Assembly (NCBI GenBank): GCA_900548355.1
Contig: URKR01000003.1
Location: forward strand, 62,001 to 126,000
Direction: 5' to 3'
Origin: an uncultured Oscillospiraceae bacterium
GTDB lineage: Bacteria > Bacillota > Clostridia > Oscillospirales > Ruminococcaceae
Length of the DNA stretch: 64,000 bases
The notes beneath the pieces were generated by a model. It had not been told where the DNA came from. It worked only from the letters and a program-made list of their open reading frames with translations, and made no database searches. The translations under genes and the position numbers were made by a program. The first letter of the stretch is position 1, and each line of letters starts with the position of its first letter. Of this stretch, positions 1 to 64,000 are shown piece by piece.

Positions 1-834
1 GATTCAACGGCAGATCTGCCCGAGGGCATGGCGGATCAGCTGGGGATTGCGGTAATCCCGCTGTATGTGAACATGGGCGGGCAATCCTACCTGGACGGGG
101 CGGATATGGATCCGGAGCAGCTTTTTGCCCAGGTGGAGGCTGGCGGCGAATTTCCCAAGACCGCGGCGCCCTCCACCGGCGACTTCCTGGAGCCCTTTAC
201 CCAGGCGCGGGCGGCGGGGCAGGATATTGTCTTTGTGGGCCTGTCCGCCCGGCTTTCCGGGACGGTGCAGATTGCCCGGGTAGCGGCGGAGATTGCCGGC
301 GGAGGGCATATCCATGTGGTGGACTCGATGAGCCTTTCCACCGGCACGGGCATCCTGGCTATGGAGGGCGCCCGCATGGCTGAGCAGGGGATGGAAGCCG
401 CAGAGATTGTCCGAAGGCTGGAGGCGCTTCGGCCGCGGTACCGGGCGTCCATGCTGATCGATACGATGAGCTATCTGCACAAGGGAGGACGCTGCTCCAC
501 GCTGAAGCTGTATGGCGCCAATCTGCTGGGCATTAAGCCGGAGGTGGAGCTGCGGGAGGGCTTGTTGGTCCCGGCCAAGCTTTTCCGCGGCTCCAGCGCC
601 AAGGCGGCGCGGGCCTATCTGCAATACCGCTTTGCTGATTTGAGCGCCATCGATCCTGCCTATGTGGTGCTGTCCATGGCGGCGGGGCAGCGGCCGGGCG
701 TCGCGGAGCTGGCGGAGCGCTTTATCCAGTCGCTGGGCTTCTTCCGGCGTATCTACCGGGTGACGGCCGGCTGCGTCATATCCGCCCATGTTGGCCCCGG
801 TGCGGTGGGCATACTGACCCGGTCGCCGGCATAG
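1..834 (+). CDS. DegV family fatty-acid-binding protein, 5' partial
   Basis: The reading frame is open from the first base and begins with DSTADLPEG, the usual N-terminal signature of DegV proteins, so only a handful of residues and the start codon lie outside the window. DegV/FakB proteins bind a fatty acid and, in Gram-positives, present it to the FakA kinase for incorporation into phospholipid. The DxVFVGLSARLSGTVQ stretch (about residues 78-92) and the LIDTMSYLHKGGR stretch (about 153-165) are the conserved ligand-contact regions of the family. Length, about 277 residues, is normal. The gene ends 82 bp before a HAD phosphatase on the same strand. Family assignment is firm; the bound lipid is not predictable. 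Confidence 0.9.
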   Translation, partial: DSTADLPEGMADQLGIAVIPLYVNMGGQSYLDGADMDPEQLFAQVEAGGEFPKTAAPSTGDFLEPFTQARAAGQDIVFVGLSARLSGTVQIARVAAEIAGGGHIHVVDSMSLSTGTGILAMEGARMAEQGMEAAEIVRRLEALRPRYRASMLIDTMSYLHKGGRCSTLKLYGANLLGIKPEVELREGLLVPAKLFRGSSAKAARAYLQYRFADLSAIDPAYVVLSMAAGQRPGVAELAERFIQSLGFFRRIYRVTAGCVISAHVGPGAVGILTRSPA

Positions 835-916
835 CGAACTTGGGCATGACAAGCGCCCTATTCTGTGATACAATCATCCCTTAAGCGCCGAAGGGGCGCG
901 ATGGGGAGGAGAGCGA

Positions 917-1636
917 ATGCTTCATACGGTATGGTTCGATTTGGATGGTACGCTGCTGCCGATGGATGAAAAGGTTTTTGCGGCCAGCTATTTCCGAACG
1001 CTGGCAGCCAAGGCCGCGCCCCTGGGCTATGAGCCCAGGGCGCTGATCGACGCCATATGGCAGGGCACGGCGGCCATGGTGAAAAATGACGGCGCCTGCA
1101 CCAATGAGGAGGCATTTTGGCGCTGCTTTGCCGGGATCTTTGGCGAGAAGGCGATGGCGCACAAGCCGGTATTTGACGATTACTACGCCCATGAATTCCA
1201 GCAGGTGCGGCAGGATTGCGGCTACAACCCCAAAGCCCTGCAGACGGTCCGGGCGCTGCAGGGCATGGGGATCCGGCTGGTGCTGGCGACCAATCCGATC
1301 TTCCCCACTGTGGCCACCGAAAGCAGGATCCGCTGGGCGGGGCTTGAGCCTTCCGATTTTGTGCTGTACACCTGCTATGAAGACGCGCGGCACGCAAAGC
1401 CCAATCCAGCCTATTATCGGGACATCCTGGAGAGGCTGGAGCTGCCGGCAGAGGGCTGCCTCATGGTGGGCAACGATGCGGCCGAGGACATGGCCGCGGC
1501 GCAGGCAGGGCTGGAGGTGTTCCTGCTGACGGACTGCCTCATCAATACGCGGCAGCAGGACATCAGCGGCTACCCCCAGGGCGGCTTTGATGAGCTGATG
1601 GCCTATATCCGCGGCCGAATGGCGGATAAAAGGTAA
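917..1636 (+). CDS. HAD-superfamily hydrolase (HAD-IA type)
   Basis: A 239-residue cytosolic phosphatase. HAD motif I is WFDLDGTLLP (residues 5-14, catalytic Asp pair D7/D9), motif II lies at LVLATNP (about 119-125, Thr), the conserved Lys is in the HAKPNP segment (about 160-165), and motif IV is MVGNDAAEDMAAA (about 180-192). An alpha-helical cap sits between motifs I and II. The ATG at 917 follows a GGGAGGAG ribosome-binding site. Substrate cannot be read from sequence: relatives hydrolyse phosphoglycolate, sugar phosphates or nucleotides. It is followed at once by a strong terminator shared with the convergent metH operon, so it is monocistronic or the last gene of the degV unit. Confidence 0.9.
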   Translation: MLHTVWFDLDGTLLPMDEKVFAASYFRTLAAKAAPLGYEPRALIDAIWQGTAAMVKNDGACTNEEAFWRCFAGIFGEKAMAHKPVFDDYYAHEFQQVRQDCGYNPKALQTVRALQGMGIRLVLATNPIFPTVATESRIRWAGLEPSDFVLYTCYEDARHAKPNPAYYRDILERLELPAEGCLMVGNDAAEDMAAAQAGLEVFLLTDCLINTRQQDISGYPQGGFDELMAYIRGRMADKR

Positions 1637-1640
1637 ATTG

Positions 1641-1684
1641 AATAAGCCTCCCTGCGCACAGATTTGTGCGCAGGGAGGCTTATT
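1641..1684. terminator. Bidirectional intrinsic terminator
   Basis: A perfect 20-bp inverted repeat with a 4-nt loop, starting AATAAGCCTCCC and ending GGGAGGCTTATT, lies between two convergent units. A/T at both stem ends gives a U-run in either direction, so it can end both the HAD gene and the metH-yitJ operon. Confidence 0.92.
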
Positions 1685-1723
1685 TTAGGTTGATGCAGGC
1701 GCAAGGCCGGATTGGAGCCGGGG

Positions 1724-3487
1724 CTATGGGCCTGCTACGGGGGTGCTGGGAAGCCGGGCGATGATCTTCCCGATAAGCCCCACGCGGGCGAAGGGCGTAA
1801 TGAGATAATATCCATCGACCCAGGGCGCAATCTGCCGGGCGATATGGACTGAAACCTCTTCAGCCAGGCGGGCGCACTGCGCCTTGTCCTTATCGCGGTA
1901 CAGCTCGACAAGCTGTTCGTCCACCCGGATCCCCGCCACCTCGCTATGCAGGAAGCAGGCGTTCCTATAGCTGACGATGGGCATAATACCGCCCAGAATC
2001 TTAGCGGAAAGCCGCGTCCGCGCCAGCTGCAGATGCTCGGCGGCCCGGCGGGTGAGGACCGGCTGGGTCAGGAAGGCCGACACGCCGCAGGATTCTTTTT
2101 CCACGGCGCGGCGCAGCTCGGCCTCAAAATTGCCGGCGTTGACGTTCAGCGCCGCGCAGATGAAGAAGGGGGTGGAAAGCGCCGTATCACCCAGGGTATG
2201 GATATACTTGGCCAATATGCGGGAGTTGAAATGAAAGACGCTCTTGACCTCATCGCGCTGAGCGCTGGGTACTGGATCGCCGGTAACGGCAAGCACATTA
2301 TGGACGCCCTCCGTGCACAGGCCCAGCAGCAGCGCCTTGGTGGCGTTTATGTTCCGGTCGCGGCAGGTCATATGGGGCAGCGGGTCGAGGTCGAGCTCCC
2401 GCCTAAGCTTGCAGGCCAGCAGGCTGCTGTCCATGCGGGCGCGGCCGATGGGGCAGTCGGCGATGGTCACAGCGTCGGCCCCCATATCCCGAAGCCTGCG
2501 CGCCCCCTCCATAAACCGGGCGATGTCCGCATCCTGGGGCGGATCCAGCTCTACAGCCACTACACGCTTACCCTGGGCCAGCTTGCGGGCAAAGCGGTTT
2601 TCCCCAGCGGCCGGGCGGGCTGCAGCGGGCTTAGGCGCCTTAAGGGGGCGCTGGGCAGGCCCCTCCTTCACGAGTAGGGCCACGCGGCGGATATGCTCCG
2701 GCGTAGTGCCGCAGCAGCCGCCCAGAATACCCGCGCCCAGGCGGGCGATACGGGCCGCCTCCTGGGCGAAATAGCCGGGATCGCCGTCAAAGAAGGTACG
2801 GCCGCCCACCACCGTAGGATATCCGGCATTGGGCATGGCCGACAGCGTACAGGTCAACGGGCCCGCGTCCTGTATCAGGCGCTGCATATGATGGGCGCCT
2901 GAGATGCAGTTGTAGCCCACGGCATCCGCCATGCCGGCGCAGCGCGCCAGCAGCGCTGCGCCGGCTTCGCCCTGGCGGGTAAAGCCGTCTGGCTGCACAG
3001 CAAAGGAGAGGATAATGAAGCTTTCCGGCGCGCGTTCACGGATATACGCCACCGCCTCCGCCACGCCGTCCAGGCTGCTCAGCGTCTCGAACAGAAAATG
3101 ACGGGCGCCCAGCTGGAGGAAGCGGTCAGCCACCAGGCGGTATTCGGCGGCTGCATCCTCGGCAAAGACCGGGCCGATATCGGCAAAGACATAGGCGTTG
3201 CCTGCGGCGGCCTGCTCCGCCAGGGACCATCCGGCAGCGATAAGCCGGTCTAGGAGCGCCTCGTCGCCCTCCAATGCAGGCCGGTTGACGCAGAAGGTGT
3301 TGGTCTTTAGGGCCATGGCGCCGGCCTGCAGATAGGCGCGGTGGATGGCCAGCACCTCATCGGGCCGCTCCAGGTTGGCCTGCTCGCATCGGGCCGCGGG
3401 CATCCCTGCGCGGCTCACAAGGTAGGTGCCCATAGCGCCGTCAAACAGCAGCAGGTGATCCTTGAGATAGCAGCGAATGTCTTGCAT
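1724..3487 (-). CDS. yitJ: Bifunctional homocysteine S-methyltransferase / methylenetetrahydrofolate reductase (YitJ type)
   Basis: 587 residues. The N-terminal half (about 1-290) is a homocysteine-methyltransferase barrel: LLFDGAMGTYL at the start and zinc ligands in GYNCISGAHHM and GGCCGTTPEHI. The C-terminal half (about 315-585) is a 5,10-methylene-THF reductase barrel with VAVELDPP, HMTCRDRN and LAVTGDPV. The protein would make methyl-THF and may itself methylate homocysteine. The start chosen is the ATG at 3487, one base after the metH stop, so the genes are translationally coupled; the frame stays open upstream but enters metH. B. subtilis YitJ has the same layout. Some homologues act mainly as the reductase that feeds MetH, so methyltransferase activity remains to be shown. 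Confidence 0.93.
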   Translation of the reverse strand: MQDIRCYLKDHLLLFDGAMGTYLVSRAGMPAARCEQANLERPDEVLAIHRAYLQAGAMALKTNTFCVNRPALEGDEALLDRLIAAGWSLAEQAAAGNAYVFADIGPVFAEDAAAEYRLVADRFLQLGARHFLFETLSSLDGVAEAVAYIRERAPESFIILSFAVQPDGFTRQGEAGAALLARCAGMADAVGYNCISGAHHMQRLIQDAGPLTCTLSAMPNAGYPTVVGGRTFFDGDPGYFAQEAARIARLGAGILGGCCGTTPEHIRRVALLVKEGPAQRPLKAPKPAAARPAAGENRFARKLAQGKRVVAVELDPPQDADIARFMEGARRLRDMGADAVTIADCPIGRARMDSSLLACKLRRELDLDPLPHMTCRDRNINATKALLLGLCTEGVHNVLAVTGDPVPSAQRDEVKSVFHFNSRILAKYIHTLGDTALSTPFFICAALNVNAGNFEAELRRAVEKESCGVSAFLTQPVLTRRAAEHLQLARTRLSAKILGGIMPIVSYRNACFLHSEVAGIRVDEQLVELYRDKDKAQCARLAEEVSVHIARQIAPWVDGYYLITPFARVGLIGKIIARLPSTPVAGP

Positions 3488-3488
3488 C

Positions 3489-5825
3489 TTATTCCCCCAA
3501 TACCCTTCGGGCAATGTCCACCGCCTGCTTGGCGTCGGCCGAGTAAAAGTCAGCGCCGATCCGGGCGGCATATTCCGGCGTCAGCACTGCGCCGCCCACC
3601 ATCACCTTACAGCCAAGGCCGCTGGCCCGCAGCGCCTCGATGGTCTGGGCCATGGCGGGTACTGTGGTGGTCATCAGGGCCGAAAGGCCCACCAGCTTGA
3701 CCCTGTGAGCGGCCGCGGCCTCCACCACGCGCTCAGCAGGCACGTCGCGGCCCAGATCGATAACCCGATAGCCATAATTCTCCAATACGGTTTTCACGAT
3801 GTTCTTCCCAATATCATGGATATCCCCATGCACGGTGGCCAGGACGATTTCACCCTTGCTGACGCCGGCCGCACCCCGCGCCTTCATGCGGGCCCGCACG
3901 GCGTCAAAGGCCGCGCCCGCGGCGTTGGCCGAGCGAAGCAGCTGGGGCAAGAAGATTTCCTGGCGCTCATAGCGGGCGCCCACCTCATCCAGGGCGGGAA
4001 TCAGCTCCGTTTCGACGACCGATAGCTCATCGCGCTGGCCGCACAGCGCCTCAGTCAGCGCTACGGCTTCCTCCCGCAGGCCGCTGTAGATGGCCTCCTT
4101 CAGGGAGGGGCCGGCAGCCGGGGCAGCCTCCGGCGTGCCGGGGGCGCCGGCAAAGCGGGCCACATATCCGACGCAGCCCGTATCCTCGCCGCTGAGCACC
4201 CGCCAGGCGGCCACAGCGTCCATCATTTCCCGGCTGTTGGGATTGATGATGGGCAGATCCAGCCCGGCGGCCATGGCGGCCGTGAGAAATGCGGCGCTGA
4301 GCTGCTCCCGGGCCGGCAGCCCAAAGGATATGTTGGATACGCCCAACACCGTATGCAGCCCCAGCTCGCTGCGCACCCGGCGGACGGCGTCCAGCGTATG
4401 GGCGGCCTGCGCCTGCTCGGCCGAAGCGGTCAGGGTCAGGCAGTCGATCAGCACATCCTCGCGGGGAATCCCCAGGCGCAGCGCTGCGTCCAGGATCACC
4501 GAAGCCAGCCGCAGCCGCTCTTCGGCGGTCCGGGGCAGGCCGCTGTCATCCATGGTCAGCCCGACCACCGCCGCGCCGTATTTTTTTACCAGGGGCAGCA
4601 CAACGCGAAGCTTCTCCGGTTCTGCGTTGACGGAATTGACGATAGCCTTGCCGTGGAAGGCCCGTAGCCCGGCTTCGATGGCCTCCGGGTCCGAGGAATC
4701 GATCTGAAGGGGCAGGTCCACCGCGGCCTGTACCGCGTCGACAACCTGCGCCATCACACGGGGCTCGTCCAGCTCCGGAAGCCCCACATTGATATCGAGA
4801 ATATCGGCTCCTGCCCGGGCCTGCTCCAGGGCCTGGCTGGCAATGTACTCCATCTGGCCCTGGCGCAGCGCCCGCTGAAAGCGCTTTTTGCCGGTGGGAT
4901 TGATCCGCTCGCCAATGACCCGGACGCCGCCAAGTTCGACCACGCGGCTGGCGGAGCAGAGCCCGGCGCGGGGCGCCGGGCGGGGCGGCGGCGTAAGCTG
5001 CCCGGCAGCGGCCGCAAGGGCCCGGATGTGCTCGGGCGTGGTGCCGCAGCAGCCGCCCAGATAGCTGGCCCCCGCTTCGATAAAATCCACCATCTGAAGG
5101 GCGAAATCCTCCGGCCCGAGGCTATAGGCGCCGGTCTGGGGATCGGGCAGCCCGGCGTTGGGCTTGGCGGCCAGGGGCAGGGCTGTGTAGCGGGCCATCT
5201 CCCGCAGGATGCCCACCAGCTCCCGGGGCCCCTGGGAGCAGTTGACCCCCAGGATATTGGCGCCCAGCGCGGTCAGCGCCATGGCGGCGGCCCCCGGCGT
5301 GCAGCCCGATAGGGTGCGGCCTGTCTCGTCAAAGGTCATGGTGATGCACACCGGCAGCGACGAGTTTTCCCTGGCGGCCAGCAACCCGGCCCGGGCCTCG
5401 GCCAGATCGGAGAAGGTTTCAAAGACCACAAGATCAGCCCCGGCTTTGGCGCCGGTGGCGATCATCTGGGCAAAGCAGCCATAGGCCTCGTCAAAGCTGA
5501 GGGCTCCCATGGGCTCCATCAGCTCCCCCAGGGGGCCGATATCCAGCGCGACCTGAGCCTGACCGCCGGCCTCGGAGCGGGCAATCCGCACCGCCGCCGT
5601 TACGACCTCCTCCACGCTGCGTCCGCTGCCCTTGAGCTTCAGCGCGTTGGCGCCAAAGGTATTGGCGTAAAGCATTTGGCTGCCGGCCCTGCGATAGGCG
5701 CTGTGCACCGCTGCCACCGCCTCGGGCCGCTCCAGGCAGATGAGCTCCGGATAGCGGCCGTGCTGCAGCCCCTGGGCCTGCAGCATCGTGCCCATCGCCC
5801 CGTCCATGATTGTGATCCGCTCCAT
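3489..5825 (-). CDS. metH: Cobalamin-dependent methionine synthase lacking the reactivation domain
   Basis: 778 residues, against about 1,230 in E. coli MetH. Order: homocysteine-binding barrel (about 1-295; TIMDGAMGTMLQ, zinc cysteines in GVNCSQGP and GGCCGTTPEHI), pterin-binding barrel (about 320-580; IGERINPTGKKRF, DILDINVGLPE), cobalamin cap and B12 domain (about 600-778; VHGDIHDIGKNI supplies the His that coordinates cobalt). The C-terminal AdoMet-binding activation domain is missing, as in other clostridial and Thermotoga enzymes, so cob(II)alamin must be reactivated by a separate protein. The ATG at 5825 is preceded by GGGAG; an in-frame upstream ATG has no site. First gene of an operon with yitJ, driven from a sigma-A-type promoter at 5869-5897. 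Confidence 0.94.
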   Translation of the reverse strand: MERITIMDGAMGTMLQAQGLQHGRYPELICLERPEAVAAVHSAYRRAGSQMLYANTFGANALKLKGSGRSVEEVVTAAVRIARSEAGGQAQVALDIGPLGELMEPMGALSFDEAYGCFAQMIATGAKAGADLVVFETFSDLAEARAGLLAARENSSLPVCITMTFDETGRTLSGCTPGAAAMALTALGANILGVNCSQGPRELVGILREMARYTALPLAAKPNAGLPDPQTGAYSLGPEDFALQMVDFIEAGASYLGGCCGTTPEHIRALAAAAGQLTPPPRPAPRAGLCSASRVVELGGVRVIGERINPTGKKRFQRALRQGQMEYIASQALEQARAGADILDINVGLPELDEPRVMAQVVDAVQAAVDLPLQIDSSDPEAIEAGLRAFHGKAIVNSVNAEPEKLRVVLPLVKKYGAAVVGLTMDDSGLPRTAEERLRLASVILDAALRLGIPREDVLIDCLTLTASAEQAQAAHTLDAVRRVRSELGLHTVLGVSNISFGLPAREQLSAAFLTAAMAAGLDLPIINPNSREMMDAVAAWRVLSGEDTGCVGYVARFAGAPGTPEAAPAAGPSLKEAIYSGLREEAVALTEALCGQRDELSVVETELIPALDEVGARYERQEIFLPQLLRSANAAGAAFDAVRARMKARGAAGVSKGEIVLATVHGDIHDIGKNIVKTVLENYGYRVIDLGRDVPAERVVEAAAAHRVKLVGLSALMTTTVPAMAQTIEALRASGLGCKVMVGGAVLTPEYAARIGADFYSADAKQAVDIARRVLGE

Positions 5826-5868
5826 CCTGTCTCCCTTTCCGCCGCATTTTGGGCCTTTAATGGTCAAC

Positions 5869-5897
5869 AGTATAATCGCTGGAACCCCAAAAGTAAA
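5869..5897 (-). promoter_or_regulatory. Sigma-A-type promoter of metH-yitJ
   Basis: Minus strand: -35 TTTACT (5892-5897), 17-bp spacer, -10 TATACT (5869-5874). The predicted leader to the metH ATG is only about 40 nt, too short for a SAM or B12 riboswitch. Confidence 0.72.
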
Positions 5898-5970
5898 CAT
5901 GGAAGAAGGCAGAAACAACCATGGCCTGGCGCGGCTTTGTGAGCTCCTCCATTTTTTGTAAGCGAAAATT

Positions 5971-5986
5971 GTTAACCAAAGGTAAC
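5971..5986. promoter_or_regulatory. Imperfect inverted repeat just upstream of the feo -35 box
   Basis: GTTAACCAAAGGTAAC is an imperfect dyad (outer GTTA/TAAC, inner C/G) ending 8 bp before the -35 box of the feoAB promoter. Its position would suit an iron-responsive regulator, but it does not match a Fur or DtxR consensus that I can assert. Confidence 0.3.
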
Positions 5987-5994
5987 ATTTTGCA

Positions 5995-6023
5995 TTGACA
6001 GGGTGAACGCATCATTCTACAAT
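5995..6023 (+). promoter_or_regulatory. Promoter of feoAB
   Basis: Consensus -35 TTGACA (5995-6000), 17-bp spacer, -10 TACAAT (6018-6023), about 30 nt before the feoAB start codon. Confidence 0.82.
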
Positions 6024-6060
6024 TATTTTGCGGAAACTTTGCATGGGGATGGAGGAAGCC

Positions 6061-8529
6061 ATGAAGACATTAGGCCAGCTAAAGCCGGGCGAAAGCGGCG
6101 TAGTGCTGCGCTCGGGCAGCGAGGATCAGCGGGTCAAACGGCGGCTTGTGGATATGGGGATTACGCCGGGCACCGAGGTGACGGTGCGGAAGGTCGCGCC
6201 GATGGGCGACCCCATGGAGATCAATCTGCGGGGATACGAGCTGTCGCTGCGGCAGGCAGACGCCCAAAAGATCCAGCTGATGGAGCCGGAGGAAGCGGCC
6301 CGTTACCTGGCGGAGGCGCCGGAGCGCAGGGCGGGGGAAAAGCAGCCGGGCTCCCATGAGCAAAGCGGCGACCTGCCGCAGCACGAGAAGGCGGCGCGGC
6401 TGACGGAGCGGGTGCTGGATCGCCAGCAGAAGGGCGGCGGGGGAAGCTGGGCAGATGAGTACGACAGGGATCACCCCATCAAGCTGGCCCTGGTGGGCAA
6501 CCCCAACTGCGGGAAAACCACGCTGTTTAACGCGATGACCGGCGCGCGGGAATATGTGGGCAACTGGCCGGGCGTGACCGTGGAGAAAAAGGAGGGGCGG
6601 ATTCACGCCCTGGGCCATGAGATGACGCTGGTGGACCTGCCGGGCATTTATTCGCTTTCCCCCTATTCCATGGAGGAGGTCGTGGCCCGGAACTTTGTCA
6701 TCCATGAAAGGCCGGACGCGGTGATCAACATTGTGGATGGGACCAACCTGGAGCGCAACCTTTACCTGACCGTGCAGCTGATGGAGCTGGAACGCCCCAT
6801 GATCATCGCGCTGAACATGATGGACGAGGTGGAGAAGCGGGGAGACCGCATCGATTGCAAGCGTCTGTCGTTGGAGCTGGGCATTCCGGTGGTGCCCATC
6901 AGCGCCCGCACCGGCCAGGGCGTGGAGGAGCTTGTGGCTTTTTCCCAGCAGGTGATCGAAGTGGCCCATGAGCAGATGCACGAGGGCTTCCACATCGAAC
7001 CGGACGATTTGTATGACGACTATACCCACCAGATACACCACCGGCTGGGCGACGTGATCGGCGGCCGGGCCGCCGCTGCGGGCCTGCCGGAGCATTGGGC
7101 CCAGATCAAGCTGCTGGAGGGCGACACGCTGGTGCGGGAGGCGCTGGCCCTTCCGGAACAGGAGCAGCAGGCGGTGGACGCCATCATCGCGGAATATGCC
7201 GCCTCCAGCGAGCTGGGCGATAATGAGACGCTGGTGGCGGACAGCCGTTACCGCTACATCAGCCGTGTCACGGCGCTGGCCCTGCGGCGGAAGCTGGGCC
7301 AGGGGGAGGCCTCCTTCTCTGACCGGATCGACCGCATCCTGACCAATAAATACCTGGCGGTGCCCATTTTCCTTCTGATCATGCTGGTCATCTTCACGCT
7401 GACCTTTGGAACCCTGGGCGCCTGGCTTTCCGACGGTGTGGATGTCCTCATCAACGGACGGCTGGCCGACGGGCTGCGGGGGCTTATGGAGCGTTCCGGG
7501 GCCATGGACTGGCTGACCGGGCTGATATGCGATGGCATCGTGCCCGGCGTGGGCGGCGTGCTGACCTTCCTGCCGCAGATTGCGATTCTGTTCTTCTTCC
7601 TGTCCCTTTTGGAGGATTCCGGTTATATGTCCCGTACGGCCTTTATCATGGATAAGCCGCTGCGCCGCTTTGGCCTTTCGGGCAAGAGCTTTATCCCCAT
7701 GCTGATGGGCTTCGGCTGCTCGGTGCCGGCCTCCATGGGCGCGCGCACCATGGAGAACGAAAAGGACCGCCGGATGACCATTATGCTGATCCCCTTTATG
7801 TCCTGCTCAGCCAAGCTCCCGGTTTATGGGCTCATCGCTGGCGCGTTTTTCTCCAAGGGGCAGGGGCTGGTGGTGCTCAGCCTGTACGCGCTGGGGATCC
7901 TGGTGGGTATCCTTTCCGGGCTGATCTTCCGTAAGACCCTTTTCAAGGGGCAGACCGCCCCCTTTGTCATGGAGCTGCCGCCCTACCGGTGGCCCACGCC
8001 CCGCAACACCCTGCTGCATGTGTGGGAGCGGGTGAAGCACTTCCTGGAGAAGGCGGGCACGATCATTTTTGCGATGAGCGTGGTTCTGTGGTTCCTGGAG
8101 AATTTCGATATCACCTTCCATATGGTGGAGAACACGGCCCAGAGCATCCTCGGCGTGATTGGCGGGTTCCTTGCGCCGCTGTTCACGCCCTTGGGCTTTG
8201 GCACCTGGCAGGCGGCGGTGGCGCTGCTGGCGGGCTTGGTGGCCAAGGAGGCTGTGGTATCCAGCCTGAGCATGTTCTTCGGCTTCTCCACCATCGCGGG
8301 GGCCGAGGTGATCCGCACCTCCATGGCCGGCACCTTTACGCCACTGTCGGCCTATAGCTTCCTGGTATTTGTGCTGCTATATGTGCCCTGCATGGCGGCG
8401 GTGTCCACCATGCGCCGCGAGCTTGGCAGCGGCAAATGGACGATGCGCATGGTTGCCTGGCAGATCCTGGCGGCCTATGTGGTCTCCCTGGTCGTGTACC
8501 AGGGCGGGCTGCTGCTGGGGTTGGGCTGA
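6061..8529 (+). CDS. feoB: FeoA-FeoB fusion, ferrous iron transporter
   Basis: 822 residues. Residues 1-75 are an SH3-like FeoA domain (VKRRLVDMGITPGTEV), which is a separate protein in most bacteria. A charged linker of about 65 residues leads to the cytosolic GTPase domain: G1 GNPNCGKTTLFNA, G3 DLPGIYSL, G4 NMMD, G5 SARTG. A helical spacer follows, then a polytopic membrane domain from about residue 430 with two Gate segments (the PMLMGFGCSVPA region and the GLVAKEAVVSSL region). It imports Fe(II) across the plasma membrane. The ATG at 6061 follows GGAGG; the frame opens 11 codons earlier without a site. The stop overlaps the start of the Cys-rich partner gene. Confidence 0.95.
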   Translation: MKTLGQLKPGESGVVLRSGSEDQRVKRRLVDMGITPGTEVTVRKVAPMGDPMEINLRGYELSLRQADAQKIQLMEPEEAARYLAEAPERRAGEKQPGSHEQSGDLPQHEKAARLTERVLDRQQKGGGGSWADEYDRDHPIKLALVGNPNCGKTTLFNAMTGAREYVGNWPGVTVEKKEGRIHALGHEMTLVDLPGIYSLSPYSMEEVVARNFVIHERPDAVINIVDGTNLERNLYLTVQLMELERPMIIALNMMDEVEKRGDRIDCKRLSLELGIPVVPISARTGQGVEELVAFSQQVIEVAHEQMHEGFHIEPDDLYDDYTHQIHHRLGDVIGGRAAAAGLPEHWAQIKLLEGDTLVREALALPEQEQQAVDAIIAEYAASSELGDNETLVADSRYRYISRVTALALRRKLGQGEASFSDRIDRILTNKYLAVPIFLLIMLVIFTLTFGTLGAWLSDGVDVLINGRLADGLRGLMERSGAMDWLTGLICDGIVPGVGGVLTFLPQIAILFFFLSLLEDSGYMSRTAFIMDKPLRRFGLSGKSFIPMLMGFGCSVPASMGARTMENEKDRRMTIMLIPFMSCSAKLPVYGLIAGAFFSKGQGLVVLSLYALGILVGILSGLIFRKTLFKGQTAPFVMELPPYRWPTPRNTLLHVWERVKHFLEKAGTIIFAMSVVLWFLENFDITFHMVENTAQSILGVIGGFLAPLFTPLGFGTWQAAVALLAGLVAKEAVVSSLSMFFGFSTIAGAEVIRTSMAGTFTPLSAYSFLVFVLLYVPCMAAVSTMRRELGSGKWTMRMVAWQILAAYVVSLVVYQGGLLLGLG

Positions 8530-8675
8530 TGGCGGCCTTCTATGTGCTGGCGGCGGCCATCCTTGGCTGGACCGTCTGGTGCCTGGCGCGCCATTTCCGG
8601 CGGGGCGGCTGCTGCGATGGCTGCAGGGGCTGCAGCGGCGGCCATTGCGGGAAATGCCGGAAAAAACGAAGCTAA
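8529..8675 (+). CDS. FeoB-associated Cys-rich small membrane protein
   Basis: A 48-residue protein whose ATG shares a base with the feoB TGA (TGATG), implying coupled translation. One N-terminal membrane helix (about residues 2-18, AAFYVLAAAILGWTVW) is followed by a basic stretch and a cysteine cluster, CCDGCRGCSGGHCGKC, near the C-terminus. Small proteins of this design commonly follow feoB in Firmicutes; the cysteines probably handle ferrous iron or a metal cofactor at the inner face of the channel, but the function is unproven. The same frame extends upstream into feoB without a start supported by a ribosome-binding site. Confidence 0.85.
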   Translation: MAAFYVLAAAILGWTVWCLARHFRRGGCCDGCRGCSGGHCGKCRKKRS

Positions 8676-8776
8676 CAGGCAGAGAATAGGGCCATACGCT
8701 GCGGCGGTTTGAGGGCCCGCCCGGACGATGAAGCGGTAGGGGTAGCCGCAGCGCGCGAAACGAGGACAGAAAGGGG

Positions 8777-8814
8777 AAGGGCCCGCCGGCTCCATGGAGC
8801 TGGCGGGCCCTTTT
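8777..8814. terminator. Intrinsic terminator after the feo operon
   Basis: A long GC-rich stem (AAGGGCCCGCC ... GGCGGGCCCTTT) around a CCATGG centre, with T residues on the right and A residues on the left. It separates the feo operon from the convergent two-component operon and can serve both. Confidence 0.88.
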
Positions 8815-8829
8815 GCTATAGGGGTAGGC

Positions 8830-9204
8830 TCATGATGCCATCGCCCTGGCAAGGGCGAGCCGGCCGTCGTAGCACAGGCCCATGAGCTCCTGCCGGGGAA
8901 GCTGCGCCCACCGGGCGGCTTCATCCAGCGCCAGGCCCAGCTGGTCCAGCAGCACAAGGGCCAGCCGCTGCCTCCACGGCAGGGAGAAAAGCGCGCGCTC
9001 TAAAGGCGTACAGCCTGCAGGGGCCGGGGAACCATCTTTCAGGCCGGGCGCGCGCTCCACACACAGGGCCACAGCCCTGCGCAGGGGACGCGGGTCTGCG
9101 AGCGCTTCCTGCGCGGCCAGGCGGGCGGCCTGCGGGCAGGCGGTAATCCGGTAGCAAAGCGTATAGACCTGACGGGCTGCTTGCTGATTGAGCATGGTTT
9201 CCAT
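8830..9204 (-). CDS. Short ECF-sigma-like protein, last gene of the two-component operon
   Basis: 124 residues. The N-terminal part (VYTLCYRITACPQAARLAAQ) resembles sigma region 2, and the C-terminal part (LPWRQRLALVLLDQLGLALD followed by EAARWAQLPRQEL) looks like the sigma region 4 helix-turn-helix. It is far shorter than a normal ECF factor (about 160-200 residues): region 2 looks reduced and DNA-melting residues are not evident. The ATG at 9204 has AGGAGG at ideal spacing. It starts 10 bp after the preceding gene, so it is co-transcribed with the kinase and response regulator. It could be a degenerate sigma factor or a DNA-binding adaptor; resemblance is by pattern only. Confidence 0.6.
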   Translation of the reverse strand: METMLNQQAARQVYTLCYRITACPQAARLAAQEALADPRPLRRAVALCVERAPGLKDGSPAPAGCTPLERALFSLPWRQRLALVLLDQLGLALDEAARWAQLPRQELMGLCYDGRLALARAMAS

Positions 9205-9214
9205 GGCTGCCTCC

Positions 9215-10063
9215 TTAGGTATCGGGGATAAAGGCCATTCCCGTAATACGCATCCCGATGAAATCATAGATCATGATAATCTGGCCGTCCTGGGCAGGAT
9301 AGTAAATGCGGCACTGGGAACCGGCCAGCTCGGTTTTGGCCGGCGTATCGGTGGATAGGGGTATGGCCACCTTCATGGAGAAGAAGGTATCATCGTCGAG
9401 ATAGATGCCGGGTTCAGGCGTCCCCTTGCTCTCCAGCGCCTTGGAATATTCCTGCCAGTAGCCCAAGAACTGACCGCAAATGCTGGCGGCGCGGTCCATC
9501 AGCGCATCATCCGGGGAAAGCCGCGTGTTGTTGCCCGTGTCGGATACCAGCTGAATGAGCCGCAGGCCGTCCGCCGAGTGGAAGGCTACCTGAAAGCGGT
9601 AGGTGGAGGCGCCGGCCTGAATGGTGGTCTGAGCCAGCACCCACAGCCCCCTGTCATCCCGGTAAGCGCGCAGCTGCTGATCGGATTCATAGAACTCGCT
9701 CCCCTCGTTGGCGTCGGCGATGCTTTGCAGGTTGGAGCTAATGATACTGGTCACCGCAACCGATGTGCCATCAAAGTAATTCATATTCTCCAGGATGGCC
9801 ATATAAGCGGCATACTCGGGCGAGGATTCATCGACGGCCTGCGCCTGGGGCGGGAAGCCTTCGGCGGTGAAGGGCGGTATCGGCTCCGGAGTCAGGGCCG
9901 CCTGGAAGATTTCTTCGTTCAAAGAGGCCATATCGTGAAGCTGATGGCCGTCGGTGCCGGAGGGCAGCACCAGCTCCAGGCTGCGGATCCCCAGCCAGCC
10001 GCCGGCCAGGATCACGGCTGCCAGCAGCAGGGAAAGCAGCGTTTGGATGAAGCCGTTCCTCAT
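9215..10063 (-). CDS. Membrane-anchored exported protein of a two-component operon
   Basis: 282 residues with one N-terminal hydrophobic segment (about 7-24, QTLLSLLLAAVILAGGWL) that is either an uncleaved anchor or a signal peptide; no lipobox cysteine. The remainder is hydrophilic and predicted outside the membrane. I recognise no domain. Its start overlaps the kinase stop by 4 bp (ATGA), so synthesis is coupled. Exported partners encoded directly behind a sensor kinase often modulate signal perception, as YycH/YycI do for WalK, and that is a reasonable but unproven idea here. Confidence 0.7.
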   Translation of the reverse strand: MRNGFIQTLLSLLLAAVILAGGWLGIRSLELVLPSGTDGHQLHDMASLNEEIFQAALTPEPIPPFTAEGFPPQAQAVDESSPEYAAYMAILENMNYFDGTSVAVTSIISSNLQSIADANEGSEFYESDQQLRAYRDDRGLWVLAQTTIQAGASTYRFQVAFHSADGLRLIQLVSDTGNNTRLSPDDALMDRAASICGQFLGYWQEYSKALESKGTPEPGIYLDDDTFFSMKVAIPLSTDTPAKTELAGSQCRIYYPAQDGQIIMIYDFIGMRITGMAFIPDT

Positions 10064-11493
10064 AGCGTGCCCTCCTGGGGAAAGATGATTTCCACGGTCG
10101 TCCCCACGCCCGTATGGCTTTGGATGGCCAGCTGTGCATTATGGCATTTGGCAATCTCCAGGCACAGCGCCAGTCCAAGCCCGGCCCCGCCTTCGGCGCG
10201 GGTGCGGGCCTTATCCAGCATGTAGAAGGCCTGGGTAACCTTGCGGGTCTCCTCCGGCGGCATGCCCCGTCCATGGTCAGTGACGGTCAGGTGGATGCGC
10301 CCGCGGCGGTCGCGGCGGGCGGCCAGCTCGATATTGCTTCCCGGGTTGGAGGCCTTGGCGGCGTTGTCGATGAGGTTAAAGAGCAGCGACTGCAAAAGCG
10401 GCCGGTCGCCCCACAGGGATAACCGCCCCGGGCAGTCCACGGTCATGGTGAGCTGGCGCTGCACCACCATGGGCTCCACCAGCTGGGCAATGTCCAACAG
10501 GAAATCCACCAGGTCGATCTTTTTGCGTTCCACACTGGTACGCCCCACCAGGATGAGCTCCATCAGCTTACCTGACAGGGTTTTGAGATGCTGGCCCTCC
10601 TGGTAAATCGCGTCGGCATATTCCAGCCGCTGGTTATCATCTATCCGTCGGGCTGAACGCAGCAGGTCGGCATAGCCGATGATACTGGTCAGCGGGGTTT
10701 TCATCTCATGGGCCAGGTTATCGGTAAAGCGCTTGCGGTCCTCGGCAACGGCTTCCAGATCGGCTACCGTGTTCTGTACCGCTTCGGCCATGGAATTAAA
10801 GGCCTCGCTGACCACCGCCATCTCATCGTGGCCGCGCAGCGGCAGGCGCACGCTGTAGTTGCCGGCTGAAAGGCTGTCGGCAGCCCGCTCCAGCCGGGAG
10901 AGGGGATTGAGCAGCGTGCGGGTGATAATCAGCAGCACAAGGCCGATGATCCCGGCGACAATGATGCCGCCGGTGGCGATGGAATAGAGCTGATCCCGGC
11001 GCTGGTCAAATACGGAGGAAATATCCCGGCTTGTGATGACGATATACTCCTGGCCCTCCAGCTGCACCTGGCAGGAGGCGTACAGCCTTTTCGAGCCGTG
11101 GTACAGCGTCATGCATTGCCCCTGCTCCACCGAGAGCTCCTCCCGGGGGGATGTGGGGCGCAGGCCTTCCTCCAGGGAGCTGTAGAGAAGCGTATCGCCC
11201 TGGTAAAGCTCCACCGCCAGATCCCGGCGCCCGGCTGTGTAAAGATCCACATTCCGGGAAAAGGACTCCACCGTATCCTGCTGTGACAGGAAGCTGTCCC
11301 CCTGGCGGTAGCGCTCGTAAATCAGCGAGGCCTGCAGGGCGTTGACCAAGGTGCCATGCTCCTGGGCGGCGCGCGTTTGCTCACGCTTCAGGTTCTGCAG
11401 GTGGGATTGCTGGCTGACCAGGGCGGCCAGCGCCGCCACAGACAGGGTGACCAGCACCAGCGAATAGATAAAGACCTTTTGCCAGAGCTTCAT
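10060..11493 (-). CDS. Sensor histidine kinase, HAMP/HisKA type
   Basis: 477 residues. Transmembrane helix 1 (about 7-27), an extracytoplasmic sensor region of about 140 residues, transmembrane helix 2 (about 171-191), a HAMP linker (NPLSRLERAADSLSAGNYSV), then the HisKA dimerisation helix with the phospho-acceptor H262 in LAHEMKTPLTSIIGYADLL. The HATPase domain follows: N box NLIDNAAKAS, G boxes DHGRGMP and GGAGLGL. It phosphorylates the adjacent OmpR-class regulator. The start overlaps the regulator stop by 4 bp. The sensor region has no recognisable fold, so the signal is unknown. Confidence 0.93.
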   Translation of the reverse strand: MKLWQKVFIYSLVLVTLSVAALAALVSQQSHLQNLKREQTRAAQEHGTLVNALQASLIYERYRQGDSFLSQQDTVESFSRNVDLYTAGRRDLAVELYQGDTLLYSSLEEGLRPTSPREELSVEQGQCMTLYHGSKRLYASCQVQLEGQEYIVITSRDISSVFDQRRDQLYSIATGGIIVAGIIGLVLLIITRTLLNPLSRLERAADSLSAGNYSVRLPLRGHDEMAVVSEAFNSMAEAVQNTVADLEAVAEDRKRFTDNLAHEMKTPLTSIIGYADLLRSARRIDDNQRLEYADAIYQEGQHLKTLSGKLMELILVGRTSVERKKIDLVDFLLDIAQLVEPMVVQRQLTMTVDCPGRLSLWGDRPLLQSLLFNLIDNAAKASNPGSNIELAARRDRRGRIHLTVTDHGRGMPPEETRKVTQAFYMLDKARTRAEGGAGLGLALCLEIAKCHNAQLAIQSHTGVGTTVEIIFPQEGTL

Positions 11494-12149
11494 TCATGGC
11501 TCTCCAGCCGGTAACCGATTCGGTTGACAGTCTTGATATGCTCCTTCAGGCCCAGCTTTTTGCGCAGCTGCTGGATATGGATATCGACCGTACGGGTTTC
11601 CCCTTCATAGGTATAGCCCCAAACCACCGCCAGAATCTTGTCCCTGGAAAGGGCGATATCCACATTGCGGATCAAAAGGGCGAGCAGGTCGAACTCCTTG
11701 GGGGTAAGGGCTACCTTTTTGCCGGCCTTGCGGGCTACCCGCTCGTCCAGCGAGAGGGTGATGTCGTCGTAGCGCAGCTGGGTTTTGTCGCGGCCCACGC
11801 GCCGCAGCACCACGTCCACCCGGGCCAGCAGCTCCACCGGCTCGAAGGGCTTGATAATATAGTCCTCCGCTCCCAGGCGAAGCCCGCGCACCCGGTCGGT
11901 TACATCCTCCCGGGCGGTCAGGAAGATAACGGGCGTACGGCCCTCCCGCAGATGCTCCATCATTTCAAAGCCGTCCATACCGGGCAGCATCACATCCAAA
12001 AGGATCAGATCATATTCTTCATGGGACAGCCGCTCCATGGCCTCGTCGCCCCGCATGCAGCGGTAGGCATCGTGCCCGGCCAGCTGCAGGGAGGCCTGGA
12101 CAAGCCGGGAAATATGCGGATCGTCCTCCACAATGAGGATTTTAGCCAT
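11490..12149 (-). CDS. OmpR/PhoB-family response regulator
   Basis: 219 residues. Receiver domain (1-118): acidic pair in IVEDD, phospho-acceptor D52 in LILLDVMLPGMDGF, switch Thr in VIFLTA and Lys in YIIKPF. Winged-helix effector domain (125-219) with VALTPKEFDLLALLIRN and TRTVDIHIQQLRKKLG. First gene of a four-gene leftward operon (regulator, kinase, exported protein, sigma-like protein). It is preceded by a promoter with three TTACAT repeats at 11-bp steps, the arrangement OmpR/PhoB dimers bind, which points to autoregulation. Confidence 0.95.
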   Translation of the reverse strand: MAKILIVEDDPHISRLVQASLQLAGHDAYRCMRGDEAMERLSHEEYDLILLDVMLPGMDGFEMMEHLREGRTPVIFLTAREDVTDRVRGLRLGAEDYIIKPFEPVELLARVDVVLRRVGRDKTQLRYDDITLSLDERVARKAGKKVALTPKEFDLLALLIRNVDIALSRDKILAVVWGYTYEGETRTVDIHIQQLRKKLGLKEHIKTVNRIGYRLESHE

Positions 12150-12180
12150 CTATGTATACCCCTCCATTCTTCACCTCTTT

Positions 12181-12244
12181 ATCATACCATACCACATTTT
12201 CACTGCCCGCAGTGGGATGTAAGGCAAATGTAAGCAAAATGTAA
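12181..12244 (-). promoter_or_regulatory. Response-regulator promoter with three 11-bp-phased TTACAT repeats
   Basis: Reading leftward, TTACAT occurs at 12239-12244, 12228-12233 and 12217-12222, exactly one helical turn apart, upstream of a -10 TATGAT (12181-12186). The -35 position holds CGGGCA, far from consensus, as expected for an activator-dependent promoter. A dyad CACTGC-CC-GCAGTG (12201-12214) lies between repeats and -10. PhoB/OmpR-class regulators bind such direct repeats, so the operon's own regulator is the obvious candidate. Confidence 0.68.
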
Positions 12245-12266
12245 AAACAGCGCCATTCCGGCGCTG
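12243..12266 (-). terminator. Intrinsic terminator of the MFS gene
   Basis: Minus-strand stem CAGCGCC / GGCGCTG with a 5-nt loop followed by TTTTTAC. It abuts the outermost TTACAT repeat, insulating the two-component operon from MFS transcription. Confidence 0.75.
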
Positions 12267-12296
12267 CCATAGGCATGGGGAGATAGGGGGACAGGG

Positions 12297-13289
12297 CTAC
12301 TTTTGGGGGGCGCTTTGGCGCTTTTCCCCGCGGATCGAAAGCGCAAGGCCCGCAAGCAGCAGCAGGCTGAAGAAGGCGCCGGCCAGCATGCCGGCCTTCA
12401 GGCCCAGCTGCTCGGCGCTGAGGCCCAGCAGGCCGCAGGCAAAGAGCGTGGGCTTTAGGGGAATCCGGGCGCCGAAGATGCCGTACAGCATCCGCCCAAT
12501 GGCCATCATCAGCGCAAAGGAGCAGGGCCCTGCCAGATCGCCCCAGAGCTTGGGCAGCCCCAGCCCCTTTTCGGCAAAGGAGCTGGCCCATTGGGCCATG
12601 ACCTGCTCGGCCGCGCCGCTGGCGATCATGGTGGCCAGGGCTATGAACAGCACGGGGCTTTTCAGCCAGGCGCCCCGGCCTTCCCGGCTGCGCTCCCGCT
12701 CGACGGGCGGCATGACCATGGGGACGCGGGCAAAGTTAAAGGCGTTGAACAGCGGCAAAACCGCCCAGCACAGCACGATGCCCGGCCATGCAGCGGAGCC
12801 GATAAAACGGATTAACAGCGTGGTGATGAGGATGACCGCCAGCTGCCCCCAGCAATAAAAGGAATGCAGCAGGCTCATGGCGGCGTCCTTGGCGTCGGAG
12901 GGCAGCGCGTCGACGATGGGCGAGGTCATGACCTCCAGGAGGCCGCCGCCCAAGGAATAAAAGATGGTAGCCGCCACAAAGCCGGCGTACGGCGCAGCGG
13001 GGAAAAGCCGCGGAGCCAGGGCAAAAAGGACGAGCCCCGCCACACCCAGCCCATGGGCCAGCACCATGTTGGCCCGGTAGCCGAAACGGAGGATTAAGGG
13101 ATGGGCGCAAAGATCCATGATGATCTGGGTGACAAAGTTTATGAGCACCAGTCGGCCCAGCTGCTCAAAGGAGATCGAATAGGCGCTTTGCAGCGTCAGG
13201 AACAATACGGGAGCCAAATTGACGATGATGGCTTGGGTAGCGCAGGCTAGATAGCAGGCTTTTTGGGTAGCGGCATAGGATCGGTTCAT
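12297..13289 (-). CDS. MFS transporter, apparently shortened in its C-terminal half
   Basis: 330 residues and about ten membrane helices, where typical MFS carriers have twelve and about 390 residues. Helices 1-6 are regular, including FGYRANMVLAHGLG and the YSLGGGLLEVMTSPIVDALP stretch. After the central loop, helices 7-8 are present, but helix 9 (PTLFACGLLGLSA) runs almost straight into a final helix (GMLAGAFFSLLLLAGLALSI). I infer an in-frame loss of about 60 residues covering the usual helix 10-11 region; no stop or frameshift is seen. The chosen ATG at 13289 has a GAAAGGG site; the frame opens 14 codons earlier. Substrate unknown; it may be non-functional. Confidence 0.72.
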   Translation of the reverse strand: MNRSYAATQKACYLACATQAIIVNLAPVLFLTLQSAYSISFEQLGRLVLINFVTQIIMDLCAHPLILRFGYRANMVLAHGLGVAGLVLFALAPRLFPAAPYAGFVAATIFYSLGGGLLEVMTSPIVDALPSDAKDAAMSLLHSFYCWGQLAVILITTLLIRFIGSAAWPGIVLCWAVLPLFNAFNFARVPMVMPPVERERSREGRGAWLKSPVLFIALATMIASGAAEQVMAQWASSFAEKGLGLPKLWGDLAGPCSFALMMAIGRMLYGIFGARIPLKPTLFACGLLGLSAEQLGLKAGMLAGAFFSLLLLAGLALSIRGEKRQSAPQK

Positions 13290-13486
13290 GGTCGTATTCC
13301 CTTTCATGCGAATGGCCCAGTAGGCGAACATTACCCATTATGGGCAGGGCGGGGGAAAAAAGCAAGAGGGCATAGGGGTTTTGTGGATAAAAGCTAAGGC
13401 GCGGCAAGCGGCCTCCCGGGCGGGGTAAACCGGGATCCCCGGCGAAAACCGGCTTTATGGAGGGAACCGTCCATGGGCGCGGCGGG

Positions 13487-14623
13487 TCAGCGCCGGGCCG
13501 GCCGGAGGGCGATCAGCGCCATCAGCCGGTGGGCGGCGTCAGCCAGAAGGGGCTCCGCCTGGGCCATGGCGCTTTCCAGCTCCATGGGCTCCCGCACCAG
13601 GGCCATGGCAGCGGGGCAGCCCGCCGCCGCCAGCGCCTCATAGGGCAGCGCCAGCGAGCCGGCGATCAGCGCCAGGGGCACGCCCGCCGCCGTGCAGCGC
13701 CGGGCGATACCGCCGATTACCTTGCCATAGGCGACCGACTGGGCGTCTACCCGCCCTTCGCCGCTGATGACCAGGTCGGCGTTTTCCAGCAGCCTGTCAA
13801 AGCCGCAGGCGTCAAGTACCGCGTCAATGCCGCGCTTGAGCTCGCCGCCCAAGGCCAGCACAGCTGCGCCCAGCCCACCGGCTGCGCCGGCGCCGGGCAC
13901 GTCGATCAGAGGACGCCCTACAGCCTGCTCCAGCAGCCGGGCAAAGTGGGCGCTGCCTGCATCCAGCTGGCGTATGCAGGCATCATCGGCCCCCTTTTGG
14001 GGGCCATATATCCTGGCGGCGCCCTGAGGGCCACAGAGCGGATTGGTGACATCGCAGATGGCGGTGAGCTGGCATTGGGAGAGCGCAGGCTCCAGGCGGG
14101 AAAGATCGATGCGCGCTACCTGCCCCAGCGAAGCGCCCACCGGCGGAAGCTCGCGGCCGCCGGCATCGAGAAAGCGGGCGCCCAAGGCGCTCATCATCCC
14201 CAGCCCTACGTCATGGGTGGCGCTGCCGCCCAGCCCCAGCACAATCCGGCGGGCGCCGTGCGCCACCGCGTCGGCCAGCAGTTCGCCGACGCCGTAGGTG
14301 GAAGCCTGCCCGGCGCCCGGCCGGCCGGCCGCCAGCGGCAGCCCGGCCGCGGCAGCCATCTCGATCACGGCGGTTTCACCCATCCGGCCATAGGCGGCGT
14401 CCACCCATTCGCCAAAGGGGCCGTGCACGCGGCAGCGCCGCTTTTCCCCCGGTAGCACCGCCAGAAACGCATCGACGGTGCCTTCGCCGCCGTCCGCCAC
14501 CTCCACCCGGGTTACCGCCGCTTCGGGCCAGCAGGCGCGGGCCTCCTCCTCCAGAATCCGGCCGACCTCCCGGCTGGACATTGTGCCCTTGAATGAATCA
14601 GGGACAATCAAAATCTTGTTCAT
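13487..14623 (-). CDS. glxK: Glycerate kinase (GlxK/GarK family)
   Basis: 378 residues. The start KILIVPDSFKGTMSS, followed by VEVADGGEGTVDAF, MAAAAGLPL, LGLGGSATHDVGLGMMSALG and GEGRVDAQSVAYGK are all signature stretches of the class II glycerate kinase family, which phosphorylates D-glycerate to a phosphoglycerate that enters glycolysis. The ATG at 14623 is preferred over an in-frame GTG one codon earlier because GGAGG sits 5 bp from the ATG. Monocistronic, 112 bp downstream of a toxin-antitoxin operon on the same strand, with an inverted repeat in between. Length is normal. Confidence 0.93.
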   Translation of the reverse strand: MNKILIVPDSFKGTMSSREVGRILEEEARACWPEAAVTRVEVADGGEGTVDAFLAVLPGEKRRCRVHGPFGEWVDAAYGRMGETAVIEMAAAAGLPLAAGRPGAGQASTYGVGELLADAVAHGARRIVLGLGGSATHDVGLGMMSALGARFLDAGGRELPPVGASLGQVARIDLSRLEPALSQCQLTAICDVTNPLCGPQGAARIYGPQKGADDACIRQLDAGSAHFARLLEQAVGRPLIDVPGAGAAGGLGAAVLALGGELKRGIDAVLDACGFDRLLENADLVISGEGRVDAQSVAYGKVIGGIARRCTAAGVPLALIAGSLALPYEALAAAGCPAAMALVREPMELESAMAQAEPLLADAAHRLMALIALRPARR

Positions 14624-14643
14624 CACAGCCTCCAGACCGAAAG

Positions 14644-14668
14644 ACAGGATACACCTTGTGTACCCTGT
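14644..14668. promoter_or_regulatory. Near-perfect 11-bp inverted repeat upstream of glycerate kinase
   Basis: ACAGGATACAC-CTT-GTGTACCCTGT pairs at 10 of 11 positions, 21 bp before the glycerate kinase start. On the minus strand only a weak U-run (CTTTC) follows, so it could be a poor terminator for the toxin-antitoxin operon or, more likely from its symmetry, an operator. Confidence 0.45.
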
Positions 14669-14734
14669 TTTTACAGTTTGCGGTGGGATTCACGGACAAA
14701 CAACGGACAGGTTTCCGCACGAGCGCTGGAAGCG

Positions 14735-15061
14735 CTATAATGCCTTTCCGTACTCCCTCCGCCCATAAAAAATCCGCTGAACCACCACTTTGCGCTGCGC
14801 TTCGCTGACGCGGTAGACGGCCACATATTTTTTGCGGATGGTCAGCGCGCGGTAGCCTTTGCGGGCCAGCAGGTCGTCGCGGGCCTGCGGGGCGGAACAC
14901 GGGAACTCCCGCAGGTTGGAAAGGGCGTGTTCAATCTCCCGCATCAGCGCTTTGGCCGGTTCGGCGGCGTCCAGCTCATAGGTGATGTAGGTGAACATCG
15001 CGTCCAAATCCCGGACGGCGTGCCGGGTGAATCGCAGGGAATACGGCTGGTCAGTACTCAT
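14735..15061 (-). CDS. RelE/ParE-family toxin
   Basis: 108 residues. SLRFTRHAVRDLDAMFTYI at the N-terminus and YRALTIRKKYVAVYRV plus VVVQRIFYGRREY at the C-terminus are the conserved ParE/RelE fold elements: two N-terminal helices, then an antiparallel sheet with basic residues. ParE-branch members poison gyrase and RelE-branch members cleave mRNA; the sequence looks closer to ParE/YoeB-like plasmid stabilisation toxins, but the target cannot be decided. The gene overlaps the antitoxin by 11 bp, the standard antitoxin-first order. Confidence 0.9.
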   Translation of the reverse strand: MSTDQPYSLRFTRHAVRDLDAMFTYITYELDAAEPAKALMREIEHALSNLREFPCSAPQARDDLLARKGYRALTIRKKYVAVYRVSEAQRKVVVQRIFYGRREYGKAL

Positions 15062-15311
15062 ATTTTTCCCTCATGGCGCGGAAAACGTCCTCCGATTCCA
15101 GCAGATCGCCGCGGGCCGCATCCCCCTCGGCTTCCAGGAGCTTGGCGTAGATTTCCTCCCGGGCGCAGCGGCGCTCAAACTCTTCATTGCTCATAATGAC
15201 CAAATCTTGCCGCCCGTTTTTGGTGATAAAGACAGGTTCGGCGGTGGTATGGCACAGGCGGGAGATCGCGTTGGTATCGCGCAGATCGCGCATCGGCCGG
15301 ATTTCTGGCAT
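15051..15311 (-). CDS. Phd/YefM-family antitoxin
   Basis: 86 residues. PEIRPMRDLRDTNAISRLCH is the Phd/YefM DNA-binding N-terminus, then EPVFITKNGRQDLVIMSNEE, the strand-helix typical of the family, and a hydrophilic C-terminal tail that would wrap the toxin. The ATG at 15311 follows GAGGTGATT; the frame starts 10 codons earlier without a site. It neutralises the adjacent toxin and probably represses its own promoter at 15332-15360. Confidence 0.9.
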   Translation of the reverse strand: MPEIRPMRDLRDTNAISRLCHTTAEPVFITKNGRQDLVIMSNEEFERRCAREEIYAKLLEAEGDAARGDLLESEDVFRAMREKYEY

Positions 15312-15331
15312 AGGAATCACCTCTTGTGTAT

Positions 15332-15360
15332 AGTGTAGCATGATTGTGCTGCGGTGTCAA
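15332..15360 (-). promoter_or_regulatory. Promoter of the toxin-antitoxin operon
   Basis: Minus strand: -35 TTGACA (15355-15360), 17-bp spacer, -10 TACACT (15332-15337), about 20 bp before the antitoxin start. A short AGCA/TGCT dyad in the spacer could be the antitoxin operator. Confidence 0.78.
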
Positions 15361-15418
15361 TTTCTCTCTACAACACGATAAATTCGTGTGCAGATCTGTT
15401 GGGGTTGGACGTTGCAAC

Positions 15419-15460
15419 AAGAAAAAGCACGCTGAAACCGACGTTTCAACGTGCTTGGTG
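15419..15460. repeat. Left copy of a 42-bp direct repeat (tRNA-terminator duplicate, candidate att site)
   Basis: Identical over 42 bp to 16656-16697, where the sequence forms the terminator of the initiator tRNA gene. This copy stands alone, 35 bp past the DUF3800 stop, and being a hairpin followed on the minus strand by TTTTTC it can serve as that gene's terminator. The repeats bracket about 1.2 kb. Confidence 0.85.
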
Positions 15461-15495
15461 TGTTGGTTGGCTGTTTTTCCTGCTGTTGTCTTGGG

Positions 15496-16173
15496 TTACT
15501 TCCACTCTTTCTGGGAAAGTGGTTTTAGGTAGTTCTTTTTCAAATCGCGTTGATTGCCAAAAAATGTTAACTCAGATTTTGACAGGTGACTGTGCTCCAT
15601 TTTAAGTTGAATCAGGTACATTGTGCAAAGCAGATCCACCACTTGAAAAAGTTTGTATTGTGAGGGCATTACCTTGCGAAACACCACATTGGGCAGAAGC
15701 GCATTAAACACAGAGGATAATATTTTGCTTACCTCCACCTGCCCGTTGTCGTAATAGATTTTTACATCCGCATAGGATAGAAACTCTGCATAATGTGCAC
15801 GAACAAAGGAAGCAATCTGTTTTGCCAATTTTCCCGATGCTTCCACACCATCTTGAATATGCTTCTTTTCAATCGAGAAACATTTGTACCGAATATCCAC
15901 CTGTCGGATGAATGCAAGCATTTTGTTAAAAATCCTTCGCCGTTGATCCACCGTCATGAGGGTATAGTTTTCTTCTTTGCGGATAATCGGCCCGGTGTGA
16001 ATACAGTGTCGTTCCAACCCTATATAATCGAGTTCCCGGTCCAGCCTGGCAACCGCCTCGGAAATTGGAATCGCCTGATCATGAAACACCATCGTTATAA
16101 TGTAATAGGGCGAATGCTGTTCATATTCACCAAAATCGCCGGATTCATCTATAAAGATGCTGAGCTCTTTCAC
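15496..16173 (-). CDS. DUF3800 domain protein
   Basis: 225 residues. It opens KELSIFIDESGDFGEY: the IDESG motif with its acidic pair is the hallmark of DUF3800, a family with a predicted RNase H-like fold often found in mobile and defence regions. Other conserved-looking acidic residues are in the VKIYYDNGQ and FQVVDLLCTMYL stretches. The GTG at 16173 has a modest AGGA site. Base composition is clearly AT-richer than all neighbours, a sign of transfer. The gene lies between two 42-bp direct repeats at an initiator tRNA gene and is preceded by a promoter, a structured RNA and a terminator (16199-16320). Biochemical function is unknown. Confidence 0.87.
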   Translation of the reverse strand: MKELSIFIDESGDFGEYEQHSPYYIITMVFHDQAIPISEAVARLDRELDYIGLERHCIHTGPIIRKEENYTLMTVDQRRRIFNKMLAFIRQVDIRYKCFSIEKKHIQDGVEASGKLAKQIASFVRAHYAEFLSYADVKIYYDNGQVEVSKILSSVFNALLPNVVFRKVMPSQYKLFQVVDLLCTMYLIQLKMEHSHLSKSELTFFGNQRDLKKNYLKPLSQKEWK

Positions 16174-16198
16174 CTTGTCACGTCCTGTTTCTTTGCAT

Positions 16199-16285
16199 AA
16201 AAAATGGCGGGGAACTTCCCCGCCCTCGATGGACCCGGATCTTTCGATCAGCCCAAAGGAGATAGCAAGCTATCATCCTTATTGT
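16199..16285 (-). ncRNA. Candidate structured RNA upstream of the DUF3800 gene
   Basis: From the predicted start near 16285 the minus-strand transcript forms three consecutive hairpins: 16256-16280 (AAGGA and GATAG arms closed by a CUUG tetraloop), about 16231-16255 (GATC arms closed by a GAAA tetraloop, flanked by UGGG/UCCA), and a terminator 16199-16224 (GGCGGGG / CCCCGCC then AUUUUUU). A consensus promoter precedes it. The terminator lies 26 bp before the DUF3800 start, so this is either a leader with an attenuator or a separate RNA of about 87 nt. Structured RNA motifs located near DUF3800 genes have been described from comparative genomics; whether this belongs to one of them needs a covariance-model search. 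Confidence 0.6.
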
Positions 16286-16291
16286 ATGATT

Positions 16292-16320
16292 AGGATACCA
16301 TATTGATTCACTGTTGTCAA
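16292..16320 (-). promoter_or_regulatory. Promoter of the DUF3800 leader RNA
   Basis: Minus strand: consensus -35 TTGACA (16315-16320), 17-bp spacer, -10 TATCCT (16292-16297). Confidence 0.78.
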
Positions 16321-16655
16321 GCGGACCATTCCGCTGACCCGCTGCATAGCCGACGAACTGCGCCGCCGGCGCACGTCCAGCTGGCCGACCAGGCGGCCGC
16401 GGGGCCAGCTGCCGGGGCGACGGCTTTGTAATGCCCAATTAGCTGGGCAAGTTTTTTGAGCAGCGCACCTTTAGGGACTGCTGCGACAGGAGTTTGAAGG
16501 AGGGCGGGGCCTTGCCTATGAACCATGCAGTTCGGGCAAGGCTCCGGTTTTTTCAACCAAAACGGCGGAATTCGTGGAAAAAGCGCCGGCCGTGCTCGTT
16601 TCGGGGTCATTTTGGGGTCAAAATCCAAAATTTTTAAGATTTAATCCAAAAGCAA
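16321..16655. other. Gene-free, GC-rich part of the candidate island
   Basis: About 335 bp between the DUF3800 promoter and the right repeat. No reading frame with a ribosome-binding site or recognisable protein is seen on either strand. A minus-strand frame of about 100 codons exists but resembles nothing I know. It could be the remnant of an integrase or other mobile-element gene; nothing in the sequence proves that. Confidence 0.5.
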
Positions 16656-16693
16656 AAGAAAAAGCACGCTGAAACCGACGTTTCAACGTGCTT
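16655..16693 (-). terminator. Terminator of the initiator tRNA gene
   Basis: Minus strand AAGCACG-TTGAAAC / GTTTCAG-CGTGCTT stem (13 of 14 pairs) with a 4-nt loop and a TTTTTCTTTT tail, starting 3 bp after the tRNA CCA end. Duplicated at 15419-15460. Confidence 0.85.
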
Positions 16694-16695
16694 GG

Positions 16696-16697
<2 letters not shown>
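16656..16697. repeat. Right copy of the 42-bp direct repeat, overlapping the tRNA 3' end
   Basis: Identical to 15419-15460. It covers the tRNA terminator and the last two bases of the tRNA, a common place for integration or duplication. Confidence 0.85.
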
Positions 16698-16771
<74 letters not shown>

Positions 16772-16802
16772 ATATGAAGTTTTCCCTGCTGGGAACTTTA
16801 TT

Positions 16803-16831
16803 AGTATAGCATGGGGTTGTGGCATTGTCAA
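16803..16831 (-). promoter_or_regulatory. Promoter of tRNA-fMet
   Basis: Minus strand: -35 TTGACA (16826-16831), 17-bp spacer, -10 TATACT (16803-16808), about 30 bp before the mature tRNA 5' end. Confidence 0.83.
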
Positions 16832-17290
16832 GGGGGGCAGGCAGATTTTTTTCGAGCGCCGGGGGCGGCGGGCTCGGCAGTACGGTTCTGCCTGGCGGTT
16901 CCGGCGCTGTAGGTCTTGCCTGGCTGTTCCGGCGCTTGCTTGCGCCGGCCGCGCGCTTATTATATAATAAAGGTAGCGTGCGTGCAGAGAGCGCCGTTTC
17001 CGCGGGGTTTGGGGCCAATGCGCCCCGGCCCGCACAACCGCCGCGTGCCGGGCGGTTTTCATGCCCGCACAGGGGTGGCGCGCGGCGTTCGCCCTGGCCC
17101 GGTTTGCTTTCGGCCTGGCCCACGCACAATTCCGGGCGGTTTTGCGCCGGCGCCCTTGCCGTGCCCCGCACAACCACAGGCCAGCCTTTGTTAGAGTGCA
17201 CAAAAATTGGTAATAAAAAACGTCACAATGACGAATATCAGTAGTTTCGCCTGCCGAATTGTGCATAGTGGCGAAAAAGCCCGATATCGA
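16832..17290. other. Gene-free GC-rich intergenic region with short repeats
   Basis: No gene recognised. It holds a 20-bp direct repeat with one mismatch at 16889-16908 and 16917-16936 (28-bp period), further degenerate CCCGCACAACC-type repeats, and an isolated A/T-rich dyad TTATTATATAATAA (about 16957-16970). With TTGCGC 17 bp upstream, the TATAAT inside that dyad resembles a promoter, but nothing recognisable follows it. Confidence 0.45.
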
Positions 17291-17319
17291 TTGACAAAGT
17301 GAAATGTTTGTGATAGTAT
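17291..17319 (+). promoter_or_regulatory. Promoter of the lipoprotein-sortase operon
   Basis: -35 TTGACA (17291-17296), 17-bp spacer, -10 TAGTAT (17314-17319), leaving a leader of about 65 nt that contains a small AATCAAA/TTTGATT hairpin. Confidence 0.78.
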
Positions 17320-17393
17320 GCCAGTAGCACCATAAAGAAATAGCTATCGTTAATCAAACGCTCTTTGATTTAGATGGAGCAGAAAGGCGTAGC

Positions 17394-17876
17394 ATGGGTA
17401 AGCGAGCAGTAGCCGGTTTTTTGACTTTACCGGTTCTTTTTCTTTTTGTAGGGTGCAGTGCCGGGCCGGAGGATGTCCGCGCCACTGCGGACGAAACCGT
17501 ACATACCGCTTTGTTCGACTTTGAAATTTCCAATGTGGCTGCGGTTGACAGCTACCTTTCCATTCTTCCGACCGAAGGCAACCAGCTCGTCCAGATGGAG
17601 CTGACCGTCACCAACACCGGTGAGGATTCCCTGACCATGTTCGCTGAGGATTTCCAGATCCAATGGGGCGATGGCGAGGAAGATTACGGCGTCTGCCTGG
17701 GCGCTGTGGATGACGCCATGGTGCCGTACTCTTACACGCTGGAACCCGGCGGAACCTACACCGGCACCATGGTTGCCCAGGTTCCCACCGGCACCACCCA
17801 GCTGACCGTGGCCTACCAAGAGGTGCTGGCCAGCGGGAAGGATGGGGCCGCCTATTTTGTGGAGGCTTCTTTGTGA
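17394..17876 (+). CDS. Lipoprotein with immunoglobulin-like (DUF4352-like) fold
   Basis: 160 residues. A lipoprotein signal peptide ends in LFVGC (lipobox, Cys 21). The mature part has the alternating strands of telokin-like DUF4352 proteins: FDFEISNVAAVDS, LVQMELTVTNTGEDSL, then LEPGGTYTGTMVAQVPTGT. Such proteins sit on the outer membrane face and probably bind or scaffold other surface proteins. The stop overlaps the sortase GTG by 4 bp, so the two products likely work together at the cell surface. Function beyond that is inference. Confidence 0.8.
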   Translation: MGKRAVAGFLTLPVLFLFVGCSAGPEDVRATADETVHTALFDFEISNVAAVDSYLSILPTEGNQLVQMELTVTNTGEDSLTMFAEDFQIQWGDGEEDYGVCLGAVDDAMVPYSYTLEPGGTYTGTMVAQVPTGTTQLTVAYQEVLASGKDGAAYFVEASL

Positions 17877-18730
17877 AACCCTGGAAGCTGATGCTGGGCA
17901 TGTTTTTGTCCGGTTTGGGGGCGGCGGCCCTTGCCACGGTGGTTTGGGTTGCGCCTGATTGGCTGGCGGAGCGCGCGCTGAAAAGCCAGAAACCCGCCGC
18001 CGCCCAGGCCGCGGTTGTCAACACAGAGGAAACGCCCGCCGCCACACCCAGCCCGGAAGAGGTTGAAGCCGCCCAGCGCGCGCGTTTTGCCGACCTTTTG
18101 GCCCAAAACGATGAGGTTGTGGGTTGGGTGACAGTGCCGGGCACCAACATTGACTACCCGGTTCTGCAAACCGACAACAACCAGTTTTACCTCCGCCATG
18201 ACCTGGATAAGCAATACAACGTGCGGGGGCTGCCTTTTCTGGATTATGAATGCGACGCCAAAAACGGGCGGCATTTGATTATATACGGCCACAACATGGG
18301 TGACGATGAAACCGACCGGTTCACCAACCTGCAAGAGTACCGTGACCCGGATTATTACGCCAGCCACCCTACCATCCAGCTGGACACGCTGTATGAAAGC
18401 CAGGTGTACAAGATTGTCGCGGTGTTTGCCGTGACAGCCCGCACCAGTGACCCGGATTATTTTGCCTATAACACCTATATAAATTTCGAAAGCGACGAAG
18501 AAGAGCAAGCTTACCTGGATGAGGTGGCACAGCGCGCGTTTTATACCACGGGCGATTATGTGCAGCCGAACGAGAAGCTGCTTTCCCTGAGCACCTGCAT
18601 TTATACGATGCCGGATGCACGCATCGTCGTGATGGCCCGCCCCTTGCGGGAGGGTGAGAGCACCGAAGCCGACGCGGTCAACCTCAATTCTGACCCATTG
18701 CTGCCGGCGCGCTGGCCACAGGGCGCATAG
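17873..18730 (+). CDS. Class B sortase
   Basis: 285 residues with an N-terminal membrane anchor (about 5-28). The sortase core has the class B hallmark NDEVVGWVTVPGTNIDYPVL and VRGLPFLDYEC. The catalytic triad is H140 (YGHN), C242 (LSTC) and R250 (DARIVV). It cleaves a sorting motif and joins the protein to peptidoglycan or to another protein. GTG start, GGAGG 7 bp upstream. It sits directly ahead of an LPQTG surface protein, its most likely substrate, although classical SrtB enzymes prefer NPQTN-like motifs and LPXTG is usually handled by class A or C. Confidence 0.93.
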   Translation: MKPWKLMLGMFLSGLGAAALATVVWVAPDWLAERALKSQKPAAAQAAVVNTEETPAATPSPEEVEAAQRARFADLLAQNDEVVGWVTVPGTNIDYPVLQTDNNQFYLRHDLDKQYNVRGLPFLDYECDAKNGRHLIIYGHNMGDDETDRFTNLQEYRDPDYYASHPTIQLDTLYESQVYKIVAVFAVTARTSDPDYFAYNTYINFESDEEEQAYLDEVAQRAFYTTGDYVQPNEKLLSLSTCIYTMPDARIVVMARPLREGESTEADAVNLNSDPLLPARWPQGA

Positions 18731-18833
18731 GGTACCTGCGGCACCCCAAGAAGACGATTTCAGGCGTTATGGCCTACACATGGGGGCGTGGCTGTAATGG
18801 TTGAAATAAATATTTGAAAAAAGGAGTAATAAC

Positions 18834-21674
18834 ATGCAGAAAACGAAAAAGTTTCGTCGTCTGTTGGCGGGCGGTGTAGCAGTGCTGATGCTTGGCGTTA
18901 GCGTTCCTGTTGCGGCGTTTGCTACAGACACGGCTACACCTCAGAACGCAACAGAACCTGCACCTGCGAAGAACTTGACTTTCACTTTCCAGGATGCGGA
19001 TAACAACTCGCAGAATTATGTGATGGACGACATCAAGGGCGGCTTTACGGTTCCTACCGCTCAAGAAGCTCTTGGTTATGACGTCGAAGGTGATTACTAT
19101 TGGTATTGCGACAGCTATGCTGATATGGGCACCTTGGAACCTGGTCAAGACGTTACGGCTGAGCAGTATGCTGCTTGGGATGCTGAATACATCACTTACA
19201 ATCTGAAGGTTGTTGAGGAACCCGCTCCCGAAACCGTCACCATGAACATCCAGTTCAAGGATGGCGACGAGGTCGTTGCTGGCGGCGATTACACTGTCCC
19301 GGCTGGCGTTCAGAACTATGCTGTTCTTGAGCAGTATGTCCCCGAAGGCTATGAAATTGCCGAATTTGGCGATTTCTGGGCCGAAGATGGCGGCAAGCTC
19401 AAAGTTCGCGTTGAGAAGATCGTCAACACTGTCATTATGGGCATCCGTTTCGTCACCCGTGACGGCGAGTTCGTGGCCGGTGGCGACTACTTCCTGCCCG
19501 AAGGCGTTCAGAACTACTCGATTCTTGAGCAGTATCTGTCCGAAGGCTACAAGCTGGCTGATACCGGCGACTTCATGGTTGAAGAAGGCGGCCAGCTGGA
19601 TGTTGTTGTTGAGAAGATCAGCACCGACGTCATGATGAAGATTCGCTTCGTCACTCGTGACGGCGAGTTTGTTTCCGGTGGCGACTACTTCCTGCCCGAA
19701 GGCGTCCAGAACCTCTCGATTCTCGAGGATATCGTGCCCGAAGGCTATCAGATGACCGAGACCGGCGACTTCATGGTTGAAGAAGGCGGCAGCCGTGATG
19801 TGACTGTTGAGAAGGTTGGCGAGACCACCGACGTCATCATGAACATCCGCTTTGTCACCCGTGACGGCGAGTTCGTGGCCGGCGGCGACTACTTCCTGCC
19901 CGAAGGCGTCCAAAACTACTCGATTCTTGAAGATCTCGTGCCCGAAGGTTATCAGATGACCGTCTCCGGCGATTTCATGGTCGAAGCCGGCACCAGCCTT
20001 GATGTGACCATCGAGAAGATCTCCACCGACGTCATCATGAACATCCGCTTCGTCACTCGTGACGGCGAGTTTGTTGCCGGTGGCGACTACTTCCTGCCCG
20101 AAGGCGTCCAGAATCTCTCCATCCTTGAGGATCTGGTGCCCACCGGCTACCGCATGACCGAGACCGGCGACTTCATGGTCGAAGCCGGCACCAGCCGTGA
20201 TGTGACCATCGAACTGATCCCCACCGAAGTTATCATGAACATCCAGTTCTGGGATAACGACAGCGGCGAAGTCGTTGCCGGTGGCGATTACTTCGTCCCG
20301 ATGGATGAAGACGGCATTCAGAACTACTCCATCCTGCAGCAGTATGTCCCCGAAGGCTATGAGATGCTGACCAGCGGCGACTTCTTCGTCGTCGAAGGCG
20401 GCCACCTGGATGTCACCGTCCAGAAGATCCAGCGCGATGTCATCATGAACATCCGCTTCGTCCTGGCTGACGGCACCTTCATCGCTGGCGGCGACTACTT
20501 CCTGCCCGAAGGCATCCAGAACATGAGCATTCTGGAGCAGTATGTGCCCGCCGGCTACAAGATGATGGAAAGCGGCGACTTCTTTGTCACCGAAGGCGGC
20601 CAGGAAGACATCACCGTTGAGAAGATCAACGAAACCGTGACCGTCAGCGTTGCGTTCAAGAACGAGTGGGGCTTCGTCGTTGGCGGCGGCTACTACATCG
20701 TTCCCGCCGGTGAGCAGGATGTCAGCGTGCTTGCGCAGTATGTCCCGGCCGGCTATGTCCTCGATGAGGAAGGCACCATCAACTTTGTCGATGGCCAGCA
20801 CTATGACATCTCTGTCAAGAGCGATGAGTCCATCGTCAACATCCAGTTCATCGACCGTGAAGGCAATGTGATTGCCGGCGGCGACTACTTCGTCCCGACC
20901 GGTGTCCAGAACACCGCGATCCTCGACGAGCTGGGCTACACCCCGGTTGGCTATCGTCAGGTTGTCCACACCTACGTCCTGTTCATGTACGGCCACCACT
21001 ATGTGATCCTGGTTGAGGCTATCCCCGAGCAGGTCACCGCGAAGACCGCTGTCTTCCGCAAGGATGCCGCTGAGGATGTCTGGAACGAGAACCCCGACAA
21101 CCCGGATGAAGTCCGTTACACCTTCTACAGCGACGATGCGGAAGCTACCAACACCGTTCCTTCCATCACCGTTGCCGATGAGACCAAGGAACTGGATTAC
21201 TGGGTTGCCGAGATGGACAGCTCCATCACCCTGCAGCCTGGTGAAGAGTTCTGCTACAACGACCTGGATCAGGGCGCTCTGAAGGATCAGATCGGTGACC
21301 TGCTGTTCATCGCTGTCTACAAGGACGTCGAAGTCGTTGAGCCCACCCCCGCTCCCTCTGAGGAACCGACCCCGGCCCCCTCTGAAGAGCCCACTCCTGC
21401 TCCTTCCGAGCAGCCGACCGCTGAGCCCACCGCCGCGCCGACCGCGCAGCCTGAGACCCCGGCCGACAACAACGACGATAACACCACCACCGTCACCTCT
21501 GATAACAGCGACGATGTTGTGAAGAGCGATACTCCTGCCGACAACACCGCCAAAGTGCTGCCTCAGACTGGCGTTGAGAGCTCTGCCCCCGTCATTGGTT
21601 TTGCCTTCGTGCTCCTGGCGGCTCTGGGCGGCGCCGCAGCCTATCTCTTCGTTGTCCGCAAAAAGCTGAACTAA
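18834..21674 (+). CDS. LPQTG cell-wall-anchored protein with nine beta-rich repeats
   Basis: 946 residues. A Sec signal peptide (1-30) is followed by a unique domain to about 133, nine tandem repeats of about 65 residues (134-731), a short domain, a Pro/Glu-rich wall-spanning spacer with PTPAPSEE units (about 838-870), and the sorting signal LPQTG (909-913), hydrophobic helix and RKKLN tail. Repeat core: IMNIRFVTRDGEFVAGGDYF, then VQNYSILE and a GDFMV strand. AAGGAG ribosome-binding site. Codon choice (GTT, GCT, AAC, TTC) differs from the GC-ending neighbours, as in a highly expressed or acquired gene. The class B sortase just upstream is the likely anchor enzyme. Role unknown; adhesin or stalk is a fair guess. 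Confidence 0.9.
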   Translation: MQKTKKFRRLLAGGVAVLMLGVSVPVAAFATDTATPQNATEPAPAKNLTFTFQDADNNSQNYVMDDIKGGFTVPTAQEALGYDVEGDYYWYCDSYADMGTLEPGQDVTAEQYAAWDAEYITYNLKVVEEPAPETVTMNIQFKDGDEVVAGGDYTVPAGVQNYAVLEQYVPEGYEIAEFGDFWAEDGGKLKVRVEKIVNTVIMGIRFVTRDGEFVAGGDYFLPEGVQNYSILEQYLSEGYKLADTGDFMVEEGGQLDVVVEKISTDVMMKIRFVTRDGEFVSGGDYFLPEGVQNLSILEDIVPEGYQMTETGDFMVEEGGSRDVTVEKVGETTDVIMNIRFVTRDGEFVAGGDYFLPEGVQNYSILEDLVPEGYQMTVSGDFMVEAGTSLDVTIEKISTDVIMNIRFVTRDGEFVAGGDYFLPEGVQNLSILEDLVPTGYRMTETGDFMVEAGTSRDVTIELIPTEVIMNIQFWDNDSGEVVAGGDYFVPMDEDGIQNYSILQQYVPEGYEMLTSGDFFVVEGGHLDVTVQKIQRDVIMNIRFVLADGTFIAGGDYFLPEGIQNMSILEQYVPAGYKMMESGDFFVTEGGQEDITVEKINETVTVSVAFKNEWGFVVGGGYYIVPAGEQDVSVLAQYVPAGYVLDEEGTINFVDGQHYDISVKSDESIVNIQFIDREGNVIAGGDYFVPTGVQNTAILDELGYTPVGYRQVVHTYVLFMYGHHYVILVEAIPEQVTAKTAVFRKDAAEDVWNENPDNPDEVRYTFYSDDAEATNTVPSITVADETKELDYWVAEMDSSITLQPGEEFCYNDLDQGALKDQIGDLLFIAVYKDVEVVEPTPAPSEEPTPAPSEEPTPAPSEQPTAEPTAAPTAQPETPADNNDDNTTTVTSDNSDDVVKSDTPADNTAKVLPQTGVESSAPVIGFAFVLLAALGGAAAYLFVVRKKLN
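19233..21026 (+). repeat. Nine tandem ~195-bp repeats inside the LPQTG gene
   Basis: Nine in-frame copies of about 64-70 codons. Copies 2-5 are the closest to each other (shared VTRDGEFV-GGDYFLPEGVQ), while 1, 8 and 9 have diverged most, suggesting recent expansion from the middle of the array. Confidence 0.88.
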
Positions 21675-21808
21675 GCGCATCCAGGCCGAACGCACGGTGT
21701 CGTTTCCGTGCATGAGGCAAGCGCAAGGTTTCCCCCATGAACGGGTTCCCCCGTCTGCTTTTTCTCAACGAATTGAATGAGCAGGGACCCTAAGGGTCCA
21801 AAAAGTCA

Positions 21809-21850
21809 AAGAACCGCTGTCAGCGCAAGTTGGCAGCGGTTCTTCTTTTA
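21809..21850 (+). terminator. Terminator of the surface-protein operon
   Basis: AAGAACCGCTG / CAGCGGTTCTT stem with a 14-nt loop and CTTTTAT tail. The rest of the 21675-22070 gap holds a second hairpin (GCACGG/CCGTGC near 21692) and no gene. Confidence 0.85.
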
Positions 21851-21986
21851 TCCCGCGCCCCGTGCGTGCCGCAGCGGCCCTTTTGCGCCCGCCCACGGCG
21901 CGCTGGGCCTGGGGGTATATATCGCCCTTCCCCTTCCCTTCCCGCCGCGCTGCCGCGCTCCCCTGCGCCTTTCCAGCCGCCGACAT

Positions 21987-22032
21987 ACAAAGACGCCCCC
22001 GCTCTTTTGCCGAGCAGGGGCGTCTTTTGTGG
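21987..22032. terminator. Bidirectional terminator before the convergent WG-repeat gene
   Basis: ACAAAGACGCCCC ... GGGGCGTCTTTTGT stem, U/A-rich on both sides, 40 bp past the stop of the leftward gene. Confidence 0.85.
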
Positions 22033-22070
22033 GGGGCGCGCTGTAGGATTTTATCTCTATGCGTTTTATA

Positions 22071-23474
22071 TCAGGGCATCCATGCCTGGTAAGCGGCAAA
22101 ATCGCTGCTGGTGTGCAGGGCGCGGCCGTCCAGGCCGATCCAAAGACGGGCGCCGGTATCCGCCTGTACGGCGGCGTAGCCTTCACAGAACAGGCCGCCC
22201 AGCGGCGCATCGGCGGTGGTTTGCAGCGGGTTGCGGATGGCCCGGCAGCCTTCCGGCAGGCGGAAGACCTCCTCCCCCGTCAGGCTGCGGACACTGCCGT
22301 CCGCCGCGGCAATCAGCCCTTCGCCCAGGTGGGCCAGCGGGCTGGGCTGCGGCGCAAAGGCAAGCTCGCCTTCGGTGCTGAGCAGCGTGTACCCATCCGG
22401 CAGGGCCACAATCCAGTGCCCATCGTAGCCGGTATAATCGTACTCAATCCGCTCAATGGTCAGCGCGGTGTTCTGCACCACGGTCTGCCAGGCGGTATCC
22501 AGAATGCGGAAGCCGCCCGGTTCAATCATCAGGTTGCGGCCGTCGGTAAAATGGTCCGCCTGCCACAGGAACGGCGCGGCATCGGGGTCCTGCCGGATGC
22601 GGAACCAGCCGGCGCCGCTGTCCTCAAAGGTTTGCAGCAGGGTCAGGGTGTTGGTGGGCCGGTCATAGGTCGCATAAATCACGATGCCCTCCGGGTCGTC
22701 CGTGTGCTCGTGATCCACATACTGCACAAGGAAGGTCGTGAACTTGGGGTCGGTCACAAGGCCGCTCGCGCCGCCATCGACCGCGCCAAACTCAAACAGC
22801 CGGTTGCCGGCCGTATCGTACACGCCGTAGCGCGGCTGGCCGCCTTCGGGCGATGCTTCCCGCAGGATGGCGATGCCGTCGGTATAACGGCTGTTGAACA
22901 GCGATTCGAACGCCGTGGGGCGTACCGCCGTTTCCCGGGTGATCAGCGTGGCGTTTTCGGCGGCGTCCAGCCAGTAAAGCGCCTGCACGCCGTCGGCTTC
23001 CTCCACCCAGGCCAGCAGCCGGCCGTTGCCCATAGCGCCCAGGTAGCGGTACGGCCCGCCGGTAAACAGCAGGTTGCCGGCTGTATCAATCAGGTTGAAC
23101 GCTGCGGGGCCGTCCTCTCCGTGGCGGGCGCCAAGAAAGCTGAGCGACGCAAAATCACCGGTTTCGGATGTAAAAAAGTCGGTCACACCGTCGGCCCGGG
23201 GCAGTGTGCGCACAACGGCATACCCTTCATGGAAGGGATAGCCATAGTCATAGCCTTCGGGCAGTGTGCAGGCAACCTGGCCATCGGCCGTGATGTAGGC
23301 GTCTGCCTGGGTGCCATCCGGCCGGGTGATGTGGGCGAAGGCAAGGCCCTCGCTGAAATCGCCCAGGGGCACCGCTTCCACAAAAGCGTCCGCCGGCGGC
23401 TCTGCCGCCGAAGGCGCCAGCGCAAGCCAGACAGCCAGCAGCACGGCCGCCAACAAAACCGCCAAACGCCGCAT
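22071..23474 (-). CDS. Exported WG-repeat-like beta-propeller protein
   Basis: 467 residues from an ATG with GGAGGGG upstream. A Sec signal peptide (1-24, RRLAVLLAAVLLAVWLALAP). The mature protein repeats a pattern of aromatic/Gly turns with short strands, such as FSEGLAFAHI, YPFHEGYAVVRT, FNLIDTAGNLLFTG, YGVYDTAGNRLFEF and LGEGLIAAADG. The repeated GLI-x-D-x-G and EGYA(A/V)V turns are those of WG-repeat proteins, which fold as surface beta-propellers or solenoids. No enzymatic motif. No signal for lipid or wall anchoring, so probably secreted or loosely associated. Function unknown; assignment by pattern only. Confidence 0.75.
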   Translation of the reverse strand: MRRLAVLLAAVLLAVWLALAPSAAEPPADAFVEAVPLGDFSEGLAFAHITRPDGTQADAYITADGQVACTLPEGYDYGYPFHEGYAVVRTLPRADGVTDFFTSETGDFASLSFLGARHGEDGPAAFNLIDTAGNLLFTGGPYRYLGAMGNGRLLAWVEEADGVQALYWLDAAENATLITRETAVRPTAFESLFNSRYTDGIAILREASPEGGQPRYGVYDTAGNRLFEFGAVDGGASGLVTDPKFTTFLVQYVDHEHTDDPEGIVIYATYDRPTNTLTLLQTFEDSGAGWFRIRQDPDAAPFLWQADHFTDGRNLMIEPGGFRILDTAWQTVVQNTALTIERIEYDYTGYDGHWIVALPDGYTLLSTEGELAFAPQPSPLAHLGEGLIAAADGSVRSLTGEEVFRLPEGCRAIRNPLQTTADAPLGGLFCEGYAAVQADTGARLWIGLDGRALHTSSDFAAYQAWMP

Positions 23475-23691
23475 GGTTCGCCCCTCCCCCGCCAGAAATG
23501 GCAAAATATGCGCGCAGGAACCGCTGCCGGGTCAGCCGCACCAACCCGGAAAATCGCTGCGCAAAGCGGCGCCAGGGCAGCCGCCTCCGCGTATAGTATA
23601 CCATGCCAAAGCGGGGATTTTCTACGTTTGCGCCGCATTTTTTCGGTTTTTCCCAAAAAATCGGCAGCAGTTTTGTACAGTGTTGCAGCCC

Positions 23692-26316
23692 TCAGGTCAG
23701 ATATTCACGGATCTCGGCCTCCACGGCGGCGACTTCCTTCTCAAACGCCCGGGCCGAAACCCGCAGCCCGCCGCTGCCAAGGATGATGATCTGTTCCGCC
23801 CCGTCCGAACTGACCACCCGCACCCGGTGTTTGCGGCCGAGCTCATGGGTTGTCTTTTCGATGTACATATCGGCGGTTTCGGCCTCACGGGTGTAGACGA
23901 CGTGGATGTTGTGGTACCGCTCAACGCTGCCGACCCCGCCCTTGACCTTGTAGGCGTCAAAGACAAGGATGACGGTGCAGCGGCGGTAACCGGCGTAGTT
24001 GCAAAGGGTATCCTGCAAGCGGCGGCGGGCGATGTCGAGATCGTTTTCGGCCAGGCGGCGCAGGCTGTCCCAGGCAAAGATCACGTTGTAGCCGTCAACC
24101 AGCAGATACTCCGGCCCTGCGGGCTGCGCGGCGGCCTGCCTGGCGGTTTTGGGGGCGGAACCCAGCGCGCGGCGCGCCGCAAGATCGGCGCTCTGGTTCG
24201 GGTTCCGGCGGCGCACCGGGCCATAGGTGCGCTCAAAAATGGCGAGCAGCTCCTTATCCTGCTCAAGCGTGCCGCGGTAGGCATCCGCACGGCGGCGGCG
24301 CGTTTCACCGGCCGCGGTATCGTCGGCGCCGGGCGCGCTGCGGCCCAGCCCGCTTGCCACATGGGCCCGGGCGGGGGCTTCGTCCCAGCGGATCACCGTG
24401 CCGGCGCCATGGCTGCAAAAGACCGAATCGGCCGGGTTTTCGGTATCGGCGTCGGGGTCGTAGCCGGCGGCCGCGATGACGGCCTCCGCGTTGTGGCAGG
24501 GCGCGTAGCCGGCCGGCGTACAGATCAGCCGGCCTTCGCCGCGGGCATAGGCCGCGACCTCCCGCGCGTAGCCGCGCAGCTCCGAAACCGGCGCGCGGCC
24601 GGCCAGCACGGCCAGGTCGCCCTGCTGGGCGGGCGGTTCGGTCTGGCCGCCCATCCGCTGCAGGTCGTTCATGGCGCGGCCCAGGTTCGCGGCCGGCAGC
24701 TCAAGCCGGACGTTGTACCAGGGTTCCAGCAGCGCCACATGCCCGTCCCGCGCGGCGGTGCGCAGGCCCTGGCGCACGGCGCGGTAGGTGGCCTGGCGGA
24801 AGTCGCCGCCCTCGGTGTGCTTGAGGTGGGCGCGGCCGGCCGTCAGCGTGATTTTGACATCGGCCAGCGGCGCGCCGGTCAGCACGCCGGGATGGGTGCG
24901 CTCGGCCAGGTGGGTCAAAATCAGCCGCTGCCAGTTGCCGTCCAGGGTATCCGGCCGGCAGGCCGCCGCCAGCTGGATGCCGCTGCCGCGCGGCGCGGGT
25001 TCCAGCAGCAGGTGCACCTCGGCATAATGGCGCAGCGGCTCATAATGGCCGAAACCCTCGACCGGGGCGGTCAGCGTTTCTTTATACAGGATGCCGCCCT
25101 CGTCGAAGCCGGCCTCGATGCCGAAACGGGTTGTAAGCAGGTTTTGCAGGATCTCGAGCTGCACCTCCCCCATCAGCTGAAGGTGGATTTCGCCGAGCGC
25201 TTCCTGCCAGACGACGTGGAGCTGGGGGTCCTCCTGCTCCAGCTGGCGCAGCGCGCGCAGGGCGGTGTGGGGGTCGCCGCCCTCGGGCAGCAGCAGGCGG
25301 TAGGTCAGCACGGGTTCCAGCACCGGGGCCGCCGCGTCGGGCTGTACGCCAAGGCCCTGGCCGGGGTAGGTCGCGGTCAGGCCGGTCACGGCGACGACAT
25401 CGCCGGGCAGCGCTTCGCTCGTGAGCCGGAACTTGCTGCCGGAGTAAACCCGCAACTGGTCAGCCTTCTCGGCAAAGGGGGCGCGGGCGTCCTCCCTGGC
25501 TGTGATCGTCGCCTTGACCGGCAGGCTGCCGTCGGTCACTTTGAGGTAGGTCAGCCGCGCGCCGGCATCGTCCGAAGCGATTTTGAACACCCGCGCGCCA
25601 AAGGCCCCGGCGGCTTCGGGCTGGCGGGTGTAGCGCCGCAGCGCGGCGAGCAGATCGTCCACGCCGTCCAGCCGCAGCGCCGCGCCGAACAGGCAGGGGA
25701 AAACTTCTCGCCGGGCGATCGCGGTGATTACATCCGCCTCGCGCGGCGCGCCGTCGGCGAGCACCTCGGCCATCAGCGTTTCGCTCGCCATCGCGAGGGC
25801 TTCGGCCCGGTCGGCCTCGGCGTCGGGGCCAAAATCGACGCAGCCGTCGCCAAACCGGCCGCGCAGTTCCCGCAGCCGCACGGCGCGGTCGGCCCCGGGC
25901 AGGTCCATCTTGTTCACAAAGACAAAGGTCGGCACCCTGTACCGCGCGAGCAGGTTCCAGAGCGTCTGGGTGTGGGCCTGGACGCCGTCGGTGCCGGAGA
26001 CGACGAGGATCGCGTAATCAAGCACCTGCAGGGTGCGCTCTGCCTCCGCCGAAAAATCGACATGGCCGGGGGTGTCGAGCAGGGTCAGCCGGGTTTCCTC
26101 CAAACCGGCGGCATCGGCCGGCAGGTCGAGCACGGCCTGCTTGGCAAAGATTGTGATGCCGCGGGCGCGTTCCATCGCGTCGGTATCAAGAAAAGCGTCG
26201 CGGTGGTCCACCCGCCCCAGCTTGCGCAGAACGCCGGCGCGGTAGAGCATCGCTTCGGCCAGCGTCGTTTTGCCGCTGTCAACATGGGCCAAAATGCCGA
26301 TGACCAGTCGTTTCAT
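23692..26316 (-). CDS. EF-G/TetM-like translational GTPase fused to a YacP/Rae1-type NYN nuclease
   Basis: 874 residues. Residues 1-about 640 are a ribosomal-protection-type GTPase: G1 GILAHVDSGKTTLAE, G3 DTPGHVDF, G4 NKMD, then EF-G-like domains II-V. A linker (about 640-732) containing SVFCSHGAGTVIRWDE leads to a C-terminal NYN/PIN-like domain (about 735-874): YLLVDGYNVIFAWDSLR, VILVFDAYKV and TREAETADMYIE match the acidic active-site pattern of YacP. B. subtilis YacP (Rae1) cuts mRNA in the ribosomal A site, where TetM-like GTPases also bind, so the fusion would deliver a nuclease to the ribosome. Whether it also gives tetracycline protection cannot be told. Start is the ATG at 26316. Unrelated to the adjacent glycosyltransferase operon. 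Confidence 0.9.
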   Translation of the reverse strand: MKRLVIGILAHVDSGKTTLAEAMLYRAGVLRKLGRVDHRDAFLDTDAMERARGITIFAKQAVLDLPADAAGLEETRLTLLDTPGHVDFSAEAERTLQVLDYAILVVSGTDGVQAHTQTLWNLLARYRVPTFVFVNKMDLPGADRAVRLRELRGRFGDGCVDFGPDAEADRAEALAMASETLMAEVLADGAPREADVITAIARREVFPCLFGAALRLDGVDDLLAALRRYTRQPEAAGAFGARVFKIASDDAGARLTYLKVTDGSLPVKATITAREDARAPFAEKADQLRVYSGSKFRLTSEALPGDVVAVTGLTATYPGQGLGVQPDAAAPVLEPVLTYRLLLPEGGDPHTALRALRQLEQEDPQLHVVWQEALGEIHLQLMGEVQLEILQNLLTTRFGIEAGFDEGGILYKETLTAPVEGFGHYEPLRHYAEVHLLLEPAPRGSGIQLAAACRPDTLDGNWQRLILTHLAERTHPGVLTGAPLADVKITLTAGRAHLKHTEGGDFRQATYRAVRQGLRTAARDGHVALLEPWYNVRLELPAANLGRAMNDLQRMGGQTEPPAQQGDLAVLAGRAPVSELRGYAREVAAYARGEGRLICTPAGYAPCHNAEAVIAAAGYDPDADTENPADSVFCSHGAGTVIRWDEAPARAHVASGLGRSAPGADDTAAGETRRRRADAYRGTLEQDKELLAIFERTYGPVRRRNPNQSADLAARRALGSAPKTARQAAAQPAGPEYLLVDGYNVIFAWDSLRRLAENDLDIARRRLQDTLCNYAGYRRCTVILVFDAYKVKGGVGSVERYHNIHVVYTREAETADMYIEKTTHELGRKHRVRVVSSDGAEQIIILGSGGLRVSARAFEKEVAAVEAEIREYLT

Positions 26317-26388
26317 ACATCCCCCTGCCGGCGCGGCGGGATTTGGGGCGGCCGAACCCGCCCCGGCCCGCGCCGGGGTATCCCTTAT

Positions 26389-26417
26389 ATTCTACCTTTT
26401 TTCGCGGCGGTTGTATA
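26389..26417 (-). promoter_or_regulatory. Possible promoter of the GTPase-NYN gene
   Basis: Minus strand: -35 TATACA (4 of 6 matches to consensus, 26412-26417), 17-bp spacer, -10 TAGAAT (26389-26394), 73 bp before the start codon. Confidence 0.4.
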
Positions 26418-26448
26418 GGGGGAGGGGAATCGTGCGGCTGTGCAATTT

Positions 26449-27486
26449 TCAACAATTCCGCAAAGATGTCTGGCAGCCGCCGGCCGCGCGGCGGGCGGGC
26501 AGGGCGGCGTAGATTTCCAGCATCTGCCGGCCGAGCGCGGGCAGGCTGCGCGCTTCGGCCACGGCGCGGCCGGCGGCGGTCAGATCGGGCAGGCGGCCGC
26601 TGAGGATACCTTCCGCCTTTTGCAGAAAGCCTTCGAAATCGGCGGCCTTGTAGACGTTCACCCCGTCGGCCAGCCAGCCCGCGTAGACCGGGATGTCCCG
26701 CACAAGCACCGGCACGCCGCAGCCAAGCGCTTCGAGCACGACGATGCCCTCGGTCTCCTCAAGGCTTGCGAAGCAGAAGAGGTCGGCCCCGCAGTAGGCG
26801 TCGCGCAGGGCGGCCTGGTCAACAAAGCCGGCAAAGTGCAGGTTTGCCGGCGCTTCGGCCATCGCGGCGCGCACCTCGGCCGGGACAAGGGCGGGGTCGG
26901 TGTAGCCGAACCAGAACCATTCGGCGCCCGGCAGCGCGCGGGCAAGCGCGATGAAATCGAGAATTCCCTTACGCACCATATAGTGCCCGGCCGAGACAAC
27001 CACCCTGGTTGTTTCCGAAAGGCCGTACCGCGCGCGGAAGGCCGCGCCGGCAGCCGGGTTCGGCGCAAAGAAACCGGTATCCACCCCATTTGAGAGCGCC
27101 CGCACCGGCGCGCGCAGGCCATAGGTATCCAGGATGGATTTCGCGTAGGGCGTCGGGGTCAGTACAATATCGCCGCGGTTGTAGCAGAACCGCAGCCAGC
27201 GGCCGAACAGCGGGGCCAACGCGTTCGAGCCGACAAAAGAATTGCGGAAATCCTGCTCGGTCGAATGGCCGTAGTAGACAACGGGCTCGCCGCGCAGACG
27301 GGCGAGCAGCGCGGCGAAGGGCGCGTCCGGCAGGACCGTGTTGATGTGCACGGCGTCGGCCTTCTGCCAGGTTGTCACAACGGTGACGCCGTTTGCTTCC
27401 AGCATACGGCGCTGGTGCGCCACCGCCTGCCCCACCCCGCTGCGCCTCACAAGGCCCAGAGAGCCGGTATAAAGATGAACTGTCAT
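26449..27486 (-). CDS. GT4-family glycosyltransferase (probable second glycolipid glucosyltransferase)
   Basis: 345 residues, GT-B fold. Opening VHLYTGSLGLVRRSGVGQAV with the GVG loop, a YYGHSTEQDF segment after the first Rossmann half, donor-site residues around FCFASLEETEGIVVLEALGC (EX7E motif) and GVPVLVRDIP. It is the third gene of a GT-VTT-GT operon. The same pairing of two GT4 enzymes makes mono- and diglucosyl-diacylglycerol in other Firmicutes (LafA/LafB-like), with this sequence resembling the second enzyme. Acceptor is inferred from context; polysaccharide synthesis is the alternative. Confidence 0.83.
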   Translation of the reverse strand: MTVHLYTGSLGLVRRSGVGQAVAHQRRMLEANGVTVVTTWQKADAVHINTVLPDAPFAALLARLRGEPVVYYGHSTEQDFRNSFVGSNALAPLFGRWLRFCYNRGDIVLTPTPYAKSILDTYGLRAPVRALSNGVDTGFFAPNPAAGAAFRARYGLSETTRVVVSAGHYMVRKGILDFIALARALPGAEWFWFGYTDPALVPAEVRAAMAEAPANLHFAGFVDQAALRDAYCGADLFCFASLEETEGIVVLEALGCGVPVLVRDIPVYAGWLADGVNVYKAADFEGFLQKAEGILSGRLPDLTAAGRAVAEARSLPALGRQMLEIYAALPARRAAGGCQTSLRNC

Positions 27487-27501
27487 AAGAAAAACGCCTC
27501 C

Positions 27502-28161
27502 TTACGCCCACATCCCCAGCACCCGCTGGAACAGCACCGTCAGCCCCAGGCTGTACAGCGCGATGGAAAACGGTTTACAAAGCAGGATGATCGCGGTATA
27601 CAGCGCGGGGCGGATGGTTGTGGTGCCGGCCAGAAAGCACAGGTAATCATCCGGCGCAACCGGGAAAAAGATCAGCAGCGCAAACCACCGCGCAAACCGG
27701 CCGCCCTCACTGGTCCAGCGGTCGTATTTGTCAATCAGGCTGCGCGGGAACATCTTGTACAGCAGTGGCCGCCCGCAGCTTCGGGCGATTGCAAAGGCGG
27801 CCAGGCTGCCTGCACAGATGCCGACATAGTTATACACAAACCCCCACCACGGCCCAAACAGCACAACCCCCGCCAGGCAGCCAAGCCCGCCCGGCAGGAT
27901 CGGCACCACGACCTGCACGGCCTGAAACAGGACAAAGAGCGCCGCGGCCCAGGGACCGAAGGGTTCCAAAAACGCCTGCAGCGCCGCGCGGGAGCCGAGC
28001 AGCCCGGCGCGCCACATCCACACCCCGGCCACGCAGCAGAGCACAAACCCCAGCACCGAAACAAGCTGCATCGGGTTTTGCAAAGCGGCCCGGGCGGCGT
28101 TCTTGATCGATTCAAAGGTTTTTTGCAGCCAAAGCATCGGGTCTTTCCTCATACGTTCCAT
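27502..28161 (-). CDS. VTT-domain (TVP38/TMEM64, DedA-like) membrane protein
   Basis: 219 residues with about five membrane segments. The VTT core is present: VPILPGGLGCLAGVVLFGPW (re-entrant loop), NYVGICAGSLAAFAIARSCG, and RWFALLIFFPVAPDDYLCF near the second re-entrant helix. Family members include lipid scramblases and flippases that move undecaprenyl phosphate or phospholipids. The gene overlaps the first glycosyltransferase by 13 bp and precedes the second by 15 bp, so a role in moving the glycolipid or lipid carrier made by the two enzymes is a reasonable inference. Confidence 0.87.
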   Translation of the reverse strand: MERMRKDPMLWLQKTFESIKNAARAALQNPMQLVSVLGFVLCCVAGVWMWRAGLLGSRAALQAFLEPFGPWAAALFVLFQAVQVVVPILPGGLGCLAGVVLFGPWWGFVYNYVGICAGSLAAFAIARSCGRPLLYKMFPRSLIDKYDRWTSEGGRFARWFALLIFFPVAPDDYLCFLAGTTTIRPALYTAIILLCKPFSIALYSLGLTVLFQRVLGMWA

Positions 28162-29327
28162 AGGGTAATTCCTTTCCGGGGCAAAGCGGTTTTTTCCCGC
28201 TGCCAGATCAAACGGCGGTAGAGCGCGGCGGCCCGTTCGCCAAAGGTGGTTTCATCAAAAGCGGCGGCGCCTGCGCGGGCCGCTGCGGCCATCCGGGCGC
28301 GGGCGTCCGGGTTGGCAAGCAGGGTACGCAGCCGGGTTTCCAGCTCGGCCGGCGTGCGGTACTGCCACCCGTTGCAGCCGTCCCGGATCACACCGTTTAA
28401 GCAGGCATCGGCCCGGCAGACAGCCGGCAGCCCGGCCGCAAGCGCTTCACAGTAGGTAAGCCCCTGGGTTTCGCTTGTGGAAGCCGAAACAAAAATATCG
28501 CCCAGCGCATAGTAGAGCGGCACGGTATCGGGCCGGGCCATGCCGGCAAACACAACATTGGGCAGGCCCGCGGCCAGCGTCTCCAGCCGCATACGGTCCG
28601 GGCCGTCGCCGACAAGCAGCAGCGTGGCTGTCTCGCCAAGGGCCGCCGCCACCGCAAAGAGCTCTTCAACATTCTTTTCCCTTGCCAGCCTGCCCAGATA
28701 CAGCAGCACCGGCCGGCCTTCGGGCAGGCGGAGACGGCGGCGCAGCGCGGCGACGGCTTCCGGGTCCGGGTTGGCGAAGCGGGCGGTCTCGATGCCGGTC
28801 GGCAGCGTGGCAACCGGGCAGGCAACGCCGTACCCGTTGAGCAGCGCGGCCACCTTGGCGGTCGGGGCGATGAGCGCATCACACCGGGCTGCAATGTGCC
28901 GGGTAAAGCAGCGGGCCGCCGCGCGCCCCCAGCGCTGAGACGGTGAAAAGTAGTGGGTGTACTCTTCATACACGGTGTGGTATGTATGCACAAGCGGGGC
29001 CCCGCAGGCGCGGGCAATCCGCCGTGCCAGCGGGAAGGTGCTGAACTCACATTGGGAATGGACAACATCCGGCCGCCAGGCGACCAGCGCATGCAGAGCG
29101 GCGTCGGCATCCGGCGTGCGCAGCCGCGCGCCCGGGTAGATCAATCCCGCATTGACCGAGCCGACAGCCCAGACGCCGTCGGCCGCCCAGCCGTGCAGGC
29201 CGCCGGCCAGCGTCAGTATGCGGACCTCATGCCCCTGGCGCTGCAAGGCGCGGCGCAGCGCCAGCACGCTGGTGACCACGCCGTTGACGGCGGGGATGTA
29301 CCAATCGGTTGTCAGCAGGATCTTCAT
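28149..29327 (-). CDS. GT4-family glycosyltransferase (probable first glycolipid glucosyltransferase)
   Basis: 392 residues from an ATG behind GAGGG. N-terminal MKILLTTDWYIPAVNGVV is the typical opening of monoglucosyl-diacylglycerol synthases and PimA-like enzymes; HTYHTVYEEYTHYF is a classic acceptor-site stretch; the donor site includes LLYLGRLAREKNVEEL and SASTSETQGLTYCEALAAG (EX7E). First gene of the three-gene operon, whose promoter carries two 11-bp-phased GTTCAGAAAA repeats. Likely transfers glucose to a lipid acceptor at the inner membrane face; exact acceptor not provable from sequence. Confidence 0.85.
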   Translation of the reverse strand: MKILLTTDWYIPAVNGVVTSVLALRRALQRQGHEVRILTLAGGLHGWAADGVWAVGSVNAGLIYPGARLRTPDADAALHALVAWRPDVVHSQCEFSTFPLARRIARACGAPLVHTYHTVYEEYTHYFSPSQRWGRAAARCFTRHIAARCDALIAPTAKVAALLNGYGVACPVATLPTGIETARFANPDPEAVAALRRRLRLPEGRPVLLYLGRLAREKNVEELFAVAAALGETATLLLVGDGPDRMRLETLAAGLPNVVFAGMARPDTVPLYYALGDIFVSASTSETQGLTYCEALAAGLPAVCRADACLNGVIRDGCNGWQYRTPAELETRLRTLLANPDARARMAAAARAGAAAFDETTFGERAAALYRRLIWQREKTALPRKGITLWNV

Positions 29328-29465
29328 CGTCGTTCCCTCATTTCCTGTCATCTTGCGAATTGCGCGGCGCCCAATCTCGCGGCGCGCCTGCAACCGCTCT
29401 ATCTATTAGAACGCGGCAGCCGCGCGCTTTTTGGCAGGTTTACAAAATTTTCACCGCGTTTTTAC

Positions 29466-29502
29466 TCTACCACCCAAAAGTTCAGAAAAGGTTCAGAAAA
29501 CG
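29466..29502 (-). promoter_or_regulatory. Promoter of the glycolipid operon with 11-bp direct repeats
   Basis: Plus strand GTTCAGAAAA at 29482-29491 and again at 29493-29502, an 11-bp step, overlapping the place of the -35 box for a minus-strand -10 TAGAGT (29466-29471). This is the geometry of OmpR-class activator sites, but the motif differs from the TTACAT repeats at 12217-12244. Confidence 0.45.
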
Positions 29503-29515
29503 GAAAGAAGAGCAA

Positions 29516-29555
29516 AAATTAAAAGAGCCCCGCACGGGGCATCCCGTGCGGGGCT
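29516..29555 (-). terminator. Terminator of nifJ
   Basis: Minus-strand perfect 13-bp stem AGCCCCGCACGGG / CCCGTGCGGGGCT with a 4-nt loop, followed by CTTTTAATTTTT. Confidence 0.9.
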
Positions 29556-29598
29556 GAAAGGTTATGCGGTTACGCCGCGAAGGCGGGCCTGCACAAGA

Positions 29599-32500
29599 TT
29601 ACTTGTACAGCTCGACCAGGCGGGTCAGGTGCTCGTAGCGATCCTCGGCAGCCTTCTGGTTCTTGGCGAACAGATCCTGCGCACGCTCCGGGAAGGCGCG
29701 GGCCAGGCGGCTGTAACGGGTTTCGTTGGCGAGGAAGTCCTGATACTTGGTCATATCGCCGGCCTTGGAGGTCAGGGTGAACGGGTTCTTGCCCTGAGCC
29801 TTGAGGGCCGGGTTGAAGGTGAAGAGGTTCCAGTAGCCGGCCTCGACAGCCTTCTTCATCTCGTTCTGGCAGTTGGTCATGCCGCCCTTGACACCGTGCA
29901 GTTCGCAGGGCGCGTAGCCGATGATGATGGACGGGCCGGGGTAAGCCTCGGCTTCGGCAATCGCCTTGACGGCCTGGGCCATGTTGGCGCCGAGGGCGAT
30001 CTGGGCGACGTAGATGTAGCCGTAGGTCATGCAGATCTCAGCCAGGCTCTTCTTGCTGATCTCCTTGCCGGCGGCCGCGAACTGGCAAACTTCGCCGATG
30101 TTCGAAGCCTTGGAGGCCTGTCCGCCGGTGTTCGAATACATCTCGGTGTCGAAGACCATGACGTTGACGTCGTGGCCGGAAGCCAGGACGTGGTCGAGGC
30201 CGCCGTAGCCGATGTCATAGGCCCAGCCGTCGCCGCCGAAGATCCAGAAGCTCTTCTTGGCGAGGAACTGCTTGTCCTTGAGGATCTCCTTGGCCTCGTC
30301 GGAGCCGTCGGCTTCGAGCGCGGCGATCAGGTCCTTCGCGGGCTGGTCGTTCTGCTTGGTGTTGGCCTTGGTCTCGATGAACTTCTCGATCGCGGCGTCG
30401 AGCTCGGCGCTCTTGCCCTTCATCGCTTCAACCTTCTTGAGCAGGTTCTCGCGGACGGTCTCATAGCCGATCTGCATACCGAGGCCGTGCTCGGCGTTGT
30501 CCTCAAACAGGGAGTTGATCCAGGCGGGGCCGCAGCCGGATTCCTTGTTGGTGGTGTAGGGGCTGATCGAAGCGGTGCCGCCCCAGATCGAAGAGCAGCC
30601 GGTGGCGTTGGAGATGAACATCTTTTCGCCGAAGAGCTGGGTGATCAGGCGGGCGTAGCTGGTCTCGGCGCAGCCGGCGCAGGAGCCCGAGAACTCAAGC
30701 AGCGGCTGGTTGAACTGAGAACCCTTGACGGTGGTCTCGGCCATCATGCCGGGCTTCTTGCGGATGTTCTCGACACAGTAGTCGAAGGCAGCCTGCTGTT
30801 CGCTCTGGCTTTCCTGCGGCTGCATCTCGATCGCCTTGGTCGGGCAGACGGTGACGCACTCGCCGCAGCCCATGCAGTCGAGCGGGGAGACAGCCATCGT
30901 GAACTTGTATTCGCCGGGCTTCGGCTTGAGGTCGGCGGCCTTCAGGCTCTCCGGCGCAGCCGCGATCTCGTCGGCAGTCAGGCAGAACGGGCGGATCGTC
31001 GCATGAGAGCAGACGAAGGCGCACTGGTTGCACTGGATGCACTTGTTGGGATCCCAGCAGGGAACCATGACGGCGGTGCCGCGCTTTTCATACGCAGAAG
31101 CGCCAAGCTCCCATTCGCCGTTGGGGTTCTTCGCAAAGGCGGAAACCGGCAGGCTGTCGCCATCCATACGGGCGACGGGCTCCATGACGTTGCGAACCAT
31201 CTTGACGAGGGCTTCGGGGCCCTTGAGCTCCTTGGCCGGGGCGTCGGGGGCCGGGTTGTGCCAGCTTTCGGGCACTTCGACCTTGTGGACGGCGTCCACG
31301 CCGGCGTCGATAGCCTTGTAGTTCATCTGGACAACGGCGTCGCCCTTCTTGCCATAGCTCTTCTTGGCGGCCTGCTTCATGTAATCGACAGCCTCGTCGA
31401 TCGGCATGATATCGGCCAGCTTGAAGAAGGCGGACTGCAGGATCGTGTTGGTGCGCTTGCCCATGCCGATCTCGATCGCCTTGTCGATGGCGTTGATGGT
31501 GTAGAGCTGGATGTTGTTGTCGGCGATGTACTTCTTGTCGGCCGCGTTCAGGTGCTCGTCGAGCTCCTCATCGGTCCACTGGCAGTTGATCATGAAGACG
31601 CCGCCGGGCTTGACATCCTGGACCATCTTCATGCCCATATGGATGTAAGCGGGGTTGTGGCAGGCGACAAAGTCAGCCTGGTTGATGTAGTAGGGGCTGC
31701 GGATGGGCTTGTCGCCAAAGCGCAGGTGGCTGATGGTCACGCCGCCGGTCTTCTTCGAGTCATACTGGAAGTAAGCCTGGATGTACTTGTCGGTATGGTC
31801 GCCAATGATCTTGGTGGAGTTCTTGTTCGCGCCGACGGTGCCGTCGCCGCCGAGGCCCCAGAACTTGCACTCCTTGGTGCCGGGGGCGGAGGTGATCGGC
31901 GCGGGCTTGACTTCGGGCAGGCTCAGGTTGGTGACGTCATCGACAATGCCGATGGTGAAGCGGTGCTTCGGGTCATCCTTCTCGAGTTCCTTGTAAACCG
32001 CAAAGACCGAGCTCGGCGGGGTATCCTTCGAGCCGAGGCCGTAGCGGCCGCCGGTCAGCACGATGTCGTTCATGCCGGCCTCACGCAGGGTAGCGGCGAC
32101 ATCGAGGTAGAGCGGTTCGCCGAGCGAACCGGGCTCCTTGGTGCGGTCGAGCACGGCGATCTTCTTGACCGTCTTGGGCAGAACCTTCAAGAGGGCTTCG
32201 GACACCCAGGGACGGTACAGACGCACGAGCACAAGGCCGACCTTCTCGCCGTGGGCGTTGAGGTAGTCGATGACTTCCTCGGCCACGTCGCAGATCGAGC
32301 CCATCGCGATGATGACGCGGTCGGCATCTTCGGCGCCGTAGTAGTTGAACAGATCATAGTTGGTGCCGATCTTGGCGTTGATCTTGTCCATGTACTTCTT
32401 GACAACGGCGGGCAGGGCCTCATAAGCGGGGTTGCAGGCCTCACGATGCTGGAAGAAGATGTCGCCGTTTTCATGGCTGCCGCGGGTCTTGGGGTGCTCG

Positions 32501-33129
32501 GGGTTGAGCGCCTCGGCGCGGAACTGGGCCACGGCGTCCATGTTGCACATTTCCTTCAGGTCTTCATAGTCCCACTTTTCGATCTTCTGGATCTCGTGGG
32601 AGGTGCGGAAGCCGTCAAAGAAGTTGACAAACGGCACGCGGCCTTCAATGGCGGACAGATGCGCCACGGGGGACAGGTCCATAACCTCCTGGGGGTTGGA
32701 CTCGGCGAGCATGGCGAAGCCGGTCTGGCGGGTGGCGTAAACGTCGCTGTGGTCGCCGAAGATGTTCAGCGCCTGGGTGGCGACGGTACGGGCCGAAACG
32801 TCAAAGACGCAGGGCAGGCCTTCGGCTGCGATCTTGTACATGTTGGGGATCATCAGCAGAAGACCCTGGGAGGCGGTGAAGGTGGTGGTGATGGCGCCGG
32901 TGCCCAGCGAACCGTGCACCGCGCCGGCAGCGCCGGCCTCGGACTCCATCTCAACAACCTTGACCTGGTTGCCGAAGATGTTCTTCAGCCCCGCCGCGCT
33001 CCACTGGTCGACGGTGTCGGCCATCGGGCTCGAAGGGGTGATGGGGTAGATAGCAGCCACATCGGTAAACGCATATGCCACATGCGCCGCCGCGGTATTG
33101 CCATCCATAGACTGTTTGGCTCTTGGCAT
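29599..33129 (-). CDS. nifJ: Pyruvate:ferredoxin (flavodoxin) oxidoreductase
   Basis: 1,176 residues, the full single-chain length. It oxidises pyruvate with CoA to acetyl-CoA and CO2, reducing ferredoxin. Domain I starts QSMDGNTAAAHVAYAFTDVA and YPITPSSPM (pyruvate binding); the gamma-like domain follows; two [4Fe-4S] clusters are in CIQCNQCAFVCSH and CMGCGECVTVCP (about residues 695-760); the TPP domain contains GDGWAYDIGYGGLDHV; a third cluster uses CAGCAET and the late CELHGVKGG Cys. The ATG at 33129 follows GGAGG. Monocistronic. Its likely electron acceptor is the small ferredoxin at 46285-46452. Confidence 0.97.
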   Translation of the reverse strand: MPRAKQSMDGNTAAAHVAYAFTDVAAIYPITPSSPMADTVDQWSAAGLKNIFGNQVKVVEMESEAGAAGAVHGSLGTGAITTTFTASQGLLLMIPNMYKIAAEGLPCVFDVSARTVATQALNIFGDHSDVYATRQTGFAMLAESNPQEVMDLSPVAHLSAIEGRVPFVNFFDGFRTSHEIQKIEKWDYEDLKEMCNMDAVAQFRAEALNPEHPKTRGSHENGDIFFQHREACNPAYEALPAVVKKYMDKINAKIGTNYDLFNYYGAEDADRVIIAMGSICDVAEEVIDYLNAHGEKVGLVLVRLYRPWVSEALLKVLPKTVKKIAVLDRTKEPGSLGEPLYLDVAATLREAGMNDIVLTGGRYGLGSKDTPPSSVFAVYKELEKDDPKHRFTIGIVDDVTNLSLPEVKPAPITSAPGTKECKFWGLGGDGTVGANKNSTKIIGDHTDKYIQAYFQYDSKKTGGVTISHLRFGDKPIRSPYYINQADFVACHNPAYIHMGMKMVQDVKPGGVFMINCQWTDEELDEHLNAADKKYIADNNIQLYTINAIDKAIEIGMGKRTNTILQSAFFKLADIMPIDEAVDYMKQAAKKSYGKKGDAVVQMNYKAIDAGVDAVHKVEVPESWHNPAPDAPAKELKGPEALVKMVRNVMEPVARMDGDSLPVSAFAKNPNGEWELGASAYEKRGTAVMVPCWDPNKCIQCNQCAFVCSHATIRPFCLTADEIAAAPESLKAADLKPKPGEYKFTMAVSPLDCMGCGECVTVCPTKAIEMQPQESQSEQQAAFDYCVENIRKKPGMMAETTVKGSQFNQPLLEFSGSCAGCAETSYARLITQLFGEKMFISNATGCSSIWGGTASISPYTTNKESGCGPAWINSLFEDNAEHGLGMQIGYETVRENLLKKVEAMKGKSAELDAAIEKFIETKANTKQNDQPAKDLIAALEADGSDEAKEILKDKQFLAKKSFWIFGGDGWAYDIGYGGLDHVLASGHDVNVMVFDTEMYSNTGGQASKASNIGEVCQFAAAGKEISKKSLAEICMTYGYIYVAQIALGANMAQAVKAIAEAEAYPGPSIIIGYAPCELHGVKGGMTNCQNEMKKAVEAGYWNLFTFNPALKAQGKNPFTLTSKAGDMTKYQDFLANETRYSRLARAFPERAQDLFAKNQKAAEDRYEHLTRLVELYK

Positions 33130-33573
33130 TTTTCTTCCTCCGTTTACATGCGGCGCACGGCTGGCCGGAACCGGTCGGCGCCAGGAATTCAGCACCCGCA
33201 CACGCCCAAAGAGGCCCCGGCCCGCCCTGGCGGCGAAAGCCTGGCCCTCCATCCGTTTGTGTACAGGAACCCCTTTTTCCGCCGCGGGGCCCGCTTGGCA
33301 GGCGCAGACCGCCGGCTTACAAAAGGTGTTTGCTTGTAGTTATTTTACCAAATAGAAAGGCCTTTCGTAAAGTAGGATTGCATAGAATGTTGCACGAATT
33401 TTTGGTGGAAAACCTGTCATTTTGCCGATTTCCTTGTGGAGTTCGCCAGGATTGCCCCCAAGGCTCTTGTCGAAACCCACCAGATTTTGTATAATGGACG
33501 GGTTCGCAACCACCAAATACCGCCGCCCGGCCGCCTTTCACCAATTTTTGGCAGTTTGCCCAAAAACTTCCCC
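33130..33573. other. Intergenic region between divergent nifJ and pflB
   Basis: No gene seen. A weak minus-strand promoter for nifJ may lie at 33342-33371 (-10 TAAAAT, -35 TTTACG, 18-bp spacer), which would give a leader of about 200 nt. The two pyruvate-cleaving enzymes thus share one roughly 700-bp divergent control region. Confidence 0.45.
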
Positions 33574-33601
33574 TTGCTTTTTGCGGAATCCGTGGTAGAA
33601 T
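33574..33601 (+). promoter_or_regulatory. Probable promoter of pflB
   Basis: -35 TTGCTT (33574-33579), 16-bp spacer, -10 TAGAAT (33596-33601). It implies a 5' leader of about 230 nt. Confidence 0.55.
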
Positions 33602-33610
33602 GGTGTAGGG

Positions 33611-33756
33611 TTGGTTAGGCCGAACTAACCGCGCTCCCCATGTTACGCAGCTTCGTTGCCCGGGCGCTTTGCGCCGCCTGCAAGGTTCCGGGACGATGCA
33701 AGCATCGCCCCCCTGCCCCCGTTGCTTCGGCAACCGCGTTTTGCCACCGCCGGGGG
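33611..33756 (+). promoter_or_regulatory. Structured 5' leader of pflB
   Basis: Four hairpin units in sequence: GGTTAG/CTAACC (about 33613-33630); CCCGG (33659-33663) with CCGGG (33688-33692) enclosing GGCGC-TTT-GCGCC; GATGC-AA-GCATC (about 33694-33706); and CCCCC (33716-33720) with GGGGG (33752-33756) enclosing GTTGC-TTCG-GCAAC with a UUCG tetraloop. It matches no riboswitch class that I recognise. No terminator-type U-run, so control, if any, would be at RNA stability or translation. Confidence 0.45.
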
Positions 33757-33839
33757 TATACTAACCCATGTCAAAAGCGCCCTGCGCTTTGAATATCTGT
33801 TTTTTCCCTTCCTGTTCATCATTCAAGGAGGTACCACCC

Positions 33840-36092
33840 ATGCAGAACTATCCCCAGTGGGATGGCTTTGAAGGCCGCATCTGGAAAGAAGAGGTCAACG
33901 TCCGCGACTTCATCCAGAAAAACTATCGCCCGTATGACGGCGACGAATCCTTCCTGGCCGGCCCGACCGACGCGACCAACCAGCTTTGGGGCGCGTTGCA
34001 GAAGCTCCAGAAAGAAGAGCGCGCCAAGGGCGGCGTGCTGGATATGGAGACCGAGGTTGTCTCCGGCCTGACCGCCTACGGCCCCGGCTACATTGACGAA
34101 AGCCTCAAGGACCTTGAGAAGGTCGTCGGCCTGCAGACCGACAAGCCGCTCAAGCGCGCCTTTATGCCCTACGGCGGCATCAAGATGGCCGAACAGGCCT
34201 GCACGACCTACGGCTATGAGCCCAGCGCCAAACTGCATGAGATCTTCACCCAGTATGCGCGCACCCACAATACCGCGGTGTTCGACGCCTACACCCCCGA
34301 GATGAAGCGCGCCCGCCACAGCCACATCATCACCGGCCTGCCCGATACCTACGGCCGCGGCCGCATCGTCGGCGACTACCGCCGCGTTGCGCTGTACGGC
34401 ATCGACGCGCTGATCGCCTGGAAGCAGGAAGATTTTGACAACTGCGGCGACGGCACGATGACCGACGACGTGATCCGCCAGCGCGAGGAGATCGCGCTGC
34501 AGATCCGCGCGCTCAAGGGCATGAAGGAGATGGCCGCGATCTACGGCTTTGACATCTCGGCCCCGGCCAAGAACGCCCGCGAAGCCGTGCAGTGGCTCTA
34601 CTTCGGCTACCTGGCCGCGATCAAGACCCAGAACGGCGCTGCGATGAGCGTCGGACGGATCTCGACCTTCCTTGATATCTACATCCAGCGCGACCTCGAT
34701 AACGGCACCCTGACCGAGGAGCAAGCCCAGGAGCTCATCGACCACATGGTCATGAAGTTCCGCATGGTCAAGTTCGCCCGCATCCCTTCCTACAACCAGC
34801 TGTTCAGCGGCGACCCTGTCTGGGCCACGCTCGAGGTGGCCGGCATCGGGATGGACGGCCGCTCGATGGTGACCAAGAACGATTTCCGCTTCCTGCACAC
34901 GCTCGAAAACATGGGCCCCGCGCCGGAGCCGAACCTGACCGTGCTCTACTCGAGCGCGCTGCCCGAAACTTTCAAGAAGTACGCGGCGGCCGTCTCGATC
35001 AAGACTTCGAGCGTGCAGTATGAGAACGACGACGTCATGAAGCCTGTCTGGGGCGACGACTACAGCATCTGCTGCTGCGTTTCGGCCACCCAGACCGGCA
35101 AGGAGATGCAGTTCTTCGGCGCGCGCGCCAACCTCGCCAAATGCCTGCTCTACGCGATCAACGGCGGCGTGGACGAAAAGCTGCACGAGCAGGTCGGCCC
35201 GGCCTACGCGCCGATCACCGCGGAGTATCTGGACTATGGCGAAGTCATGAAGAAGTACGACGTCATGATGGACTGGCTCGCCGGGCTCTATGTCAACGTG
35301 CTGAACCTGATCCAGTATATGCATGATAAATACTATTACGAAGCCGCCGAGATGGCCCTCATCGATACCGATGTCCGCCGCACCTTCGCGACCGGCATCG
35401 CCGGCTTCAGCCATGTGGTGGACAGCCTTAGCGCAATCAAGTATGCCAAGGTCAAGACCGTGCGGGATGAAACCGGCCTTGTCATCGGCTATGAGGCCGA
35501 GGGTGATTTCCCGAAATACGGCAATGACGACGACCGCGCCGACGAAATTGCGGTCTGGCTGCTCAAGAGCTTCCTTGAGAAGGTCAAGCGCCGCCACACC
35601 TATCGCAATTCCGAGGCGACAACCTCGATTTTGACCATCACCTCGAACGTCGTCTACGGCAAGGCCACCGGCGCAACCCCCGACGGCCGCAAGGCGTACA
35701 CCCCCTTTGCCCCGGGCGCAAACCCGAGCTACGGCGCCGAGACCCACGGCCTGCTCGCGAGCCTGAACTCGGTCGCGAAGCTGCCCTACCACTGGGCGCT
35801 GGACGGCATCTCGAACACCCAGACGATCAGCCCCGACGCGCTCGGCCATTCTGCCGGCGAGCGGGTAGACAATCTCGTCCAGGTCATGGACGGCTACTTT
35901 GACCAGGGCGCGCACCACCTCAACGTCAACGTCTTTGGCACCGAGAAGCTCATCGACGCGATGGAGCACCCTGAGAAGGAGGAGTACGCGAACTTCACGA
36001 TCCGCGTCTCCGGCTACGCGGTCAAGTTCATCGACCTGACCCGCGAGCAGCAGCTCGACGTCATCGCCCGCACCTGCCACAAAAAGATGTAA
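33840..36092 (+). CDS. pflB: Formate C-acetyltransferase (pyruvate formate-lyase)
   Basis: 750 residues, normal length. It converts pyruvate and CoA to acetyl-CoA and formate by glycyl-radical chemistry. The catalytic cysteine pair is C412-C413 in [15 protein letters not shown] (an extra Cys precedes it). The radical glycine is G725 in RVSGYAVKF. Both barrel halves and the [15 protein letters not shown] stretch are intact. The ATG at 33840 has AAGGAGG; an in-frame start 24 codons earlier lacks a site and would fall in the leader. Followed by a strong hairpin and then its activase gene. Long structured leader. Confidence 0.97.
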
Positions 36093-36113
36093 GCGCGGAT
36101 CTCCGCGGTTTGC

Positions 36114-36151
36114 CACCAAGAAGGGCCCCCTGGCGGGGGCCCTTCTTGGTG
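36114..36151 (+). terminator. Strong hairpin between pflB and pflA
   Basis: Perfect 17-bp stem CACCAAGAAGGG... with a TGGC loop; the tail (TTGGGG) is a poor U-run. It probably acts as a partial terminator or mRNA-stabilising 3' end, giving more pflB than pflA message. Confidence 0.7.
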
Positions 36152-36231
36152 TTGGGGCCGCAGGGCCGCAACGCCGCCCCGGACCTTCACTTTTCATTTG
36201 CGCGCCATGGCGCGCCACAAAGGAGCTGTCT

Positions 36232-37008
36232 ATGTCTCATTCTTCTTCGCCCGCCGCGACGCTCGGCTACGTGCACTCGGTCGAGACCTTCGGCCTGGTC
36301 GATGGGCCGGGGGTGCGGTATGTGCTGTTTTTGCAGGGCTGCCGGATGCGCTGCCGCTACTGCCACAACCCCGAGACCTGGGCCTTTTCCCAAGAAAACG
36401 CCCAAACCCCGCGCGAAGCGTTCGACGCGGCCTACCGCTACCACAACTACTGGAAAAACAACGGCGGGCTAACTGTTTCGGGCGGCGAACCGCTGCTGCA
36501 GATCGACTTTCTGACCGAGCTGTTCCGCCTGGCCAAGCAGAAAGGCGTGCACACCGCGCTCGACACCTGCGGCCAACCCTTTACGGCCGAAGGGCCGTTC
36601 TACGAAAAATTCTGCGCGCTCATGCAATATACCGACCTTGTGCTGCTCGATATCAAGGAGTGGGACAGCGCCCGCCACAAGGCGCTGACCGGCCACCCGA
36701 ACGAAAACATTCTCGCGCTTGCGCAGTGGCTGTCCGACCATGGCAAACCGTTCTGGGTGCGGCATGTGCTTGTGCCTGGCCTGACCGACGACGAGGCGGC
36801 GCTGCGGGCGACCGGCGCCTTTTTGAAGACGCTGCGCACCGTCGAACGGGTCGAAGTGCTGCCCTACCACACGCTTGGCCTTTTCAAGTGGGAAAAGCTC
36901 GGCATCCCTTACACCCTGGCCGATACCCCGACCCCCACCGCGGAGGAAGTCCGCCGGGCGGAAACGCTGCTCGGCATCCCTCACCCCGACGACGCTGATC
37001 CGGCTTGA
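36232..37008 (+). CDS. pflA: Pyruvate formate-lyase activating enzyme
   Basis: 258 residues. Radical-SAM protein with the cluster motif C37-x3-C41-x2-C44 (QGCRMRCRYCHNP), preceded by ETFGLVDGPGVRYVLF and followed by LTVSGGEPLLQ (SAM-binding GGE). It installs the glycyl radical on PflB using AdoMet and an electron from flavodoxin or ferredoxin. AAAGGAG ribosome-binding site 7-8 bp ahead of the ATG. Sits just behind pflB beyond a partial terminator, the usual arrangement. Confidence 0.96.
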   Translation: MSHSSSPAATLGYVHSVETFGLVDGPGVRYVLFLQGCRMRCRYCHNPETWAFSQENAQTPREAFDAAYRYHNYWKNNGGLTVSGGEPLLQIDFLTELFRLAKQKGVHTALDTCGQPFTAEGPFYEKFCALMQYTDLVLLDIKEWDSARHKALTGHPNENILALAQWLSDHGKPFWVRHVLVPGLTDDEAALRATGAFLKTLRTVERVEVLPYHTLGLFKWEKLGIPYTLADTPTPTAEEVRRAETLLGIPHPDDADPA

Positions 37009-37117
37009 CGCTGCAGGGCGCAAGGGGTAGAATGGGAATGGTATAAGGGCGGCGCGTTTAAGGTTCAGGTTTCAGAGACCGAATTCTCCAGTCCAAACTC
37101 TTGAAAGTAGGTGTCCC

Positions 37118-38047
37118 GTGCTTCTTGAGATTTCCGATGACTTTGACCCTGGCAAGATTGCGTCGAGCGGGCAGTGCTTTCGGGCGGCGCCGTGCGGCGG
37201 CGGCTGGCGCTTTTTGACCCGCGATCGCTGGCTGGTGCTGCGGCCGCTTGGCCGCGGGCGGTTTGAGGCAAACTGCACGCCGGCGGACTGGGCCGAGACC
37301 TGGGCCCCCTACTTTGACCTGGGGCGGGATTATGCGGCGGTGCGCCGGCGCATCGGGGCGGATGAATTTCTGCAAAAGGCCGCCGCAGCCGGGCAGGGCG
37401 TCCGCATCCTGCGGCAGGATGCCTGGGAGATGCTTGTGACCTTTCTGATTTCGCAGCGCAAGAGCATCCCGGCCATCCGCACGGCGGTCGAAACGCTGGC
37501 CGAAACCTACGGCGAACCGCTGCCCGGCAGCCCGGCCGACCCCGAAGGCCGCCCGCTGCCGCACCAGTTCCCCACCGCCGCGGCGCTGCTGCGCGCCGGC
37601 GAAGCCGGCCTGCGCGGCTGCGGGCTCGGTTACCGCGCGCCGTATATCGCCCAAGCCGCACGGCGGGTGGCGGAAGGCTCGCTTGACCTTGCGGCGCTTG
37701 CCGCGGCCGACGACGAGACGATCGACGCCGCGCTGCGCGAGGTGAAAGGCGTCGGGCCGAAGGTGGCGAACTGCGTGCTGCTCTTCGGTTACGGCCGCAC
37801 CGGCCGGGTGCCGCACGACACCTGGATCATTCGGCTCATCCGGGATGTCTACGCCGGCGCCGACCCGTTCGCCGCCTACGGCGCAGACGCCGGGATATTG
37901 CAGCAGTACGCGTTTTTCTACATACAGCAGCACAAGACGGATACGGCCGGCAAGGCCGCCGTCCCATTACAGGAGGGATCACTATGCCACACACCGAAAC
38001 CACCCTGTCCAGCCAGGAAATTTTCAACGGCAAGGTCATCCGGGTGA
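37118..38047 (+). CDS. OGG1-type DNA glycosylase (8-oxoguanine / HhH-GPD family)
   Basis: 309 residues. The N-terminal beta domain (SGQCFRAAP) and helix-hairpin-helix GPD core are those of the OGG1/AlkA group. Catalytic Lys K215 in VKGVGPKVANC and Asp D234 in VPHDTWIIRL are 19 residues apart, the same spacing as K249/D268 of OGG1, so a bifunctional 8-oxoG glycosylase/AP lyase is likely. Start GTG at 37118 has only a weak site. The C-terminal 21 codons lie within the NUDIX gene (64-bp overlap) and are Pro/Ser-rich, unlike the family, which suggests the original stop was lost. Confidence 0.88.
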   Translation: MLLEISDDFDPGKIASSGQCFRAAPCGGGWRFLTRDRWLVLRPLGRGRFEANCTPADWAETWAPYFDLGRDYAAVRRRIGADEFLQKAAAAGQGVRILRQDAWEMLVTFLISQRKSIPAIRTAVETLAETYGEPLPGSPADPEGRPLPHQFPTAAALLRAGEAGLRGCGLGYRAPYIAQAARRVAEGSLDLAALAAADDETIDAALREVKGVGPKVANCVLLFGYGRTGRVPHDTWIIRLIRDVYAGADPFAAYGADAGILQQYAFFYIQQHKTDTAGKAAVPLQEGSLCHTPKPPCPARKFSTARSSG

Positions 38048-38526
38048 CCTATGACACAGTCCGGCTGGAAAACGGAGACACCAGCTTCCGCGAGGTCGTC
38101 CACCACCACGGCGGGGCCTGCGTGCTGGCCGTAACGCCGCAGGACGAAATCTACCTGGTCAAGCAGTTCCGCTACGCGATGGGCGAAGAAATCTGGGAAC
38201 TGCCGGCCGGCAAGCTCGAGGCCGGCGAAGACCCGTTTGAAGCCGCCAAACGCGAACTGGCCGAAGAGTGCGGCGTGCTGGCCGCGCGGTATACCCCGCT
38301 CGGCGTTGTCTACCCGACCGTCGGGTATGACAGCGAAAAGATCTACATCTGGGCCGCCGAGGATCTTTCGACAACCGGCCAGCACCTTGACCCCGATGAG
38401 TTCCTGGACGTGATCAAGGTGCCGTTCGCCAAAGCCGTCGAGATGGTCATGGACGGCACGATCAAAGACTCCAAGTCCATCGCCGGCATCCTGAAGTATG
38501 CGCTGCTGCGGAAAGGCAGGGCGTAA
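37984..38526 (+). CDS. NUDIX hydrolase, ADP-ribose pyrophosphatase type
   Basis: 180 residues. The Nudix box GKLEAGEDPFEAAKRELAEE is complete, with the REL-EE metal-binding glutamates; upstream YLVKQFRYAMGEEIWELPAG is typical of ADP-ribose/ADP-sugar pyrophosphatases. AGGAGG ribosome-binding site, located inside the end of the glycosylase gene. It would hydrolyse ADP-ribose to AMP and ribose 5-phosphate. Pairing with an oxidised-base glycosylase hints at shared nucleotide-damage housekeeping, though substrate specificity is inferred from family only. The GT10 gene starts 2 bp after its stop. Confidence 0.92.
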   Translation: MPHTETTLSSQEIFNGKVIRVTYDTVRLENGDTSFREVVHHHGGACVLAVTPQDEIYLVKQFRYAMGEEIWELPAGKLEAGEDPFEAAKRELAEECGVLAARYTPLGVVYPTVGYDSEKIYIWAAEDLSTTGQHLDPDEFLDVIKVPFAKAVEMVMDGTIKDSKSIAGILKYALLRKGRA

Positions 38527-38528
38527 GG

Positions 38529-39503
38529 ATGCCCCGCGTCCGGCTTGCGCTCTGCGACCTGGCCGCCGATTGGGACCCGCAGGACAACTACTTCACCCGG
38601 GCGCTGCGCCGCGGCGGGTATGAGATTGATTTCTGCCAGAGCCCCGACGATGCGCCGGATTTTGTCATCGCCGGCACCTTCGGGCATACGGCGCTTGACT
38701 ACGCCTGCTGCCGCATCCAGTATTCGGGTGAGGACAGCTGGCCCGACCTCAATCTCTACGATTACGCCCTCGGCTTTCCCCTTCTTTCATATGAGGGGCG
38801 CTACATGCGGCTTCCGCTGTATGCAATGCGGGATACCTGGGCCCCGGCGCTTGAAAAGCACCGCGCCGACCCGGCCGAAGTATTCGCCCGGCCGGGGTTT
38901 TGCGGCTGCGTCGTCAGCAATGACTTTTCGCCCGAGCGCAACGCGATGATGGATGCGCTCGAATCACGCGGGCTGCTTGGCAGCGGCGGGGGGTTCCGCA
39001 ACAATGTCGGCGGGCCTGTCGCCGACAAGACGGCCTTCCAGCGCGGGTACAAGTTCGCCCTTGCCTATGAAAACAGCCGCGACCCCGGCTACTGCACCGA
39101 GAAGATTGCAGACGCCTTTGCGGCCGGCTGCGTGCCCGTCTATTGGGGCGACCCCGGCGTCAAGGATGAGTTCAACCCTTCCGCCTTCATCTGCGCCGAC
39201 GACTTTGCCGACGAAGCCGCGCTCGTCGATTTCCTTGTCGAACTGTCCAAAGATGAGGCGCGGTTTTCGGCGTATTGCCAGGCCCCGATTTTAGCCCCCG
39301 GCAGCCGCGCGGCGCAGTATGCCGACGACGCGGCCTGCTTCGCCTTTTTGGACGCCATCTTCCGCCGCGGCCCCCACCTGCGCCGCAACCGCAGCTGCTG
39401 GGGCACAATCTATGAAAACGATCTCCGGTATTACCACCGCCTGGCCGCACAGGACGCCCAGCCCCGGACGCTGCGCCGCCGGCTGGCCGATTTTTTGCGG
39501 TAG
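38529..39503 (+). CDS. GT10 alpha-1,3/1,4-fucosyltransferase
   Basis: 324 residues. The C-terminal GDP-fucose-binding half carries the family signature: YKFALAYENSRDPGYCTEKI and ADAFAAGCVPVYWGDPGV. The N-terminal acceptor-binding half (1-about 170) is less conserved, as usual. Bacterial GT10 enzymes (Helicobacter, Bacteroides) add fucose to N-acetyllactosamine-like acceptors, forming Lewis-type structures. No membrane segment, so it acts at the inner face. It starts 2 bp after the NUDIX gene and precedes a large polytopic protein. No GDP-fucose synthesis genes are in the window. Acceptor unknown. Confidence 0.9.
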   Translation: MPRVRLALCDLAADWDPQDNYFTRALRRGGYEIDFCQSPDDAPDFVIAGTFGHTALDYACCRIQYSGEDSWPDLNLYDYALGFPLLSYEGRYMRLPLYAMRDTWAPALEKHRADPAEVFARPGFCGCVVSNDFSPERNAMMDALESRGLLGSGGGFRNNVGGPVADKTAFQRGYKFALAYENSRDPGYCTEKIADAFAAGCVPVYWGDPGVKDEFNPSAFICADDFADEAALVDFLVELSKDEARFSAYCQAPILAPGSRAAQYADDAACFAFLDAIFRRGPHLRRNRSCWGTIYENDLRYYHRLAAQDAQPRTLRRRLADFLR

Positions 39504-39566
39504 CCCCAGGCTGTGCCCACCCTTTGCGCCGCCGGCTGATCCCCCCAAAAAAAGGAAGGACCCTGC

Positions 39567-41891
39567 ATGAAGAAACGAGCAAACGCCCTGCCCCGCGCCG
39601 CCTGGGCGCTGCTGGGGCTGGAATGCCTGATGCTGGTTGCGCTGCTGGTTCGGCTGGCCCGGCCGCTGCTGACAACCACGCTGGATGCCGCCGCCCTGCA
39701 ACCAGCCGAAGCCGGCCTTGCGCTTGCGGTGGATGAAACCGGGCTTGGCCTGGCCGCCGGGCAGGCCGACGCCTTTGCCGAAGCCGCCGGCGATTCAGGC
39801 AGCGTGACGCTGGCCACCGCCGCCCTGCCCGCCCTGCGCGCCGGGCGGTATGCCGTGACGGTGCAGTACGCCGCGCCCGAAACACCGGAATCCACCCCCG
39901 CCGGCACCCTGACTTTTTTGACCGGCGACGCCGTGGATGTCGCGGGCAGCTGCGAGCTGACAGGCGGGCAAACCGCTTTTTCCGGCCATTTCTGGCTTTA
40001 CAACGACACGGCCGAAGCCGGGCTGACCGTTTCGGCCTGCACGGCGGATTTCCGGGTGCAATCGGTCACCATCCGGGAAGTCTGGAGCTGGCGGCTTGTG
40101 CGGCTGCTGACGGCCGCCGTGCTTTTCGCTCTGCTGGACGCCGCGCTGCTCTGGCTGCGGCGGCAGGATGCGCGCCGCCGGCTTGTCACGCTGGCGCTGG
40201 CCGGGCTCGTGCTGCTTGTCAGTCTGCCGTGCCTGGGCGGGTTTGCGCCCTACGGCACCGACCTGCACTACCACATGGCGCGTGTTTCCGGCATTGCCGA
40301 AGGGCTGCGCACCGGGCAGTTCCCGGTATTCCTTTATCCGGATTTTTTGAACGGCTACGGCTATGCAAGCCCGGTTTTTTACGGCGAAGCGCTGCTGTAT
40401 CTGCCGGCGCTGCTCCTGCTGGCCGGCTTCCCGCTGTTTGAAGCCTACAACGCCTTCAACATCCTAGTCAACATCCTGACCGTCGCGGTCTGCTATCTCT
40501 GCCTTTACAAGATCTTCCGCCGGCGGCTGCCCGCCTTTGTAGGCACCGTGCTGTATGCGGCCTGCAACTACCGGCTGTTCAACCTGTACTGGCGGCAGGC
40601 TGCCGGCGAGATCACGGCCCAGATCTTCCTGCCGGTGGTGCTGTACGGGTTCTGGGCGCTCTATGCCGACGACGCCGACGAAGCCCAGCACCGCGCGGCC
40701 TGGCTGCCGCTGACCATCGGCTTCACCGGCCTTGTGCAGAGCCATCTGCTGACAACCGAGATCACGGCGCTGGCCGCCGCTGTGCTTGTGCTTGGCTGCC
40801 TGCGCAAGGCGCTGCGGCGGGACAACCTGCTGCTGCTCGGCCGCGGGGCTCTTTGCAGCGTGCTGCTGAACCTCGGGTTCCTCGTGCCGTTTCTCTCCTA
40901 CATGGGCGGGGCCTACCGCATCACCGATACCTCTTCGGTCAACAACCTGACCAAGACCGCCGTGAACTGGACGATGCTGCTGGATTTCTGGACCCCGACC
41001 AACATGGATACGCTGCGCCTGGGCGCCGGGGCCGTGCTCGGCGTCGGGCTGTATCTGGGCTTGCGGGCCGGCGGCGTGCGGCAGCGCAAAGCAGACCAGC
41101 TCTGCGTTCCCTGCCTGGCCTGCGCCGCGGTCTGTGTGTACCTGTGCAGCAGCTTTGACTGGTCAAACCTCGCCCGTATGATCGGCCAGACAGCCGCCCA
41201 CTACCTGCTGGCCGTGCAGTTCCCGTTCCGTTATCTGGTACTGGCCGCCCCCTGCCTGGCCTTTGCCGGGGCGGCGGCAGTCTGGCTGGCCGGGTGCAAA
41301 GGCGGGCTGCGCTGGCGCGCCGGCGCGGCCGCCGCGCTGCTGCTCGTCGCCATGGTGCCGGCCTGGCTGGATGTCGGGCAATATCTACGCGGTGATTACG
41401 GCCGCGACCGGGTGGGCGAAGCCCGGGAGCTCGACAGCGGCAAGGTATCGAGCGCGCTTGAATACCTGCCCCTGTGTTTTGACCCCGAAACCTCCGATTC
41501 CACCGCCCTTGTCGTGAGCGAGGGGGCGGCGGCAGCGGTGCAGAGCCGCCGCGGGCTGACCATGACGATTGAGGCCCAAAACCCGACCGGCGCCGACGCA
41601 AGCGTTGCGCTGCCGCTGCTGTATTACCCCGGCTACCGGCTTGTTGAAAGCGAAGGCGGGCTTGCCTCGGTTGCAATGGGGGCAGACGGCAAGGTGACGG
41701 TGGTGCTGGCCGCCGGGTTTGACGGCACGCTGACCGTTGGTTTCCGCGCGCCGTTCAGCTGGCGGCTTGCCGAAGCGATCAGCACCGCCACGCTGGTTGC
41801 GCTGGCAGCCTGCGGCTTGAAAAAACGGCTGCGCCGGAAGCCTTGCCCCACGCGTACCCGAACCGCGCCACAAAGCAGCGCCGCTTTGTGA
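39567..41891 (+). CDS. Large polytopic membrane protein, GT-C/YfhO-like
   Basis: 774 residues with about 12-14 membrane helices. An N-terminal helix (11-34) and an extracytoplasmic beta-rich segment (about 50-170) precede the main membrane block. The first big loop contains PYGTDLHYHMARVSGIAEGL, an acidic motif positioned as in lipid-linked-sugar GT-C glycosyltransferases. VQSHLLTTEI follows, and the C-terminal 150 residues before a last helix form another beta-rich outer domain (PLLYYPGYRL) as in YfhO-type proteins. It may transfer sugars from a polyprenyl carrier to a surface glycan, possibly the one fucosylated by its neighbour. Function is inference. Confidence 0.75.
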   Translation: MKKRANALPRAAWALLGLECLMLVALLVRLARPLLTTTLDAAALQPAEAGLALAVDETGLGLAAGQADAFAEAAGDSGSVTLATAALPALRAGRYAVTVQYAAPETPESTPAGTLTFLTGDAVDVAGSCELTGGQTAFSGHFWLYNDTAEAGLTVSACTADFRVQSVTIREVWSWRLVRLLTAAVLFALLDAALLWLRRQDARRRLVTLALAGLVLLVSLPCLGGFAPYGTDLHYHMARVSGIAEGLRTGQFPVFLYPDFLNGYGYASPVFYGEALLYLPALLLLAGFPLFEAYNAFNILVNILTVAVCYLCLYKIFRRRLPAFVGTVLYAACNYRLFNLYWRQAAGEITAQIFLPVVLYGFWALYADDADEAQHRAAWLPLTIGFTGLVQSHLLTTEITALAAAVLVLGCLRKALRRDNLLLLGRGALCSVLLNLGFLVPFLSYMGGAYRITDTSSVNNLTKTAVNWTMLLDFWTPTNMDTLRLGAGAVLGVGLYLGLRAGGVRQRKADQLCVPCLACAAVCVYLCSSFDWSNLARMIGQTAAHYLLAVQFPFRYLVLAAPCLAFAGAAAVWLAGCKGGLRWRAGAAAALLLVAMVPAWLDVGQYLRGDYGRDRVGEARELDSGKVSSALEYLPLCFDPETSDSTALVVSEGAAAAVQSRRGLTMTIEAQNPTGADASVALPLLYYPGYRLVESEGGLASVAMGADGKVTVVLAAGFDGTLTVGFRAPFSWRLAEAISTATLVALAACGLKKRLRRKPCPTRTRTAPQSSAAL

Positions 41892-41894
41892 AAA

Positions 41895-41934
41895 CAAGCT
41901 GGCCGCCCCGGTTGGGGCGGCCAGCTGTTTGTTT
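41895..41934. terminator. Bidirectional terminator
   Basis: AGCTGGCCGCCCC-GGTT-GGGGCGGCCAGCT with TGTTTGTTT on the right and AAAACA on the left, between the polytopic protein gene and convergent uppP. Confidence 0.9.
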
Positions 41935-41947
41935 ATATGGGGTCGGC

Positions 41948-42829
41948 TCAGGCGGCTGCCGGCGCGGCCGGCGCGAGCAGGAAGGTCTGCACGCCCCAGA
42001 TTACGAGCACCAGGATGCCGAGCGCGATGCGGTACCAGCCGAACACCGTGAAGGTGTGCCGTTTGACGTAATCCATCAAAAAGCGGATTGCGAGAAGCGA
42101 AACCAAAAACGCGACCAGGCAGCCGACCAGCAGCACAATGACCTCGTTGCCGGTCAGGGTGTTGCCGTCCAAAAAGAATTTGACGAGCTTGAGCCCGCTG
42201 GCCCCGGCCATAATCGGGATCGCCAAAAAGAAGGTGAACTGCGAAGCGCAGGGCCGGCTGAGCCCGCACATCATGCCGCCAAGGATCGTTGCGCCGCTGC
42301 GCGAGGTGCCGGGCACCAGGCTGAGCACCTGCCAAAGCCCGACCTGCGCGGCCTGCTTATACCCGATGCGGGACAGCTTGGTTGTCTTGGGCACGCGCGG
42401 GCGGCGTTCGATCAGGATAAAGGCAACGCCGTATACGATCAGCGTGATCGCAACGACGATGCTGTTGTACAGATGTTCGTCAAACCAGTCGTCAAGCAGA
42501 AAGCCGAGCACGGCGGCAGGCAGGCAGGCAACAATGATCTTGAACCAGAGCCGCATGACCGGCCAGCGGATATGACGCGCTATGCCGGAATCCCTGCCGT
42601 TGTCCGCACAGAAGGGCCAGAGTTTCTGGAAATACAGCACCACGACGGCCAAAATCGCGCCGAGCTGGATGACCACCCGGAACATGGCCATAAATGCATC
42701 GCTGAACTGGAATTTGAGCACCTGTTCGGCCAGGATCATGTGGCCGGTGCTTGAAATCGGCAGCCATTCGGTGATGCCCTCAATAACGCCGTAGACAATC
42801 GCCTTTAAAATTTCGAGGAAGAACTCCAT
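41948..42829 (-). CDS. uppP: Undecaprenyl-diphosphatase (BacA/UppP)
   Basis: 293 residues, about eight membrane helices. The two active-site regions are present: EGITEWLPISSTGHMIL (residues 12-28) and PGTSRSGATI (about 175-184). It recycles undecaprenyl pyrophosphate to the monophosphate carrier used by peptidoglycan and surface-glycan synthesis, and gives bacitracin resistance when overproduced. The ATG at 42829 follows AGGAGG; the frame opens 13 codons earlier. Located next to glycan genes that use the same carrier, though on the other strand. Confidence 0.95.
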   Translation of the reverse strand: MEFFLEILKAIVYGVIEGITEWLPISSTGHMILAEQVLKFQFSDAFMAMFRVVIQLGAILAVVVLYFQKLWPFCADNGRDSGIARHIRWPVMRLWFKIIVACLPAAVLGFLLDDWFDEHLYNSIVVAITLIVYGVAFILIERRPRVPKTTKLSRIGYKQAAQVGLWQVLSLVPGTSRSGATILGGMMCGLSRPCASQFTFFLAIPIMAGASGLKLVKFFLDGNTLTGNEVIVLLVGCLVAFLVSLLAIRFLMDYVKRHTFTVFGWYRIALGILVLVIWGVQTFLLAPAAPAAA

Positions 42830-42909
42830 ACCATGCGCCTCCTGTTCCATTGTACTATGATAGCACATTTGTAGGGATTTTGCACCTGTTTTTCCAGCTT
42901 TTACAACTC

Positions 42910-42937
42910 TTTACAAAATTGACAGGTACGGTATAAT
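42910..42937 (+). promoter_or_regulatory. Promoter of the HAD-aminotransferase operon
   Basis: -35 TTTACA (42910-42915), 16-bp spacer, consensus -10 TATAAT (42932-42937). Confidence 0.7.
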
Positions 42938-43001
42938 GGAACTGATTCGACAGAAAAGTTCAACAAAGCGCGGCGCCACGCCGCCGGAGGATGGGAAAAC
43001 C

Positions 43002-43748
43002 ATGTACAAAACCGTCATTTTTGACCTGGACGGCACACTGCTGAACACACTGGACGACCTGGCCGACGCCGGCAACCGCGTCTGCGCGCGGCGCGGCTGG
43101 CCGCAGCACACGCCCGACCAGTTCCGCTATCTTGTCGGCAACGGCATCCCCAAACTGATTGAGCGGCTGACCCCGCCCGACGCGCGCGACGCCGCAACGC
43201 TGGCCAACGCGCTGGCCGATTTTGAGGCCGATTACGGCGCGCACCTGCATGATAAAACCGCGCCCTACCCCGGCATTCCGGCGCTGCTGGCCAGTCTGAA
43301 AGCGGCGGGCGTGCAGCTGGCCGTTCTTTCAAACAAGGCCGATGCGCTGGCCAAGGTGGTTGTGGGCGAATACTTTGACCCCGCGCTGTTTGCGGCGGTG
43401 CGCGGCCAGCGGGCCGGCATCCCGGTCAAGCCCGCGCCCGAAGCCACCCGCGCCCTGCTTGAAACGCTTGGGGCCGATCCGGCCGCCACCCTGTATGTGG
43501 GGGACAGCAATGTGGACATCCAGACAGCCCGCAACGCCGGGCTGGACAGCTGCGGCGTTCTGTGGGGCTTCCGCACGCGGGAGGAACTTGTGGGCGAAGG
43601 CGCAACCCACCTTGCCGCCGACGCAGGCGAACTGGAGCGGGTGGTGCTGGGGCGCTGCGGCTGCGATGCGGGCGCGGCTCCTGCGAAAGCGGCCGCCACG
43701 CTTCACAAACAATGCATGAAACCTTCACAGGGGAGGAATCGCCCATGA
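43002..43748 (+). CDS. HAD-family phosphatase, phosphoglycolate-phosphatase-like
   Basis: 248 residues. Motif I VIFDLDGTLLNTLDDL (D9/D11), cap domain with RYLVGNGIPKLIERL, motif II LAVLSNK, conserved Lys in PVKPAPE, motif IV YVGDSNVDIQTARNAG. The GNG-containing cap is typical of Gph-type phosphatases, which remove 2-phosphoglycolate. The last 25 residues are Ala-rich and not conserved. Its stop overlaps the aminotransferase ATG (ATGA), so the two are coupled. The ribosome-binding site (GGAGG) is 12 bp from the ATG, slightly far. Confidence 0.9.
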   Translation: MYKTVIFDLDGTLLNTLDDLADAGNRVCARRGWPQHTPDQFRYLVGNGIPKLIERLTPPDARDAATLANALADFEADYGAHLHDKTAPYPGIPALLASLKAAGVQLAVLSNKADALAKVVVGEYFDPALFAAVRGQRAGIPVKPAPEATRALLETLGADPAATLYVGDSNVDIQTARNAGLDSCGVLWGFRTREELVGEGATHLAADAGELERVVLGRCGCDAGAAPAKAAATLHKQCMKPSQGRNRP

Positions 43749-44935
43749 TTGTACAGCACTATGTCGATATGCTCGGCGGCAAATCGGTAATCCGCGAACT
43801 GGCGGAATGGAGCGCCGCGCGCGGCGCCGAGATCGGGTATGACAACGTCTTCGACTATTCGCTCGGCAACCCGAGCGTGCCCTGCCCGCCCGCCTTCACC
43901 GCGGCGATGGTTCGGCTGCTTCAAACGCAGGAACCTGTCGCGCTGCACGGCTACAGCCCGACGCTGACCATCCCTTCGGTGCGCCAGGCCGTGGCCGACA
44001 ACCTGAACAAGCGGTTCGGCACCGACTATACGGCCGACTACATCTTCATGACCTCGGGCGCGGCCGGCGCGCTGGCCCATGCGCTGCGCTGCGTTGCGGC
44101 GCCGGGCCAGACCGTGCTGACCATCGCCCCGTTCTTCCCCGAGTACAAGCCCTATGTCGAGGGCGCGGGGCTCACCCTCAAGGTGGTGCCGCCGCGGGTG
44201 GCGGATTTCCAGATTGATTTTGACGCGCTCGAAGCCATGCTGACCGAGGATGTCGCGGCGGTTCTGATCGATACGCCGAACAACCCCTCCGGTATTGCTT
44301 ACAGCGAGGAGACGCTGCGCCGGCTGGCCGACATGCTGCGGGCGGCTTCGGCCAAGTGGGGGCACCACATCTTCCTTCTTTCGGACGAACCCTACCGCGA
44401 GATCGTCTTCGGCGGCGTGCAGCAGCACCCCGCCGTATACTATGACGACACGCTGACCTGTTATTCGTTCTCAAAAAGCCTCTCGCTTCCCGGCGAGCGG
44501 ATCGGCTATGTCGCGGTCAACCCGAAAGCCGAAAAGGCCGGGCTGATTGTGCCGATGTGCGGCCAGATCAGCCGCGGCACCGGCCACAACTGCCCGGCCA
44601 GCCTGATCCAGCTTGCGGTGGCCGAATGCCTTGATACAACCAGCGACCTTTCGGTTTACGGCCGCAACATGGAGCTTTTGTATAATGAGCTCGTCCGGCT
44701 CGGTTTTACCGTAGTCAAGCCGGGCGGCACCTTCTACATCTTCCCCAAGGCGCTCGAGGCGGACGCCGTCGCCTTCTGCCGCAAGGCGCAGGCTTACGAT
44801 CTCGCGCTTGTGCCCGGCGATACCTTCGGCTGCCCGGGCTATTTCCGCATGGCCTACTGCATCGACACCGAAAAGGTCAAGCGCAGCTTCCCGGCGCTCG
44901 AGCGGTTTGTGCGGGAGTGCTACGGGCGGGGGTAA
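43745..44935 (+). CDS. PLP-dependent aminotransferase, class I/II
   Basis: 396 residues, fold type I. The substrate-binding loop is LGNPSVPCPPAF; the cofactor contacts are MTSGAAGALAHAL, DTPNNPSGIAYSEE (Asn/Pro) and SDEPYREIVF (Asp/Tyr); the Schiff-base Lys lies in YSFSKSLSLPGERIGYVA. Close relatives are annotated as aspartate/aromatic or generic amino-acid aminotransferases; the donor cannot be set from sequence. Start ATG at 43745 with a GGGGAGGAA site; an upstream in-frame extension overlaps the HAD gene in another frame and is not coding. Confidence 0.92.
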   Translation: MIVQHYVDMLGGKSVIRELAEWSAARGAEIGYDNVFDYSLGNPSVPCPPAFTAAMVRLLQTQEPVALHGYSPTLTIPSVRQAVADNLNKRFGTDYTADYIFMTSGAAGALAHALRCVAAPGQTVLTIAPFFPEYKPYVEGAGLTLKVVPPRVADFQIDFDALEAMLTEDVAAVLIDTPNNPSGIAYSEETLRRLADMLRAASAKWGHHIFLLSDEPYREIVFGGVQQHPAVYYDDTLTCYSFSKSLSLPGERIGYVAVNPKAEKAGLIVPMCGQISRGTGHNCPASLIQLAVAECLDTTSDLSVYGRNMELLYNELVRLGFTVVKPGGTFYIFPKALEADAVAFCRKAQAYDLALVPGDTFGCPGYFRMAYCIDTEKVKRSFPALERFVRECYGRG

Positions 44936-45075
44936 GCGTATAAACGGGGCGGTTGACGGGGATGGTATATGCGTGCCAAGCTCCGCGCCCCGGCAACCCC
45001 GCCCCGCCGCGAATGCCCGCCCCTACAATCTTATTTATGATCTTCGCGTCGAAAGGCGCGCCAAGGAGGCCCCCC

Positions 45076-46212
45076 ATGCCCAACCAACGTCCTTCCCATC
45101 CAAACGACCCGCGGCGGGCTGCCAGCAGGCGGGCGGCCCGTAAGGCCGCGCAGCGCCGGCGCGCGCTGCTGACCGGCGTCTGCTGCTTTGCAATGCTGGC
45201 CGTCGTCTCGCTGGGCGCGTTCTTTGTCGTGCGCAGCACCCTGGTCAAGCCTGCCGAAACCCCGGTCGAAAACCTGCCGGTGACCGAACCTGATGCCGTC
45301 TCGACCGAGCCGGCCGAGGCTTCGCCCGCGCCGACCCCCGAAATGTCGGAGGAAGAGCAGCGCATTGCCGAAGCCACCGCCGCAAACGCCGCAAACGCCA
45401 CCAAGGACGCCCCCGCCGTGACCGACCCCGCCACCTGGAACGAGCGCGGCAAGGCGCTGATGGACCGTCTCTGCGCCGACGAATTTTTCATCAACGAGGG
45501 GATCAATGTTGAGGAAAAGCCCGGCTTCCCCTATCTGATTGCAGTCAACCGCGCGGCTTCGACCGTGACCGTCTACACCCTGGACGAAGAGGGCCGCTAC
45601 ACCGTGCCGTATATGGCGATGGTCTGCAGCGGGGGCGAGGAAACCCCGCTCGGCTTCTTTGCGACGCCGGCCAACTATGACTGGCGGCAGCTGGCCGGGC
45701 CGACCTGGGGCCAGTACGCCACCCGCATCTGGGACGCCTATCTCTTCCACAGCGTGCCCTACTACCTCTACTATGCCGACGAGGCCGCCGGCACCGACGG
45801 CGACCCACACAAGGACGACATCGAGTACGACGAGTTCAACAAGCTCGGCACCCCGGCAAGTCTGGGCTGCATCCGGCTGATGGTCTGCGATGTCAAATGG
45901 ATCTATGACAACTGCGACATCGGCACCCGGGTCATCATCTATGACGACGCCGAGGACCCCGGCCCGATGGGCAAACCCGGCACGATCTACACCGACCCGG
46001 CCGACGAGACCCTGCGCGGCTGGGACCCGACCGACCCCGACCCGGCCAACCCCTGGGACGATCGGTACCTGAGCGGCACGACGATCCGCAGCGAAGCCGC
46101 CTGGCAGGAGTGGAACGACGCCATGGCCGACGGCCGCTGGAACGTAACCCTGACCCCGACCGACCTGCAGGGCTGGAGCACCGATTCGAGCATCGAAGGG
46201 ACGAGAGGGTAA
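45076..46212 (+). CDS. L,D-transpeptidase (YkuD family)
   Basis: 378 residues. Basic N-terminus, one signal-anchor helix (about 33-53, GVCCFAMLAVVSLGAFFVV), an Ala/Pro/Glu-rich stem to about 125, then the YkuD domain (about 145-300) with H225 (YLFHSVPYY) and the catalytic C265 in PASLGCIRLMV. It forms 3-3 cross-links in peptidoglycan or attaches proteins to it, outside the membrane. A C-terminal extension of about 80 residues is acidic and Pro-rich (DPTDPDPANPW). Start follows AAGGAGG; the frame continues upstream without support. Monocistronic, ended by a strong terminator. Confidence 0.92.
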   Translation: MPNQRPSHPNDPRRAASRRAARKAAQRRRALLTGVCCFAMLAVVSLGAFFVVRSTLVKPAETPVENLPVTEPDAVSTEPAEASPAPTPEMSEEEQRIAEATAANAANATKDAPAVTDPATWNERGKALMDRLCADEFFINEGINVEEKPGFPYLIAVNRAASTVTVYTLDEEGRYTVPYMAMVCSGGEETPLGFFATPANYDWRQLAGPTWGQYATRIWDAYLFHSVPYYLYYADEAAGTDGDPHKDDIEYDEFNKLGTPASLGCIRLMVCDVKWIYDNCDIGTRVIIYDDAEDPGPMGKPGTIYTDPADETLRGWDPTDPDPANPWDDRYLSGTTIRSEAAWQEWNDAMADGRWNVTLTPTDLQGWSTDSSIEGTRG

Positions 46213-46226
46213 TTACAGCAAGCAAA

Positions 46227-46264
46227 AAACGCCCCCTTGAGGAACAAACCTCAAGGGGGCGTTT
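46227..46264. terminator. Bidirectional terminator
   Basis: Perfect 16-bp stem AAACGCCCCCTTGAGG / CCTCAAGGGGGCGTTT, loop AACAAA, between the transpeptidase and the convergent ferredoxin gene. Confidence 0.92.
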
Positions 46265-46284
46265 ATCAGCCATTTGCGGTAGCC

Positions 46285-46452
46285 TTATTCGGGCTGGATC
46301 GCGCCGGTGGGGCAGACACCCTCGCAGGCGCCGCAATCGACGCAAGCGGAAGCGTCCACAACAGCCTTGTCGGCCATGCTGATCGCGCCGACCGGGCAGG
46401 TGTCAACACAAGCGCCGCAGGCGACGCACTCGCTGGTAACGGTATGAGCCAT
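46285..46452 (-). CDS. 2[4Fe-4S] ferredoxin
   Basis: A 55-residue clostridial-type ferredoxin. Two identical-pattern motifs CVACGACVDTCPVGAI and CVDCGACEGVCPTGAI supply eight cysteines for two [4Fe-4S] clusters; pseudo-twofold symmetry is obvious. The start ATG at 46452 has AAGGAG, and a good promoter lies about 110 bp upstream. It is the natural electron acceptor for pyruvate:ferredoxin oxidoreductase (29599-33129) and donor for hydrogenase or Rnf-type systems outside the window. Confidence 0.97.
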   Translation of the reverse strand: MAHTVTSECVACGACVDTCPVGAISMADKAVVDASACVDCGACEGVCPTGAIQPE

Positions 46453-46562
46453 AGTGGTAACTCCTTATCTCCGTGCGGAATTTTTCCCGGCAGCCGCTTT
46501 GCACGGTCTGCAAGCGCCGGGACGCAGGGATCGACAAGTTCGCTCGCCTTGCGTTTGCACCT

Positions 46563-46592
46563 ATTGTAGCACCCCACCCGCCGGTTATTCAA
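46563..46592 (-). promoter_or_regulatory. Promoter of ferredoxin
   Basis: Minus strand: -35 TTGAAT (46587-46592), 18-bp spacer, -10 TACAAT (46563-46568). Apart from this and the terminator at 46699-46737, the 46453-46820 gap holds no gene. Confidence 0.72.
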
Positions 46593-46698
46593 GCCTAACT
46601 TCGTTGTTTTTTGGATGTTTTCGCCAGTAAAACCACCCCGCCAAAGAGTTAACCCTGTGCAACTTTTCTGCCCGGCGGAGGTTTTTCGCGCCCTGCCG

Positions 46699-46737
46699 AA
46701 AAAACCCTGCGCAGTTTTGTTAAAACTGCGCGGGGTT
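46699..46737 (-). terminator. Terminator of the AraC-type regulator
   Basis: Minus strand AACCCCGCGCAGTTTT / AAAACTGCGCAGGGTT stem with a 3-nt loop and a TTTT tail. Confidence 0.85.
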
Positions 46738-46820
46738 CCTGACACAGGTTCCCCGCCTTATCCCCTTGCCTGACCCCGGCAAAGCTGGTATAATAAACTT
46801 ATGCGATGCTGCCAAAAATT

Positions 46821-47696
46821 TCAGCCGGTATCTCGCACACTTTGGACATATTGCCGCGGCGTCATGCCATACTCCGCCCGGAAGGCGCGGTAAAAGTTCG
46901 CGTAATCGCCGAAGCCGCAGTACCCGCAGGCTTCGCTGGGGGCAACGCCGCCGGCCAGAAGCTGTTTGGCAATCAACAGCCGCTTTTGCAGGATGTACCG
47001 GTGCACCGTGGTGCCGACCTGGGCGTCAAACTTGCGCAGCAGGTGGTATTTGCTGATGAAAAAGGTCTCGGCCAGGGCGTCAAGGGTCAGCGGTTCGCTG
47101 TAATGTTCGTTGATATAGGCAAGCACCGCATCGACCACCTGGTCGGACGAACAGTCCGCCCCGGGCTGGGGGCGGGTCTGGGCCGCAGCCTTGTTCAGCT
47201 CAACAAGCAGCGCAGCCAGGCAGCCTTCCGCCAGCAGGTCGTCGCCGTACCCGTCCCGCGCGCGCAGCGCGCTCAGGGTTTCCATGCGCTGGCGCAGTTC
47301 GGCCGAAGCCGCCCCCGGCAGCCGCAGCAGATTGGTGTGGCCGGGCACGCTCGAATCAAAGCAGCGGGTCAGGCTGGTGCGCGGGGTGGACAGATGCTCC
47401 AGGTAGCTGCGCGCGATCCAGAGCACAAACCGCTCATAGGGTTCGGCGTCTGCCGCAATCCGTGCCTGGTGCAGCTCCAGCGGGCTGATGAGCAGGATAT
47501 CCCCCGGGCGCATCTTGTACAGGTGATTCTCCACAATATAGCTGACCTGGCCGCGCAGCAGCAGGTACACCTCATAAAAATCATGGTGGTGCAGCGCGAC
47601 CTCGTTCATATAGGTGCTGCGGTAGCGGTACAGTTCAAAATCCGCCGCGATCATCGTCTGCCGGCGGGTGTAAGACTGGTACTGGGCGGATGGCAT
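46821..47696 (-). CDS. AraC-family transcriptional regulator
   Basis: 291 residues. N-terminal cupin sensor (about 20-110; HHHDFYEVYLLLRGQVSYIV, MRPGDILLISPLELHQ) and C-terminal double helix-turn-helix (about 190-288; LTLDALAETFFISKYHLLRK and GYCGFGDYANFYRAFRAEYG ending MTPRQY). Such regulators sense a sugar and activate catabolic genes. It is divergent from uxuB-uxuA across 375 bp, so control of hexuronate use is likely. The ATG at 47696 has GAGGA; the frame opens 9 codons earlier. Ligand unknown. Confidence 0.93.
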   Translation of the reverse strand: MPSAQYQSYTRRQTMIAADFELYRYRSTYMNEVALHHHDFYEVYLLLRGQVSYIVENHLYKMRPGDILLISPLELHQARIAADAEPYERFVLWIARSYLEHLSTPRTSLTRCFDSSVPGHTNLLRLPGAASAELRQRMETLSALRARDGYGDDLLAEGCLAALLVELNKAAAQTRPQPGADCSSDQVVDAVLAYINEHYSEPLTLDALAETFFISKYHLLRKFDAQVGTTVHRYILQKRLLIAKQLLAGGVAPSEACGYCGFGDYANFYRAFRAEYGMTPRQYVQSVRDTG

Positions 47697-48071
47697 GGGG
47701 CAGTCCTCGTTTCGAAACAACAAAGAAGACCCGCGGTGCGGCTGCGCCGCGATTGGAACCGGCAGGGCGCGCTGCCGGCAGCCGGGCGTTTTCTTGCCCG
47801 CGCCGCCATCGTTTTGAGCCGCCCGCCGGGTGGTGAACCACCGGTTTTCTTCTTGGTCCTTTCTGGTTCAATCTTTGGGGAAACAGCGCTTTGGTTTGCC
47901 TGTATTTCTTCCTCCCCCTGATTCTACCGCAATTTTCGCAATCTTTCAAGCAATTCCCTCAATTCCGATTGCAAAAACAACCTCGTATACTAGGGGATAG
48001 TCAGCGGCGGCAGATCGCCGCCTGCCGTGCCCTTTGTAATAAGCAAACAGATGTAAGGAGTGTGTATCACC
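47697..48071. other. Divergent control region between the AraC regulator and uxuBA
   Basis: No gene. On the plus strand a terminator-like hairpin (CCGGGTGGT / ACCACCGG at 47826-47844 with a TTTTCTTCTT tail) precedes a -10 TATACT (47986-47991) whose -35 position (TTCCGA) is poor, consistent with activator-dependent transcription of uxuB. AraC half-sites cannot be picked out by eye. Confidence 0.4.
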
Positions 48072-49685
48072 ATGCAAATGAACGCCGTATCCATCGTCAA
48101 GGACAAGGCTGCGTGGGAGGCCCTCGGCGTCAAGCTGCCGGCCTATGACCGCGAAGCCGTCGCTGCCGCCACCAAGGCCCACCCGATCTGGGTGCATTTC
48201 GGCGCCGGCAACATCTTCCGCGGCTTTATCGCCGCGCTGCAGCAGAAGCTGCTTGACGAAGGGCTGTCCGACAAGGGTATCATTGCCGCCGACACCTTTG
48301 ACTATGACATCATCACAAAAATCTACGATCCTTACGACAATCTGACCATGATGGTCACGCTGAACCCCGACGGCACCACCAGCCGCGAGATCATCGGCTC
48401 GGTTGTGGAAGGCCTGCGCGCCGATTCCTCCGATGAAGGGCAGATGGCCCGCTTCAAGGAGATTTTCACCGATCCCGGCCTGCAGATGATCTCCTTCACC
48501 ATCACCGAGAAGGGCTACGCCATCAAGCGGCCGGACGGCAGCCTGATGCCGGTTGTCCAGGCTGATATGGACGAAGGCCCGGCGAAGGCCCGCCATGCGA
48601 TGAGCATCGTCGCCGCGATGCTGTTCGAGCGGTTCAAGGCCGGCAAATACCCGCTGGCCGTCGTCAGCATGGACAACTGCTCCCACAATGGCGAGAAGCT
48701 GCAGTCCAGCGTGATGGCGGTTGCGAACGCCTGGCTGGAAAAGGGCTTCGTCGGCCAGGATTTCATCGATTATCTGACCGATGAGAGCAAGATCGCCTTC
48801 CCCTGGTCGATGATTGATAAGATCACCCCGCGCCCGCACAAGATCGTGGAGGAATCGCTCGCGAAGGACGGCATTGAGGGCATGGCCCCGATCGTCACCT
48901 CCAAGAACACCTTCATCGCGGCGTTTGTCAACGCCGAGCGCCCGCAGTACCTTGTCATTGAGGACAAGTTCCCCAACGGCCGCCCGCCGCTCGAAAAGGC
49001 CGGCGTCTACCTGACCGACCGCGACACCGTCAACAAGACCGAGCGGATGAAGGTTACCACCTGCCTGAACCCGCTGCACACCGCGATGAGCGTCTACGGC
49101 TGCATGCTCGGCTACACCCTGATCTGCGACGAGATGAAGGACGCCGACATCGTCGCGCTGATCAAGCGGCTCGGCTATGTCGAAGGGCTGCCGGTCGTCG
49201 TCAACCCCGGCATCCTTGACCCCAAGGCCTTCATTGACGAAGTTGTCGAGCAGCGCCTGCCCAACCCCTTCATGCCCGACGCCCCGCAGCGCATCGCGAC
49301 CGATACCTCCCAGAAGGTCGGCATCCGCTTTGGCGAGACGATCAAGAGCTACATCGCCGAGGGCCGCGACCTCAACACCCTCGTTTCGATCCCGCTCGCG
49401 CTGGCCGGCTGGCTGCGCTACCTGCTCGCGGTGGACGACGAGGGCAAGGCCTTCGAAGTCAGCGCCGACCCGCTCAAAGATGAACTGCAGGCCAAGCTCG
49501 CCGGCATCGAGGTCGGCAAGCCCGAAACCTACCAGGGCCAGCTCAAGGGCATTCTGAACAACGCTTCGATCTTCGGCGTCGATCTGACCGCCACCCCGCT
49601 GGCCGACAAGATCGAAAGCTACTTTGTGGCCGAGCTCGCCGGCCCCGGCGCCGTCCGCAAGACCCTGCACGACGCGCTGGCGTAA
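48072..49685 (+). CDS. uxuB: D-mannonate oxidoreductase (fructuronate reductase), mannitol dehydrogenase family
   Basis: 537 residues. The NAD-binding N-terminus is WVHFGAGNIFRGFIAALQQ (GxGxxxRG), and the C-terminal catalytic half contains DNCSHNGEKL, ITPRPHKIVEE (catalytic Lys/His region) and LNPLHTAMSVYGCMLGY. It interconverts D-fructuronate and D-mannonate. The adjacent uxuA fixes the pathway as glucuronate degradation; among polyol-dehydrogenase relatives this is the long UxuB branch. The ATG at 48072 is used; AAGGAG is 11 bp upstream, and a nearby ATG two codons on is also possible. Confidence 0.93.
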   Translation: MQMNAVSIVKDKAAWEALGVKLPAYDREAVAAATKAHPIWVHFGAGNIFRGFIAALQQKLLDEGLSDKGIIAADTFDYDIITKIYDPYDNLTMMVTLNPDGTTSREIIGSVVEGLRADSSDEGQMARFKEIFTDPGLQMISFTITEKGYAIKRPDGSLMPVVQADMDEGPAKARHAMSIVAAMLFERFKAGKYPLAVVSMDNCSHNGEKLQSSVMAVANAWLEKGFVGQDFIDYLTDESKIAFPWSMIDKITPRPHKIVEESLAKDGIEGMAPIVTSKNTFIAAFVNAERPQYLVIEDKFPNGRPPLEKAGVYLTDRDTVNKTERMKVTTCLNPLHTAMSVYGCMLGYTLICDEMKDADIVALIKRLGYVEGLPVVVNPGILDPKAFIDEVVEQRLPNPFMPDAPQRIATDTSQKVGIRFGETIKSYIAEGRDLNTLVSIPLALAGWLRYLLAVDDEGKAFEVSADPLKDELQAKLAGIEVGKPETYQGQLKGILNNASIFGVDLTATPLADKIESYFVAELAGPGAVRKTLHDALA

Positions 49686-49742
49686 AAGGCACCCTGCGCG
49701 GCACCGCGCAACGCATATATACAACGACAGGAGGAAACACCT

Positions 49743-50843
49743 ATGCCAATGCAAATGGGATGGCGCTGGTATGGCGAGGGCAACGACCCGATCACGCTGC
49801 AGGACATCAAACAGATCCCCGGCGTATCGACGATTGTCTGGGCGCTGCACCACAAGATGCCCGGCGAAATCTGGGAAGAGAACGAGATCAAAGAGGTCGT
49901 TGACCAGATCGAGTCCTACGGCTTCAACGCCGATGTTGTCGAGAGCGTCAACGTCCACGACGATATCAAGATCGGCCTGCCCACCCGCGACCAGTACATC
50001 GAAAACTACAAGCAGTGCATCCGCAACCTTTCGAAGTTCGGCGTCAAGGTCATCTGCTACAACTTCATGCCGATCTTTGACTGGACCCGCACCGACCTGT
50101 TCCACCCGGTGGGCGACGGTTCGACCGCGCTGTTCTACCAGAAGGACATGATCAAGGACGACTACAAGGCGATGGCCGACTACATCCTTGGCTTCACCGA
50201 AAAGTACCACATGACCTTCCCCGGCTGGGAGCCTGAGCGGATGGCCAAGCTGGACGAACTGTTCAAGGCTTACGCCCCGGTCACCAAGGAAAAGCTGTGG
50301 GAGAACCTGAAGTACTTCCTCGAAGCGCTGATGCCGACCTGCCGCGAATGCGATATCAAGATGGCGATCCATATGGACGACCCGCCATGGGATATTTTCG
50401 GCCTGCCGCGCCTGCTGGTTGATGAAGCGAGCATTGAGCGGTTCCTCACGATGGTGGACGACCCGTACAACTGCCTGACGCTGTGCTCCGGCAGCCTCAA
50501 CGCGAACCCCGACAACAATGTTGCCGACATCGTGCGCAAGCACTGCGACCGCATCGCGTTCGCCCACATCCGCAACATCCACCACTTCCCGAACGGCGAT
50601 TTCAGCGAAGCCGCCCACCGCGACTGCTGCGGCGAAACCGGCATCATTGAAATTCTGCGCGCCTACCATGACTGCGGCTTTGAAGGCTACATCCGCCCCG
50701 ACCACGGCCGCCAGCTGTGGGAGGAAGGCCCCGGCAGCTGCCGCCCCGGCTACGGCAAGTATGACCGTGCGCTCGGCATCCAGTACATGCTCGGCGTCTG
50801 GGATCTGCTGGACCGCCTGGATGAGGAAAAAGGCAAAAAGTAA
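49743..50843 (+). CDS. uxuA: Mannonate dehydratase
   Basis: 366 residues. TIM-barrel enzyme dehydrating D-mannonate to 2-keto-3-deoxygluconate. MQMGWRWYGEGNDPITLQDI at the start, GVSTIVWALHH, MAIHMDDPPWDIFGLPR, LCSGSLNANPDNNV, and HIRNIHHFPNGDF near the end are UxuA signature stretches that include the metal-binding His and Cys. AGGAGG ribosome-binding site, 57 bp after uxuB. The kinase and aldolase for KDG are not in the window. Ended by a terminator at 50894-50940. Confidence 0.96.
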   Translation: MPMQMGWRWYGEGNDPITLQDIKQIPGVSTIVWALHHKMPGEIWEENEIKEVVDQIESYGFNADVVESVNVHDDIKIGLPTRDQYIENYKQCIRNLSKFGVKVICYNFMPIFDWTRTDLFHPVGDGSTALFYQKDMIKDDYKAMADYILGFTEKYHMTFPGWEPERMAKLDELFKAYAPVTKEKLWENLKYFLEALMPTCRECDIKMAIHMDDPPWDIFGLPRLLVDEASIERFLTMVDDPYNCLTLCSGSLNANPDNNVADIVRKHCDRIAFAHIRNIHHFPNGDFSEAAHRDCCGETGIIEILRAYHDCGFEGYIRPDHGRQLWEEGPGSCRPGYGKYDRALGIQYMLGVWDLLDRLDEEKGKK

Positions 50844-50893
50844 CCCCTGAACCCCTGCCGCGGGCTTTTGCCCTTGCAGCGGCACACAAATTC

Positions 50894-50940
50894 GGCCCCC
50901 AAACGGAGCTTGCCCGGCTTCGTTTGGGGGCCTTGTGTTT
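50894..50940 (+). terminator. Terminator of uxuBA
   Basis: GGCCCCCAAACG / CGTTTGGGGGCC stem, 15-nt loop, TTGTGTTT tail. It also lies just past the stop of convergent dinB. Confidence 0.85.
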
Positions 50941-50955
50941 CGGGGGCCGCGTTTT

Positions 50956-52218
50956 TCATTTTTGGTTTCGTTTGTCCCGCGCCTTGGCCGCGCCGAGCGC
51001 GCGGGGGGTAGCGGTCTTTTCATCCGGGTGCAGCAGCTTGGCCCGGGTGATGGCCGCTTCGCCAAATTTGGCGCGCACGGCGTCCGCCGCACGGTCAAGC
51101 TTTTCCTGTTTGATGCGCCGGGCCGGGTCGGCAAACAGATCCAGCTGCTCATAATTGTCGGTGCCGGTGCGCTCGGCCGTCACCCCCACCAGCCGCACCG
51201 GGCGCGCCGGCCAGGCCTGGCGCAGCAGCGCCCGCGCCGTGTGGTACAGCACATCGGTTGAGTTGGTCGGGTCGTCCAGCGTAACCTGGTGGCTTTTGCG
51301 GCGGAACGCATTGTCCACAATCTGCACGCTGACCACCCGCGCCGTGCGGCCGTCCATCCGCAGCCGGCCTGCCACCGATTCACACAGCGCCAGCAGGGTG
51401 GCGTCGGCCTCGGCCGGGTTTGCCAGGTCTTGGGGCAGCGTCACGCTGTTGCCGTAGGTATTGTCCCGCGCGCCCTGCTTGGTCACGGGTTCGGTTTCGC
51501 GGCCGTTGGCATAATTCCAGAACACCTCGCCCCGCACCCCGAACACACCGCGCAGCACCGCAAGGTCGGCATGGGCCAGGTCCCCGATCGTCCAGATGCC
51601 AATTTCCGAAAGCTGGCGCGCCGCGCTGGGCCCCACCCCGAACAGCGCCCCGGCCGGCAGCGGCCAGAACTTGGCGGGCAGATCCTCCGGGTAGAGGCGG
51701 TGGACCTTGTCCGGCTTTTCAAAGTCGGACGCCATCTTGGCAAGCAGGCGGTTCGGCGCAACCCCGATGTTGACGGTAAACCCCAGGGTGTCCCGCACCC
51801 GGTCGCCGAGCGCACGGGCCACGGCCAGCGGCGGGCCGAACAGCGGTTCGGTCCCGGTCATATCAAGGAAAGCCTCGTCGATGCTGTACTGTTCCACATC
51901 GGGGCTGTAATCATTCAGAATGCGGATCAGCGCCTTGGAATTCTGCACATACCAGTCAAAATCCGGCGGCACCACCGTGATATCCGGGCATTTGGCCCGC
52001 GCGGCAAAGAGCGATTCCCCCGTGCGGATGCCATATTGTTTGGCTGGCAGGCTTTTGGCCAGCACAACGCCGTGGCGCTTTTCCTCATCCCCGCCGACCA
52101 CAGCCGGGATGGTGCGCAGGTCCACGGCGCCGCCTTCGCGCAGGGCTTTGAGCGCGCTCCAGGATAAAAAGGCCGAATTGACATCGACATGGAACCAGAC
52201 CGGTGTTTGCCTGCGCAT
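50956..52218 (-). CDS. dinB: Y-family DNA polymerase IV
   Basis: 420 residues. Catalytic carboxylates D12 (FHVDVNSAFLSW) and D114-E115 (YSIDEAFLDMTG); the steric-gate/finger region RHGVVLAKSLPAKQYGI; helix-hairpin-helix thumb LFGVGPSAARQLSEIG; little-finger domain to about 350; and a C-terminal clamp-binding motif QLDLF. The VDVNSAFLSW opening, rather than DMDAFFAS, marks the Gram-positive variant. It performs translesion synthesis. Start ATG at 52218 behind GGGGGA. Its promoter shares a -35 box with the divergent S-component gene. Confidence 0.94.
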   Translation of the reverse strand: MRRQTPVWFHVDVNSAFLSWSALKALREGGAVDLRTIPAVVGGDEEKRHGVVLAKSLPAKQYGIRTGESLFAARAKCPDITVVPPDFDWYVQNSKALIRILNDYSPDVEQYSIDEAFLDMTGTEPLFGPPLAVARALGDRVRDTLGFTVNIGVAPNRLLAKMASDFEKPDKVHRLYPEDLPAKFWPLPAGALFGVGPSAARQLSEIGIWTIGDLAHADLAVLRGVFGVRGEVFWNYANGRETEPVTKQGARDNTYGNSVTLPQDLANPAEADATLLALCESVAGRLRMDGRTARVVSVQIVDNAFRRKSHQVTLDDPTNSTDVLYHTARALLRQAWPARPVRLVGVTAERTGTDNYEQLDLFADPARRIKQEKLDRAADAVRAKFGEAAITRAKLLHPDEKTATPRALGAAKARDKRNQK

Positions 52219-52310
52219 CGAGCTTCCCCCTTTGATTCAAATGAAAAATTGCGGCGGGCGGGTATAAAACCCGCCTCCCTTTTCATTCTTCGTTTTTACT
52301 GCCCACAAAA

Positions 52311-52362
52311 AGTATACCACGCCGATTTTCCCCTTGCAATTCCGGTACGGGCGGGGTATACT
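52311..52362. promoter_or_regulatory. Back-to-back promoters sharing one palindromic -35 box (dinB / ECF S component)
   Basis: TTGCAA (52334-52339) is its own reverse complement. Rightward: 17-bp spacer then TATACT (52357-52362). Leftward: 17-bp spacer then TATACT (plus-strand AGTATA, 52311-52316). The two promoters are symmetrical around the -35 hexamer, so RNA polymerase can bind in only one direction at a time. Confidence 0.75.
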
Positions 52363-52452
52363 GGAACATGCGGTGAACCGCAAAAATTTGCGCTGTACCT
52401 CGGGGGCTTTCCCGCCTTCACAGAGAGGACGGCAGCAGGAGGAAAACTGAAT

Positions 52453-53064
52453 ATGAACAAACCAATGGGAAACCGTGTGCGCACCATGACCCAGCTCGCA
52501 TTGCTGCTGGCGTTGCTGCTCATCTTGTCTTACACCCCGCTGGGGTATTTGCCGGTCGGGCCGCTGGTGCTGAGCCTGCTCAGCGTGCCGGTTGCGATCG
52601 GCGCAATGCTGCTGGGGCCGCTGGGCGGCGCGGTGCTGGGCGGCGCGTTTGGGCTGACGAGCTTTTTCAACATGATGCGCGGCAGCAGCCCGATGGGCGC
52701 GGCGCTTTTTGCGATCAGCCCGGCCGCCACCTTTGTGCTCTGCTTTGTCTCCCGCGTGGCGATGGGGGTTTGCTGCGCGCTGGTCTATCGCCTGGCATGC
52801 AAGCTGCTGCCCCGGCGCACCAAGCTCTGCTGTGCAGTCGGCGGGCTGGCCGCGCCGCTGTGCAACACGCTGTTCTTTATGGGGCTGCTCGTCGCGCTGT
52901 TTTATAACAGCGATTACGTCCAGGGCCTTGTCGCCCAGATGGGCGCGGCCAACCCGCTGATTTTCGTCGTCGGGATGGTGGGGCTGCAGGGGCTTGTCGA
53001 AGCGGTTGTCGGCTGCGTGATCTCGGCAGCCGTCACGGTGCCGCTGCTGAAAATGCGGAAGTGA
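52453..53064 (+). CDS. ECF transporter S component (vitamin-type)
   Basis: 203 residues, about six membrane helices. MTQLALLLALLLILSYTPLG is the S-component opening; GPLVLSLLSVPVAIGAMLLG and PLGGAVLGGAFGLTSF are the conserved helix 2-3 stretch that contacts EcfT and the substrate. Such proteins bind a vitamin with high affinity and use the shared EcfAA'T module, encoded elsewhere. The gene is solitary, as group II S components are. Overall layout resembles PanT (pantothenate) or related members; no riboswitch is seen upstream, so substrate is open. Start ATG at 52453 with AGGAGG. Confidence 0.87.
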   Translation: MNKPMGNRVRTMTQLALLLALLLILSYTPLGYLPVGPLVLSLLSVPVAIGAMLLGPLGGAVLGGAFGLTSFFNMMRGSSPMGAALFAISPAATFVLCFVSRVAMGVCCALVYRLACKLLPRRTKLCCAVGGLAAPLCNTLFFMGLLVALFYNSDYVQGLVAQMGAANPLIFVVGMVGLQGLVEAVVGCVISAAVTVPLLKMRK

Positions 53065-53132
53065 GGGGCCCCGCCCCGCCGCAAACGGCCGCCGGTTTGG
53101 CCGATTTTCCATCCACCCGCCACATACAAATG

Positions 53133-53170
53133 GCCACGCAACCGCTGGAAGCAATTGCGTGGCTGTTTTA
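53133..53170 (+). terminator. Terminator of the S-component gene
   Basis: GCCACGCAA / TTGCGTGGC stem with a 13-nt loop and TGTTTTAATTT tail. Confidence 0.88.
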
Positions 53171-53303
53171 ATTTGTAGTGATGAATCAGGGGTCTTCTTA
53201 TGCGGTAGGGAAGTCAAAAACCTTTCAACTTGATAGGTCCTCAGCGGTTATGCTTTTCTTGGCACCATACCCACTTCGCTTATCTGTTTCTGCCCCCCTT
53301 CCA

Positions 53304-54032
53304 TTATGGCTCGATTTTCTGCAAAAGCTGCAAGATTTCCTCCGCTTCGGCTGAATCCTCAATGAGGGATTCCGTATAGAAGCGGTAACAGGCGTTCGGG
53401 GTTGTCCAGTAAATCATCCGGGCTGAGAGGATTTCTTCGGTCTCTATTTCCTGTGCACTGTCGTGCAACGTAACGATTTCTTGAATTTCAGTGATCTCGT
53501 CCGATAAGCGCTGATCGCCATCTTCGGCGTCGAAATTCCAATTGGAGATATCGAAACTATACTGGGTCACGACAAAGGATTTTTCTTCCTCTCGCCAGCC
53601 ATCGCCATAACCGGTATAATGCCGGCCGGTATAGGTGATGCGAGCCTGGCTATAACCTACTTCGGAGGCTTCTCCAAGCCATTCGATCACGAAACCATTG
53701 GGCAAGTAACCGAATTGCATACGGTCGGCGATTTCTCCCGCAGGCGCATCGGATATGCCAAGGCGCAGTCGGCCGTTTTCCCTTGTCCAGTCCAGTCGTG
53801 GCCAAATTGCCCCTACCCCCAGTGCCAGTAACAGCATTGCTGCCGCGACTACTGCCAGGGCGGCCATACGCTTACGGTGCCGTGGGAGGTCTGGCGCGGA
53901 TTCCGCAAACCGCAAAACCCGCAAATTCTCCCCCTGCGGCGTGAGCGCGGCATAGGCGGCGAGCTCCTGCGCACGGCGGGCGGCGCAGGCGGAGGAGAGC
54001 AGGGCGTCAAAGTCTTTCACCTGGTTCGTCAT
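53304..54032 (-). CDS. DUF4367-like membrane protein, probable anti-sigma factor
   Basis: 242 residues. Cytosolic N-terminus (1-57), one membrane helix (about 58-79, MAALAVVAAAMLLLALGVGAIW), and an outer domain with MQFGYLPNGFVIEW, the strand typical of DUF4367, and aromatic-rich strands (ARMIYWTTPNACYRFYTE). Encoded directly behind an ECF sigma factor with a 4-bp overlap (ATGA), so it probably restrains that sigma at the membrane. No classical zinc anti-sigma motif is present. The downstream 3' half is AT-richer than the neighbours. Start at 54032 (GGAGGG 6 bp away) rather than two codons earlier. Confidence 0.75.
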   Translation of the reverse strand: MTNQVKDFDALLSSACAARRAQELAAYAALTPQGENLRVLRFAESAPDLPRHRKRMAALAVVAAAMLLLALGVGAIWPRLDWTRENGRLRLGISDAPAGEIADRMQFGYLPNGFVIEWLGEASEVGYSQARITYTGRHYTGYGDGWREEEKSFVVTQYSFDISNWNFDAEDGDQRLSDEITEIQEIVTLHDSAQEIETEEILSARMIYWTTPNACYRFYTESLIEDSAEAEEILQLLQKIEP

Positions 54033-54580
54033 AGCCATCCCTCCTGTATAAGAATTTTTTTCAGGCGCTTGCGGGCGCGGTGGGCGCGCTGGCGCACGGC
54101 GGCTTCCCGCAGGCCCAGCAGCGCGGCGATCTGGCGGCTTGTGCAGCCGTCGGCGTATTGCAGCGTCAGGATGTTCGCGTCAAGCTCGTCAAGCCCTGCC
54201 ATCGCGCGGCGCAGCGCGGCCGCGGCGGCGTGCGCTTCGGCCTGTTCGGCCGTAGTGGCGGCCGGGTCGGGCTGGTCGCGCCAGTGTTCGGGCGGCAGCG
54301 GGCGGAACCGCCGCTCCCGCCGCCACAGGTCAACCGCGGCGTGCCGCACCGCAACCAGCGCCAAATGGCGCAGCTTGTCGGCGTCGCACAGGTCAAGGTT
54401 TTCCTGTACTCGCGGGTCGGACAGCCGCAGCCAGGCGTTCTGCACGGCGTCCTGGGCCAGGTGCGGATCGCTCAGCATCTGCATCGCCGCCGCGCACAGC
54501 CGCGGGTATTCCTGTGCAAAAAAGGTTTGGAGCGTCTCCGGCCCGGTGTCAGGCAGCGGATACGCAGCCGCATCCGTCAT
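54029..54580 (-). CDS. ECF-type RNA polymerase sigma factor (module A)
   Basis: 183 residues. Region 2 runs FFAQEYPRLCAAAMQMLSDP then LAQDAVQNAWLRL (core-binding and -10 melting helices). Region 4 is GLDELDANILTLQYADGCTS then RQIAALLGLREAAVRQRAHRARKRL, a clear helix-turn-helix. The ATG at 54580 is 8 bp from AAGGAGG; the next upstream ATG is too close to it. Forms an operon with the DUF4367-like gene. Its promoter TGTCACA-N16-CGTT resembles that of the divergent module B, suggesting auto- or cross-regulation. Confidence 0.92.
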   Translation of the reverse strand: MTDAAAYPLPDTGPETLQTFFAQEYPRLCAAAMQMLSDPHLAQDAVQNAWLRLSDPRVQENLDLCDADKLRHLALVAVRHAAVDLWRRERRFRPLPPEHWRDQPDPAATTAEQAEAHAAAAALRRAMAGLDELDANILTLQYADGCTSRQIAALLGLREAAVRQRAHRARKRLKKILIQEGWL

Positions 54581-54624
54581 GGTCATCGCCTCCTTGGAAT
54601 TTCCGAAAGGCCTTTCACTTATAG

Positions 54625-54651
54625 AACGAATCCCGCCCCCTGTTTGTGACA
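54625..54651 (-). promoter_or_regulatory. ECF-type promoter of module A
   Basis: Minus strand TGTCACA (54645-54651), exactly 16 bp, then CGTT (54625-54628). The -35 element lies inside a hairpin CCCCCTGT / ACAGGGGG (54635-54655). No sigma-A promoter is evident nearby. Confidence 0.6.
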
Positions 54652-54793
54652 GGGGGTGCGAAAATTTTTGAAGGATGATTAGGGAAACGTCCTCAGATTT
54701 TTGCGCCCTTGCTGCGTCACAGTCTGCACCAAGGCCAACCGCCCTGCGCAAAATCCGCAAAAACAAACGGATTTTGCCCTGTTTTGCCCATAA

Positions 54794-54829
54794 GGCCGGT
54801 TTGTGACGCCAGAATGTCACAGACCGGCC
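54794..54829. repeat. 14-bp inverted repeat overlapping module B -35 element
   Basis: GGCCGGTTTGTGAC (54794-54807), 8-bp loop, GTCACAGACCGGCC (54816-54829); 13 Watson-Crick pairs and one G-T. A CTTTCTTCTG tail follows, so a terminator reading is possible, but its overlap with the TGTCACA element makes an operator at least as likely. Confidence 0.6.
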
Positions 54830-54841
54830 CTTTCTTCTGTC
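54815..54841 (+). promoter_or_regulatory. ECF-type promoter of module B
   Basis: TGTCACA (54815-54821), 16 bp, TGTC (54838-54841), 38 bp before the sigma start. Same -35 heptamer and same spacing as module A's promoter on the other strand. Confidence 0.6.
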
Positions 54842-54878
54842 ATAATAGGTAAAAGCCCCCGCGAAAGAAGGTGTTCCG

Positions 54879-55442
54879 ATGCTCGCATCCCTGCTTCCGC
54901 TGCTCGACACCCCTGACGAGCAGGCGCGGTTCACCGCGCTCTACCGCCGCCACAAGCGGCTTGTGCTCCACACGGCCGCGGCCGTGCTGCGCGACGAGCA
55001 CCTTGCGCAGGATGTGCTGCAGGATGTGTTTCTTTACCTGGCCGAGCATTTCGCGGCGATCGATACGGCCAACCCCCGCAAGGTCGAGCGGTATCTTGTG
55101 CTGGCGGCCCGCACCCGGGCGATCAACCTGCTGCACCGCCGCGCGCGGGAAGCCCCGGCAGAAGGCGAGCCCCTTCCGCCCCGGGAAGCTGCCCCGCCCC
55201 CGCCCGACGCTTTGATTGAAGCCGAGGACGCCGCCCGGCTCGTCTCGCTGGTGGCCGAACTGCCGCCCGCGACCCGCGCCGTGCTCGAGCTCGCGATGCA
55301 GGGGTTTGAGACGGCCGAAATCGCCGGGCTGCTCGGCATCACGCCGGCCGCCGCCCGCCAGCGGCTTGTTCGCGGCCGCCGCCAGCTTTGGGACGCTTTG
55401 CAGAAGGAGGCCCGCCATGCCCCAGCCGAAACTATCCTTTGA
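54879..55442 (+). CDS. ECF-type RNA polymerase sigma factor (module B)
   Basis: 187 residues. Region 2: RFTALYRRHKRLVLHTAAAV and HLAQDVLQDVFLYLAEHFAA. A Pro-rich linker (PLPPREAAPPPPDAL). Region 4: AELPPATRAVLELAMQGFET then AEIAGLLGITPAAARQRLVRGRR. The 3' end overlaps the next gene by 26 bp, coupling the two. It is divergent from module A and of different sequence, so the two are paralogous modules and not a recent duplication. Start with GAAGG. Confidence 0.92.
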   Translation: MLASLLPLLDTPDEQARFTALYRRHKRLVLHTAAAVLRDEHLAQDVLQDVFLYLAEHFAAIDTANPRKVERYLVLAARTRAINLLHRRAREAPAEGEPLPPREAAPPPPDALIEAEDAARLVSLVAELPPATRAVLELAMQGFETAEIAGLLGITPAAARQRLVRGRRQLWDALQKEARHAPAETIL

Positions 55443-56196
55443 CGCCGCGCTGGCGCTCGCGCTGGAAGCCTGCGCCAGGCAGGAGCAGGCAGCCCTGCCA
55501 GCCGACGCCGAACTGCGACGCCTGTACCCGAACCTGCGGCGATGCGACCGCCGGCTGCGCCGCACGCTGGCCGAGCGCCGCCGAAAAGAGATCCGCCCGC
55601 GCCGGGTCTGGCCGCTGCGGCGGGTGGCGGTGGTCGCAGCGGCCTGCGCGCTGCTGTTCGCGGGCGCGCTGGCCCCGCAGGCCGATCTTTTCGGCGCGAT
55701 CTACACCGCGCTGCTCCAGCCAGACGGGCGGGACTACGCGCTGCGCTATACCTGGGAGGGCGAGCCGGCCGCCGCCACCCTGCCGGCCGGCTGCGCCCCC
55801 GCCTACCAGCCGCCCGGCTACACGGCCGACCGCGACGCCGCCATCACCACCGAAACCGAATACTACCGGCAGTATACCCGTACCTCGGCCGGCCGGGGCG
55901 CGCGCTGGTATGCCGTGCGGCTCGCCGTCATCACCGCGGATCTGCAAGAAAATTACGACGGCCGAAGCTCGGTCTATACAACGCTCGACCTCAACAACCG
56001 CACCGTACAGCTCGGCATCCAGTCCGACGTATGGGGGGATACCATCTTTACGCTGTTCTGGGAAACCGCCGGCATCCACCACACCGTGCAGGGCAACGCC
56101 CCGCTGACCGAGCTGATTCAGGTGGCGGAGTCGATTTCGTATGCTTTGCCCCCGCGTCTTCGGCATGGGGAGCGCAATCTGTCTTTGGAATCTTAA
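55417..56196 (+). CDS. Membrane protein coupled to an ECF sigma, probable anti-sigma factor
   Basis: 259 residues. Cytosolic N-terminus of about 65 residues with FDAALALALEACARQEQ, a basic stretch, one helix (about 67-84, VAVVAAACALLFAGALAP) and an outer domain ending in WGDTIFTLFWETAGIHHTV, an arrangement matching module A's membrane protein and DUF4367/anti-sigma relatives. AAGGAGG lies inside the sigma gene; the overlap of 26 bp ties their synthesis together. It most likely sequesters the module B sigma until an envelope signal. Sequence identity to module A's protein is low by eye. Confidence 0.75.
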   Translation: MPQPKLSFDAALALALEACARQEQAALPADAELRRLYPNLRRCDRRLRRTLAERRRKEIRPRRVWPLRRVAVVAAACALLFAGALAPQADLFGAIYTALLQPDGRDYALRYTWEGEPAAATLPAGCAPAYQPPGYTADRDAAITTETEYYRQYTRTSAGRGARWYAVRLAVITADLQENYDGRSSVYTTLDLNNRTVQLGIQSDVWGDTIFTLFWETAGIHHTVQGNAPLTELIQVAESISYALPPRLRHGERNLSLES

Positions 56197-56316
56197 GATA
56201 CGGAAAGGAGGCCAGTGACAGAAAATCAATCCGCCGTTTTACCAACCACCATGAGATTTTGTAGGCAACCACACAGGAAACGTTTTCTTGCTATGGTATG
56301 AAACAGGAGGAGAGAA

Positions 56317-57081
56317 ATGTATGCTCGTATAAGGTATCTTTGGATTTGTCTCATCCTCATCACAATATTGACCGGTTGCGCGGAGCCCTCATCGGCTGCA
56401 TCCACTTCCATTGCCACGGTATCGCGGCCCGAAAGTTCTTTCCCTACGGACACGCCTTCTCCTTCGGCCGCCGCCATCGTCTGGCCCGAAGAGGACTACG
56501 CCGCGCTCGGCGAGGAAGGCAAGGCCGCCTACCGCGAAGCCCTCGCCGAGCAGCTGCCGGCTGATGGCTACCTCATCCTCGAGGACGGCTTCGTCGTCGA
56601 GAACGAGGCGGCCGGCCGCTATGCCCCGGAGGATTTCGCCGCCCTGCTGTCCGATGTGACGCTGCCGGCGCAGGCGGTCGGCGGCTATACGCTCAACGAA
56701 ATACAGGTCAGCTGGCAGCCCGACCCGCTCGCCCGGCCCGGCGACCGGGTTTTGCGGCGCTACCGGCTCGCGGCCGACAACCTGCAGGGCGCGGCGCTCA
56801 CCTACGCGGATGCGGACGGCCATACGGTGCGGGTCAACCTGATCGGCCTGGCCGCGCTTGGCGGCGCGCCGGACGCCGACGCCGAAATCCGATGGTCGGC
56901 CGAGCCCGTGCTGCGCGCCGAGGAAGCCGGCCAGCCGGTCTTTGGCCTAGACGGCACGCTGCGCCAGCCCGGCGGCCAGGCGATCATCCAGCTCCATGCC
57001 CCCGCCGAAGACAAAGCCGCTTTCCAAACCGCCATCGCACCGTTCACCGAAGTGACGGGGTGGATGGCTTCCACCCTTTGA
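56317..57081 (+). CDS. Lipoprotein following an ECF sigma module
   Basis: 254 residues. Lipoprotein signal peptide ending LTGC (Cys 21), a Ser/Thr/Pro-rich tether (about 22-52), then a soluble outer domain with no family I recognise; strands such as GYTLNEIQVSWQPDP and GHTVRVNLIGLAAL suggest a beta fold. GGAGGAG ribosome-binding site. The first 130 bp are AT-rich and the rest is strongly GC-rich, so the signal-peptide segment may have a separate origin. It is 120 bp behind module B and probably part of its regulon or operon. Confidence 0.72.
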   Translation: MYARIRYLWICLILITILTGCAEPSSAASTSIATVSRPESSFPTDTPSPSAAAIVWPEEDYAALGEEGKAAYREALAEQLPADGYLILEDGFVVENEAAGRYAPEDFAALLSDVTLPAQAVGGYTLNEIQVSWQPDPLARPGDRVLRRYRLAADNLQGAALTYADADGHTVRVNLIGLAALGGAPDADAEIRWSAEPVLRAEEAGQPVFGLDGTLRQPGGQAIIQLHAPAEDKAAFQTAIAPFTEVTGWMASTL

Positions 57082-57132
57082 TAAAAACCGGCGGCCCCCG
57101 CCACAAACGCAGGGAGCCGCCGGTTCATTTTT
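57082..57132. terminator. Bidirectional terminator
   Basis: ACCGGCGGC / GCCGCCGGT stem with A/T-rich flanks on both sides (TTCATTTTTA right; TTTTTAT leftward), between the lipoprotein gene and convergent MATE gene. Confidence 0.85.
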
Positions 57133-58501
57133 ACATTTTGTACCTATTCCTCTCACACTGCTCGCAGAGTTCCTGCCAGCGGTGGGTGCGGTAGTAGGGC
57201 AGCATCGCGATCATGCCGGCGATGAAGCTCAGCGAGATGCCGGCCATTGCCCAGCCGCCAAGGCCGACCGCCGCAAGCCCCCAGGCCGCGGGGATGCGCA
57301 CGCCCCAAAGGATCAGTACGTTGACAAAAGTCGGGTAGCGGATTTCGCCCAGGCCGTTCAGGTAGTTCATAATGCCGTTGAACACCGCATAGCACCAGGT
57401 GAACGGCAGCACCACAAAAACATACCGCTCGGCCACCGCCAGCACCGCGGCGTCCCGGGTGAAAAGGCCGAGCACCGGCCGCCCGAACACCGTGAGCAGC
57501 AGCCCGCAGGCCAGCGTGAACGCCCCGCAGCACAGCGGGATGCGCAGCGCGCCTTTGCGCAGGCGGTCGGTCAGGCCGGCGCCGAAGTTCTGGCCGGAAA
57601 AGACCGAAGCCGCGCTGGAAAACGAAGTGATCGCAATATTGGCCAGCGAGCTGAGCTTGCTTGCCACCGAACACCCGGCCACAAACACCGAGCCCTGGGT
57701 ATTGTAAAGCGTTTGCAGCAGCAGGTGCCCGAAGGAGTACAGCGCATTGTTCAGCCCAAGCGGCACCCCCACATGCAGAATTTCACGCAGGGTTTCGCGG
57801 TCATGGCCGGCCGGCAGCACCGGGAACCGCAGTTCCGGCACGCGGCGGAGAAGGTACAGGATGCTGAACGCCCAGGCCAGCATCATGGCGGCCGCCGTGG
57901 CAAACGCCGCGCCGCCAACCCCCAGGCCAAACCCGCCGACAAGCGCCAGATCGCCGACGATATTGACCACGCAGCTGACCATCAGCATCCAGAGCGAAGT
58001 GCGGCTGTTGCCAAGCCCGCGCAAGATGCCGGCGTTGAGGTTGTACCCCATGTTGCCAAGGCAGCCCAGCGTTGTGATGCGCAGGTAGACGATTGCGCCG
58101 TCCCACGCATCGGGCGGGACCTGCATGAACCGCAAAAGCAGCGGCCCCAGCAGCAGGCCCAGCACGGTCAGCGGCAGGGCCGTGGCATACAGCAGCCAGA
58201 CCGCCGTGCGGGCCAGTTCCCGCTGGCGGTCTGCATCGTCCCGGCCGGCCGCCTGAGAAACCAGGATGGAAACGCCCGACCCGATGCCAAGAAAGATGCA
58301 CAGCAGGATCTCAAGCGGCTGGGAACTGGTTGCCACCGCCGCAAGCGCCGATGCGTCGCAATAATTGCCGATGACCAGCGTGTCAACGGTACTGTATAGC
58401 TGCTGCAGCACGTTGCCGGCGCAGATCGGCAGCGCAAAGCGAACCGCGGTGGGCAGAATCGGGCCGTGGGTCATATCGACACGGGTTGCGGTGCGGGGCA
58501 T
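57131..58501 (-). CDS. MATE-family multidrug/Na+ antiporter (first copy)
   Basis: 456 residues, 12 membrane helices in two six-helix bundles. Family stretches: LPICAGNVLQQLYSTVDTLV at helix 1, GIGSGVSILVSQAAG at helix 2, and in the second half NITSFSSAASVFSGQNFGAG-type sequence (ITSFSSAASVFSGQNFG). DinF/NorM-type exporters expel cationic drugs or metabolites in exchange for Na+ or H+. The ATG at 58501 has GGAGG; the frame opens 30 codons upstream. A second MATE gene lies 165 bp upstream on the same strand, so they may be co-transcribed. Substrate unknown. Confidence 0.93.
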   Translation of the reverse strand: MPRTATRVDMTHGPILPTAVRFALPICAGNVLQQLYSTVDTLVIGNYCDASALAAVATSSQPLEILLCIFLGIGSGVSILVSQAAGRDDADRQRELARTAVWLLYATALPLTVLGLLLGPLLLRFMQVPPDAWDGAIVYLRITTLGCLGNMGYNLNAGILRGLGNSRTSLWMLMVSCVVNIVGDLALVGGFGLGVGGAAFATAAAMMLAWAFSILYLLRRVPELRFPVLPAGHDRETLREILHVGVPLGLNNALYSFGHLLLQTLYNTQGSVFVAGCSVASKLSSLANIAITSFSSAASVFSGQNFGAGLTDRLRKGALRIPLCCGAFTLACGLLLTVFGRPVLGLFTRDAAVLAVAERYVFVVLPFTWCYAVFNGIMNYLNGLGEIRYPTFVNVLILWGVRIPAAWGLAAVGLGGWAMAGISLSFIAGMIAMLPYYRTHRWQELCEQCERNRYKM

Positions 58502-58666
58502 AGGGAAGGCCTCCTTGGGCCGGCCCTTTGGCGCTTTGCAGCGCAAAGCCGGCCATGCAGAAATTTCGCCCCCTATTATAGCACCGTCCAAAGGGGGCGG
58601 CTAGGGCCTATTCTTGTGCACTTTCACAGTGTTTCGCACCGATTTTGCGGCGGGGCGGGCGCCGCC

Positions 58667-60007
58667 TTACACGAGCTTTTTCCTCTTCACCACAAAATAC
58701 GCAATCCCGAACGCATCGGCAAGGGCCCAGCCGATCGGGACGCTCCACCAGATGCCGACGACCCCGACGCCCGGCAGGGCCGAGAGGGCGTAGGCCAGCG
58801 CGACCCGCAAACCGAGCGAGATCACGGTCAGCACAACCGACATGCCCGGGCGGCCCAGCGCGCGGTAAAGCCCGTAGAGCAAAAACAGCACCCCGATCAG
58901 GGCATAGAAGGCGCCCTCAATGTGCAGGTAACGCACGCCTGCGGCAATAACGGCCTGCCCGGACGAAGCGTCGATAAAAAGCGCCATGAGCGGTTCGGCA
59001 AAGACAAAGACAAGCGCCGACAGCACAACCCCGAAGCAGACCGAGGTCGCCGCCGCCACCCGGATGCCCTGGCGGATGCGATCCTTCCGCCCTGCGCCGT
59101 AGTTCTGCGAGACAAAGATCGAGAAAGCATTGCCGAAATCCTGCACCGGCAGGTAGGCGAAGGCGTCGATCTTGACGGCGGCCGCAAAGGCGGCCATGAT
59201 CGTGGTGCCGAAGCTGTTGACCAGCCCCTGCACGGCCAGAATGCCGAGGTTCATGATTGACTGCTGCAGGCAGGTCAGCGCCGAAAAGCTCGTGATCTCC
59301 CGCAGGCGGGCGCGGCGCAGCTTGACGGCAGGGCCACGCCGAAAGAGCTGCGGGAACTTCGCCCTTGTATACAGCAGGATGCCGACGCCCGACACATACT
59401 GCGAAATAACCGTCGCTTCGGCCGCGCCGGCTACCCCGCGGCCGAGCCCTGCGACAAACCACAGGTCCAGCACAATATTCAGCCCGGCCGATACCGCCAA
59501 AAACGCAAGCGGCACAATCGAATTGCCGAGCGCCCGCAGCAGCGCCGCAAAAAAGTTGTAAAGGAAGATGCCGACAAGCCCGGCAAAAATCACGATCAGG
59601 TACGCCCGCATCATCTCCACAAGCTCAGCGGGGGTGCGCAGCGCCCAGATGATGAGGTCGATCCCCGCAAAGACAAGGATGTTGAGCACGATCGTCACGG
59701 CGCCGAGCAGCACGAAGGAGGCAAGAACCCCTTCTTTCAGGCCCAGCTCGTCCTTTTGGCCGAACCGGATCGAAAAGACGGTGCCGCTGCCCATGGCAAG
59801 GCCGAGCAGAATCGAGGTCAAAAAGGTCATCAGCGAAAACGCCGACCCGACCGCAGCCAGCGCCCCTTCGCCAAGGAAACGGCCGACGATCAGGGTGTCG
59901 GCAATGTTGTAGCACTGCTGCAGAAGATCCCCCAGGATCATCGGCACCGCAAACCGCAGCATCGTCTGCATGACAGGCCCGCGGGTCAGCTCGTTGGTTT
60001 TCGCCAT
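58667..60007 (-). CDS. MATE-family multidrug/Na+ antiporter (second copy)
   Basis: 446 residues, 12 helices. FAVPMILGDLLQQCYNIADT at helix 1, LLGLAMGSGTVFSIRFGQKD at helix 2, IMAAFAAAVKIDAFAYLPVQ and SIFVSQNYGAGRKDRIR in the second half. It differs clearly from the first copy, so this is an old pair. A consensus promoter with a nearby GTAAT-N6-ATTAC dyad lies upstream, opposite a divergent Lrp-type regulator, hinting at local control. Start ATG at 60007 has a weak GGGGCG site. Substrate unknown. Confidence 0.93.
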   Translation of the reverse strand: MAKTNELTRGPVMQTMLRFAVPMILGDLLQQCYNIADTLIVGRFLGEGALAAVGSAFSLMTFLTSILLGLAMGSGTVFSIRFGQKDELGLKEGVLASFVLLGAVTIVLNILVFAGIDLIIWALRTPAELVEMMRAYLIVIFAGLVGIFLYNFFAALLRALGNSIVPLAFLAVSAGLNIVLDLWFVAGLGRGVAGAAEATVISQYVSGVGILLYTRAKFPQLFRRGPAVKLRRARLREITSFSALTCLQQSIMNLGILAVQGLVNSFGTTIMAAFAAAVKIDAFAYLPVQDFGNAFSIFVSQNYGAGRKDRIRQGIRVAAATSVCFGVVLSALVFVFAEPLMALFIDASSGQAVIAAGVRYLHIEGAFYALIGVLFLLYGLYRALGRPGMSVVLTVISLGLRVALAYALSALPGVGVVGIWWSVPIGWALADAFGIAYFVVKRKKLV

Positions 60008-60031
60008 AAAATCGCCCCGTTCTTTCGTTGT

Positions 60032-60047
60032 GTAATATACAAATTAC
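60032..60047. promoter_or_regulatory. Operator-like dyad upstream of the MATE gene
   Basis: GTAATATACAAATTAC: perfect GTAAT / ATTAC arms around 6 bp, in the leader between the consensus promoter and the MATE start codon; a second TTGACT/TATTAC promoter also overlaps it. Confidence 0.5.
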
Positions 60048-60059
60048 GCTTCGAAGTCA

Positions 60060-60088
60060 AGTATAGGCAATTCATTTCGGATTGTCAA
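60060..60088 (-). promoter_or_regulatory. Promoter of the MATE genes
   Basis: Minus strand: consensus -35 TTGACA (60083-60088), 17-bp spacer, -10 TATACT (60060-60065). Confidence 0.85.
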
Positions 60089-60139
60089 TACATTGCCCCC
60101 CAAAAGCACATGCTTCCGGTCGCCCGCCCCGAAAAGGTC

Positions 60140-60168
60140 TTGCCAGGCGGCCGCCGATGCGGTACACT
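60140..60168 (+). promoter_or_regulatory. Promoter of the Lrp-type regulator
   Basis: -35 TTGCCA (60140-60145), 17-bp spacer, -10 TACACT (60163-60168), about 35 bp before the start codon. Confidence 0.7.
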
Positions 60169-60202
60169 GGGGGCAGACACTTTTGCCAAAGGGGGCGGCG
60201 GT

Positions 60203-60661
60203 ATGTTTTTGGATGGGCTGGACGAACTGGACCGAAAGATTGTGCGGCTGCTGATTGCCAACGCACGGATTTCCTATTCCGAACTGGGCGAGCAGGTGGG
60301 CATTTCCCGCGTGGCGGCCAAGATGCGGGTGCAGGCGCTTGAAAAGAAAGGCGTGATTGAAGAATACACAACGGTGATCAATCCGCAAAAAATCAGCGGG
60401 GCGGTTTCCTGCTATTTTGAGATTGAAACAACGCCCGAAACGCTTGCGGCGGTTCTGGAAATTTTGCAGCAGAACGATACGGTCACCCAGATTTACCGGG
60501 TGACCGGCCGCAGCAAACTGCATGTGCACGCGGTGGCGGCCTCCCACGAAGAGATGGAAACCCTGATCCGCGGCACGATTGATACGCTGCCCGGCGTGAT
60601 GCGCTGCAGCTGCAACATGATCGTCTCCCGCATCAAGGATATCAAGGGGCTGCGGCTGTAA
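60203..60661 (+). CDS. Lrp/AsnC-family transcriptional regulator
   Basis: 152 residues. N-terminal helix-turn-helix (LDELDRKIVRLLIANARISY then SELGEQVGISRVAAKMRVQALEKKG) and C-terminal RAM/AsnC ligand domain (about 70-150; CYFEIETTPETL, VTQIYRVTGRSKLHVHAV). Such proteins respond to amino acids or other small molecules as octamers. It is divergent from the MATE exporters and may regulate them as well as itself. The start is the ATG at 60203 behind GGGGGCGG; the frame is open far upstream without support. Confidence 0.92.
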   Translation: MFLDGLDELDRKIVRLLIANARISYSELGEQVGISRVAAKMRVQALEKKGVIEEYTTVINPQKISGAVSCYFEIETTPETLAAVLEILQQNDTVTQIYRVTGRSKLHVHAVAASHEEMETLIRGTIDTLPGVMRCSCNMIVSRIKDIKGLRL

Positions 60662-60716
60662 ACACAAAGCGGCACACCAAAAGCGGAGTGCGCACAAGGA
60701 AGCTTTGCCGCCTTGG

Positions 60717-62213
60717 TCATTCTTCATCCATTGCCCAGTGGTAGGCGCAGCGGACCGCCTTGGTCCAGCCGCGCAGCCGCCTGGTGCGCACAGCCGGGTC
60801 AAGCGCCGGGGTGTAGCGGCGGTCGGCGGCCCAGTTGGCGGCGACTTCCTCGGTCGAAGCCCAGTAGCCGACGGCGAGCCCTGCGAGATAGGCCGCCCCG
60901 AGGGCGGTTGTTTCCAGACACTGCGGGCGGATGACCGGCCTGTCGCTGAGGTCGGCCATTGTCTGCAGCAGATAATTGTTGGCCGAAGCGCCGCCGTCCA
61001 CCCGCAAATCGGGCATGGAGAGGCCGGCGTCGGCCTCCATGGCGCGCAGCACATCGTTGACCTGGTAGCACAGGCTGTCCAGCGTGGCGCGGATGATGTG
61101 GTACTTGTTGCAGCCGCGGGTCAGCCCCACGATGGTCCCGCGGGCATATTGGTCCCAATGCGGCGCGCCAAGCCCGGTAAAGGCCGGCACAACATAACAG
61201 CCGTTGGTATCCGGCACCTTCGTGGCAAAATATTCCGAATCGGCCGCATCTTCCAGCAGCCGCAGTTCGTCCCGCAGCCATTGGATCGCCGCGCCGGCGA
61301 CAAAGATTGAGCCTTCCAGCGCGTAAGACACCTTGCCCCCCACGCCCCAGGCCACCGTGGTGACAAGCCCGTTTTGGGAGTAGACCGGCTTTTCGCCGGT
61401 GTTCATCAGCAGGAAGCCGCCGGTGCCGAAGGTGTTTTTGGCCGCGCCGGGCGCAAAGCAGGCCTGGCCGAAGAGCGCGGCCTGCTGGTCGCCGGCCGCC
61501 CCCGCAATGCGGATCGCCCCGCCGAGCAGCATCGGGTCGGCTTCGCCGTACACCGCGCTGGAGGGCATCGGGGTGGGCAGCATGCTGCGCGGGATGCCAA
61601 GGATCTGCAAAATCTCATCGTCCCAATCCAGGGTGTGGATGTTGAAAAGCATGGTCCGGCTTGCGTTTGAGTAATCGGTCACATGGACCTTGCCGCCGGT
61701 CAGCTTCCAGATCAGCCAGGTATCGACGGTGCCGAACAAAAGGCCGCCGGCTTCGGCCTTTTCCCGGGCGCCCGGCACGTTTTCCAGAATCCACTGCAGT
61801 TTGGTGGCCGAAAAATAGGCGTCGATGACAAGGCCGGTTTTCTGGCGGAAGAGCCCGGTCAGGCCGCGGGCCTTGAGCGCGTCGCAGGCCGCACTCGTGC
61901 GCCGGCACTGCCAGACAATCGCCGGGCAGACCGGTTCGCCGGTTGCACGGTCCCAGACAATGGTTGTCTCGCGCTGGTTGGCAATGCCGATCGCCGCGAT
62001 CTCCGACGCCGTGACGCCGGCCTGGTTCATGGCCGACAGCGCCACGCCGAGCTGGGTGGTCCAGATTTCATTGGCATCGTGTTCCACCCAGCCCGGTTTG
62101 GGGAAATACTGGGTGAAGGGTTTCTGCGCCATGCTCACAACCCGGCCGGCCGCATCAAACAAGATGCACCGGTTTGAGGTTGTGCCGGCGTCCAGCGCCA
62201 TGATGTAGGGCAT
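60717..62213 (-). CDS. glpK: Glycerol kinase
   Basis: 498 residues, FGGY family. [19 protein letters not shown] (phosphate loop), [37 protein letters not shown] (glycerol contacts), [13 protein letters not shown] and [19 protein letters not shown] (adenosine loop) are all standard. It phosphorylates glycerol to sn-glycerol 3-phosphate in the cytosol, feeding glycolysis or lipid synthesis. AGGAGG ribosome-binding site. No glpF or glpD is adjacent. Divergent from the GH35 gene. Confidence 0.96.
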
Positions 62214-62274
62214 AAGGGACCTCCTTTGGGTGATGCAGGGTTGCCGCACAGGCAGCCACGCCGTATTGATTCCC

Positions 62275-62303
62275 ATTGTACCAGCCGGCGTCCGCTTTGT
62301 CGA
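62275..62303 (-). promoter_or_regulatory. Promoter of glpK
   Basis: Minus strand: -35 TCGACA (62298-62303), 17-bp spacer, -10 TACAAT (62275-62280). Confidence 0.68.
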
Positions 62304-62362
62304 GAGGGAGTCCTGCCCGGGCCGGATGTGACAAAAATTCAGCATCCTGGCACAAACAGTGG

Positions 62363-62390
62363 TTGACTTGCCCGCCCGGGCTGGTATGAT
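62363..62390 (+). promoter_or_regulatory. Promoter of the GH35 gene
   Basis: -35 TTGACT (62363-62368), 16-bp spacer, -10 TATGAT (62385-62390), 43 bp before the start codon. Confidence 0.68.
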
Positions 62391-62433
62391 GAAAAAAGAA
62401 AGCGCCACATTCCCCCGGAAAGGAGCCAACTGC

Positions 62434-64000
62434 ATGAACGCATCCTTTTTGCCCCCGCAGGCAGGCCCGCTGCTGGCCCGCCACCTGAAGATGGGCGGCG
62501 CCAACCCGGCCGGCATCCGGCTGGATCTGACCAACCGGTACCTGACCCGCGCCGGCCAGCCGTTTTTGCCGGTGATGGGGGAGTTCCACTTTTCCCGCTG
62601 CGAAGCCGAAGCCTGGCCGGCCGAACTTGCCAAGATGAAGGCCGGCGGCGTGACCATCGCCGCCACCTATCTGTTCTGGATTCACCATGAGGAAATCGAA
62701 GGGGCCCGCCGCTTTACCGGCAACCTCGATATCCGCCGTTTTGTCCTGGACTGCGGCCGCGCCGGGCTTGCGGTTGTGCTGCGCATCGGCCCCTGGGCGC
62801 ACGGCGAATGCCGCAACGGCGGCTTTCCGGACTGGCTGGTGCGCAAAGGCATTCCGTTGCGCTGCAACGACCCGGCCTATCTGGCGCTTGTGCGGGGCTG
62901 GTACGCCGCGGTTTTCGCGCAGGTGCAGGGGCTCCTCTATAAGGACGGCGGGCCGGTCATCGGCGTTCAGCTTGAAAACGAACTTGTGGATGACGCCGCC
63001 CACCTGGCAACGCTCAAACAAATCGCGGTGGAAGCCGGCTTTGATGTCCCCTACTATACCGTGACCGGCTGGAACGCGGCCGCCGGCGCGCGGATTCCCG
63101 CCGATGAGGTACTGCCGGTGTTTTCCGCTTACCCGGATGCGCCCTGGGCCGCCGGCACCGCGCCGCTGCCGCTTTCCCCGCATTATGTGTTTAACGCCGA
63201 GCGCAACGACGCGGCGGTCGGGGCCGACCTGATGGCCCGCACCGCCCCCGACGGCTGGCAGCTGCCCTATGACCGGTACCCGTTCGCCACCTGCGAGCTC
63301 GGCTGCGGGCAGCAATCCACCTACCACCGCCGGGTGCGGATCAGCCCGATGGACGCCTATGCGCTCTCGCTTGTCAAGCTGGGCAGCGGCAACAACCTGA
63401 TCGGGTATTATATGTACCACGGCGGCACCAACCCCGTGGGCCGGCTTTCCACCATGCAGGAAAGCCGTGCCACCGGCTACCCCAACGATTACCCGATCCT
63501 CAATTATGATTTTGACACCGCGCTTTCCGAATACGGGGAAGCCCGGCCGCAGTACGGGCTGCTGAACCTGCTGCATTTGTTTGCGGCCGATTTTGGCGAA
63601 ACGCTGGCCCCGATGCCGTTTGCGCCGCCCGCCGCCCCCGCCCGGCCCGACGACCCGGACGCCCTGCGGTATGCGATGCGCACCGACGGCACGGCCGGTT
63701 TTGTCTTTGTCAACCACCACCAGCGCCATGCCGCGCTGCGCCCGGTTCGGGATGTCCGGTTCGATACCGGGGCGGTCGTTTTCCCGCCGGTCACGGTGGC
63801 GGGGGACATCGCCTTCTTCTTCCCGTTCGGGCTCATGCTCGGCGGGGTGCGGCTGGCCTGGGCGACCGCCCAGCCGATCTGCCGCTGCGGGGACAGTTTT
63901 TTCTTCGCCGCGGTTCCCGGCATCCCGGCACAGTATGCCTTTGAAGGCGGCCTGCGGTTCACGGCCGGGCCCGGCGTCACGGTACAGGACGCCGGCGGCG
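62434..64000 (+). CDS. GH35 family beta-galactosidase, 3' partial
   Basis: At least 522 residues, running off the window edge without a stop. Family GH35 stretches: [53 protein letters not shown], and the acid/base pair N182-E183 in [13 protein letters not shown]. The nucleophile Glu should be in [12 protein letters not shown] (about residue 288). [11 protein letters not shown] follows. No signal peptide, so it acts in the cytosol on imported beta-galactosides. AAAGGAG ribosome-binding site. Relatives include beta-galactosidases of gut bacteria acting on host glycan or plant galactans. The accessory C-terminal domains lie outside the window. Confidence 0.94.

Follow-up and report, generated by a model that had tools for sequence, protein, structure and literature searches.

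The locus analysed here raises the question of what a translational GTPase does when it carries a nuclease of the Rae1 type on the same polypeptide. In the stretch of 64,000 nucleotides that was analysed as a whole, referred to as the window, a single intact open reading frame (23692-26316, minus strand) starts with ATG, has no internal stop codon and encodes such a protein of 874 amino acids. On balance, and by a modest degree, we lean towards the view that this fusion is a GTPase-guided, ribosome-dependent mRNA endonuclease whose two modules would act by turns. The gene is composed of the following parts.

23692..26316, minus strand: whole fusion open reading frame, 874 aa (ORF listing and Pfam)
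25627..26307, minus strand: GTPase domain, aa 4-230, with G1, G3 and G4 intact (GTP_EFTU, PF00009, 5.2e-45)
25372..25599, minus strand: domain II, aa 240-315 (EF-G_D2, PF22042)
25108..25317, minus strand: domain III, aa 334-403 (EFG_III, PF14492)
24754..25092, minus strand: domain IV, aa 409-521 (EFG_IV, PF03764)
25009..25056, minus strand: near-invariant domain IV loop, aa 421-436, GxGHxEPLRHYAEVHL (conservation 0.941, 77 rows)
24790..24837, minus strand: near-invariant domain IV tip, aa 494-509, GRAHxKHTEGGDFRQA (conservation 0.95)
24487..24732, minus strand: domain V, aa 529-610 (EFG_C, PF00679)
24361..24519, minus strand: domain V extension, predicted to be folded, aa 600-652, GYxPCHN...FCSHGAG...H (alignments and model)
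24112..24360, minus strand: linker, aa 653-735, mostly predicted to be disordered (pLDDT below 50 at 659-730)
24208..24264, minus strand: linker motif, predicted to be helical, aa 685-703, DKELxAIFERTYGPxKRR (conservation against flanks)
23704..24105, minus strand: NYN_YacP / Rae1-type nuclease domain, aa 738-871 (PF05991, 2.4e-46; 5mq8/5mq9, 2.7e-23)
within 23704..24105, minus strand: NYN acidic residues D741, D787, D816, E820 and D838 (alignments)

All six Pfam domains scored above their own curated cut-offs, the NYN_YacP profile reaching 158 bits against a gathering score of 24.6. In the PDB the fused NYN matched the YacP structures 5mq8/5mq9, which we take to be the B. subtilis protein, with an E value of 2.7e-23. 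The G motifs read AHVDSGKTT (G1), DTPGH (G3) and NKMD (G4), and their key residues were invariant in 71 aligned rows, comprising the window protein and 70 of the 80 fetched loci; a simple-pattern reading took in 76 of these loci and the other four were covered by the 71-row alignment. With domains I-V and intact G motifs the protein has the build of EF-G/EF-2-type factors. These results bear out the first-pass annotation, which had described one polypeptide joining a full EF-G/Tet-type GTPase with intact G1, G3 and G4 motifs to a C-terminal NYN_YacP domain. On the opposite strand a frame of 1035 aa is open (window 23311-26418, plus strand), which is most likely a product of the high G+C content and no gene.

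The fusion is real, widespread and conserved. Full-length proteins of 874 aa with 99-100% identity were found on many contigs (among the best 120 of 7997 scored), which excludes an assembly join, a frameshift or chance as its source; no break was seen at the border between the domains, where such a join had been named as a possible pitfall. A survey of the domain pair had also been suggested, and it showed that the fusion occurs widely among genomes. Relatives of some kind were encoded in at least 518 stretches of the genome collection; among the best 80 of these, 77 match nearly the whole query, three run off their contig (L030, L054, L068), and the closest relative among the named loci belongs to Candidatus Gemmiger stercoripullorum (81%), so that a gut bacterium of the Gemmiger type is the most likely source of the window. 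In six pairs with other Gemmiger, dN/dS lay at 0.11-0.21 for the NYN and at 0.20-0.31 for the GTPase part, values which indicate at the sequence level that both modules are intact and under purifying selection. Two unusual copies were seen. L158 (G067) carries the GTPase and NYN parts in two reading frames, either because the gene is broken or split or through an error of sequencing. The fused copy L151 (G221) has diverged strongly; its G1 motif is altered, it reads DAYN instead of DGYN, and its function has possibly changed.

The domain pairing itself has been known since 2015, when Tet-NYN fusions in ten clostridial species were reported in one passage of Atkinson 2015 (PMC4342817) and filed with the Tet subfamily. 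The pairing and the bacterial group are the same as here; the text of that study consulted here does not mention the replacement of Rae1, the single clade, the tip signature or the linker motif described below. A functional study of the fusion was not found in an open-licence library, and among the entries listed there no further report was recognisable as dealing with the pairing. The database record of one such protein, from Monoglobus, calls it 'translation factor GTPase family protein'.

According to the parts of two reports consulted here (PMC12320835, PMC6613710), Rae1 attacks mRNA located in the A site of the ribosome. The fused domain belongs to the same NYN family by sequence and shares its acidic active-site positions. 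D741 and D787 were identical in 32/32 fused and 24/24 standalone rows, and D816, E820 and D838 in every fused or standalone row that reaches them; E813 is replaced by Gln in four rows of either kind. Judged from these alignments, the acidic residues of the fused NYN match those of standalone Rae1. Conservation of both catalytic sets in orthologues had been proposed as a check, and the NYN acidic residues as well as the key residues of the G motifs were kept.

Rae1/YacP is a standalone protein of about 170 aa whose gene adjoins rlmB, whereas here the NYN sits on a GTPase encoded elsewhere in the genome. In two loci examined with Pfam the standalone rae1 was flanked on one side by a gene for an RNA methyltransferase (SpoU/rlmB) and on the other by one for a sigma factor, and among 24 standalone loci the upstream frame measured 246-315 aa in 19 and the downstream frame 206-240 aa in 23. 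All 13 fusion genomes checked possess rlmB. An NYN frame starting within 700 bases past it was seen in G307 alone, and none followed rlmB in the 12/12 fusion-only genomes. The gene order typical of Rae1/YacP is accordingly not that of the window, where the NYN is fused.

This arrangement was reflected in the wider samples. Each of 23 fusion genomes that had been selected by locus contained a single NYN_YacP, the fused one, in frames of 855-1360 aa. In the class sample of 293 genomes, 192 had an NYN match. The 150 listed matches fell in 149 genomes, of which 59 had only frames of at most 220 aa, 82 only frames of at least 840 aa, one both sizes and seven other lengths; fusion genomes of this sample that were not among the 150 listed matches were called from frame length. 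A search with the domain IV-V segment found a fusion-sized frame (at least 780 aa) in 97 genomes, all with an NYN match. Hence 97 of the 104 genomes with fusion-type genes keep one long frame, the seven broken or cut at a contig end (G067, G085, G179, G195, G208, G213, G258) being set aside. A second NYN_YacP over the cut-off was counted in 1/97 fusion genomes versus 87/189 others (Fisher 1.8e-18, kinship ignored), a value which overstates the exclusion since the trees give the fusion a single origin and the genomes are therefore not independent. Of four genomes with two NYN matches, G307 alone proved to have a genuine second NYN; the other three show just a 47-residue match under the cut-off, and G284 was dropped likewise. 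In the order sample an NYN was present in 64 of 148 genomes, in 62 of them within frames of at least 833 aa; the other two frames measured 465 and 478 aa, and G424 holds a second piece of 43 aa. No standalone NYN gene was seen among these 64 genomes. The remaining 84 of the 148 lack an NYN (completeness was not reported), which suggests that its function is dispensable.

By gene content, the fusion stands in for standalone Rae1 in many gut Clostridia. That it occurs in place of a separate Rae1 gene suggests that the two activities probably work together, and it argues for a ribosome-dependent role of the Rae1 type, even if a single ancestral event may underlie the exclusion. The position of the standalone gene also bears on another explanation, in which the protein would serve rRNA or tRNA processing or ribosome quality control, the GTPase recognising a subunit or an assembly state and the NYN trimming rRNA or tRNA. 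A role in rRNA/tRNA maturation is an earlier proposal for the NYN domain, cited in a passage of Atkinson 2015 (PMC4342817), and in the two loci read with Pfam the neighbour of rae1 is an rRNA methyltransferase gene; L116 also has an RNase III-domain gene there, where L097 has Thy1. However, the characterised member of the family acts on A-site mRNA, as far as the consulted parts of PMC12320835 and PMC6613710 describe it, and the best conserved stretches of the fusion are the loops of domain IV, which in EF-G and TetM extend to the decoding centre. We therefore consider processing an unlikely role, ranking second among the three rivals of the A-site nuclease.

The GTPase part had been called TetM-like. 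Domains I-V and the G motifs are common to the fusion and to Tet(M)/Tet(O), with about 26-28% identity over domains I-V; unlike these proteins, the fusion has another tip, a domain V extension, a linker and the NYN. On the NCBIfam model tet_protect it reached 355.9 bits, below the curated cut-off of 775; a Tet-like protein from the same set of genomes exceeded that value, at 892. It likewise stayed below the cut-off of TIGR00484 for elongation factor G proper (228.6 of 659.4 bits). With elongation factor G it shares domains I-V and the His at the H573 tip position; the rest of the tip differs, identity in structural matches is about 24-30%, and the fusion has added modules.

In a 63-row tree, 35 fused GTPases lay on one side of a branch (SH-aLRT 92), 20 NYN-less relatives lay outside this group, and six Tet-like proteins were set off by a branch of length 1.66; EF-G and L151 formed long branches, and many rows had an odd composition. 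In a 60-row tree without L151 and EF-G the fused clade received 100/100, with a bootstrap that had not fully settled. The sampled fused GTPases form one clade in these trees, a group apart from TetM/TetO. The label TetM-like consequently does not extend to TetM proper, as the GTPase falls into a group of its own and has a distinct domain IV tip. In the NYN tree 32 fused domains came together with one standalone NYN among them, L104 of genome G232. This gene encodes 190 aa and has no rlmB-sized frame upstream; G232 also has an NYN-less GTPase (L143). A split or a transfer of the domain is a possible origin of L104.

The tip of domain IV was of special interest. Among 77 rows, the best 16-residue windows of the protein were 500-515 (0.985) and 421-436 (0.941), both in domain IV, the G3 region at 79-94 scoring lower (0.93) in the scan of all windows. 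H497 aligns with H573 of T. thermophilus EF-G, and a His occupies this position in 34/35 fused and 20/20 NYN-less rows, compared with a Tyr in TetM and TetO. As His is also present in 2/6 Tet-like rows, it is no proof of EF-G-like action. Moreover, K499-H500 of the fusion occupy the position of P509-V510 in TetM, so that the Pro509/Val510 signature of that protein is missing. Pro509 of TetM overlaps the bound tetracycline, as stated in the part of PMC7456112 consulted, and TetM carrying S508A P509A V510A can remain active, as stated in that of PMC4750697. Since TetM with alanines there can work, the Lys-His tip alone leaves tetracycline activity possible.

These observations bear on whether the fusion is an antibiotic-protection factor, whose GTPase would dislodge tetracycline or another A-site drug and whose NYN would clear the mRNA off ribosomes stalled by the drug; a passage of Atkinson 2015 (PMC4342817) makes a suggestion of this kind. 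The Tet filing in that passage, the identity to Tet(M)/Tet(O) and the compatibility of a changed tip with activity agree with protection. The low tet_protect score next to that of the Tet-like protein of the same sample, Lys-His where TetM has Pro-Val, and the long separate branch argue against it. Besides, a plasmid copy in Monoglobus is without a predicted resistance feature, unlike the fetched TetM and TetO records which carry one. Plain tetracycline resistance is therefore less likely, and protection in the broader sense appears improbable to us, if the first among the rivals to be considered.

The genetic surroundings gave no further hint. Among 40 loci with long flanks no conserved operon partner was found, the commonest other family occurring in 4 loci; 43 loci had been taken, and three, the window among them, were without a fused frame under the script filter. 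The absence of a conserved neighbour in these 40 loci counts against antibiotic protection as well as against the mechanism that we favour. As for regulatory RNA near the fusion, an Rfam search of 15000-35000 gave just a tRNA and a DUF3800-XI RNA about 7 kb away. The DUF3800-XI RNA (67.8 bits, Rfam) lies close to the tRNA (window 16209-16255 and 16699-16771, both minus strand). Upstream of the fusion, at 26449-29393 (minus strand), Pfam placed a VTT-domain gene between two glycosyltransferase genes. A sortase-domain gene (17873-18730, plus strand) adjoins a gene for a 946-aa repeat protein (18834-21674, plus strand) with LPQTG near its end, and the two are likely a sortase/substrate pair; the repeats also matched Pfam YjhX_toxin without any individual stretch passing, and this match is probably spurious.

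Homologues that lack the fused domain, which the first-pass annotation had listed as evidence against its interpretation, do exist, yet they stand on branches outside the fusion clade. These KHTxGGDFR GTPases of Clostridia (L130-L149; 620-724 aa, G129 with two copies) share the tip with the fusion and carry the greater part of the domain V extension, and they have neither linker nor NYN. Both members tested on tet_protect stayed under the cut-off. In the class sample they co-occurred with a standalone Rae1 in 13/20 genomes versus 75/169, a difference that was not significant (p = 0.10), and we rejected this co-occurrence as Rosetta-stone support. Seven of the 20 genomes lack Rae1, one of them (G226) also lacking a full-length frame, which shows that this GTPase family also occurs where the nuclease is missing. 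The domain V extension (600-652), mostly confident in the AlphaFold2 model, is largely common to the NYN-less relatives and absent from TetM/TetO, and it is probably older than the fusion since these relatives share it. C607 was found in 35/35 and C634 in 33/35 fused rows. We make no claim of a metal site, as H608 was kept in 24/35 and H636 in 31/35 fused rows; H636 occurs in 5/20 NYN-less rows.

How the two modules are joined was addressed with structure models. The AlphaFold2 model of the window protein had a mean pLDDT of 84.2 and fell below 50 at residues 659-730; that of the orthologue L070 gave a similar picture with lower confidence (77.9). The pTM values of 0.65 and 0.57 mean that the placement of the NYN relative to the GTPase cannot be read from the models; they predict a flexible linker of about 70-80 residues. 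In a structure search with the fusion model no NYN match appeared among the 50 listed entries, because the GTPase fills the list. Within the linker the motif at 685-703 had a majority share of 0.74 versus 0.31 and 0.29 in its flanks. Matches with E below 0.2 were confined to fusion genes (7/7 fusion genomes, 0/5 others), and elsewhere in these 12 genomes the 25-residue query, which is insensitive, gave weak matches only, in frames of 37-64 aa.

Such a linker would also suit a loose tandem of two independent ribosome factors which are linked in one chain solely for joint expression and are not coupled mechanistically. A long linker predicted to be disordered in both models, the absence of Rae1 from 7/20 genomes with NYN-less relatives, the nesting of L104 (which may be split) among the fused NYNs and the two reading frames of the G067 copy are in line with this idea. 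It is opposed by the 97/104 fusion-type genomes that keep one long frame, the other seven being broken or contig-cut, and by a linker motif which is conserved between unconserved flanks. We regard the loose tandem as the least probable of the three rivals.

We now return to the GTPase-guided mRNA endonuclease. The A site receives the domain IV tip of EF-G and TetM, and it is also where Rae1 cleaves the codon, as in B. subtilis. We know of no settled account of how Rae1 finds and enters paused ribosomes. In the fusion, the GTPase part would bring the welded Rae1 nuclease to the ribosome. With GTP bound, domains I-V would bind to the factor site of a ribosome that has paused, and the domain IV tip, whose His aligns with H573 of EF-G, would enter and clear or check the A site. 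GTP hydrolysis would then withdraw the tip, and the linker-held NYN may enter the vacated A site and cut the codon as Rae1 does; the cut mRNA would then be degraded and the ribosome rescued. The first-pass annotation had pictured the GTPase docking while the NYN cuts. Because TetM domain IV and Rae1 occupy the same A-site space, docking and cutting at once are unlikely, and the flexible tether fits alternation better, with the GTPase acting first and the nuclease after its withdrawal. Its proposal of a Rae1-type, ribosome-dependent role is thus upheld in part: the retained catalytic sets, the wide occurrence of the fusion and the replacement of Rae1 agree with it, and simultaneous docking and cutting is improbable.

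The clearest support that the sequences lend to this mechanism is the presence of the fusion in place of free Rae1. Its clearest weak points are the GTPases without Rae1, the NYN-less majority of the order sample and an exclusion that may be one ancestral event. More tentatively, and with considerable doubt, the fusion may be a GTP-gated A-site nuclease, a two-stroke machine for rescue and mRNA decay. An EF-G-like domain IV with its tip His at the EF-G position and its KHTEGGDFR signature would move or clear the stalled complex, the tethered Rae1 would cut the codon in the A site thus emptied, and the linker motif would dock on the ribosome or the GTPase. Such a machine would have replaced free Rae1 in many gut Oscillospirales and Lachnospirales, which we take to be the groups of the fusion-bearing gut bacteria.

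A GTPase that carries the only Rae1 of its cell would offer a direct handle on the step that goes with cleavage. Moreover, the fusion warns against taking these common gut genes, which a passage of Atkinson 2015 (PMC4342817) files under Tet, for plain tetracycline resistance. The NYN-less KHTxGGDFR GTPases deserve attention as well.
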